Shown: positions 1 through 34,558 of the stretch, piece after piece | Numbering within the stretch: position 1 is the stretch's first letter | How the letters are laid out: each line of letters starts with the position of its first letter | Assembly (NCBI RefSeq): GCF_000948395.1 | Contig: NZ_JYFN01000030.1 | Span: 1 to 34,558, forward strand | DNA: 34,558 nucleotides | Source: Frankia torreyi | GTDB taxonomy: Bacteria; Actinomycetota; Actinomycetes; Frankiales; Frankiaceae | Reading direction: 5' to 3' | The notes under the pieces: model-generated | Databases searched by the model: none | Seen by the model: only the letters and a program-made list of their open reading frames with translations | Told to the model about the DNA's origin: nothing | Position numbers and translations under genes: made by a program

Positions 1-431
1 ACGATCCCCGCCTTCGCGACCTTCGGCGTGACCTTCCCGTCCGCCAGCACCAGCGTCGCGTCGACGTCCACCCAACCGTCACCGCGGCGGACCCGACGGA
101 CACCCGAATACGAGTCGACCGTGACCGTCCCATCCGGGTTCACGAACGTCGACGTCGACTCCGTACGCTGACCCGTCACCTCGATCCGCCGCTTCTCCGC
201 ACGCGCCGCAAGCTGCGCCGAGACGAGATCCGGCCGCTCGGCCGGACCGGACGATGCGGGCTGTCGGGCGCCGCCGGACGGGGTCGTGGCGGCCTGCGCC
301 GCATTCCGTCCGGCCGGGGTGAACTCCACGATCGTCACGGCCAGAACGGCAACCAGCAGCAAGCCAAGGAAACGGGTGAACGACACGCGAGGTCGCCCGA
401 GGAAAGCGCGCTTCACGCCAACTCCGATCAT
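1..431 (-). CDS. Secreted RHS/YD-repeat-type protein, N-terminal fragment (runs off the left edge)
   Basis: About 143 codons are visible and the reading frame is still open at base 1. Reading from ATG 431, a basic start is followed by a hydrophobic signal segment (FLGLLLVAVLAVTIV) and a small-residue stretch compatible with cleavage. The mature part has the run KRRIEVTGQRTESTSTFVNP and then a stretch on the pattern DGTVTVDSYSGVRRVRRGDG. In actinobacteria this opening is typical of very large exported RHS/YD-repeat or DNRLRE-domain proteins, often polymorphic toxins or wall-associated proteins; the assignment rests on that resemblance only. GTG 416 is an alternative start because GGAG lies five bases upstream of it, whereas ATG 431 has no clear ribosome site. 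Repeat and toxin domains would lie outside the window. Confidence 0.6.
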   Translation of the reverse strand, partial: MIGVGVKRAFLGRPRVSFTRFLGLLLVAVLAVTIVEFTPAGRNAAQAATTPSGGARQPASSGPAERPDLVSAQLAARAEKRRIEVTGQRTESTSTFVNPDGTVTVDSYSGVRRVRRGDGWVDVDATLVLADGKVTPKVAKAGI

Positions 432-463
432 GCCGGAAACGAAAGTGTCCGGAGGCGGTGGTG

Positions 464-496
464 AGTGCGGTCACCGAGGGGAACGGGAACCGCACT
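464..496. promoter_or_regulatory. Perfect 8-bp inverted repeat upstream of the RHS-type gene
   Basis: AGTGCGGT (464-471) and ACCGCACT (489-496) are perfect inverted copies separated by 17 bp. They lie 33 to 65 bp upstream of the RHS-type start, where an operator or a leader hairpin could sit. No regulator is encoded next to it, so the role is a guess. Confidence 0.3.
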
Positions 497-1353
497 GAGC
501 ACCGAAAATGACAGGTGCGCAGATCTCGGTACAGGAGCGATTCGGGCCATTGGTCTTCCGTTGTGTTGCGCAGGGTAATCGCCGACTCGCGGAGACCGCG
601 GTGATCGACTGCTCGGCGTGATGGAGGAGGGCGCCGACGACCCTTCTGCACGCCCTTACCGCAACCGTCAGTGAGTGGCGACCGCACGATCGGCGCCCCA
701 CCGATATACGTTCCGCGACCTGGGTAACTTGGGTCACACAGTGGTGTGTTACTTGCCGGAAACGCACCGCCGCCCTCTGCCATCTGGTTATCGATCGATG
801 GCCAGCGACGAGCTGCCACCCCGCACCACGCGAGCAGATCGACGCCCTCGGTAAGCGGTGGCGTTCACGCCGGGCGGTGCCGACCTTCGGGCTGAAACGC
901 CGAGGTCAGAGACCTGATGGAGAGCGACCGAAGCGGTCATCCACGATCGCGCCGAATACGGACAGCAACCAAAGTCGATCACTCGATGCGAGTCGCGCAC
1001 CATTGATCGTTAGGAGCAGCAGGGAACTTCCCGCTCCGACTGGCTGACAGATTGCCGGTCATATGCCAAAGTCCTATTCCGGATCCGAGCCTGGAACGAC
1101 CCGGGTTCGGCATCGTCGATCATTGTCGGGGCTTCGGGCTGCCAGCCACGGATCGCTGCCGTGGAAACCATGTGGCCCGGGAAGGAAAGCCGAACGGGGC
1201 GTCTGTACACGGGCATCTTCCGGTGCTCGATTACGGTCCGGGAACGCGGTCCGGAAAGGCGGCGCGGTGGCCGTGCCGACCGAATCCGCGGTGTCGCGCG
1301 GGTCGCCGTCCGTACGGCTCCATCCACCTGTCCCACCGAGGGAGGCCATCGGT
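497..1353. other. Long spacer without a convincing gene
   Basis: This stretch separates the divergent RHS-type gene (minus) and transglycosylase gene (plus). Open frames here lack domain-like composition and ribosome sites. The only structure I noted is an imperfect dyad around 724-752 (GTAAC and CACAC facing GTGTG and GTTAC). Positions 1160-1210 superficially resemble a riboswitch aptamer, but I could not match any class. The transglycosylase leader and promoters in both directions presumably lie here. Confidence 0.4.
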
Positions 1354-2967
1354 ATGAGCCGTGCGCCCGAGCACCCTGGACGCCACCGCGCCGGCGCCGG
1401 CGCCACCGCGGCCGGCCGGCACCGCCCGACGCCGCCACCTCCGCATTCCGTGCGGCCCGCGGACGGGCACGCCGAGCCACGTCCCGATCCGCGATCCGAC
1501 CGACAGGCCGACCTCCGACCTGGGCTGCGCTCCCCCGCGACCCCCAGACGCCACGCCCGACGGGACGGACCCGCCGCACCGGGCCGGCACGGCGGGCGGG
1601 GCCGGCAGGGCGAGCAGGGCGGGCGGGGCCGGTGGAGCGGGCGGGGCCAGCAGGACGGACAGGACCGCGGCCGTAACGAGGGCCCGGCGGGCCGGCGGTC
1701 CCGCACCGCCGGCATGCTCGCCGCCGCGCCGATGATCGGCCTGCTCGTCGCGCTGTGCCTCGTCCCCGGAGCGGCCCCCCGCGCCGCCGACGCCGCCCGC
1801 GCCGCCGCCCCGCCACCGGCCGCGCACCCGCCCACTCGGGACTACGACCTCGATCTTCCTCCGCTCCAGCCGGCCGTCCCGGACACCGGCACCACGACAA
1901 CCGCCGGCCCGCCAACGCCGCCGACAGGGCTGACGCCGGTGGGGCCGGACGGCCAGCCGCTCGCGAGCATCACCACCAGTCCACCGGCCGCGACGCCGCC
2001 CTCGGCTGCCCGGACGCTGACGCTGACCGCCGCCGACCGGCGGATCCCCGCCCGGATGTTGACCGCCTACCGGAAGGCCGCGGCTCGCACCGCCGCCGAT
2101 CAGCCGGGCTGTCACCTGCGCTGGCAACTGCTCGCCGGCATCGGCCGCATCGAGTCCGGCCACGGCGTCGGCCGCGCGATCACCGCCGAGGGCACCATCA
2201 CCAGCCGCATCCTCGGCCCGGCACTGGACGGGCATGACGGCCGCGCCCTGGTCCGGGACACCGACGGCGGGCGGCTCGACGGCGACCGCCGCTACGATCG
2301 GGCCGTCGGGCCGATGCAGTTCATCCCCACCACCTGGGCGTGGGCGGGCCGCGACGGGTCGGGCGACGGCCAGGCCGACCCGAACAACGTCGACGACGCG
2401 ACCCTCTCCGCCGCCGGCTACCTCTGCCGCCACGACCGCGACCTCGCCGATCCCGCCGCGCTGCGAGCCGCCGTCTACAGCTACAACCCGTCGTCGAGCT
2501 ACCTGCGCGCCGTCCTCGCCTGGACCGCCGGTTACACCACCACGCCGGTCCTGCCCGGCGCCGACGCCGCGCCGCCGGCGACGCCCGCGGCGCAGCCAAC
2601 TGCCACGCCCCCTGCCGCCGCCCCAGCACAGGCCAGCCCGCCCAGGCCGACCGCAACACCGTCGCCGTCCGCCACCGCCACCGCGCCGGCGCCGGTCGGG
2701 GCGACCAGCGCCGCCCCGACCGCGCTCCCGTCCGCCGTTCCCTCGGCCCCGGCCCGCTCACGTACCACATCCAGCGTCGCGCCGAGGCTGACGACCACGC
2801 CGTCCCCATCACCGCCGTCGACGGACGGCTCCCCGGCGACGCCCTCCGCGACCGTGCCGGCCTCGGTCGATGCCCCGGCCGCCTCGCCAAGCAATTCCCT
2901 GCTCGTCGTCCCTCTCACCCCGGCGGGCGACGCCCGATCAGCGGCCTCGCCGACCTCCGCTTCCTGA
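1354..2967 (+). CDS. Membrane-anchored lytic transglycosylase, MltB/SLT_2-like
   Basis: Predicted 537 aa. ATG 1354 is chosen because AGGGAGG lies eight bases upstream; the frame is open further up, but that part is not protein-like. Residues 1-118 are basic and Pro/Gly-rich (cytoplasmic), 119-141 form one membrane helix, then comes a Pro/Thr spacer. Residues about 230-395 are a lytic transglycosylase domain, with the likely catalytic Glu267 in RIESGHG and the family motifs GPMQFIPTTW (319-328) and YSYNPSSSYL near 375. Residues 400-537 are a low-complexity Ala/Pro/Thr tail of the kind that spans the cell wall. Such enzymes cut the MurNAc-GlcNAc bond of peptidoglycan with 1,6-anhydro formation, so the site of action is outside the membrane. 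Family is confident; substrate role (growth, division or spore wall) is unknown. Confidence 0.85.
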   Translation: MSRAPEHPGRHRAGAGATAAGRHRPTPPPPHSVRPADGHAEPRPDPRSDRQADLRPGLRSPATPRRHARRDGPAAPGRHGGRGRQGEQGGRGRWSGRGQQDGQDRGRNEGPAGRRSRTAGMLAAAPMIGLLVALCLVPGAAPRAADAARAAAPPPAAHPPTRDYDLDLPPLQPAVPDTGTTTTAGPPTPPTGLTPVGPDGQPLASITTSPPAATPPSAARTLTLTAADRRIPARMLTAYRKAAARTAADQPGCHLRWQLLAGIGRIESGHGVGRAITAEGTITSRILGPALDGHDGRALVRDTDGGRLDGDRRYDRAVGPMQFIPTTWAWAGRDGSGDGQADPNNVDDATLSAAGYLCRHDRDLADPAALRAAVYSYNPSSSYLRAVLAWTAGYTTTPVLPGADAAPPATPAAQPTATPPAAAPAQASPPRPTATPSPSATATAPAPVGATSAAPTALPSAVPSAPARSRTTSSVAPRLTTTPSPSPPSTDGSPATPSATVPASVDAPAASPSNSLLVVPLTPAGDARSAASPTSAS

Positions 2968-2977
2968 TGCCGAACCG

Positions 2978-3000
2978 CGCGGGGCCCGCGGCCCGCCGCG
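2978..3000. terminator. GC hairpin between convergent genes
   Basis: CGCGG (2978-2982) pairs with CCGCG (2996-3000), with further internal GC pairing (GGGCC with GGCCC). It lies 11 bp after the transglycosylase stop and 53 bp beyond the end of the convergent lipoprotein gene. There is no T-run, as is common in actinobacteria. Confidence 0.35.
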
Positions 3001-3052
3001 CACCGCCGCGCCGCTCCCCGGCGACCCGAGCCGCCCGCGGTGCAGCGGAAGA

Positions 3053-3754
3053 TCAGCAGCCTTCTCGGGGCAGGTTCCACACCGCGGCGACGGCGGGAGG
3101 CACCGAGGAGGCGCAGAGCTGCCCGCCCGTGTCGCCGGCCAGCTTCCATGATCCGCCCTTGGGGCGGGTGAACAGCCACGGACCGTCCTGGAAGGCGATG
3201 AGGGGGTCCCCGGCCGCCCCGTTGAGTTTCCTGCCCTTCGCCAGGGCGCTCGCCGACGGCTCGAAGTCGGCGACGGCCCAGTAGGTCCCGGGGCCGGTCT
3301 CCTGCGCGTAGTAGACGGAGCCCGCCGCGGTCGACGCGACATCCGACCGGGAGAGGGAGGCGCTGTCCGGCCCCTGATGCCCGGCGACCCACGCGGCGAC
3401 GAGCTGCTCGCGCAGCGCAGCGTCCACCGGGAGGTTGCGCGCCCCGGCAGTGGCACCGGACGACGCACCGGCGGGCAGGACCGTCGCACCGGCTCCGGTC
3501 GCGGCGGCTGCGGTTCGCGCCGCGACGCCGGTAGCGGTCCCGGCGGTCTTGGCGGTCGCGGCGGCGGAGGCGCTCGCGGCGGCGGGGGCCGTCCCGGTCG
3601 TGGCCAGCGAGCCGGCCGGGGACACCGCGGACGACCCGGTGGAACCGCTCGCACCGCACCCGAAGAAGAACACACCGCACAGGACGGCGCCGGCCAGCGA
3701 CAAGCCCCGGGCGAACCAGTGGGCTGCCCGGGGGTCCGACGATGACAGTCGCAC
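3053..3754 (-). CDS. Hypothetical secreted or lipoprotein-like protein
   Basis: Predicted 233 aa from GTG 3754, with AGG five bases upstream. Residues 1-31 are a signal sequence with hydrophobic core LAGAVLCGVFFFGC; the Cys followed by GASGS could be lipidated, although FFG-C is not a textbook lipobox. Residues 32-105 are Ala/Thr/Ser-rich linker. Residues 106-233 form a compact region with aromatics (SVYYAQETGPGTYWAVADF, GPWLFTRPKGGSWKLAGDTG) and two late cysteines, one in GGQLCASS and one in the C-terminal GC, which could form a disulfide. I do not recognise the domain. The neighbouring transglycosylase is convergent, so no operon links them. It looks like an extracytoplasmic protein of unknown role. 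Confidence 0.7.
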   Translation of the reverse strand: MRLSSSDPRAAHWFARGLSLAGAVLCGVFFFGCGASGSTGSSAVSPAGSLATTGTAPAAASASAAATAKTAGTATGVAARTAAAATGAGATVLPAGASSGATAGARNLPVDAALREQLVAAWVAGHQGPDSASLSRSDVASTAAGSVYYAQETGPGTYWAVADFEPSASALAKGRKLNGAAGDPLIAFQDGPWLFTRPKGGSWKLAGDTGGQLCASSVPPAVAAVWNLPREGC

Positions 3755-3991
3755 GACGACCTGGCCTCTCTCGAGCCATCAGCGCGACAGGCATCTGCCG
3801 CGGGCGGGCTTCGGGAGACTATCGACACCATGGTCGAGGGGTGGCCTGGACCGGACAAACGTGACCTGACGCGGTTCCGGTTGCGGTGCGCCGTGTACGG
3901 CTCGAGGAGCCGGACCGTACGGAACGCACCGCAACTGCGGGCCACCGGTGTCGGGCCGCGACCACCGGCCGGCGAGGCCAGGGGTCGGGCG

Positions 3992-4033
3992 TCAGACGAC
4001 GGGTGTCAGGCGACCGGCGTCAGGCGACGGGGC
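3992..4033. repeat. 14-bp tandem repeat spanning the stop codon of the nitrobindin-like gene
   Basis: On the minus strand GTCGCCTGACGCCG is followed by GTCGCCTGACACCC and GTCGTCTGACGCCC, then a decayed fourth copy. TGA falls at 4022-4020, 4008-4006 and 3994-3992, once in each reading frame; the first is the actual stop. Confidence 0.8.
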
Positions 4034-4589
4034 GCAGGACGTTGCGGTCGGTGTGGGCGACCGGGCCGCTGGCCACCCGCGCGTGGTCGATCGTGGTGGT
4101 CTCGTCGTAGGCGAAGCTGCCGTCGGGGTTGACGGTGAAGGTCACCTCGTAGGAGGTCGTGTTCGCCGCGCGGGCCAGGTACGGGTTGGACAGGATGCCG
4201 TACGTGGTGGAGCCGAGGTCCGCGCGCAGGGTGAAGCTGGTCGCGTCGGGCGCGACCACGCCGCCGGCGATCAGGGTCTGCCCGCGGGGCACCAGGAAGC
4301 TGCGCATGACGTGGCCGAGCTCGGCGTCCCACAGCCAGTAGCCAAGCTCGGTGTGGAAGGGGTTCTCCTCCCCGAACCGCCACGCGGCCATCTTGTAGTC
4401 GAGGCCGTAGAGGTGCTGCGTGCCGTTGTCCACCGGACCGAACGGCTTCAGGGTGACCCGCTCACGGTACGGGGTGGTGATCATCGAACCCTCGACGTTG
4501 CCGAAGGCGACGTCGACACCCTGGTCGCCCTCCCACTCGCCGGCCAGGGCCGCCAGCGGCCCCCACTCCGGACCAACCTTCTCCGTCAA
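4020..4589 (-). CDS. Nitrobindin-like (THAP4 heme-binding beta-barrel) protein
   Basis: Predicted 189 aa from TTG 4589. The TTG start is firm because AGGAGGG ends seven bases upstream and no ATG or GTG fits better. The family folds as a ten-stranded beta-barrel resembling fatty-acid-binding proteins; several members bind ferric heme and convert peroxynitrite to nitrate. Visible signatures are GEWEG (17-21), the first-strand motif, and FHTELGYWLWD (78-88), matching the family's His-x-Glu-x-Gly-Tyr-Trp block. Alternating strand-like segments follow. His179 in the C-terminal HTDRNVLRPV sits where the family's axial heme ligand is expected, but I cannot align it rigorously, so heme binding is inference. 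Cytoplasmic; no signal peptide. The stop codon is embedded in a 14-bp tandem repeat. Confidence 0.7.
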   Translation of the reverse strand: MTEKVGPEWGPLAALAGEWEGDQGVDVAFGNVEGSMITTPYRERVTLKPFGPVDNGTQHLYGLDYKMAAWRFGEENPFHTELGYWLWDAELGHVMRSFLVPRGQTLIAGGVVAPDATSFTLRADLGSTTYGILSNPYLARAANTTSYEVTFTVNPDGSFAYDETTTIDHARVASGPVAHTDRNVLRPVA

Positions 4590-4674
4590 CGCCGAACCCT
4601 CCTAAGACTGAAACACGAGAACTGAACATCCCGCGGAACCGGCACAAATCGACCGGAACATCCAGACATTACGT

Positions 4675-4695
4675 GGCGAGCCCCCGTAGCTCGCC
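4675..4695. terminator. Second hairpin downstream of nifJ
   Basis: GGCGAGC (4675-4681) and GCTCGCC (4689-4695) form a perfect 7-bp stem with a 7-base loop. It lies beyond the stronger hairpin at 4714-4754 and upstream of the nitrobindin-like gene, so it may act as a back-up terminator or a leader hairpin. Confidence 0.35.
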
Positions 4696-4713
4696 GGCTC
4701 TGACCCACCCGGG

Positions 4714-4754
4714 CCCCCACCGCCGTCCGGCTGGGCAGCGGACGGCGGCGGGGG
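4714..4754 (-). terminator. Strong terminator hairpin of nifJ
   Basis: CCGCCGTCCG (4720-4729) pairs perfectly with CGGACGGCGG (4739-4748) around a 9-base loop. After one A/C mismatch, CCCCC (4714-4718) pairs with GGGGG (4750-4754). The 15-pair stem starts 30 bp after the nifJ stop. No T-tract follows. Confidence 0.7.
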
Positions 4755-4757
4755 TCA

Positions 4758-4791
4758 GGCGGTCGGTCAGGTCTGGCGGTCGGTCAGGTCT
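4758..4791. repeat. 17-bp tandem duplication spanning the nifJ stop codon
   Basis: GGCGGTCGGTCAGGTCT occurs twice head to tail (4758-4774, 4775-4791). On the minus strand the TGA of nifJ (4786-4784) lies in one copy and a second TGA lies 17 bp downstream in another frame. Confidence 0.85.
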
Positions 4792-7700
4792 GCGAGGCGT
4801 CGCCGGTGCGGGGCGCGGCGGCGGCCTCGTGCTCGTAGGTCTCCCAGCGGGTGCGGATGTCGCGCTGGGCGAGATCCTCGAGCTCGGCGACCGCGTCGGG
4901 GGCGACCGCGCCGAGCCGGGTGAACCGGGACTCGGTGGCGGCGAACTCGGCGAAGGTCATCGACGGCGTCCGCGAGTCCAGGGAGAACGGCTGCTCGGCG
5001 CGCGGGTCGACCCGGTACAGCGGCCAGTAGCCCGACTTCACCGCCGCCTTCTGGTGCGACAGGCCGTCGGTCATGTCGATGCCGTGGGCGATGCAGTGGC
5101 TGTAGGCGACGATGAGCGACGGGCCGGGCCAGCTCGCCGCCTCGTTGAACGCCCGCACTGTGTGCTGGTCGTTGGCACCGAGCGCGATCTGCGCCACGTA
5201 CACGTCGCCGTAGGCGGCGGCGATGAGCCCGAGGTCCTTCTTGCGGGTCCGCTTGCCACCGCCGGCGAACTTCGCCACCGCCCCGCGCGGTGTCGACTTC
5301 GACGCCTGCCCGCCGGTGTTGGAGTACACCTCGGTGTCCAGGACGAGCACGTTGACGTTGCGGCCGGAGGCCAGCACGTGGTCGAGGCCGCCGAAGCCGA
5401 TGTCGTACGCCCACCCGTCGCCGCCGACGATCCACACGCTCTTGTCGACGAGGTTGTCGACGAGCGGGTCGAGCCGGGCGTCGTGCTCGGTGCCGGCGAG
5501 GCGCCGGCGCAGCTCGGCGACCCGGGCGCGCTGGGCGAGGATGCCGGCCTCGGTGCTCTGGTCGGCGCCCAGCAGCTCGTCGACGAGCGAGTCGCCGACG
5601 ATCGGTGCGGCGGCCGCGAGCAGGCGACGCGCCTCCCGCGCCCGGCTGTCGAGCGCCAGGCGCATGCCGAGGCCGAACTCGGCGTTGTCCTCGAACAGGG
5701 AGTTCGACCAGGCCGGGCCGCGGCCGTCGGCGCCCGTCGTCCACGGCGTCGTCGGCAGGTTGCCGCCGAAGATCGACGAGCAGCCGGTGGCGTTCGCGAC
5801 GAGGATGCGGTCACCGAACAGCTGGGTGAGCAGCTTCAGGTACGGCGACTCGCCGCAGCCGGAGCAGGCGCCGGAGAACTCGAACAGCGGCTGGCGCAAC
5901 TGCGAGCCGCGGACGTTCTCCGCCGACACCCGCGTCGGGTCGATCGCCGGCAGCGTCTCGTGGAACGCCCAGCCGGCGCGCTCCTCGGCCAGCCGCGGCG
6001 CGGCGTCGACCATCTCCAGGGCCTTGTGCTCCCTGTTCTCCTTGCTCGTCGCCGGGCAGACCTTGGCGCACAGGCTGCAGCCGGTGCAGTCGTCCGGCGC
6101 CACCTGGATGGTCACCCGCAGCCCGGCCAGATCCTTGTCCTTCGGCTGGCGCGACTTGAACGTCGCGGGCGCGTCGGCGAGCAGCGCCGGGTCGAAGGCG
6201 GTCATCCGGATCGCGGCGTGCGGGCAGACGATCGTGCACTTGCCGCAGTTGATGCAGAGATCGGCGTCCCAGACGGGCAGCTCGTGGGCGATGGCGCGCT
6301 TCTCGTAGCGGGCCGTGCCGACCGGGAAGGTGCCGTCGACCGGCAGCGCGCTGACGGGCAGCAGGTTCCCCTCCCCCGCCATGATCCGGGCCGTGACCTC
6401 CTTGACGAACACCGGCGCGTCGCCGTCGAGGCGCCGGGCCGTGCGCTCCCCCACCGTCCGGCCGGTCAGGTCGACCTGGGCGAGGGCACCGAGGGAGGCG
6501 TCGACGGCGGCGAAGTTGCGCTGCAGCACCGCCTCGCCGCGCTTGCCCTGGGCGATGCGGATGGCGTTCTTGACCGCCGCGAGCGCCGTGTCGGCGGCCA
6601 GCAGCCCGGACAGGGTCAGAAAGCAGGTCTGCAGCACGGGGCTGACGATCCCGGGCAGGCCGGCGTCGCGGGCCACCCGGTCGGCGTCGACGACGAACAG
6701 GCGCGCGTCACGGTCGAGCAGGTGGCGCTGCGCGTTGGCCGGCAGGTGCTCCCACACCTGGTCCGCCGGGTACGGGCTGTTGATCAGCACGGTGGCGCCG
6801 GTGGCGGCGACGGCGAGGACGTCGACCCGTTCGAGCAGCGAGAACTGGTGGCAGCCGACGTACTGGGCGTCGTCGATGAGCCAGGGGGCGTCGACCGGAC
6901 GCGGCGACAGGCGCAGGTGCGACACCGTCATCGAGCCCGACTTCTTGGAGTCGAACACGAAGTACGCCTGCGCGTGCAGCGGGGTGTGGTCGGCGGCGAT
7001 GCCGGCGGTGGCGCGGGTGGCGCCGACGGTGCCGTCGCTGCCGAGCCCGTAGAACACCGCGCGCCGCACGTCGTCGGCCTCCGGGTGGCCGTGGTCGTCG
7101 ACGTCGAGGGAGAGGTTCGTGACGTCGTCGTGGATGCCGACGGTGACCTCGCGGCGCGGCTGGGAGCGGGCCAGCTCGTCGAACACGGCCGCCGCCATCG
7201 CCGGGGTGAACTCCTTCGACGCCAGCCCGTAGCGGGCGCCGATGACCCGCGGCATGCTCTCGGGCCGCTCGGCGAGCGCGGCGAGCACGTCCAGGCGCAG
7301 CGGCTCACCGAGCGCGCCCGGCTCCTTCGTGCGGTCGAGGACCGCGATCGAGCGGACCGTCGCCGGCAGGCTGGCGAGGAACGCCGCGCCGTCGAAGGGC
7401 CGGTAGAGCCGGACCTGGACGAACCCGACCCGCTCGCCGCGCCCGACCAGCCGGTCGACGGCGTCGCGCACCGCGGAGCGGCCCGAGCCCATGACGACGA
7501 CGACCCGCTCGGCCTCCGGGTGACCGTGGTACTCGAAGATCCGGTACGCCCGCCCGGTGGCGGCGGACACCCGGTCCATCGCCCGCTGCACGATCCCGGG
7601 GACGGCGGTGTAGTAGGCGTTGGCCGCCTCCCGGGCCTGGAAGAAGGTGTCGGGGTCCTGGGTGGTGCCGCGGATCACCGGGCTGTCCGGGGACAGGGCG

Positions 7701-8311
7701 CGCAGCCGGTGCGCCTCGATCTGCTCGGCGGACAGCAGCCCGGCGAGCGTGGCATCGTCGATCTCGGTGACCTCGTTGAGCTCGTGTGAGGTGCGGAAAC
7801 CGTCGAAGAAGTGCAGGAACGGAATGCGGGATTCCAACGTGGCCGCGTGCGCGACCGCGGCCAGGTCGTGGGCCTCCTGGGGGGAAGAGGAGGCGAGCAT
7901 GGCGAAGCCGGTCGAGCGCGCGGCCATCACGTCACTGTGATCACCGAAGATGGACAGCGCGTGCGTGGCGATGGTGCGGGCGGCGACGTGGAGGACCATC
8001 GGCGTGAGCTCACCGGCGATCTTGAACATGTTGGGCAGCATCAGCAGCAGGCCCTGCGAGGCCGTGAACGTGGTCGACAGGGCGCCGGCCTGCAACGCCC
8101 CGTGCACGGCACCGGCGGCGCCGCCCTCGCTCTGCAACTGGACCACCTCGGGGATCGCGCCCCAGAGGTTCGCCCGGCCCTTCGTCGCCCAGGCGTCGGC
8201 GAGCTCTCCCATCGCCGACGCCGGGGTGATCGGGTAGATGGCGATCACCTCACTTGCCCGGTAGGCCACCGAGGTGGCGGCCTCGTTACCATCGATCGTC
8301 TTCTGACCCAT
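4784..8311 (-). CDS. nifJ: Pyruvate:ferredoxin (flavodoxin) oxidoreductase
   Basis: Predicted 1175 aa, the usual length of the single-chain enzyme, which oxidises pyruvate with CoA to acetyl-CoA and CO2 and passes two electrons to ferredoxin or flavodoxin. The N-terminal domain has YPITPASAMGE (26-36) and the FTASQGLLLMLPNM block (82-95). CINCGKCTIVCP (686-697) and CTGCSLCAKVCP (742-753) bind two [4Fe-4S] clusters. Cys816 and Cys819 (CSGCGE), Cys844 (ATGCSSIFGG) and Cys1073 fit the third, TPP-proximal cluster. TPP binding is shown by GDGWAYDIG (964-972) and LDTEVYSNTGGQ (991-1002). All expected cofactor residues are present. ATG 8311 lacks a strong ribosome site, but the sequence is family-like from residue 1. 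It is divergent from the NAD synthetase gene. Supplying low-potential electrons to nitrogenase is one possible role; no nif genes are nearby to support it. Confidence 0.95.
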   Translation of the reverse strand: MGQKTIDGNEAATSVAYRASEVIAIYPITPASAMGELADAWATKGRANLWGAIPEVVQLQSEGGAAGAVHGALQAGALSTTFTASQGLLLMLPNMFKIAGELTPMVLHVAARTIATHALSIFGDHSDVMAARSTGFAMLASSSPQEAHDLAAVAHAATLESRIPFLHFFDGFRTSHELNEVTEIDDATLAGLLSAEQIEAHRLRALSPDSPVIRGTTQDPDTFFQAREAANAYYTAVPGIVQRAMDRVSAATGRAYRIFEYHGHPEAERVVVVMGSGRSAVRDAVDRLVGRGERVGFVQVRLYRPFDGAAFLASLPATVRSIAVLDRTKEPGALGEPLRLDVLAALAERPESMPRVIGARYGLASKEFTPAMAAAVFDELARSQPRREVTVGIHDDVTNLSLDVDDHGHPEADDVRRAVFYGLGSDGTVGATRATAGIAADHTPLHAQAYFVFDSKKSGSMTVSHLRLSPRPVDAPWLIDDAQYVGCHQFSLLERVDVLAVAATGATVLINSPYPADQVWEHLPANAQRHLLDRDARLFVVDADRVARDAGLPGIVSPVLQTCFLTLSGLLAADTALAAVKNAIRIAQGKRGEAVLQRNFAAVDASLGALAQVDLTGRTVGERTARRLDGDAPVFVKEVTARIMAGEGNLLPVSALPVDGTFPVGTARYEKRAIAHELPVWDADLCINCGKCTIVCPHAAIRMTAFDPALLADAPATFKSRQPKDKDLAGLRVTIQVAPDDCTGCSLCAKVCPATSKENREHKALEMVDAAPRLAEERAGWAFHETLPAIDPTRVSAENVRGSQLRQPLFEFSGACSGCGESPYLKLLTQLFGDRILVANATGCSSIFGGNLPTTPWTTGADGRGPAWSNSLFEDNAEFGLGMRLALDSRAREARRLLAAAAPIVGDSLVDELLGADQSTEAGILAQRARVAELRRRLAGTEHDARLDPLVDNLVDKSVWIVGGDGWAYDIGFGGLDHVLASGRNVNVLVLDTEVYSNTGGQASKSTPRGAVAKFAGGGKRTRKKDLGLIAAAYGDVYVAQIALGANDQHTVRAFNEAASWPGPSLIVAYSHCIAHGIDMTDGLSHQKAAVKSGYWPLYRVDPRAEQPFSLDSRTPSMTFAEFAATESRFTRLGAVAPDAVAELEDLAQRDIRTRWETYEHEAAAAPRTGDASQT

Positions 8312-8346
8312 ACACCCAGAGTCGGCGCGGGATGACGCAGCGGCGA

Positions 8347-8394
8347 GGGACTTCCTTCCCTTCCCGGAAGACGGAAGTTACCGGTAGAAGTCCC
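8347..8394. promoter_or_regulatory. Nested inverted repeats in the nifJ / NAD synthetase spacer
   Basis: GGGACTTC (8347-8354) and GAAGTCCC (8387-8394) are perfect inverted copies 32 bp apart. Between them lies CTTCC-C-GGAAG (8360-8370), a perfect 11-bp palindrome, plus further CTTCC and GGAAG elements at 8351 and 8373. The cluster starts 36 bp upstream of the nifJ start, so an operator or overlapping promoter elements are likely. Which protein binds is unknown. Confidence 0.45.
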
Positions 8395-8643
8395 TGTTTG
8401 AGCGTCTTCGACGTGCCCTGTCGTCCGGTAGGCCTCCGCAGAGGTCCTGCCCAGGAGGCTTCGCCGGCCGGGACAGCGGCGGCCGCCCGACGCTGGGAGC
8501 CGGGGCGCGGGACGGCCCGCGGGCCCGGTCCACGGTTGCGGACCCTTCCGAACCGGCTGCCGATGGCACCACCGGCGGTACGGGCGGATCGGAGGTGCTC
8601 ACCCGTTGGCGGGAGGGCGACAATGCGGACGGGGTGCACCGAC
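8395..8643. other. Spacer upstream of the NAD synthetase gene
   Basis: This part of the divergent spacer has no supportable gene. Frames that run through it are extensions of the downstream NAD synthetase frame or antisense shadows. It presumably holds the promoter of the NAD synthetase gene, but I see no clear -35/-10 pair. Confidence 0.35.
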
Positions 8644-8699
8644 GACGACCAGGACGCGACGACCAGGACGCGACGACCAGGACGCGACGACCAGGACGC
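8644..8699. repeat. Four tandem 14-bp repeats just before the NAD synthetase start
   Basis: GACGACCAGGACGC is repeated exactly four times (8644, 8658, 8672, 8686), followed by a truncated copy that runs into the ATG at 8709. Because 14 is not a multiple of three, the array is unlikely to be translated, which argues for a start at 8709 or 8721 rather than upstream. Confidence 0.85.
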
Positions 8700-8708
8700 G
8701 ACGACAGG

Positions 8709-10838
8709 ATGCGAGGCGACGTGAGCGAGCCAGAGTTCGGCGAGGCGGCCCAGGCGGGCTTCGGCGGCCCGACCCGGCCCGGCGAGCCGCGGCGGGAGTT
8801 CGCCGCGATCCACAGCCACGGCCTGGCGCGGGTCGCGGCGGCCACGCCGCTGGTGGTGACCGCGGACCCGGCGCGCAACGCCGAGGCGACGGTCGCGTTG
8901 GCGCGCCAGGCGGACGCGGACGGCGTCGACGTCGTCGTCTTCCCCGAACTCGGGCTGTCGTCGTACGCGCTCGACGACCTGCACCTGCAGGACGCGCTGC
9001 TCGACGCCGTCGAGCAGGCGGTCGACACGGTGTGCCGGGCCAGCCGCGAGCTCGGGCCGCTGCTGCTGGTCGGGGCGCCGCTGCGCCGGCGCGGGCGGCT
9101 CTACAACACGGCGCTGGCGATCTCGCGCGGGCGGATCCTCGGCGTGGTGCCCAAGACGTTCCTGCCGAACTACCGCGAGTACTACGAGAAGCGCTGGTTC
9201 GCCTCGGGCGCCGGCGTCACCGGCGAGGAGATCACCGTCGCGGGGCGGACGGTCCCGTTCGGCACGGATCTGATCTTCGAGGCGGCGGACCTGCCGGACC
9301 TCGTCGTCGGCGTGGAGATCTGCGAGGACTACTGGGCACCGATCCCGCCGTCGTCGTACGCGGCGATGGCCGGCGCGACGCTGCTGGCGAACCTGTCGGC
9401 GTCGAACATCGTCGTCGGGAAGGCCGCCGACCGGGCGCACCTGTCCGCCGCCCAGTCGGCGCGCGCGCTCGCCGCCTACGTCTACTCGGCGGCCGGGACC
9501 GGCGAGAGCACCACCGACCTGGCCTGGGACGGGCAGGGCACGATCCACGAGCTCGGGGATCTGCTCGCCGAGTCCGCGCGGTTCGCCGACACCCCGCAGC
9601 TCCTCGTCGCCGACGTCGACCTCGCCCGGGTGCGCCAGGAGCGGATGCGCACGGGAACGTTCAACGACAGCGCCGCGGCGGCCGGCCGGCCCGAGCAGCG
9701 GTTCCGCACGGTCCGCTTCGACCACCGCCCGCACCGCCGCGACGTCGGGCTGCGCCGCCACCAGCGGCGCTTCCCGTTCGTCCCCGACACGGCCGAGCGG
9801 CTCGACCTCGACTGCTACGAGGCGTTCAACATCCAGGTCCACGGCCTGGCCCGGCGGTTCCAGGCGACCGGCGGGGGCCGGATGGTCATCGGCATCTCCG
9901 GCGGCCTCGACTCGACGCACGCGCTGATCGTCGCGGCGAAGGCGTGCGACCGGCTCGGGGTGCCGCGCACGACCATCCTCGGCTACACCCTGCCGGGCTT
10001 CGCGACCTCGGACGAGACGAAGGCGAACGCGTGGGCGCTGATGCGCGCGCTCGGCGTCGAGGCGGCGGAGATCGACATCCGCCCCGCCGCCCGCCTGCTG
10101 CTCGCCGACCTGGGTCATCCCGCCGCCGAGGGCGCCGCCGACTACGACGTCACGTACGAGAACGTGCAGGCCGGGCTGCGCACCGACTACCTGTTCCGGC
10201 TGGCCAACCACCACGGCGGGTTCGTCGTCGGCACCGGGGACCTCAGCGAGCTGGCGCTCGGCTGGTGCACATACGGCGTCGGCGACCAGATGAGCCATTA
10301 CGCCGTCAACGCCGGCGTGCCCAAGACCCTGATCCAGTACCTCATCCGGTGGGCGGTGAGCCACGACCAGTTCGACGAGGACACGGGCAAACTGCTGACC
10401 GCGGTCCTCGACACCGAGATCTCCCCCGAGCTGGTCCCCGCCGATGCCGAGACCGGCACGATGCAGAGCACGCAGGACCGCATCGGCCCCTACGAGCTGC
10501 ACGACTTCTTCCTGTACCACCTCCTGCGCCACGGCCTGGCGCCGTCGAAGATCGCCTTCCTGGCCTGGCACGCCTGGCGCGACGCGCTGACCGACGGCTG
10601 GCCGGCCGGCTTCCCCGACGGCGAGCGGCACGCCTACGACGTGGCGACGATCGTGCGCTGGCTGCGGGAGTTCCTGGGCCGCTTCATGGCCTCGCAGTTC
10701 AAGCGTTCGGCGCTGCCCAACGGACCGAAGGTCTCCTTCGGCGGCACGCTGTCCCCGCGCGGCGACTGGCGGGCGCCGTCCGACGCCAGGGCCACCGCCT
10801 GGCTCGCCGAACTCGACCGTAACGGCCCGCAGCCCTAG
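8709..10838 (+). CDS. nadE: Glutamine-dependent NAD(+) synthetase
   Basis: Predicted 709 aa. It makes NAD from nicotinic acid adenine dinucleotide, ATP and glutamine, the last step of NAD synthesis. The N-terminal CN-hydrolase (glutaminase) domain carries the Glu-Lys-Cys triad: Glu80 (FPELGLSSY), Lys149 (VPKTFLPNY) and Cys205 (VEICEDYW). The C-terminal synthetase domain has the pyrophosphate loop SGGLDS (397-402) and the block ENVQAGLRTDYLFRLAN, also found in the actinobacterial bifunctional enzyme. The domain order and the Glu-Lys spacing of 69 residues agree with the Mycobacterium type, about 680 aa. ATG 8709 has no good ribosome site; GTG 8721, with GAGG four bases upstream, is an equally good start. 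An exact 14-bp repeat array abuts the start. It is divergent from nifJ and convergent with the TetR gene. Confidence 0.93.
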   Translation: MRGDVSEPEFGEAAQAGFGGPTRPGEPRREFAAIHSHGLARVAAATPLVVTADPARNAEATVALARQADADGVDVVVFPELGLSSYALDDLHLQDALLDAVEQAVDTVCRASRELGPLLLVGAPLRRRGRLYNTALAISRGRILGVVPKTFLPNYREYYEKRWFASGAGVTGEEITVAGRTVPFGTDLIFEAADLPDLVVGVEICEDYWAPIPPSSYAAMAGATLLANLSASNIVVGKAADRAHLSAAQSARALAAYVYSAAGTGESTTDLAWDGQGTIHELGDLLAESARFADTPQLLVADVDLARVRQERMRTGTFNDSAAAAGRPEQRFRTVRFDHRPHRRDVGLRRHQRRFPFVPDTAERLDLDCYEAFNIQVHGLARRFQATGGGRMVIGISGGLDSTHALIVAAKACDRLGVPRTTILGYTLPGFATSDETKANAWALMRALGVEAAEIDIRPAARLLLADLGHPAAEGAADYDVTYENVQAGLRTDYLFRLANHHGGFVVGTGDLSELALGWCTYGVGDQMSHYAVNAGVPKTLIQYLIRWAVSHDQFDEDTGKLLTAVLDTEISPELVPADAETGTMQSTQDRIGPYELHDFFLYHLLRHGLAPSKIAFLAWHAWRDALTDGWPAGFPDGERHAYDVATIVRWLREFLGRFMASQFKRSALPNGPKVSFGGTLSPRGDWRAPSDARATAWLAELDRNGPQP

Positions 10839-10873
10839 CGCCGCCGCGCCGGTTGACCGGCATCGACCAGATC

Positions 10874-10906
10874 CTGCTGTCGGTGGCCATGCCACCGGTG
10901 CGGCAG
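10874..10906. terminator. Bidirectional terminator hairpin between NAD synthetase and tetR
   Basis: CGGTGGC (10881-10887) and GCCACCG (10891-10897) form a perfect 7-bp stem with loop CAT. It is extended by CTGC (10874-10877) pairing with GCAG (10903-10906) across an internal loop. A smaller hairpin, GCCGG-TTGA-CCGGC, lies at 10848-10861. Both sit in the 70-bp gap between convergent genes. Confidence 0.6.
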
Positions 10907-10908
10907 TG

Positions 10909-11559
10909 TCACAGGTCGCGAAAGCCGTCGTTGAGGCATGCGAGAGATCGGTCGAGTGCGGCGGGGATGTCGACGACGTCGCTTTCCGCGCTGGCCAGGT
11001 GAACGCTCATGGTGATCCCGACGATCGCCCCGGCCAGCGTGCGTAGTTCCAGGTCGTCGGCCACCGGCCCGGTCCGCCCGCTGCGGCTGGCTCCGCTGCG
11101 GCTGGCGAGGAGCGCGACGAGGTCTGCCGTGGACGCGACGAGATGATCCAGGTGTGCGGCGCGTAGTTCCGGGACGATCATCATCAGCTCGGTGCGCCGG
11201 TACTGGTCGGCGAGCTCGGTCGGCGACAGTTGCGCGAAGCTCTCTCTCAGTGCGGCGCGAAACGCGTCGACGAGACCGGTTCCGTCGGGCTGGCCACGCA
11301 GGCCCTCGACGACGCTCGAGTCGAAGTAGTCCCACAGCACCACTTCCGACTTGGTGGCGAAGTAACGGAAGTAGGTGCGCTCTGACACTCCGGCCGCCTC
11401 GGCGATGTCCGCCACGGTGGTGTGGTCGTAGCCTTGCTGCCGGAACAACCGGAGAGCCTCGGTCTGAATGCGGCGCTTCGTGGCGGCCTTCTTGGTCGCG
11501 CGCCGTCCCGGCGCAGGCATGGGGGCCGAGCCGGCGACAGGGGCCGGGCTAGCTGGCAT
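10909..11559 (-). CDS. TetR-family transcriptional regulator of the adjacent exporter
   Basis: Predicted 216 aa. The N-terminal DNA-binding domain (about residues 24-75) has the family helix-turn-helix: RIQTEALRLFRQQGYDHTTV, then ADIAEAAGVSERTYFRYFATK. The rest is a helical ligand-binding and dimerisation domain typical of exporter repressors. The start overlaps the end of the exporter gene by 11 bp, so the two are co-transcribed and probably translationally coupled. A 15-bp-arm inverted repeat on the operon promoter (13120-13161) is the obvious operator, predicting autorepression relieved when the exporter substrate binds. ATG 11517 is an alternative start, closer to the DNA-binding domain. 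The ligand is unknown. Confidence 0.9.
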   Translation of the reverse strand: MPASPAPVAGSAPMPAPGRRATKKAATKRRIQTEALRLFRQQGYDHTTVADIAEAAGVSERTYFRYFATKSEVVLWDYFDSSVVEGLRGQPDGTGLVDAFRAALRESFAQLSPTELADQYRRTELMMIVPELRAAHLDHLVASTADLVALLASRSGASRSGRTGPVADDLELRTLAGAIVGITMSVHLASAESDVVDIPAALDRSLACLNDGFRDL

Positions 11560-13099
11560 GAGCGTCCGCTGCGGTGTCGATGTCTGGCCTCCTCACGGTC
11601 TCCTTGGTACCACCGGCCTCGGCCCCGGGAAACAACAGGGCCGCGATCAGGCCGCCGACGGCGGCGATGCCGGCCGAGACGAGCAGCGCGTCGCTCAGAC
11701 CGTGCGCGAAGGCGCTGTGAACATTGTGCAGAAGTTCGTCCGACCGCACGCGGCGAGCGGCCTCGGTGCCGTCGAACACGCCGCCGCGTGCCTTCTCCGC
11801 CAGCTCGGGGGGAAGACCGGTGAGCTGGAGGTGGGCACGATAGGCGGCGAGGGACACGCTACCCAGGATGGCCGACCCGAGCGGCCCGCCCACCTCCTGG
11901 AGGGCCTGCATCAGGGCCGAGGCGACACCGGAACGCTCGGGTGGGAGCTGGGCCAGCGCCGCGGACGCGGCCGTGGACAGGGTCAGTCCCAGTCCCAGTC
12001 CGGTCACCGCCATCCAGCCGGCGATGAACGCCCCGCCCGTGTCGACCGAGGTGAACGATCCGAGCAGCAGTCCCGCCGCCAGCACGACGAACCCGGCGCT
12101 GAGCACGCGCCGGCCGCCCAGGGCCCGCGCGGCGGGTTCGGCCACCGGCGCTCCGAGGACCAGGCCACCGATCAGGGGCAGTAGCCGCAGCCCCGAGCCG
12201 ATGGCGTCGGTCCCGACCACGGCCTGGAAGTACTGAGGCATCGCGAACAGCACGCCGATCATGGCGAGCGAGGACACCGCGGCGAGCGCGATCCCCCAGG
12301 TGAATGCGCGACTGCGAAACAGGGTGGCGTCGACCAGCGGCTCGCCGCCGGGCTGGGCGGCCCGGCGCTGCTCGTAGCGTACGAAGCCGACGAGCAGCAC
12401 CACCCCCGCCGCCATGGGCCCCAGCGCCGAGATCGAGATCCAGCCGTTCGATCCCGCATCGACGAATCCGTACACCAGGGCGACCAGCCCCGAACTGAAA
12501 CCGACGATGCCGACCCAGTCGATCCGTGGACGATGGGGGGCACGCGATTCCGGCACCAGGACGACCCCGACGACCAGGGACAGCACGACGACCGGCACGT
12601 TGATCCAGAAAACCCAGCCCCACCAGAAGCGGGTGAGCAGCCAGCCGCCCAGCAGCGGTCCGGCCGGCAGCGCGAGGAAGTTGACGCCGGCCCAGATTCC
12701 GACCGCCCGCGGCCGTTCCCGCTCGGTGAACAACACCGTCACCGCCGACAGCGCCATGACGATCACGCCGGCGCCGGCCACGCCGCCCAGGGCCCGCGCC
12801 GCGATGAACACTGCGGCCGAGGTCGACTCGGCCGAGCAGATCGAGGCCGCACCGAACACTGCCAGCGAGGCGAGCATGACGCGCCTGCGGCCGTACCGGT
12901 CGCCCAGGACGCCGATGGGCAGCATGGCCGCGGCCAAGGCCAGCAGATAGGCCGAGGAGAACCACACCAGATCGGTCGCCGAGGCATGCAGCGCGGGCGC
13001 CAACGTCGGCAGCGCCACCGCCAGGACGGTCCCGTCCAGACCGACCGCGAACACCGCCAGAGCGATCCCGCCCAGCGCCCACCACGTGCGATCCCTCAC
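11549..13099 (-). CDS. MFS drug exporter, DHA2 (EmrB/QacA-like) family
   Basis: Predicted 516 aa with about 14 hydrophobic segments, the DHA2 pattern of proton-driven multidrug export. Family motifs are LDGTVLAVALPTLAPAL in the first helix, the loop motif GVLGDRYGRRRVML, and the motif-C-like AGPLLGGWLL. GTG 13099 is chosen because GGGAGG lies four bases upstream and because the longer frame (TTG 13162) would run through the operator and -35/-10 elements. The C-terminal segment after the last helix is short and charged. Being the first gene of the MFS-tetR operon, it should be induced by its own substrate. The substrate cannot be told from sequence. Confidence 0.9.
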   Translation of the reverse strand: MRDRTWWALGGIALAVFAVGLDGTVLAVALPTLAPALHASATDLVWFSSAYLLALAAAMLPIGVLGDRYGRRRVMLASLAVFGAASICSAESTSAAVFIAARALGGVAGAGVIVMALSAVTVLFTERERPRAVGIWAGVNFLALPAGPLLGGWLLTRFWWGWVFWINVPVVVLSLVVGVVLVPESRAPHRPRIDWVGIVGFSSGLVALVYGFVDAGSNGWISISALGPMAAGVVLLVGFVRYEQRRAAQPGGEPLVDATLFRSRAFTWGIALAAVSSLAMIGVLFAMPQYFQAVVGTDAIGSGLRLLPLIGGLVLGAPVAEPAARALGGRRVLSAGFVVLAAGLLLGSFTSVDTGGAFIAGWMAVTGLGLGLTLSTAASAALAQLPPERSGVASALMQALQEVGGPLGSAILGSVSLAAYRAHLQLTGLPPELAEKARGGVFDGTEAARRVRSDELLHNVHSAFAHGLSDALLVSAGIAAVGGLIAALLFPGAEAGGTKETVRRPDIDTAADAHAS

Positions 13100-13119
13100 G
13101 GATCCTCCCAAGCACGAAG

Positions 13120-13161
13120 TGTCAGTGGCTGCCAGATTAGAGATAATGGCAGTCACTGACA
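13120..13161. promoter_or_regulatory. TetR operator: 15-bp inverted repeat upstream of the MFS exporter
   Basis: The left arm TGTCAGTGGCTGCCA (13120-13134) and right arm TGGCAGTCACTGACA (13147-13161) are inverted copies matching at 14 of 15 positions, with a 12-bp spacer. The arms cover the -35 and the -10/start region of the predicted promoter. With a TetR gene in the operon, an autoregulatory operator is the natural reading. Confidence 0.8.
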
Positions 13162-13162
13162 A
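13134..13162 (-). promoter_or_regulatory. Promoter of the MFS-tetR operon
   Basis: On the minus strand TTGTCA (13162-13157) is followed after exactly 17 bp by TAATCT (13139-13134), a good housekeeping-type -35/-10 pair. Transcription would begin near 13127, about 28 bases before GTG 13099. It lies inside the inverted repeat. Confidence 0.6.
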
Positions 13163-13318
13163 GTTCTCGGGAAGCCGCCCACGTCACGAGGCAGAGTGAG
13201 GCCGCCGCCCGCGCAGACATGGGCACCGGCGGGTGCAGCGCAGGGGCGTTCAGGTGGATATGCGACGCGCCGGCTCGCCGATGAGCGCCGCCCCGGCCCC
13301 GACGCGCGTGGCGCGGTT

Positions 13319-13342
13319 CCGCGGAACACCAGCGGTCCGCGG
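13319..13342 (-). terminator. Hairpin after the second MFS gene
   Basis: CCGCGGA (13319-13325) and TCCGCGG (13336-13342) form a perfect 7-bp stem with a 10-base loop, 22 bp downstream of the stop of the second MFS gene. No T-run. It would insulate the MFS-tetR operon from upstream transcription. Confidence 0.45.
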
Positions 13343-13363
13343 ACAGGGCCGTCGAGGTCGAGG

Positions 13364-14971
13364 TCAGCCTGCCGCGGGTTCCGCCGCTCTCTGGTCCGGC
13401 CTGACCGCCGGGTCCGGGTCCGGGTCCGGCGGATCCGCGGAGCGGGCGGGCGGGCGGCGGGCGAAGAGGATGGCGAGGCCGGCGGCGGCGGACAGGCCGG
13501 CGGCGGCCAGGTAGGCGACGGTGAACGGGGCGGCGCGCAGCGCGTCGCCGACGATCGCCGACAGCAGGCTCATCCCGATCACGGCGCCGATCTGATTGGC
13601 GGTCTGCTGCAGCGAGGTGGCCAGGCCGAAGCTGTCCGCGGGGGCGGCATTGCCGGTGATCACCAGCAGCGGCGGCTGGGCGTGCCCGAACGCCAGCCCG
13701 CTGACGATCAGACCGGCGATGACCACGGGGAGCTGGTGGGCCTGCGTGCCGAGGGCGAGCACGGCCAGGGCGATCGTGTAGACCCCGCCGGCCACGCCCG
13801 CGAGCAACCGCGGCGGGATCCACGCCCCCAGCCGGCTCGCCGACGGCGCCGCCAGCGCGATCGACAGGGTGCGGGTCATCGTCACCAGGGAGGTGGCCGC
13901 GACCGACAGCCCGAACACGCCCTCCAGCAGCAGCGGCGTGACCAGGAAGTTACCCATGTGGGCGGCGCCGAGCAGGAACGAGCTCGCCCCCGCGGCCCGG
14001 ATGTCCCGCTCGACGAGCAGCACGGTCGGGATGACCGGCATGGCCGTGCGCCGCTCGACCACGACCAGCAGCCACAGCAGCAGCGGGACGGCCACGAGCA
14101 GGCCGATCACGATCGGCTGCAGCCCCCAGCCGGCGGCCCGGTTGACCCCGAAGGTCAGCGCGAACGTCGCCGCGCCGAGCACCAGCGCGCCGGTCTTGTC
14201 CAGCGTCAGGCTGCGGTCGCCGGCGTCGACCGGCAGCACCTTCACCGCGGCGATCAGCGGGACCAGGGCGATCCCGGCCTGCATGAGGAACAGCGGCCGC
14301 CACCCGATCGAGTCGATGACCAGGCCACCGATCGCGAGCCCGCTGACCGACGCCCCGGACAGCACCCCCGACGCCCAGGCCGACGGCCGCACCCGCTCGT
14401 GCGGCGGGAAGGCGTGGAACAGCATCGCGAACGACGCGGGGATCGTCGCGGCGCCGGCCACCTGCGCCGCCGCGCGGAAGGCGATGAGTGACACCGGGTC
14501 CCAGGCCACCGCGGTCGCCACCGAGAACACCACGGCGAGCACGGAGCCGACGAGGAACGTGCGCCGGTGCCCGCGGATGTCGCCGACCCGGCCGAGGATC
14601 GGCATCGCCACCGCCTGCGCGAGCAGCGAGCCGGTCACCGCCCAGGAGATGACGTCGACGCTGCTGTGCAGGTCGCCGGCCACCGTGCGGATCGACACGG
14701 ACAGCACGGTCGCCGTGAACGTCGTCGCGAACATCCCCGCCAGGCAGGTCAGCAGGATGAGCTGCCGGTCCCGGCGCCCCGCCGGCCCGGAACCGCCCGT
14801 CAGCCCGGAACCGCCCGCCAGCCCGGAGCCGCCGGCGGGGACTGCGGGGGCGACGGGGGCGGCGCGGCCGGCTAAGGGCGCGTCCTCGGCGAGGTCCGCG
14901 GCCGGTTCGGCCGGCACGAATGACGGGGGCGACGGTGCGGCCCGCCCCGGGCCCTGGTCCTGCGCAACCAC
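13364..14971 (-). CDS. Second MFS exporter, DHA2-like
   Basis: Predicted 535 aa. GTG 14971 is chosen because GGAGGGGA lies five bases upstream; the upstream frame extension is not protein-like. Residues 1-66 are a cytoplasmic Pro/Ala/Gly-rich leader, including three tandem six-residue repeats (GGSGLA, GGSGLT, GGSGPA). Then come about 14 hydrophobic segments, starting LILLTCLAGMFATTFTATVL. The loop motif is ILGRVGDIRGHRRTFLVG, a variant of the MFS GRxGDRxGRR signature. The C-terminal tail is rich in Asp-Pro. It shares the family but little close sequence with the neighbouring exporter, so it is not a recent duplicate. The upstream DUF4062 fusion gene ends 118 bp before it and may be co-transcribed. 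The substrate is unknown. Confidence 0.88.
   Translation of the reverse strand: MVAQDQGPGRAAPSPPSFVPAEPAADLAEDAPLAGRAAPVAPAVPAGGSGLAGGSGLTGGSGPAGRRDRQLILLTCLAGMFATTFTATVLSVSIRTVAGDLHSSVDVISWAVTGSLLAQAVAMPILGRVGDIRGHRRTFLVGSVLAVVFSVATAVAWDPVSLIAFRAAAQVAGAATIPASFAMLFHAFPPHERVRPSAWASGVLSGASVSGLAIGGLVIDSIGWRPLFLMQAGIALVPLIAAVKVLPVDAGDRSLTLDKTGALVLGAATFALTFGVNRAAGWGLQPIVIGLLVAVPLLLWLLVVVERRTAMPVIPTVLLVERDIRAAGASSFLLGAAHMGNFLVTPLLLEGVFGLSVAATSLVTMTRTLSIALAAPSASRLGAWIPPRLLAGVAGGVYTIALAVLALGTQAHQLPVVIAGLIVSGLAFGHAQPPLLVITGNAAPADSFGLATSLQQTANQIGAVIGMSLLSAIVGDALRAAPFTVAYLAAAGLSAAAGLAILFARRPPARSADPPDPDPDPAVRPDQRAAEPAAG
14786..14839. repeat. 18-bp in-frame tandem repeats in the second MFS gene
   Basis: CCCGGAACCGCCCGTCAG (14786-14803), a near-identical copy (14804-14821) and a diverged third (14822-14839) encode the six-residue GGSG(L/P)(A/T) units before the first membrane helix. 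Copy-number change keeps the frame. Confidence 0.7.
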
Positions 14972-15089
14972 GCTGCTCCCCTCCAGGCCCGCGGGCCAAA
15001 CCTGCCGATCGTCAACCGCGGTTGTGCCCGGACGCAACCAGTTGCCCGACGCCGGCGCCGGGACGACCACCCCAGCGGACGGCGCCGGT

Positions 15090-17729
15090 TCAGAGCTGGG
15101 TGCAGTTGGCGGTCGCGGAAGTGGGGTGCCGCAGGCTTTCCGCAGGCGTGGCGGACGCGACGGTCGTCACCGTGGCGTCCGTCGGGTCGAACCGGCGGAT
15201 GAGCACCGGTGCGCTGCTCGAGTCGCCGTACCGGTCGAAGCTGATGTAGCCGTTCGCGCCGGCGAGGGCGAGATCGCCGCAGGTGCCGTTCAGGACCGCC
15301 TTGATGTTCGCGCGGAGCTGGCCGGGCGGCGGGGTGTTGAGCTCGGCGGCGCCGATGGCCCGGGCCAGGACCGACATCGCGTCGAAGGCGACGATCGTGT
15401 GCCCGGAGATGAGCCGCTGCGGGGTGTCGCGCACCCGCGCCGCCCACTGCCCGGGCACCGCGCTGCCTGCGCCGGCCTGCTCCAGGTAGGACGGCGGGAT
15501 GTCGCCGGGCTGGGCGAGGCCGAAGTCGGCGAAGTAGAAGGTGTGGCCGCCCATGGCGCCCGCCGCGATCTCCCCCGGGTCGGTCTCCAGCTCCATCGCG
15601 TCGTCCCCGGAGATGATCGGCAGACGCGGGTCCACCCGGCCGCAGGCGGACCCGGTCAGCGCCTCCAGCAGGGTGTTCACGCTGGTGGTCCGGCCGGTGT
15701 AGATGATCAGGTTCGGCGGCTGCGGGCCGGCGCAGCGCGCGCTGAGGGTGTGGCCGAGCACGCCCAGCACGGTGGGGCCGCCGTCCGCGGCGCTGGCCGC
15801 CGCCGCCTGCTCGGCGTCGGGGAAGGGCACGTGGACGGCCGGCGCGGCGCGGGGCAACCGGCCCAGCTCGGTGCTGACGTCCTGGGCGAGGTTGTCGCTG
15901 TAGTGGTCGGCGTTGGCGCCCTTCGGGCCGTTGGCCACCCCGGCGGAGACGATCAACGGCCGGACCGGCTCGTCGCCGCGCCCCTCCCGCTTCATGATCT
16001 CGGGGATCGCCCGCGCGATGACGCCCGCCTCCCGGCGGTTGGTCGGCCCGACCCGGAAGTACCAGTCGAACGCGCGGCGGGTCTGCCCGGGCGGCCCGAC
16101 GGGCCGGGTGAAGCCGTCGTCGGAGGCGGTGGACGACACGATGGGGAGATGGGTGGTTCCGCTGAGTGACGCCACCGCCTGGCGGGCGGCGGAGGTGCTC
16201 TGGAACAGGCCCAGGACTCCGGCGAGCCCGGGATCGGCGCGGGCCACCGCGTCGATGCGCCCGGCGACGGTGAGCGCCCCGTCCGAATGCCAGCCGACGT
16301 TGGCGACCAGCAGCCGGATCCGGGACCGGGAGCGCGCGCCCGGGGCGTCCGCGGCGGCGTTGATCGCCGCCTGCGCGAGCTGGGCCCCGAGCAGCTCGTT
16401 GAGTCCCCCCTGCCCGACGGTCGTCGGCGAGTCGGCCTGCCCGCCGCCCGGGCGGGAGTGCAGCCCGGTCAGCGGCGCCGCGACCACCACCGTGTACACC
16501 CCGCCCTTGCCGGCGAGCGCGGCGTTCTGCCGACCGATCGTGGTCAGCAGCGCGACGAGATCCGGCGAGGTCGCGTCGAAGGTGTACGCACCGTCGCTGA
16601 ACCCGATGCACTGCCCGTCGTGGGATCCCACCCAGGTCGCCGCGGCCGGCAGCGCCGTCACGGGGTCGGGCGCCTGACAGGTGCGCGACGATCCCGATCG
16701 GCCCAGCCCCGCGCCGAGGACGGCCCCGGCGGCGACGGCGCAGGCGAGGACCACCGCGGCAAGCACGTACGGCAACCGGCCCCGCGGGCGGAACCGGCGC
16801 CCCGCGTCGTCGACGTCGCCGTCGCCGTTATCAGCCTTGTCGGCGTCGGCTTTGGCGGGGTCGGCTTTGGCGGGGTCGGCTTTGGCGGGGTCGGCTTTGG
16901 CGGGGTCGGCTTTGGCGGGGTCGGCGGGGTCGGCGGGGTCGGCGGGGTCGGCGGGGTCGGCGGGGTCGGCCTTATCGGCTTCAGCGGTCGGGCGGGCCGA
17001 GCCGGTGGCAGTCTCGATGGTTGCGCCGGTAGCGCGCGTCAGGTCGGTCAGGCCCGGGGGCTCCGGGGGCTGCGGAGCGGTCCCGGAGGCGACCGCCGGC
17101 TTCCGGCCGCTCCCCTCGGTGAGAAGCGCGGCGTCGACCTCACCGTGCCGGATCAGCTGGGTCAATGCGAGCGTGACCTGGGCTTCCAGGTTGTCGGCGG
17201 TGCGGAAGGTACCGACGGTCACACCGGCGGAACGCAGCCGTTCCCGGAATGCCTCGACCAGCTCGAGATCACGATCGGTGAGACTGCGCGGAATGGGGGT
17301 GTCCTCGTGCAGCAGGAACAGCAGCCGGGGAATCCCGGTCTCGACCGCCGTGAGGAACTCCAGTTCCGTATAGGAGACGGGCGTGGGATGCGGCAGGCCC
17401 GCCGGCGGGCCGGGGAACCCCGCCGGGTCGCCCGCCGGCCGGCCGGTTGCGGGCTCGCCGGCCGCCGCGGTGCCGTCGCCGTGCAGTCCGCCGGCCACCA
17501 GCGAGCCGTATCGGAAGCCGATGACCCCGATGTACACGTCACACCCACGGACCTGCTCCTGACAAAAGGACGCGGGCACCTTGCTGACCGCGGTGAAATC
17601 CTCCATCGAGATGGCGATGTGCCCGCTACGGCGCACGGCGTCCGACGCCGCCCGCACGAAGGCCCGATCAGCCGGATACCTGTTCATGTCCGACGTGTGA
17701 CTGACAAACACCCGCAGGCCGACGCGCAC
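15090..17729 (-). CDS. DUF4062 (TIR-like) / transmembrane / ABC-receptor-like fusion protein
   Basis: Predicted 879 aa from GTG 17729. Residues 5-80 and 116-195 form a DUF4062 domain, TIR-related: RVFVSHTSDMNRYPADRAFV, then SMEDFTAVSKVPASFCQEQV, DVYIGVIGFRYGSLV and PVSYTELEFLTAVETGIPRL; a Gly/Pro-rich insert (81-115) splits it. Residues 196-310 are a disordered linker with ADP and AKADP repeats. RRFRPRGR followed by a helix (320-342) gives an N-in, C-out topology. Residues 352-879 resemble type I periplasmic-binding proteins of the branched-chain amino-acid receptor class: VYTVVVAAPLTGL, GGLNELLGAQLAQAAINAA, VLGLFQSTSAARQAVASLSG and GYISFDRYGDSSSAPVLIRR. No ABC transporter genes are nearby. 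I infer a one-component sensor that couples an outer ligand to an intracellular TIR-like module. The output is unknown; DUF4062 is often fused to STAND or TPR modules. The start is moderately sure. Confidence 0.8.
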   Translation of the reverse strand: MRVGLRVFVSHTSDMNRYPADRAFVRAASDAVRRSGHIAISMEDFTAVSKVPASFCQEQVRGCDVYIGVIGFRYGSLVAGGLHGDGTAAAGEPATGRPAGDPAGFPGPPAGLPHPTPVSYTELEFLTAVETGIPRLLFLLHEDTPIPRSLTDRDLELVEAFRERLRSAGVTVGTFRTADNLEAQVTLALTQLIRHGEVDAALLTEGSGRKPAVASGTAPQPPEPPGLTDLTRATGATIETATGSARPTAEADKADPADPADPADPADPADPAKADPAKADPAKADPAKADPAKADADKADNGDGDVDDAGRRFRPRGRLPYVLAAVVLACAVAAGAVLGAGLGRSGSSRTCQAPDPVTALPAAATWVGSHDGQCIGFSDGAYTFDATSPDLVALLTTIGRQNAALAGKGGVYTVVVAAPLTGLHSRPGGGQADSPTTVGQGGLNELLGAQLAQAAINAAADAPGARSRSRIRLLVANVGWHSDGALTVAGRIDAVARADPGLAGVLGLFQSTSAARQAVASLSGTTHLPIVSSTASDDGFTRPVGPPGQTRRAFDWYFRVGPTNRREAGVIARAIPEIMKREGRGDEPVRPLIVSAGVANGPKGANADHYSDNLAQDVSTELGRLPRAAPAVHVPFPDAEQAAAASAADGGPTVLGVLGHTLSARCAGPQPPNLIIYTGRTTSVNTLLEALTGSACGRVDPRLPIISGDDAMELETDPGEIAAGAMGGHTFYFADFGLAQPGDIPPSYLEQAGAGSAVPGQWAARVRDTPQRLISGHTIVAFDAMSVLARAIGAAELNTPPPGQLRANIKAVLNGTCGDLALAGANGYISFDRYGDSSSAPVLIRRFDPTDATVTTVASATPAESLRHPTSATANCTQL
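16848..16967. repeat. Coding minisatellite: five 15-bp then five 9-bp units
   Basis: GGCTTTGGCGGGGTC is repeated five times (16848-16922), then GGCGGGGTC five times (16923-16967). On the minus strand they encode (ADP)n followed by (AKADP)n in the linker of the DUF4062 fusion. All units are multiples of three, so the frame is kept as length varies. Confidence 0.9.
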
Positions 17730-17753
17730 CCCATTCCCCCGTACGTCGTGGGA

Positions 17754-17775
17754 AGTACCTGACCGGACAGTACCT
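17754..17775. promoter_or_regulatory. Direct repeats upstream of the DUF4062 fusion gene
   Basis: AGTACCT occurs at 17754-17760 and 17769-17775 (15-bp pitch), 25 to 46 bp upstream of the start. They could be paired activator sites or promoter elements; no regulator is linked to them. Confidence 0.25.
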
Positions 17776-17861
17776 AATGGGCGCCCGCAACCCGCCGCAC
17801 ACGGACCAGGCCCGGCGAAGCCGGGCGGGGGCCCGGCGTCACGGTCGCGGGATGAGCCGGA

Positions 17862-18017
17862 ATGCCGCCCTCCGCCCGCGTCCTGCAACGGCTCGGCCCG
17901 CGCCGCGAGGCGTACTTCGGCCGCAACGAACGCCTGCGCGGCGCGTGGACCGACGAGATCGTCTACGCCCTGCTCGCCGACGAGTGGGCCGCCCGCGGCT
18001 CGGCTACCCGGCGGTGA
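17862..18017 (+). pseudogene. C-terminal remnant of a GNAT (RimJ/RimL-type) acetyltransferase
   Basis: A 51-codon frame reads SARVLQRLGPRREAYFGRNE, then RLRGAWTDEIVYALLADEW. This matches the end of RimJ/RimL-type GNAT N-acetyltransferases: the S-x-R-V-hydrophobic-x-x-L-G-F acetyl-CoA helix, then G-x-W-x-D-x-hydrophobic-x-Y-A-L-L-x-x-E-W. The upstream half, including the pyrophosphate loop, is absent; an in-frame TGA lies just before the ATG. The Phe expected after LG is Pro here. The end overlaps the convergent DUF4232 gene by 14 bp. I read it as the surviving tail of a deleted gene; expression is doubtful. Confidence 0.6.
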
Positions 18018-18642
18018 AGGCCATGATGTAGGTGGCCGGATGGGTGGCGCCCGACTGGTCGAGGACCGGGCCGCCGTCCCAGCGCAGCGGGACCGAGGTG
18101 AACGTGTCCGGCGGGGTGACCAGGACGCGTACGGGGAGGAACGCGCCGCTGTCGCCGGGTTCGGTGACCAGATATGTCAGGTTCGCCGAGGCGTGGGCGC
18201 CGGGTGGCAGGTCGATCTGGCCGGGTCGGACGAGCGGCGATCGCACGACGTCGTAGGTCGATCCGTCGCGGGCGACGAACTGCACGCCGGGGTATCCGGT
18301 GACGGTGCAGCGCCGCGGCGACCGGTTCGTCACGACCACCGGGCGCTGATGCTGCCCGCCGTCCGCGCCGTCCGCCGCACCGAGCGTGACGGTCAGATCC
18401 CCCGCCTCGCACCGCGGGACCGACGACGCACCACCCACCGCGGCCACCGTCGGCGACGAAGAGGTCGCCGAGGACGGCCGCCCCGTCGACGAAGGGACCG
18501 CCGACGAAGAGGCCGCCGACGCGGACGCCGGGAGCGGGCTCGTGTCGGTGGCCGCCGTGGAGCCACCACAGCTGGCGGCGGACAGGAGGGCGGCCAGCGA
18601 GATCGCCACCAGGCCAGGACGCCCACGGGGTCCAGCACGCAT
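18004..18642 (-). CDS. DUF4232-domain lipoprotein
   Basis: Predicted 212 aa. ATG 18642 is chosen because GGAGG lies six bases upstream and the signal peptide then starts correctly. Residues 1-24 are a lipoprotein signal (MRAGPRGRPG, then LVAISLAALLSAAS) with Cys25 as the probable lipidated residue. A Ser/Ala/Thr linker follows to about 85. The DUF4232 domain (about 88-212) has the conserved features: a Cys early in the domain (CEAGDLTVTLG), VVVTNRSPRRCTVTGYPGVQ with the second Cys, a proline-rich LPPGAHASANLTYL, and a late TSVPLRWDGGPVL. The fold is an Ig-like surface domain of unknown function, widespread in actinobacteria. It should be anchored on the outer face of the membrane. Confidence 0.85.
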   Translation of the reverse strand: MRAGPRGRPGLVAISLAALLSAASCGGSTAATDTSPLPASASAASSSAVPSSTGRPSSATSSSPTVAAVGGASSVPRCEAGDLTVTLGAADGADGGQHQRPVVVTNRSPRRCTVTGYPGVQFVARDGSTYDVVRSPLVRPGQIDLPPGAHASANLTYLVTEPGDSGAFLPVRVLVTPPDTFTSVPLRWDGGPVLDQSGATHPATYIMAFTAG

Positions 18643-18683
18643 GTCACACCTCCACACTCGCCGGCCCGAGCCGCGCCGGCCCA

Positions 18684-18752
18684 AGCCTCGTCGACGACGG
18701 CCAGGTGATCATCGTCATGGACGCCGGCCGGCTCGTGTCCTCCGCCACCCAC
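18684..18752 (+). pseudogene. Possible tail remnant of an ABC transporter ATPase
   Basis: The frame reads SLVDDGQVIIVMDAGRLVSS and then ATH. It aligns without gaps to the H-loop-distal end of ABC exporter ATPases, where the usual pattern is S-T-V-x-D-A-D-x-I-hydrophobic-V-hydrophobic-D-x-G, then R-hydrophobic-V-E-x-G-T-H. Nothing ABC-like precedes or follows, so it would be a 23-codon remnant. The match is short and could be coincidence. Confidence 0.35.
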
Positions 18753-18822
18753 CGACGCACGCCAGCAGCAGGCCCACGCATCCGGCCGACCGCCATCCGG
18801 GGCGTAGGCTCGACGTCCCGTC

Positions 18823-18960
18823 ATGAAGTCCACCGGTGTCCGAATCCCGCCGGAAAGCGACTATATCGACAGGTTCCTCCGATGGATCCTTCGGGATCAC
18901 CACGTCGGGTACCAGCGGGCGGTTCCAGTCTCCGGCGATCCGCCGGCCACCCCACGGTGA
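18823..18960 (+). CDS. Small hypothetical ORF (45 aa)
   Basis: ATG 18823 opens MKSTGVRIPPESDYIDRFLR, then WILRDHHVGYQRAV, ending at TGA 18960. Composition (Tyr, Ile, His, Asp) is more protein-like than the surrounding frames, but there is no good ribosome site and I do not recognise it. It may be a real small gene, or another fragment in this remnant-rich stretch. Confidence 0.25.
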   Translation: MKSTGVRIPPESDYIDRFLRWILRDHHVGYQRAVPVSGDPPATPR

Positions 18961-18989
18961 AGGTCCGACCAAGAGCCGGGACGATTTGC

Positions 18990-19002
18990 ATCGAAAATCG
19001 AT
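18990..19002. promoter_or_regulatory. Palindrome before the marR gene
   Basis: ATCGA-AAA-TCGAT is a perfect palindrome ending 11 bp before GTG 19014. MarR proteins commonly bind such AT-richer palindromes in their own promoters, so this is a candidate autoregulatory operator. Confidence 0.45.
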
Positions 19003-19013
19003 ATGGTTCGCCT

Positions 19014-19532
19014 GTGGACCCCTCGCGCACGGCCGGCCGGCTGGATCTGGATCTGGATCTGGATCTGGATCTGGACGAGCTGACCACGGCGATCGAGGAC
19101 TTCAACTCGATCTTCATTCGGCTGCCGGCGGTCCGCCGGCTCGCCTTCTCGACCCTGTCGGTGCTGCACACGCTGGCCCGCCGCGGGCCGCTGCGCCTGA
19201 CCGACCTGACGGCGACGGAGCCGCTGGGGCAGCCGGCGCTGACCAGCCTCGTCGGGAAGTTGGAGCGCGACGGGCTGGTGTCCCGCCGCCGGGATCCGAA
19301 CGACGGGCGCGCGGTCCTGCTGTCCCTCACCGAGCGGGGCCGGCAGATCGTCGACGCCCGTCACGCCGACCGGGTCGCGAACCTGGCGCGCCTGGTTGAC
19401 CGGCTGGACGACCAGGAACGCGCCACGCTCACCGCGGCGGTGGGCGTCCTGACCCGACTGACCGGGATCGCGGCGTCCGACGAGGCCGCCGGCCCCGCCC
19501 AGCGACGCCGGCCGGAGCCGCAAGGCCCATGA
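19014..19532 (+). CDS. MarR-family transcriptional regulator
   Basis: Predicted 172 aa from GTG 19014. Residues 10-21 are an unusual (Leu-Asp)6 run encoded by a 6-bp tandem repeat. The winged helix-turn-helix follows: LSVLHTLARRGPLRLTDLTA, then PLGQPALTSLVGKLERDGLV, and the wing SRRRDPNDGRAVLLSLTERG with the family's D-x-R. The C-terminal helix forms the dimer (LVDRLDDQERATLTAAVGVL). The stop TGA overlaps the ATG of a truncated epoxide hydrolase frame (ATGA), so the two were once an operon, and the hydrolase or its substrate may have been the original target. The ribosome site is weak, leaving the exact start open. Confidence 0.82.
   Translation: MDPSRTAGRLDLDLDLDLDLDELTTAIEDFNSIFIRLPAVRRLAFSTLSVLHTLARRGPLRLTDLTATEPLGQPALTSLVGKLERDGLVSRRRDPNDGRAVLLSLTERGRQIVDARHADRVANLARLVDRLDDQERATLTAAVGVLTRLTGIAASDEAAGPAQRRRPEPQGP
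19041..19076. repeat. 6-bp tandem repeat encoding (Leu-Asp)6
   Basis: CTGGAT is repeated five times, then CTGGAC, at the 5' end of the marR gene. The unit is a multiple of three, so slippage would change the acidic run without frameshift. Confidence 0.85.
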
Positions 19533-19645
19533 CATGCAGCAGGACGCCACCCGTGTCGACCGGATCGTTCCCGCTCGCGCAGACCCCGATCCACGTGTCC
19601 GACGAGGTCCTCGACGACCTGCGCCGCCGGCTGCGACGTCGGTGC
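19529..19645 (+). pseudogene. N-terminal remnant of an epoxide hydrolase (EHN domain)
   Basis: The frame starting with ATG 19529 overlaps the marR stop by 4 bp. Its residues 12-37 read FPLAQTPIHVSDEVLDDLRR followed by RLRRR. This is the start of the EHN domain of epoxide hydrolases (pattern F-x-I-x-V-x-D-x-x-L-D-D-L-R-x-R-L). Similarity ends near 19645, where an Arg-Trp-Pro-Asp block would be expected, and the catalytic alpha/beta-hydrolase core is missing. It is a broken gene cut off between marR and the helicase operon. The 172 bp from 19646 to 19817 hold nothing I recognise. Confidence 0.5.
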
Positions 19646-19817
19646 GCTGGTGAGCGTCCCCGGATCGGCCACTACACCTGGGCTGCAGCTCCACCAGTGG
19701 GCGGACGTCAGGGATCGGAGTCGGCCTGGCCGTGTAACCGGGCCCCATGTGGTCCCGTCGCATGCGTGACGGTGCCCTCCGTGCTCGCCTCGCTCGGTCG
19801 CATGAGGATTCGCCCAG

Positions 19818-22800
19818 CTATGGACATCCGGACGCGAGAACGGTCGCGAGGGCCTCCTTGACCAGCATCGGGCTTGCTTCCATGGTGTGGAAGTCGGCGA
19901 CGACGACACGATCCGGCTCGATGCCCTCGGCGGCGAGCACGTCGACGGTCTTCGCGATGCGAGGGCTGGCCACCGCCTGGTCGAACGCCTCCAGCGGGTG
20001 TTTGACCACCAGGGCCGCCTGCCGTGGCCCGCTCGCGACGAGGCAGGACGGCGCCGGTGTGGCGACCTCTCGCATGGCCGGTTGGGCCTTCAGCCAGCCG
20101 GCGAGCGCGCGTTCCGCGCGGTCGGGCCCCGGGGTGAGCAGGCCGTGGCGGAGCACGCCGAGAAGGTCGCGGGCGATCCGCCAGTCGAGGAGCGGGTGGT
20201 AGGCCATGTTCGTGTAGTCGCGCAGGCACTGATAGCAGGACGACATGCAGTCGTCCGCGTGGCCGGCGCGCTCCAGGACAGCCAGGTACCGCTGCACGGT
20301 GTCGAGGAATCGGCCGAGCTCGTCCGCCTCGCCCAGGTGGGAGCTGAAGCCCGCCCCGTTCTCCAGGGTGTCCGCGAGGAAGGCGTAGAAGGTCTGTTCG
20401 CCGCCGCGGGCCGCGGAGTGAATGCCGGCGATGATCTCCTGCGGTTGGATGTCGAGGTGCTCCGCAGCGGCGCTGCGCAGCAGGAACGCCAGCGAGTACC
20501 AGGCTGTCCGCAGACCATGGGTGAGGTCCGCCGCGACCCGCGGCGCCACTCTGCGCAGGTTGAGCCGCAGTCCCCCCGCCGGCGGCGTGGGCGTGTACGA
20601 GCCGAGGAAGAACAGATCGGTGTGCAGGACGGCACCGAGCGCCGCCCGAGTGACCTCCCCCCTGGGCACCCGGATCCGCGGGTCGTCGAGGTGGTCGACC
20701 ACCGTGGTTTCCAGATATCCACCCCAGTCATGGCCCGCGCGGGCGAAGGTGAACATCCGTCCCAGGTTGTCGTTGACGATGTAACGATCTCCCTGGCCGG
20801 ACAGGGCGACGAGGTTCTGCTGTGTCGTCTCCTCCCGCAGCCGGTCGAGGTCGCTGGTGACCCGGGCGACGATCCGGCGCGGCGACCACGTGAACGCGCC
20901 GTCGAAGTCGCGGGCCGCCCCGGCACGGAATCCCAGCGGCTGGCGGACCTGCACCACCCGGTAGCCGCCCCGGCCGCACGCCGGACAGAGGGCCACAGCG
21001 TCGATGTCCACCAGCTCGTCGACATGGTTGCAGTCCATGCACAGGCCGAGATGACGCTGCTGGACGAGTGGCTCCGGCAGCGGCGAGACTCCACGGTATG
21101 ACGGTTGGAAGCTGGTCACGCCGACCACCGTGTGCACCCATCCGTCCCGGACGATCTCGCTGCCAGGGGCGAACTGGGACAGTGCGATCGACAGGTCACG
21201 ATCGACGACGTCGTCGGGCGGCCACGGGAACGACCTCGTCGGCCTGGACAGGTGCAGCAGCCGGACCTGCGTGGGGAACCCGAACATCGGCAGCCAGCCG
21301 GATTCGGCGAGCCGCTGGCTCAGCGCCTCGTGGCCGACCACGCGCGCGGCCACCTCGTCGATCGCGTCGGGCAGCCGCCGGACGCCGTCGATCGCCTCGT
21401 CGACCGTCGTCGGGACAGCCGCGTGGGCCGACAGGGCGTGGAAGGCCGCCGCGACCGCGTCGGTGTTCGCCGCCAACCAGCGCCGGATGTGCCCGCTGCG
21501 TGACGCCCATTCGTCGATCGTGCCGTACTCTCCATGGACGTTCGGCTGCCGACCGTCCACCCGCAGATCGTCGGGGAGGTCGCGGAACGCCTCGCGGAGG
21601 ATGGTCGCGCTCAGCGAGCGCTCGAAGATCTCCCGTTGGCCCATCGCCAGGTACGGCGCAGGTGTCGGATCGTTGGTGATCGCCGTCGGGTTCTGGAAGT
21701 AGTGCTCGTCGTGGCTGCGGCCGCGGCAGACGGTCAACGCGACGGCGACCGGCGAGCCACGCCGCCCGGCCCGTCCGACGCGCTGCTGATAGTTGTAACG
21801 GGTGGGCGGCATGTTCGCCATCGCGACGCTGGCCAGCGCCCCGATGTCCACGCCGGCCTCCATCGTCGTCGTGACGGACAGCAGATCGAGCCCCTCGGCC
21901 AGCGGGATCTCGTCATCGAGGAACACGTCCTGGAAGATCGCCTGGCGGCGCTGGCGTTCGGTGCGGCCGGTCTGGCCGGTCAACTCCGCGCAGGCCAACC
22001 GGAACCGGCCGCGCCCGGTCGACGCCTTCCACCCGTAGTAATCCTCGCCGGAGTCCCTGGGCGGGCTGCTCGCCTCCTGCAGCCCGGTTCGGCACTGCGT
22101 GCAGACGAGGCTGCCCGGATGCAGATGCTGGCGGCGGCAGCCCGGACAGGTCCAGGCCGCCTCGGCCGGGCGTCGCACCACGACCTCCTTCGGATCGACG
22201 AGGTAGCCGCGGACCGCCTTGTCCCAGCCGTGTTCCGCTCGTGCCTCGACCTCGCCGGCGTCGAGGCCGTGTGCCTGGCCGACCGCGCGCCAGAAGGCCC
22301 GCAGCCGTCCAGGCGGGCGCGAGCCCTCGTCCCGGTATCCGACAAAGCGACGCAGCTCCGCGAGGATGCGGATGCTGGCGCGGGCGATCGCTGTGGGGTC
22401 GGTGGGATCGAGGGTGAGTCGGCGGGCTCCCGGCCGCATGTCCAGCCAGCCGAGGCCGAGCGACTCGAAGTCACGGCCCGCGCCGGAGAGCAGGTTCTCG
22501 ATCACGTTTTCCAACAGGTCGGCCTCGGCGCCTTCCAGACCAGAGCGCTGCGAGTCGGTGAGCGTCCCGCGGACGGCGGGAACCGCTCCCGACCACTCGT
22601 AGAACTCGTGCCATTCGTCGTCGCCGTACTTCTGCCGGGACGGCTGCGGCCCAGCGGGATTCACCCCCATGCGGACAAGCCGCTGCTGGATTTTCGGAAC
22701 CAGCGACCGCAACGTCGGAGGCTCGACGAGCTGGGACTCCACCGCCGCCGTCACCGACTCGTCGCCGCTGATCCACGCGAAGACCAGCGTCTGGAAGGTG

Positions 22801-25274
22801 ACGCCGAAACGCTGGCTCAAGCGGTCGTAGGCCGCCTTGTTCTCCGGTGTCTTTGCGCCCTGGGTCCACCGGCGAGCGGCCTCGATGTCGACTGCGGCAC
22901 CGTCGTCCTCCCCGAGGATCTCGACGAGGAGCAGCCGGACCAGGTCCTGGTAGTGGCGCAGCCCGACGCCCGCGGCCATCTTGGCGGCGTCCTGCCGGCT
23001 GTCCGAGAACAGCAGAACCTTGCGTTCCCGTTGGTCGAGCTGGCCGGCCAGCTCGGTGACGAGCACCTGGTTGATCTTCTCGAAGCCGGTGCGCATCAGT
23101 CGCAGCGGCGACCGGTAGCGCAGCGGGTCGGTGGGCGCGAGCGGACGCGCTCGAGACGCACCCTTCCTGTACATGATCTCCCAGTCGGCGCCGCAGGCGG
23201 GGCAGCGGGTGGGAAACGGCGGGATCGTGCCGCGGTCGACGCCCGTCCCTCGCTTCGCCGAGACATGGAAGCTCCAGCCGGTGAAGCCGTGCTCCCCGTT
23301 ACTCAACCGGCCGGTGGTCGGGTCAAGCTCACTACGCCGGAAGGTGAAGGTCAGCTCGCCGCGCTTCCAGGAGGCGTCGTCGTCGGCCTGCTGCGGCTGC
23401 GTGGAGGGCCAGTAGACGATGTAGTTCGCCGCCGTGCGGTCGACGGCAGCCTGCTCTGGCAGCCGCGTGAGCTCGGGAACGTCCGGGAACAGCTCGCCAC
23501 GGAAGGTGGCTCGCTCGGTCTCGGCCGCGACGGTGAACCCGCCGAGCATGACGTCTCCGCAGCTCTGGCAGAAGACGAGTTCGAGCACGCGACCGCCGCA
23601 GTGACACCGGTCCCGCGGTTGGGCGTAGAGCCGGCCGACGGTGCGTGCCCGCCCGCCGTTCGCAACGGGGGCCGCGTCGACCAGGCCAGCCGGGTCGTCC
23701 GGGTCGTCGACGGCGGAGCAGGCTGGGTCGGTGCATGCCCAGATGCCGCTGACATTGCGGAAGAACAGGTGCGCGCGGATCTTCGGCAGGGCGTCGGCCC
23801 CATCGGCGGCGCCAGCCGTGCGCAGTGTTCCGAGCAGGCCCCGTAGCGCCGTCTGGCGCTCCGGTACGGCCACAGCGGGAAACAGACGGGCGGCGAGATC
23901 GGATGCTGTGCGGGTCACCGACCCACCGTGGTCCGGGTCCTGCAACGCGGCGCGCAACGCGTCTGGGGCGCCGGTGCGTCCGAGCAACTGGGACGCGTCC
24001 GGCGGGGTGAGATCGGCCGGACCGGCGGCGGCGCCGAGCTCGGCGGCGGCGCCGCTGAGGTCGATGGTTCTCCGTGATGGGTTGATTACCCTTCCGGCGA
24101 CGAAGTCGAAGCTGTCCGCGTCGACGGCGAAGAACTCGGAAAGGAAGCGGCGATCCCGTTGCGGGTCCAGGGAGGCCGATGCGGCGAGGATCCGCAGTTT
24201 CTCCGGCCGGCCGGCGATCCCCAGCCGATGTCGGAGGTTGCGCAGCAGGTAGGCGACCTCGGTGCCGGCGGTGCCACGGTAGAGGTGCAGCTCGTCGACG
24301 ACCAGGGTGAAGCAGTTTTCGGGTTTCCGGGCGAGCCAGTCCCGGGTCGTGTCGAAGAAGTTCTGGTCCCGTGCCCGGCCCAGCATGATGTTGAGCATCG
24401 AGTAGTTGGTGATGAGGATGTCCGGCGGCGCCGCCGCCATGTCCCAGCGGGAACGCATCTCGGCCCCGTCGAGCCGGGGGACGAAGTGGCGGGCGTCACC
24501 GCCGGTGCGCCAGGCCTGCCGGGCGCGTCGCTCGGTGGCGCGCAGATATCCCCGCAGCTCGGAGAGCTGCCGATTCTCGCCGGGCTCGCCGGTGACGGGG
24601 GTGGCGCCGGTGTAGCGGCCGAAGAAGAGCCGGTGGCCGCCGCGGTGGCGGTCCAGCCAGCCGCGGGCCTCGTCGCTGTCGAGCGCCCGCCGCAGCCGCA
24701 CCAGCTGGTCGTCGACGAGGGCGTTCATCGGGTAGAGCACGAGGGTGCGCACCGCCGCCGGGCGGCCGGTCTCGCCCTGTCGCTGAGCCTCGAACGGCCC
24801 CGACGTCCGCCACCAGGGCACCAGCGGCATCGAGCCGCCGGTCCAGGCCCGCGACTCGGCCAGCAGGCTCGCGATCACCGGCAGCAGGAAGGACTCCGTC
24901 TTCCCGGACCCGGTACCAGCGGTGATGACCATGTTCCGGCCCGGTTCAAGCCCGGCCGCCAGCGCCTGTTCCTGGTGGATGTAGAGGCTGCGGCCCGGCG
25001 GCAGCAGGCCGCAGGCGGCGAATTCGGCGAGTTCCGGCGGCGCGCCGACCCGACGGCCCGACTCCGCCGGAGAGCAGCCGGTCGTCACATATTCGGGCCG
25101 CAGCTCGATGAGCGGCTCGGTGTAGATGCCGCCGGGCCGGTCGAGCAGGGCCCGCCGCTCGCTCGCCAGCCGGTCGTCGGCCAGACCGAACGGCGTGTCG
25201 TAGTACCGCAGGTAGGCGCTGCGCAGCGCGTCGAACGTGCCGTAGACATCGAGCCCGGACCGGCCGCCGTTCAT
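19818..25274 (-). CDS. YprA/DruE-like DEAD/H-box helicase with DUF1998 domain
   Basis: Predicted 1818 aa. ATG 25274 overlaps the upstream stop (ATGA). Superfamily 2 motifs are complete: I AGTGSGKTES (119-128), Ia LYPMNALVDDQ (180-190), II VVDELH (325-330), III SASLD (366-370), IV-like LLFSDSRQDAAKMA (754-767), V TTTMEAGVDIG (1135-1145) and VI QQRVGRAGRRG (1163-1173). Roughly 380 residues between motifs III and IV hold zinc-ribbon-like pairs at Cys514/519, 557/559, 569/572 and 691/694. Further pairs are 1043/1046 with 1058/1061 and 1412/1415 with 1430/1433. The C-terminal DUF1998 (MZB) region carries Cys1676, 1680 and 1683 in CMSSCYQCLRDY. Helicases of this kind are central to Druantia (DruE), DISARM and Dpd defence systems; the length fits DruE best. 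A dsDNA or RNA translocase acting on foreign DNA is the inference. The last ~80 residues are unassigned. Confidence 0.88.
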   Translation of the reverse strand: MNGGRSGLDVYGTFDALRSAYLRYYDTPFGLADDRLASERRALLDRPGGIYTEPLIELRPEYVTTGCSPAESGRRVGAPPELAEFAACGLLPPGRSLYIHQEQALAAGLEPGRNMVITAGTGSGKTESFLLPVIASLLAESRAWTGGSMPLVPWWRTSGPFEAQRQGETGRPAAVRTLVLYPMNALVDDQLVRLRRALDSDEARGWLDRHRGGHRLFFGRYTGATPVTGEPGENRQLSELRGYLRATERRARQAWRTGGDARHFVPRLDGAEMRSRWDMAAAPPDILITNYSMLNIMLGRARDQNFFDTTRDWLARKPENCFTLVVDELHLYRGTAGTEVAYLLRNLRHRLGIAGRPEKLRILAASASLDPQRDRRFLSEFFAVDADSFDFVAGRVINPSRRTIDLSGAAAELGAAAGPADLTPPDASQLLGRTGAPDALRAALQDPDHGGSVTRTASDLAARLFPAVAVPERQTALRGLLGTLRTAGAADGADALPKIRAHLFFRNVSGIWACTDPACSAVDDPDDPAGLVDAAPVANGGRARTVGRLYAQPRDRCHCGGRVLELVFCQSCGDVMLGGFTVAAETERATFRGELFPDVPELTRLPEQAAVDRTAANYIVYWPSTQPQQADDDASWKRGELTFTFRRSELDPTTGRLSNGEHGFTGWSFHVSAKRGTGVDRGTIPPFPTRCPACGADWEIMYRKGASRARPLAPTDPLRYRSPLRLMRTGFEKINQVLVTELAGQLDQRERKVLLFSDSRQDAAKMAAGVGLRHYQDLVRLLLVEILGEDDGAAVDIEAARRWTQGAKTPENKAAYDRLSQRFGVTFQTLVFAWISGDESVTAAVESQLVEPPTLRSLVPKIQQRLVRMGVNPAGPQPSRQKYGDDEWHEFYEWSGAVPAVRGTLTDSQRSGLEGAEADLLENVIENLLSGAGRDFESLGLGWLDMRPGARRLTLDPTDPTAIARASIRILAELRRFVGYRDEGSRPPGRLRAFWRAVGQAHGLDAGEVEARAEHGWDKAVRGYLVDPKEVVVRRPAEAAWTCPGCRRQHLHPGSLVCTQCRTGLQEASSPPRDSGEDYYGWKASTGRGRFRLACAELTGQTGRTERQRRQAIFQDVFLDDEIPLAEGLDLLSVTTTMEAGVDIGALASVAMANMPPTRYNYQQRVGRAGRRGSPVAVALTVCRGRSHDEHYFQNPTAITNDPTPAPYLAMGQREIFERSLSATILREAFRDLPDDLRVDGRQPNVHGEYGTIDEWASRSGHIRRWLAANTDAVAAAFHALSAHAAVPTTVDEAIDGVRRLPDAIDEVAARVVGHEALSQRLAESGWLPMFGFPTQVRLLHLSRPTRSFPWPPDDVVDRDLSIALSQFAPGSEIVRDGWVHTVVGVTSFQPSYRGVSPLPEPLVQQRHLGLCMDCNHVDELVDIDAVALCPACGRGGYRVVQVRQPLGFRAGAARDFDGAFTWSPRRIVARVTSDLDRLREETTQQNLVALSGQGDRYIVNDNLGRMFTFARAGHDWGGYLETTVVDHLDDPRIRVPRGEVTRAALGAVLHTDLFFLGSYTPTPPAGGLRLNLRRVAPRVAADLTHGLRTAWYSLAFLLRSAAAEHLDIQPQEIIAGIHSAARGGEQTFYAFLADTLENGAGFSSHLGEADELGRFLDTVQRYLAVLERAGHADDCMSSCYQCLRDYTNMAYHPLLDWRIARDLLGVLRHGLLTPGPDRAERALAGWLKAQPAMREVATPAPSCLVASGPRQAALVVKHPLEAFDQAVASPRIAKTVDVLAAEGIEPDRVVVADFHTMEASPMLVKEALATVLASGCP

Positions 25275-26197
25275 GCACACACCTTCAGAGTCGAGGACAG
25301 TGATGTCGCGATGCGATCGGCGACGTTGCGCGGCACACCGTCGTACATCACCTGGCCAGGTGTCCGGTCGAGGACGGGCGGAAGCCCTGTGCACAACACG
25401 GCGATCCGCCGGTGCGCGAGCGGCAGCGGCATCCCGCTGTCGACGGACAGCACTCCGACCGCGCCGTCGCCCTTCCCTTCCTCGAACTCCCAGCGCAGTG
25501 GTTGGCTCGTTTCGCCGCCCACGAGATACCTGCCTTCGGCCGGGGTGGTCCAGAACCACCGGTCGCCGCGGCAGAGGAGGTATTCCTTGGCTGTGCCGTA
25601 GGTCTCCCGCTGGTAGAGGCCGTCGCCGAGGTGACGGCGGTCGGCAGCCTGGAAGGTCATCGTCCGGCGGTTCCAACGGGCCATCGGCGGTCCCTGGCGC
25701 CCCGGTGGCTCCGCCGGCCTCCCCGGTTCCACCGCACGCAGGGTCGCGCTGCGCCGGACCGCCGCGTCGGGCTCAAGGGGCAGGCCGCCACGGGCCGCCG
25801 CCGCAGACAGCCGCTGGTCGTCCTCATAGACCAGCCACCAGGTGGACGGCATGGGAAGCTGGCCCCGGCTGTCGTTGCGGTGGACGACAACCCGTACGCC
25901 CGCCCCCATAGCGGCCTCGAGCTGCGCCTCGCGGACCACTCCCGTAAACAGGGCGACGCTCTCGCGACCGGGGAGTGTGGCCAGCCCCGAAGGCTGTGCC
26001 TCCCATTGGCGTTGACGCCAGTCGACCGCGAGAACACCCAGTTCGTTCATGGTCAGAACCAGCCGGCGCGCGCGGGTGAGGTCCGTCGGGTCGACCCGGT
26101 CGCCCGCGTACCAGGCGATGGTCCGGTACAGGGAGGCAAGCGACCCGCCTTGGCGATCTGCCAACCAGGCGAGAAGAACATCCGGATCGAACGTCAC
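25271..26197 (-). CDS. Helicase-operon accessory protein, 308 aa, unrecognised
   Basis: Start GTG 26197 overlaps the upstream stop (GTGA) and its stop overlaps the helicase start (ATGA), so the three genes are translationally coupled. I recognise no named domain. Residues 1-75 look like a winged-helix fold: TFDPDVLLAWLADRQGGSLA, then TDLTRARRLVLTMNELGVLA. Residues 76-120 run on with LPGRESVALFTGVVREAQLE. Residues 185-308 are strand-rich with aromatics: YGTAKEYLLCRGDRWFWTTP, then AEGRYLVG, and RRIAVLCTGLPPVLDR near the end. There are no nuclease or methyltransferase motifs, signal peptide or membrane helix. A DNA-binding or adaptor role next to the helicase is a reasonable guess only. It is not recognisably DruH, DrmB or DrmC. 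Confidence 0.8.
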   Translation of the reverse strand: MTFDPDVLLAWLADRQGGSLASLYRTIAWYAGDRVDPTDLTRARRLVLTMNELGVLAVDWRQRQWEAQPSGLATLPGRESVALFTGVVREAQLEAAMGAGVRVVVHRNDSRGQLPMPSTWWLVYEDDQRLSAAAARGGLPLEPDAAVRRSATLRAVEPGRPAEPPGRQGPPMARWNRRTMTFQAADRRHLGDGLYQRETYGTAKEYLLCRGDRWFWTTPAEGRYLVGGETSQPLRWEFEEGKGDGAVGVLSVDSGMPLPLAHRRIAVLCTGLPPVLDRTPGQVMYDGVPRNVADRIATSLSSTLKVCA

Positions 26198-28221
26198 CGT
26201 GTCTTCCAGCCAACCTCGTGAGTGATCATGCTTCGATGGTTGAGGACGGCCTGCTGGTAGCGCCGCCAGGCCTGCTCGTGCGGCTGGCCGGCCTGGCTCG
26301 AGAGCACGAAGTGCGCCCATGCCTGCGCGTCGGCGGCCGTGAGGCGGCCGATGTTCGGGGAGTCGTCACGTAGCTGGCGGACGATCGTGCTCGATCCGGC
26401 CGCCGCCAGCCACACCGCCTCCCGCGGCGGGATGACTCGGTAGCTGAAGGCCCGCAGGGTGGTGCCCCGCCGCGTCCACCACCGGGGCGCGGCCGGTTCT
26501 CCGACGGGGGTCACGTGCCCGTCAACGTGGAGGAAGTACACCTTCGCTCCGTGCGGAACCGTCAGCGACCGGCCCGAGCCGGCGGGCAACCCCTCGATGT
26601 CGCCGGCGGTGGTCGGACACTGCGGCGGGTGCAGCGTGAACCGCCGGGTGAACCCGCCCGCTTGCACGGTGTAAGTGCCCTCGGCGAGACCGAGCGACCG
26701 GAGCCGGATGACTCGGCCGGTCGGCGGGGGGCGTAGGCGTCGCCCGTTGAGCAGGACCGGGGCCGCGGTGTCGAACCCCGCGGGCAGCGCAACGTCGGGG
26801 GGACCCTCGAGGAGGTAGCGAGACCCTCGCGCGCCCTCGCCACTCTCCCGGCCGATCCGCAGCCCGCCGACCAGTCGCAGCCGCGGCGAGGCCCGCACCG
26901 CCACACCGATCCCAAGCCGATCGAACACGGCGGTCGCCGCCGCAGCGTCGGTAAACAGCACGTCCCGCAGCACATGCCAACCCGGGAACGGGCCCTGCTC
27001 AGGGTCGACGTCGCCCACCGCGGCGCGCACCGCGTCCACCACGGCGCCGAGCCGATCGTCGCGCACGACGAACAGCAGCGGCTCGTCGGTGTCGACCGCG
27101 TCGCCGGCGACCCATGCGCCGGCCGCGTCGTCCTCGGCTGCGACCAGCAGGTCGCGAGGGCGTTGGGCGATACGCAGCCGGGTGCCGGTCGCCGTCAGGC
27201 CCCGTACCAGCGCCGTCTCCACCGCAGGCAGATCGCCGGTGAGGGTGTAGGAGGTCAAACCGGGCTCGGCGCGCACGGTGAGACTCCAACCGGCGCCGGT
27301 CAGCGCGTCGCCGTCGACACCGTCGACGATCGGTGCATGCCAGCCGGCCTCCCAGTTCCCCCAGTCGGCGTCGACGAATTTCGGTTGCAGGACCAGCCCG
27401 AGCCGTCCCGCCTCCATGGCCTGGCCGGGTACCTGGACCGGGATCGTCGGCCGGTGCGACGAGCCCGCCACCGCCGCGAGGATCCCGCCCAGAATCTCGT
27501 CCCGGTCCGATCGGGCGGTGGCGAGCGCTTCCTGCAGCGGAGGGGAGAGTCGCCCCGTGTCGAGTCCCTCCCAGCGACGCAGGGCCGAAACGAGTTCCGC
27601 CAGCGCCGCCGCCACCGCGGACCGCCCGAGCGGTGAACGGAAGAAACGCTCCAGTTCCGGCAGGTCACGTTCCCGGACGATGGCCTGGGACAGCGCAAGC
27701 ACGATCCACGACTGGCTGCCTTTGCGGCGCCCGACGTCGGGAAAGGTGACGATGCCCCGCGCGCCGTCCTGCTCGCGCATCCACCCGCCGAGGATCTCCC
27801 AGTGAGCGGGGATCTGCTCATAGCTCATCCGCAGCCGCCGCAGGCTCTCCTGCTCGGTGCTGCGCGGCATGGGCAGACATTCGACGAGCCGCTGGTAGTA
27901 GTTGCTGGACCATACCCGGCCCTCGCGACGCATCAGGGTGCCGGCGAGCACGCAGACGGCGAGGAGCGGCAGGCAGGGCGGCGGCTGCACGCGCGTTCCC
28001 CGTTTCCAGGCCGACACGGTACGGAAGATGCCGTCGAAGATGTCGTACCGGTGATACCAGTCGAGCCGCGCCTGGACGGCTTCGACGAGATCCGGACCGT
28101 CCGGTCCGCGCAGCGCCTTCGCCTTGTCGTTGTCGACATAGAGGACGACCGGCCGGCCGGCCGCGCTCGGTCCGAAGAATTCCTCCGCAAGCCGGTCCTG
28201 CCACCACTGATACGGGTCCAT
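26194..28221 (-). CDS. Helicase-operon accessory protein, 675 codons, unrecognised
   Basis: First gene of the operon, 675 residues by count. ATG 28221 has GAGG six bases upstream. I do not recognise the family. Residues 1-210 appear helical, with MDPYQWWQDRLAEEFFG, PVVLYVDNDKAKAL, LPLLAVCVLAGTLM followed by a YYQRL segment, and SWIVLALSQAIVRERDLPEL running into ERFFRSPLG. The middle (about 260-430) is mixed. Residues about 440-570 look like an immunoglobulin-like beta domain: PRLRLVGGLRIGRE, SRYLLEGPPDVALP and GLAEGTYTVQAGGFTRRFTL. The last 100 residues are helical and basic (HEQAWRRYQQAVLNHRSMIT). No catalytic motif, signal peptide or membrane helix is visible. Its position suggests a recognition or loading subunit for the helicase; this is inference. 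Confidence 0.8.
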   Translation of the reverse strand: MDPYQWWQDRLAEEFFGPSAAGRPVVLYVDNDKAKALRGPDGPDLVEAVQARLDWYHRYDIFDGIFRTVSAWKRGTRVQPPPCLPLLAVCVLAGTLMRREGRVWSSNYYQRLVECLPMPRSTEQESLRRLRMSYEQIPAHWEILGGWMREQDGARGIVTFPDVGRRKGSQSWIVLALSQAIVRERDLPELERFFRSPLGRSAVAAALAELVSALRRWEGLDTGRLSPPLQEALATARSDRDEILGGILAAVAGSSHRPTIPVQVPGQAMEAGRLGLVLQPKFVDADWGNWEAGWHAPIVDGVDGDALTGAGWSLTVRAEPGLTSYTLTGDLPAVETALVRGLTATGTRLRIAQRPRDLLVAAEDDAAGAWVAGDAVDTDEPLLFVVRDDRLGAVVDAVRAAVGDVDPEQGPFPGWHVLRDVLFTDAAAATAVFDRLGIGVAVRASPRLRLVGGLRIGRESGEGARGSRYLLEGPPDVALPAGFDTAAPVLLNGRRLRPPPTGRVIRLRSLGLAEGTYTVQAGGFTRRFTLHPPQCPTTAGDIEGLPAGSGRSLTVPHGAKVYFLHVDGHVTPVGEPAAPRWWTRRGTTLRAFSYRVIPPREAVWLAAAGSSTIVRQLRDDSPNIGRLTAADAQAWAHFVLSSQAGQPHEQAWRRYQQAVLNHRSMITHEVGWKTR

Positions 28222-28334
28222 CTACGGCCTCTTCCTCCCCCGGGACATCAGCCACGCACCGGCACCCGAAGCCGGGCAGGTGACATGCACCGCCGCGCAA
28301 CGGCCGACCCCAACCAGTCCGACCATCACCTCTC

Positions 28335-28340
28335 ATCATA
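28335..28340 (-). promoter_or_regulatory. Candidate -10 element of the helicase operon
   Basis: TATGAT reads on the minus strand from 28340 to 28335, about 114 bp upstream of the first gene, in one of the few AT-rich patches here. The hexamer 17 bp upstream (ACGGCA) is a poor -35, so a different sigma factor or an activator may be involved. Confidence 0.3.
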
Positions 28341-28504
28341 TTCCTCGTACGTTCCATTGCCGTTCATGCCTCGTCGGACAGCCCTGACCGGGCTCCCCGG
28401 TCACAGGTCCACGTTTCCGGCCGGCCGGCCCGGAACCCGATGCCGCGTCCCGCCGTCGTGAGACGCCGGCGTCGACAACCCACCCCGGCCATGCCCACCC
28501 AGAC

Positions 28505-28544
28505 GGATCGTCTCCGCGGGGGTGCCGGTGGATCGTCTCCGCGG
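28505..28544. repeat. Two 15-bp direct repeats upstream of the helicase operon
   Basis: GGATCGTCTCCGCGG occurs at 28505-28519 and 28530-28544, a 25-bp pitch. They could be paired binding sites, or recombination traces at the edge of the island. No array or spacer pattern is present. Confidence 0.5.
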
Positions 28545-28659
28545 CGGCACGGAGCCCCGCCGCACCGACTGGTCTCATGGCATGTCCTCCGCCCCGACGC
28601 CGACGGCACACCCCCAGACCCCAGGTGCCGTGGCGCCGCACAGGTGCGCAGGTTTCCGC

Positions 28660-28923
28660 CTACACCGTTTCCGTGCGTCCCTTGTCGACGACGGATTCAT
28701 CGGCGGAGAGTATCCGGCGGGAAGGAGCTCTCGACGGGAACGTGACCACCCGTCCCGATACTTTTTCAATCACCCGCCCAAGCGATCCCGCGAACTGGTC
28801 ACCCAGATTCCCGGTCTCGTTGATGAGCCATCCCTGCGGGAACTCGACGAGATTCCGTGGACGGTCCGGGTCATCACTTTCGCGACCGAGAAGTGCGGAG
28901 GCTATCTCGCGAGCGCCCCGCAA
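28660..28923 (-). CDS. Small hypothetical protein, possibly of immunity-protein type
   Basis: Predicted 87 aa from TTG 28923; the frame directly follows the GGDEF stop at 28948 with no other in-frame start between. The sequence is protein-like: REIASALLGRESDDPDRPRN, LVEFPQGWLINETGN, GRVIEKVSGRVVTFPS and APSRRIL. The ordering (N-terminal helix, a G-W strand, then a T/S-G-x-V strand with FPS and a P-x-R-I tail) recalls small YrhB/Imm35-like proteins that often neighbour toxins, but I cannot confirm this. Third-position GC is lower than in the flanking genes, suggesting transfer. No good ribosome site is visible, so translation may depend on the GGDEF gene. Confidence 0.45.
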   Translation of the reverse strand: MRGAREIASALLGRESDDPDRPRNLVEFPQGWLINETGNLGDQFAGSLGRVIEKVSGRVVTFPSRAPSRRILSADESVVDKGRTETV

Positions 28924-28947
28924 ACGATGGCAGCGGAGCCGGCCGGC

Positions 28948-30063
28948 CTAGCGTTGCCGGAGCCGACCCGTCTCACGCTCTGGCGCCGCGAGGCGGGGCC
29001 TGCGGCGGGTGGCCGGGGTGCGCAGGGACTCGTCGAACAGGACGCGACAATTGCGTCCCCGCCGCTTCGCCGCGTACATGGCGATGTCGGCGGCGTGCAG
29101 GATCGCGCGGGGGTCGGTCAACCCCGGGGCGGACACCGCCACGCCGATGCTCGAGGTGACCGGGGGGCCGTCCGACGGCGCGCGCACGGCGGCGGTTTCG
29201 ACGATGCGGTCGGCGATCCCCAGCACGGACTCAGCCGAGGTGATCCCCTCGCACAGCACGGCGAACTCGTCGCCGGCGAGCCGGGCGACGGTGTCGCCGG
29301 GGCGCACGGCCCGCCGCAACCGCGTCGCCACCTCACGCAGCACCAGGTCGCCAGCCTGATGGCCGGCCAAATCGTTAACGGCCTTGAAGCCGTCGAGGTC
29401 GACGAAGAGCAGCCCGACCCGGTCCTGCCATCCGCCTGCCTCGGCCCGGGCGAGGGCCCGGCCAAGCCGGTCGAGGAACGACACTCGGTTCGGCAGGCCG
29501 GTGAGCCCGTCGCGCAGCGCGCGGCGGCGGGCGCGCGCCGCCCGCGCCGCCTCGAAGCCGCGCGCCGACACGACGGCGGTCGAGATCTGGCCGGCGACCA
29601 GGGCGACGAAGTCACGGTAGTCGCCGTCGAGCGCGAGCCGGTCGCTCAGGCCGGCCAGGAGCAGGCCGATCGGGTGGCCGTCGCGGCCGTTGGCGAACGG
29701 CACCGCCAGCGCTGACCTCGACGGCGCCGACCTCGCCAGCGCCGACCTCGACGGCGGCGAGCCCGATGACGGCAAGCCCGATGACGGTGTCACGCGCCGT
29801 GACAGCACTGTCGGAACGCGGATGCGTTGCCACGCTCGCTCGCGTCCTCGTCCTCGTGGCCGTTCGACCACTCCCCTCGCCGGCCGGTCCCGGTCGCTCG
29901 GCGGCCCAGGGCCGACCCTGCGGGCAGGCCGCGACCGCGTCACCGTCGGGCGGCCCTGACCTGTCACCGGCGACGCTCCTGTCCCGATCGCCCGCGCTCT
30001 CCCCGAGATTGCCGTCGCCCGCGGCGGCAAACCCCACCCCGATCCGCGTCGCGCCCGATTCAC
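28948..30063 (-). CDS. GGDEF-domain protein (predicted diguanylate cyclase) with shortened GAF region
   Basis: The frame is 371 codons. Residues 183-345 are a GGDEF domain that makes cyclic di-GMP from two GTP. The active loop is RLAGDEF (AGDEF instead of GGDEF), FVDLDGFKAVND holds the metal-binding Asp, and RPGD (254-257), five residues before the loop, is an intact inhibitory I-site. Residues 120-176 (AVPFANGRDGHPIGLLLAGL, then ALVAGQISTAVVSARGFEAA) resemble only the last third of a GAF sensor domain of the kind fused to actinobacterial histidine kinases. Upstream of residue 120 the frame is Arg/Ser/Pro-rich and repeat-laden (29705-29787), so the natural N-terminus is probably lost or starts elsewhere. 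The coding end is firm; the start is not. It may be a truncated gene. Confidence 0.7.
   Translation of the reverse strand: MNRARRGSGWGLPPRATAISGRARAIGTGASPVTGQGRPTVTRSRPARRVGPGPPSDRDRPARGVVERPRGRGRERAWQRIRVPTVLSRRVTPSSGLPSSGSPPSRSALARSAPSRSALAVPFANGRDGHPIGLLLAGLSDRLALDGDYRDFVALVAGQISTAVVSARGFEAARAARARRRALRDGLTGLPNRVSFLDRLGRALARAEAGGWQDRVGLLFVDLDGFKAVNDLAGHQAGDLVLREVATRLRRAVRPGDTVARLAGDEFAVLCEGITSAESVLGIADRIVETAAVRAPSDGPPVTSSIGVAVSAPGLTDPRAILHAADIAMYAAKRRGRNCRVLFDESLRTPATRRRPRLAAPERETGRLRQR
29705..29790. repeat. Tandem repeats at the broken front of the GGDEF gene
   Basis: A 22-bp block beginning at 29705 recurs at 29735 with one mismatch (30-bp period). Directly after, GCCCGATGACGG occurs at 29761 and 29776 (15-bp period). 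They coincide with the point where GAF similarity ends. Confidence 0.6.
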
Positions 30064-30285
30064 GTGGGGAGAACGGAGGGCCGGTCGGCGTCAGTTGCTG
30101 CCACCCGCCAGCTCGCCAGCGGTCCCCGCGAGACGCCGGGACGGCTCGTCGCGAGCAGCCGCAAGCTGCGCTTCCTCGGCCGCACCGGCGGCGGCAGGTA
30201 CCGGGTCGACGATCCGGAGTACGTCGCCGCGGTGCTGTCCGGCGCGCTCAGGAAACGCGCTCAGGACAAAGGTGCCCGCATCTGA
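30064..30285 (+). CDS. Short unrecognised ORF or C-terminal gene remnant
   Basis: A 73-codon frame from GTG 30064 ends with a protein-like stretch: ETPGRLVASSRKLRFLGRTG, then GGRYRVDDPEYVAAVLSGAL. It looks like the end of a helical, possibly DNA-binding, protein, but I cannot name a family. No ribosome site is visible, and the start abuts the divergent GGDEF frame. It may be the tail of a deleted gene. Confidence 0.3.
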   Translation: MGRTEGRSASVAATRQLASGPRETPGRLVASSRKLRFLGRTGGGRYRVDDPEYVAAVLSGALRKRAQDKGARI

Positions 30286-30298
30286 GCTTGTCGGGGCG

Positions 30299-31063
30299 TC
30301 AGCGCATCATCAGGGTGCCGCCGTCGACCGGGAAGATCTGGCCGGTCATGAAGCGGGCGCCGTCGCTGGCGAGGAAGGCGAGGACGGGGACGAAGTCGCG
30401 CTGGACGTCGCCGAGCTTCCCGCCGATCGGGATGCTGCGCGCCAGGTCGGCGTCGTGCGCGGCGAGCTGCTCGGCGGTCATCGAGGCGCGGGTCCGCTCG
30501 TACATCGGCGTCACGATCGCGGGGGCGACCGCGTTCACGGTGATGCCCTGCTTGGCCCACTCGACCGCCACGGTGCGGGTCCACGCGACGACGGCACCCT
30601 TGCTGGCGGCGTAGGCGGCCTTGTTCGGGTAGCCGAGCACGCCGGCGGCGGAGGCGAAGTTGATGATCTGGCCGCCGTGCTCGTGCAGGTGGGCGAACGC
30701 AGCCTGGTTGGTGAGCAGGGTGCCGGTGGCGTTGACCGCGAGGATCTTGTTCCAGTGGTCGAGGGAGAGCTCGGCGGCCGGTGCGGCGGGGGCGATGCCG
30801 GCGGCGTGGATGAGGACGTCCAGGCCGCCGAGGTGGGCGACCGCCTTCGCGAAGGCGGTGTCGACCGATTCGGGGTCCGTGACGTCGCAGGGGACGAAGC
30901 GGGCGCCGGCCTGCGCGGCGATCTGCTCGCCGGGATCGACGGTGATGTCGAGGGAGACGACCTGCGCGCCGAGACCGGGCAGCGTCTGCACGAGCCCCGC
31001 GCCCATCCCGCTGGCCCCGCCCGTGATCACTATGCGCCGCGCGTCAAGCCTGACCGCTGCCAT
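30299..31063 (-). CDS. Short-chain dehydrogenase/reductase (SDR)
   Basis: Predicted 254 aa, classical SDR length. ATG 31063 is chosen because GGAGG lies seven bases upstream. The Rossmann cofactor motif is TGGASGMG (14-21), with Asp39 after the second strand (VVSLDI) favouring NAD(H) over NADP(H). CDVTDPESV binds the adenine side. The catalytic residues are Ser138 (INFASAAG), Tyr151 and Lys155 (YAASK). The C-terminal ASDGARFMTGQIFPVDGGTL is the family ending. HAAG replaces the usual NNAG motif, a tolerated change. It likely oxidises or reduces a hydroxy/keto group on a small metabolite; the substrate is unknown. The M20 peptidase gene lies 134 bp upstream on the same strand. Confidence 0.9.
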   Translation of the reverse strand: MAAVRLDARRIVITGGASGMGAGLVQTLPGLGAQVVSLDITVDPGEQIAAQAGARFVPCDVTDPESVDTAFAKAVAHLGGLDVLIHAAGIAPAAPAAELSLDHWNKILAVNATGTLLTNQAAFAHLHEHGGQIINFASAAGVLGYPNKAAYAASKGAVVAWTRTVAVEWAKQGITVNAVAPAIVTPMYERTRASMTAEQLAAHDADLARSIPIGGKLGDVQRDFVPVLAFLASDGARFMTGQIFPVDGGTLMMR

Positions 31064-31197
31064 GAAGCCGCCTCCCGCGTCCGTCCACACCGGTCGTCCG
31101 GTCAACGCGGCCGCCTGGTCCGACGCACAGCCCGGCCAGCGACACATCCCGGACGTTTCCTCTGGACGCTACTCCGCGCCTACCCGCACGCGGCGGA

Positions 31198-32574
31198 TCA
31201 GCGGCCCTCGCGCCCGCCCGCGGCCAGGTGGGCGAAGTAGTGGGCGAACATCTTGGTGCCGCCGGCGGCCTGGGTCCAGTCGTAGTGCTCGTTCGGCGCG
31301 TGATAGCCGTGGCTGGGCAGGCTGAGGCCGAGCAGGATCACGGGGGCCTTCAGGTAGCGGTCCATGGTGAGCACGGCACCGATCGAGCCGCCCTCGCGGA
31401 CGAACGCGGGGGTGACGCCGAAGGCGTACTCGACGGCCGCGCGGGCGGCGTCGGCGTGCGGGCCGGTGCGGGGGCCGAGGTAGGCGGGCAGGGCGGCCTC
31501 GAGCTCGACCTGGGCGTCCGGATGGCGGCGCTGGATGAAGTCGCGGACCAGCTCGAACACGGCATGGGGGTCCTGATGGGGAACGATGCGGGAGCTGAGC
31601 TTGACGCCGGCGCGCGGCGGGATCACGGTCTTCACTCCCGGGCCGGTGTAGCCGCCGGTGAAGCCGTGTACCTCGAACGTCGGCTCGCCCATGATCCGCG
31701 CCAGGACGGAGCGGACGTCGGTGGTGCGCAGCGAGGTCAGCCCGTGCATCGCCATGAAGGTGGCGACGTCGAAGCCGGACGCGACGAAGCTGTCGATCTC
31801 CTCGTCGGTCACCGGCGCGGCGGCGTCGGTGAAGCCGGGGATGAGCACGCGCCCGGTCACCGGGTCGAGGCACTCCGCCACGATCTGGGCGAGTTCGGCC
31901 AGCGGGTTGCGGGCCGGCCCGCCGGTGAGGCCGGAGTGGGTGTCGTTGGTGCCGGTCTCGATGGTCACCTCGAAGGTGACCAGGCCGCGCAGGCCGTAGT
32001 CGATGGCGGGCCGGCCGGCGGCGATCCAGACCGTGTCGGAGACGAGGACGGAGTCGGTGGCCAGCCGCGGCAGTTCCTGGCGGACGAAGGCCTCGAAATG
32101 GGGGCTGCCGATCTCCTCCTCCAGCTCCCAGACGAAGGCGATGTTGACCGGCAGCTCCTGGGCGATGGCGAACTGGGCGGCCTGCAGCGCGGTGAGCGCG
32201 GGGCCCTTGTCGTCGGTGCTGCCGCGACCGGCGTAGCGGTCCCCGGAGATGGTCAGGCGGAACGGCTCGGTGTCCCACTGCGCCGGGTCGGCGGGCTGGA
32301 CGTCGAGATGGTTGTAGATCGTGACGGTGGGGCAGTCGGAACCGGCGATGTACTCGCCGTGGACGACGGGATTGCCGGACGTGGGCACGATCCGGGCGGC
32401 GAGGCCGGCGTCCGTCAGCAGCGTCGCGGCAAGGTCGGCCGTGCGCCCGATGTCGGGCTGGTGGGCGGGATCGGCGCTGACGCCGGCAATCCCGACGAGG
32501 CGGGTGAGCCGATCCTCGAACTCGGGACGGCGGGCGGTGAGGTAGTCATCGAGCTGAGCGAGAGCGTCGGCCAC
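31198..32574 (-). CDS. M20-family metallopeptidase (dipeptidase)
   Basis: Predicted 458 aa, normal for the dipeptidase branch (ArgE/DapE/ACY1/CPG2-like). The di-zinc site is visible: His89 and Asp91 (IYNHLDVQPA), bridging Asp122 (RGSTDDKGP), then Glu152-Glu154 (ELEEEIGS) with the general-base Glu and a metal ligand, and a late His in LPSHGYHAPNEHYD. A lid/dimerisation domain (about 195-350) is inserted in the usual place. GTG 32574 is chosen as family-like from the first residues; the ribosome site is weak and the frame continues artificially upstream. It should hydrolyse dipeptides or N-acyl amino acids in the cytoplasm. It is divergent from the epimerase gene (63 bp apart). Confidence 0.9.
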   Translation of the reverse strand: MADALAQLDDYLTARRPEFEDRLTRLVGIAGVSADPAHQPDIGRTADLAATLLTDAGLAARIVPTSGNPVVHGEYIAGSDCPTVTIYNHLDVQPADPAQWDTEPFRLTISGDRYAGRGSTDDKGPALTALQAAQFAIAQELPVNIAFVWELEEEIGSPHFEAFVRQELPRLATDSVLVSDTVWIAAGRPAIDYGLRGLVTFEVTIETGTNDTHSGLTGGPARNPLAELAQIVAECLDPVTGRVLIPGFTDAAAPVTDEEIDSFVASGFDVATFMAMHGLTSLRTTDVRSVLARIMGEPTFEVHGFTGGYTGPGVKTVIPPRAGVKLSSRIVPHQDPHAVFELVRDFIQRRHPDAQVELEAALPAYLGPRTGPHADAARAAVEYAFGVTPAFVREGGSIGAVLTMDRYLKAPVILLGLSLPSHGYHAPNEHYDWTQAAGGTKMFAHYFAHLAAGGREGR

Positions 32575-32637
32575 GACGCGATCGTACGGACAGGTTCTGG
32601 CACGGGTTGATGGCCGCGGGCGGGGCACGGGAACAGG

Positions 32638-33792
32638 ATGCGCATCGCCATCGTCGGAGCGTCCGGCAACATCGGTTTTCACCTGGTCCGCGAGCTGGCG
32701 GCCGACCGGCGGGTCGAGGAGGTCGTCGCGATCGCCCGCCGCCCGCCGCCCGGTTCCCCGTCCCGCGGTCGCCCGTCCCGCGGTCGCCCGTCCTCCGGTG
32801 TCCCGTCCTCCGGTGTCCAGCGGGGCAAGGTCCGCTGGCTGGCGCTCGACGTGGCGCGCCCCGGGGCCTTCGGCGAGCTGGAGAAGGCGTTCCGCGGCTG
32901 CGCGTCGGTCGTGCACCTGGCCTGGCTGATCCAACCTGAGCGGGCGACGGTCCGCACCGAGGCCACGAACGTCGCGGGGAGCGAACGGGTGTTCGCGGCG
33001 GCGCTGGCCACCGGGGTGCCGGCGCTGGTGTACGCCTCGTCGGTCGGCGCCTACCACCCCCGGGAGTCCCACCGGCCGGTCGACGAGAACTGGCCGATTA
33101 CGGGGATCGAGACCTCCCCGTACAGCGTCCAGAAGGTCGCCGTGGAACACCTGTTGGACAGCCTCGAAGCCGATCATCCGGGGATCCGGGTGTCCCGCCT
33201 GCGCCCGGCGATCGTGCTGTCCGCCGCCGCGGCGCAGTCGCAGGCCCGGTACTTCCTCGGCCCGCTGGCGCCGCTCGGCCTGCTGCGCCTCCTCGGCGCC
33301 GGCGAGGGTCGGCTGCCGGTCGTCCCGGCCGTGCGCGGGCTGACGTTCCAGGTGGTGCACTCCCGCGACGCCGCCGCCGCCTTCGCGGCCGCCGCCACCA
33401 GCCCGGCGGCCCGCGGCGCCTACAACATCGCCGCGGACCCGCCGATCACGCCGGAGACGCTGCCCGACATGCTCGGCGGGCGCGGGATCCCCCTGCCGCC
33501 GGCGCTGCTGCGCGCCGCGGTCGGCGCCGCCTACCGGGCCCGGCTGGCGCCCGTGAGCCCCGGCTGGATCGACCTCGCCCGCGGCGTCCCGCTCATGGAC
33601 ACGGGGCGGGCCCGCCGGGAGCTCGGCTGGGTTCCCGCCGTGGCCACGAGCACGGTCCTGCGCGAATGGCTCGTCGGCGTCAGCACGGGCCGGGGCGACG
33701 AGACCCCGGTCCTGCGCGGCGCCGCCGGCTGGCTCGATCACGCCCGCGGCGCGCGGCGCGCCCTGTCCGGCCGCGGCGGAGGGCGGATCTGA
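32638..33792 (+). CDS. NAD-dependent epimerase/dehydratase family protein (extended SDR)
   Basis: Predicted 384 aa. The Rossmann motif is GASGNIG (7-13). The catalytic Tyr162 and Lys166 lie in YSVQK, and Ser134/135 in VYASSVGAY is the family Ser. NVAGSERVFAAAL and a C-terminal substrate domain (AYNIAADPPITPETLPDMLG) fit nucleotide-sugar or steroid-type extended SDRs. Residues 41-60 are four five-residue units (PSRGR twice, PSSGV twice) from a 15-bp tandem repeat inserted after the second beta strand, where ordinary members have a short loop. The end (RGARRALSGRGGGRI) is basic. The ribosome site is weak (GGAACAGG directly before ATG). The substrate is unknown. Confidence 0.88.
   Translation: MRIAIVGASGNIGFHLVRELAADRRVEEVVAIARRPPPGSPSRGRPSRGRPSSGVPSSGVQRGKVRWLALDVARPGAFGELEKAFRGCASVVHLAWLIQPERATVRTEATNVAGSERVFAAALATGVPALVYASSVGAYHPRESHRPVDENWPITGIETSPYSVQKVAVEHLLDSLEADHPGIRVSRLRPAIVLSAAAAQSQARYFLGPLAPLGLLRLLGAGEGRLPVVPAVRGLTFQVVHSRDAAAAFAAAATSPAARGAYNIAADPPITPETLPDMLGGRGIPLPPALLRAAVGAAYRARLAPVSPGWIDLARGVPLMDTGRARRELGWVPAVATSTVLREWLVGVSTGRGDETPVLRGAAGWLDHARGARRALSGRGGGRI
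32758..32817. repeat. 15-bp tandem repeat (four copies) in the epimerase gene
   Basis: Four 15-bp units in two sequence versions encode PSRGR-PSRGR-PSSGV-PSSGV. All keep the frame. The pairwise identity of units 1/2 and 3/4 suggests two duplication steps. Confidence 0.85.
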
Positions 33793-33817
33793 GACCCGCC
33801 GACCACCGGTGCGGCTA

Positions 33818-33867
33818 CTACCTGTTACTACCTGTGGCGCAGGGCGTCTACCTGTGGCGCAGGGCGT
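33818..33867. repeat. 20-bp tandem duplication spanning the hemerythrin stop codon
   Basis: CTACCTGTGGCGCAGGGCGT is present twice (33828-33847, 33848-33867), with a further 8-bp partial copy at 33818. On the minus strand each copy ends in TAG; the first TAG met by the ribosome (33850-33848) is the stop, and the next lies 20 bp on in another frame. Confidence 0.85.
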
Positions 33868-34429
33868 CGCGGGCCCGGTCGACCAGCGACGCGAACGGGC
33901 CGACCGCCCACTGGGCGAGGGGGGAGCCCACCGTGCTCGGGTGGGGGTGGGTCGGCGCCAGGCTCTCGACCGCGCGCAGTTGCCGGCCGAGCTTGCGCCG
34001 CTCGTCCTGGCTGGTGGCCGCCCGCACCGCCGGGAACTCCTCGAGCTCCTCGCGCTCGGCGTGATCCGACACCGCCTGCTCGAGCGCCGCGAGCTGGCGG
34101 TCGAAGTCCGGGCCGGTGACGTCGAGCTTCTCGAGGGCGGCCAGCACCTTCGCCGCCTGCTTCTCCTCGTGGTTGCGGGCCCGCACGACGTCGGGGCCGG
34201 CCGACCGGCGCGACACCGGCCGCAGCACCATCTCCTCGCCCGTCTCGTGCACGGCGAGCAGCGCCCGCAGCTCGCCGAACGCCCTCCTGCGGGGCTCGCC
34301 ACGCTGCATACCGACCGCCGCGAACAGGTCGCGGATCCGCGCGTGCTGCGCGAGCAGAACTCCCACGATGTCGTCCTCGGGCAGCGTCGCCGCCTGTGCG
34401 CGCTCCCGCTCCGCCAGCTTGATCGCCAT
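33848..34429 (-). CDS. Hemerythrin HHE-domain protein
   Basis: Predicted 193 aa. ATG 34429 has GGAG seven bases upstream. The domain is a four-helix bundle that binds a di-iron centre. Candidate ligands are His29 (LLAQHARIRDLF), His61 and Glu65 (AVHETGEEM), His87 (ARNHEEK), and His123 with Glu127 (SDHAEREELEEF), the usual H...HxxxE...H...HxxxE order. The C-terminal ~45 residues (PTHPHPSTVGSPLAQWAVGP, then FASLVDRARDALRHR) are an extension seen in actinobacterial members. Such proteins sense or store oxygen, or react to NO and oxidative stress. Cytoplasmic. The stop codon lies in a 20-bp tandem duplication. The 129 bases from 34430 to the window end hold no gene I can support. Confidence 0.88.
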   Translation of the reverse strand: MAIKLAERERAQAATLPEDDIVGVLLAQHARIRDLFAAVGMQRGEPRRRAFGELRALLAVHETGEEMVLRPVSRRSAGPDVVRARNHEEKQAAKVLAALEKLDVTGPDFDRQLAALEQAVSDHAEREELEEFPAVRAATSQDERRKLGRQLRAVESLAPTHPHPSTVGSPLAQWAVGPFASLVDRARDALRHR

Positions 34430-34558
34430 GCCAGGTCTCCGTCTCGCTTCGGGATGAGCCGACCGTTGTCGTCCGATGGGGACGCCTCCGGGATGAACCG
34501 GGACATCCGGCTGGTCGCCGGCCGGCGACCACCGCGGCCGGCCCGGCCGGGGCCGACG

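What the first reader, a model, noticed from the sequence alone, without database searches (positions are those of the whole stretch)
19818..28221. Three-gene operon built on a YprA/DruE-like helicase: candidate undescribed defence system
Seen: three genes joined by GTGA and ATGA overlaps, in the order 675 codons, 308 aa, 1818 aa. The last has complete SF2 helicase motifs plus DUF1998. Known: DUF1998 helicases of this family are the hallmark of Druantia, DISARM and Dpd, and related systems have recently been grouped around YprA helicases. Inference: none of the expected partners (DruA-D, DruH, DrmB, DrmC, a methyltransferase or PLD nuclease) is recognisable, so this looks like a separate helicase-plus-two-accessories type, with gene remnants on its 3' side as in a defence island.
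Basis: partly seen in the sequence, partly recalled or inferred. Interest (0 to 1): 0.85.

Follow-up and report, generated by a model that had tools for sequence, protein, structure and literature searches.

The report
Druantia type IV phage-defence operon
The three genes are a complete copy of an already catalogued bacterial anti-virus system, Druantia type IV (DruF-DruL-DruE), sitting at a spot where five related genomes lack it; it is not a new system, although I found no experiment on how, or whether, this type works.

Summary
In detail: three minus-strand genes of 675, 308 and 1818 codons, joined by GTGA and ATGA overlaps, the last an SF2 helicase of the YprA/DruE kind. The claim that no known partner is recognisable is wrong. 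PADLOC profiles assign all three: DruF4 (E 2.6e-98), DruL4 (5.2e-57), DruE4 (E 0, 2223 bits). DruE+DruF+DruL is Druantia type IV, described in 2021 (PMC8565338). In 78 public loci fetched with DruE alone, DruL is found in 77 and DruF in 73, in the order F-L-E; five have F and L fused. The operon is patchy: DruL in 1 of 13 genomes of the genus and 4 of 35 of the family. Five same-genus relatives keep flanking genes without it. Models hint at a winged helix in DruL and an Ig-like sandwich in DruF; DruE's C-terminal domain shows no conserved nuclease motif. Likely mechanism (inferred): DruF senses, DruL couples, DruE remodels phage DNA.

The parts
26194..28221 (-). druF (type IV), 675 aa; first gene of the operon
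   Evidence: PADLOC DruF4 PDLC00052 E 2.6e-98, best stretch residues 3-532; no Pfam or NCBIfam match at E up to 1
25271..26197 (-). druL (type IV hallmark), 308 aa, GTG start overlapping the druF stop (GTGA)
   Evidence: PADLOC DruL4 PDLC00057 E 5.2e-57, residues 6-306; model pLDDT 93.4
19818..25274 (-). druE (type IV), 1818 aa YprA-family SF2 helicase; ATG overlaps the druL stop (ATGA)
   Evidence: PADLOC DruE4 PDLC00051 E 0, 2222.9 bits, residues 7-1811; best solved relative 9wae_A E 4.8e-170
19821..20147 (-). C-terminal domain of DruE (about residues 1710-1818): HPL motif and a D-x-F-x-L-x-R-x-P-like motif, no conserved PD-(D/E)xK set
   Evidence: column counts over 53 sequences
19708..28983 (.). 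segment without counterpart in a same-genus relative that matches on both sides of it (gained here, or lost there)
   Evidence: blastn of the window against L105 (G006): a 62-base match ends at 19707 and an 805-column match resumes at 28984, with 100 bases between them in L105
19553..19609 (+). remnant of an epoxide-hydrolase gene (first 19 residues, 89% identical to a 409-codon frame of L104)
   Evidence: L104 7428-8657; the name epoxide hydrolase is my reading, from no family search
19641..19706 (+). remnant of a small lectin-like gene (22 residues, 82% identical to a 129-codon open stretch of L105)
   Evidence: the name lectin-like is my reading, from no family search

Best explanation
It is a complete Druantia type IV operon, druF-druL-druE (identity about 0.97; anti-phage role about 0.85, by family). 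Proposed mechanism (about 0.35, inferred): DruF is the infection sensor (helical N-terminus, then beta domains including an Ig-like sandwich); DruL, a winged-helix protein that works next to DruF and is sometimes fused to it, couples the sensor to the helicase and/or to DNA; DruE, a YprA-type ATP-driven translocase, loads on single-stranded or branched phage DNA and remodels or unwinds it. Because DruE's C-terminal domain shows no conserved nuclease motif, cutting, if any, would be left to host nucleases or to an unrecognised activity.
For: Shown: PADLOC assignment of all three proteins. Type IV defined as DruE+DruF with DruL, lacking DruM and DruG (passages of PMC8565338). Order F-L-E in 73 of 78 loci retrieved with DruE alone, DruL in 77 of 78; F-L fusions in L028, L034, L038, L041, L069. 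ATPase motifs kept in 71 aligned DruE. Patchiness: single near-full-length DruE match in 0 of 12 other genomes of the genus and 3 of 22 of other genera of the family; DruL in 4 of 35 genomes of the family, own included. Same flanks without the operon in five relatives. Models: DruL pLDDT 93.4, pTM 0.91, residues 2-69 align to winged helices (3o6b_H Z 7.9, 2.5 A, 65 residues; 2do7 Z 5.7, 2.9 A, 67 residues); DruF part of a natural F-L fusion has a sandwich at 403-483 (5nok Z 6.9, 2.1 A, 68 residues). From papers: in Druantia III, DruE is a helicase-nuclease that engages ssDNA-containing DNA and DruH, with Ig-like domains, is the likely sensor; DruE of types I and II carries a predicted inactivated Vsr domain.
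Against: No experiment on type IV was found: the only paper of the library that holds 'Druantia type IV', 'type IV Druantia' or 'Druantia IV' is PMC8565338, and its passages say that Zorya III, Hachiman II and Lamassu II were tested. All fold matches lie under Z 8 and may mean only a common arrangement; Foldseek gave no match at E <= 0.001 for either model. The Ig-like region of DruF is not faster evolving than the rest, whereas positive selection is reported for DruH's Ig-like region: mean identity 0.48 and 0.57 at about residues 401-450 and 451-500, against 0.41 at 541-675 (113 pairs). The fusion model's pTM is only 0.58, so the F-L contact is not resolved. DruF has no solved relative at E up to 1. 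Dimeric DruH also has nuclease activity, so a partner protein could cut; this was not tested for DruF or DruL.
Confidence: 0.8

Rival explanations
1. A separate, undescribed helicase-plus-two-accessories defence system.
For: No Pfam or NCBIfam model matches the two accessory proteins.
Against: PADLOC DruF4 and DruL4 match them, and the set is published as type IV.
Confidence: 0.02
2. A shortened Druantia type II (lost DruM and DruG) rather than type IV.
For: DruE2 and DruF2 models also score very high (1816.5 and 276.3 bits).
Against: DruE4 and DruF4 score higher (2222.9 and 327.9 bits), and DruL, which type IV has instead of DruM and DruG, is present. DruL accompanies DruE in 77 of 78 loci.
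Confidence: 0.03
3. The operon protects against plasmids or acts in DNA repair rather than against phages.
For: YprA/MrfA relatives act in DNA repair (section 3 of PMC12458937), and no test of type IV was found.
Against: Patchy distribution and same-genus relatives that lack it, unlike a housekeeping repair gene; Druantia III protects against phages.
Confidence: 0.1
4. A decaying, non-functional copy.
For: Two positions of the DruE C-terminal motif that most relatives keep (F in 45 of 53, R or K in 50 of 53) are H and A in the window; gene scraps lie beside it.
Against: All three frames are open and full length; L002 (73% identical DruE) also departs at both positions (H and M), so it looks like a lineage feature, not fresh decay. 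The scraps belong to other genes.
Confidence: 0.05

Closest known systems
Druantia type IV (PADLOC; Payne et al. 2021, PMC8565338)
   Same: DruE, DruF and DruL present by its own profiles; no DruM or DruG hit in ten flanking ORFs; wide but patchy spread
   Different: No difference in gene content found; DruF residues 533-675 lie outside the best-matching stretch of the DruF4 model
Druantia type II
   Same: Homologous DruE and DruF
   Different: DruL in place of DruM and DruG; lower profile scores
Druantia type III (DruH-DruE)
   Same: DruE-family helicase as the shared core; a partner with Ig-like domains as likely sensor
   Different: No DruH hit; DruE III has PLD nuclease domains, none recognised here; best DruE3 profile 366 bits against DruE4 2223
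ARMADA, BRIGADE, TALON (PMC12458937)
   Same: YprA-family helicases of the same large branch
   Different: The ARMADA partners (BrxHII-like helicase, PglX-like methyltransferase) do not appear among the ten flanking ORFs scanned nor the ten
DISARM, Dpd
   Same: SF2 helicase; DISARM also has the DUF1998-type region
   Different: Best DrmA and DpdJ profiles score 37 and 53 bits; no DrmB, methyltransferase or PLD family among the ten flanking ORFs scanned

Membership tests
Druantia type IV | DruE helicase of the type IV subfamily | tested here: met
   PDLC00051 E 0, 2222.9 bits, residues 7-1811 of 1818; no tree with typed references was built
Druantia type IV | DruF | tested here: met
   PDLC00052 E 2.6e-98
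Druantia type IV | DruL (hallmark) | tested here: met
   PDLC00057 E 5.2e-57, 4-307 of 309 positions
Druantia type IV | Genes encoded together in one locus | tested here: met
   GTGA and ATGA overlaps; order kept in 73 of 78 loci
Druantia type IV | No DruM or DruG with it | tested here: met
   No such PADLOC hit among ten flanking ORFs at E up to 0.01. The other ORFs of the window and the rest of the genome were not searched for them
Druantia type IV | Protects against phages | not testable with these tools
   No experimental test of type IV found either
Druantia type II | DruM and DruG present | tested here: not met
   No hit in ten flanking ORFs, nor by DruF or DruL
Druantia type III | DruH partner | tested here: not met
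   No DruH hit for either accessory or for ten neighbours
[quoted passage not shown]
   The ORFs scanned nearest to it are MarR, DUF4232, DUF4062 on one side and GGDEF, SDR, M20 on the other; PADLOC 2.0.0 of 2023 predates ARMADA, so it was judged by domain content
DISARM | DrmA helicase with separate DrmB | tested here: not met
   Best DrmA 37.2 bits against DruE4 2222.9 bits; no DrmB hit for DruF or DruL or for ten neighbours

The most novel reading that the evidence does not exclude
Druantia type IV works as a nuclease-free remodelling machine: a DruF-DruL sensor-adaptor complex, in some genomes one polypeptide, switches on a DruE translocase that blocks phage replication by remodelling DNA, without cutting it itself.
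Probability: 0.25. Interest if true: 0.45.

Novelty: already known. Interest (0 to 1): 0.2.

Why it matters
As a discovery it does not change the catalogue: published PADLOC profiles label all three genes. Its use is as an actinobacterial example of a type for which I found no experiment: the operon is compact, same-genus genomes show the site without it, and F-L fusions in other genomes suggest which proteins touch.

Tried and rejected
New-system hypothesis: dropped after PADLOC assigned all three proteins. Pfam scan of 84 DruF, DruL and fusion sequences: no family matched more than two members, best E 0.02. McrB/CnuB-like GTPase in DruF (suggested by the CoCoNuT link in PMC12458937): no Walker A pattern in 73 DruF sequences nor in the window's DruF. 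Repeats at the ends of the segment (19641-19830 against 28701-29010): no shared direct or inverted word of 10 bases or more, one inverted word of 9, so no mobile-element ends were identified. Mobile carriers: DruL had no match in 72,556 plasmid records and DruF none in 50,697 phage records at E 1e-5 (DruE was not tried there). Hypervariable Ig-like sensor region: not seen. Sequence search of solved structures with the DruL alignment: two hits, best E 0.28. Fold searches: no Foldseek match at E <= 0.001 for the fusion or for DruL. The DruL C-terminal half and most of DruF were not folded alone, so absence of a known fold is not claimed. Paper for the solved relative 9wae: not found. tRNA genes and Rfam families at gathering score in the window: none.

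Rows dropped before counts; 70 of 78 loci plus the window. A2: 52 of those 70 plus the window. A3: 49 loci plus the window, among them the DruL parts of the fusions L028 and L038. A1: 84 rows; only unfused sequences without stops and with at least 90% profile coverage (55 DruF, 68 DruL, 72 DruE, window included; 52 with all three; 113 pairs with DruE identity 0.55-0.93). The five loci without DruF: L006 (upstream reads N), L042 and L077 (contig ends), L065 and L076 (over 2.3 kb upstream, no hit). L042 (3,972-base contig) also lacks DruL. In L043, L063, L075 and L076 one of the three genes is split over two frames. In one search at most six candidates per genome were scored for all but the own genome's earlier search, and the match list was cut; 67 of 78 genomes had some match at E <= 0.001, nearly all of them short or weak helicase matches. 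One search scored every candidate. One search kept the best 80 of 101 matches.
Full report
What is there. The window's minus strand carries three open frames at 28221-26194, 26197-25271 and 25274-19818, of 675, 308 and 1818 codons. The second starts with GTG inside GTGA and the third with ATG inside ATGA, each overlapping the previous stop by four bases.

What it is. A scan against PADLOC-DB gives DruF4 for the first protein (E 2.6e-98, best stretch 3-532), DruL4 for the second (E 5.2e-57, 4-307 of 309 profile positions) and DruE4 for the third (E 0, 2222.9 bits, residues 7-1811). DruE2 scores 1816.5 and DruF2 276.3 bits, so type IV is the best fit. Pfam and NCBIfam have nothing for the two accessories, which explains why a reader without profiles saw no partner. 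Passages of the PADLOC paper (PMC8565338) define Druantia type IV as DruE and DruF with DruL in place of DruM and DruG, with 168 instances and presence in 11 phyla.

Conservation. A scan of the genome collection with DruE alone returned 78 distinct loci (the best 80 of 101 matches were kept, so these are the closer relatives). In these, DruL is found in 77 of 78 and DruF in 73 of 78, on the same strand and in the order F, L, E wherever found. The five without DruF are L006 (upstream reads N), L042 and L077 (contig ends), and L065 and L076, which have over 2.3 kb upstream and no hit. Record titles cover Actinomycetota, cyanobacteria, Bacillota, Gemmatimonadota, Chloroflexota, archaea and others. 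In five loci DruF and DruL form one open frame (L028, L034, L038, L041, L069), which suggests physical contact. The closest named relative is Parafrankia colletiae L002: DruE 73%, DruL 58%, DruF 54% identical.

Distribution and site. Among 78 genomes searched with DruE (own included), a single near-full-length match occurs in 0 of 12 others of the genus, 3 of 22 of other genera of the family (75, 52 and 49% identical) and 2 of 43 others of the class (36 and 38%). Limits of that call: at most six candidates per genome were scored, and 67 of 78 genomes had some match at E <= 0.001, nearly all short or weak helicase matches. The DruL profile, with every candidate scored, agrees: 4 of 35 genomes of the family, 1 of 13 of the genus, 0 of 14 named control genomes. 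In relative G006 (L105) a 62-base match ends at window 19707 and an 805-column match resumes at 28984, with 100 bases between; L105 also differs from the window between 18750 and 19645. In L104, L106, L107 and L108 the nearest flanking matches are about 2.0, 2.3, 0.7 and 0.1 kb apart, too little for the operon. That the window gained the segment, rather than the relatives losing it, is inferred from its absence in the whole rest of the genus sample. On the 3' side lie scraps of an epoxide-hydrolase gene, a 409-codon frame in L104, and of a lectin-like gene, a 129-codon open stretch in L105 (both names are my reading). On the other side homology to the relatives' GGDEF gene begins at 28984-29002, while the window's frame runs on to 28948. 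No shared word of 10 bases or more links the two ends examined.

Surroundings. Ten neighbouring ORFs were scanned against Pfam: MarR, DUF4232, DUF4062, GGDEF, SDR, M20 peptidase, MFS, NAD synthase, pyruvate:ferredoxin oxidoreductase, epimerase. Ten (nine of the same, plus 33848-34429) were scanned against PADLOC: one weak hit, MarR to Csa3 at E 0.0012. So there is no sign of a wider defence island among the ORFs tested; the others were not scanned.

How it may work. DruE keeps its ATPase motifs. Its last 110 residues are poorly conserved apart from an HPL motif (H in 48, P in 51 of 53) and a D-x-F-x-L-x-R-x-P-like motif from which the window and L002 depart at two positions; no conserved PD-(D/E)xK set is visible. 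This fits the inactivated Vsr domain reported for DruE of types I and II (section 8 of PMC12458937); the terms Druantia type IV, DruF and DruL do not occur in that paper's main text. The same C-terminus is found in the solved helicase 9wae (E 8.8e-99), whose deposited name is just 'Helicase'. The window's DruL folds with high confidence (pLDDT 93.4, pTM 0.91); residues 2-69 align to winged helices (3o6b_H Z 7.9, 2.5 A over 65 residues; next rows Z 5.7 and 5.2) and 70-145 to ACT- or shell-protein-like folds at about Z 5. The natural F-L fusion of L041 folds with pLDDT 82.9 but pTM 0.58; its DruF part has a sandwich at 403-483 like Ig domains (5nok Z 6.9, 2.1 A over 68 residues). All these Z values are under 8 and count as hints only. 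In Druantia III, DruH with Ig-like domains is the likely sensor and DruE the effector, while dimeric DruH has nuclease activity of its own (Discussion of PMC13192584); in mycobacteria DruH and DruE must interact (abstract of PMC13316683). By analogy I propose DruF as sensor, DruL as coupling factor and DruE as DNA remodeller. Shown: gene identity, order, fusions, motifs. Inferred: every functional step. Against it: the Ig-like region is not unusually variable here, unlike the positively selected Ig-like region of DruH, and a hidden nuclease in DruF or DruL is not excluded.

Is type IV tested in print? Only PMC8565338 in the library searched holds 'Druantia type IV', 'type IV Druantia' or 'Druantia IV' (open-licence PubMed Central papers only). 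Its passages say that Zorya III, Hachiman II and Lamassu II were tested against phages, and DruL is named among proteins with domains of unknown function. Wider searches listed 30 of 87 and 20 of 63 papers and showed no test either.

What I saw of each paper: PMC8565338 passages; PMC12458937 abstract, outline, sections 3, 5, 7, 8 and passages; PMC13192584 abstract start, passages and Discussion; PMC13316683 abstract and outline; PMC11090510 passages; all others search listings only.

Verdict. A complete, patchily distributed member of a published defence type. Interest 0.2; the mechanism of type IV is the open part.

Noticed in passing
window 19553-19706: Scraps of an epoxide-hydrolase gene and of a lectin-like gene side by side at the segment boundary; relative L104 has a 409-codon frame of the first and L105 a 129-codon open stretch of the second at this spot, so the site looks variable.
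   Followed up: partly
window 28948-29002: The GGDEF gene's 3' end reaches past the point where homology with relatives begins; its last codons seem replaced by the segment.
   Followed up: partly
L028, L034, L038, L041, L069: DruF and DruL fused into one open frame of 1019-1137 codons.
   Followed up: partly
window 15090-17888 (-): 932-aa protein with a DUF4062 N-terminus, a stretch of DPA/KADPA repeats and a long C-terminal part that looks like a substrate-binding domain (my reading, from no call).
   Followed up: no
window 18705-19532 (+): MarR regulator frame with a run of Asp-Leu repeats before the domain.
   Followed up: no
DruE residues 1796 and 1800: The window (H, A) and L002 (H, M) depart from a C-terminal motif that most of the other DruE4 aligned keep (F in 45 of 53, R or K in 50 of 53).
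   Followed up: partly
L006, upstream of its DruE: The stretch upstream of this Mycolicibacterium DruE reads N, so its DruF could not be seen.
   Followed up: no
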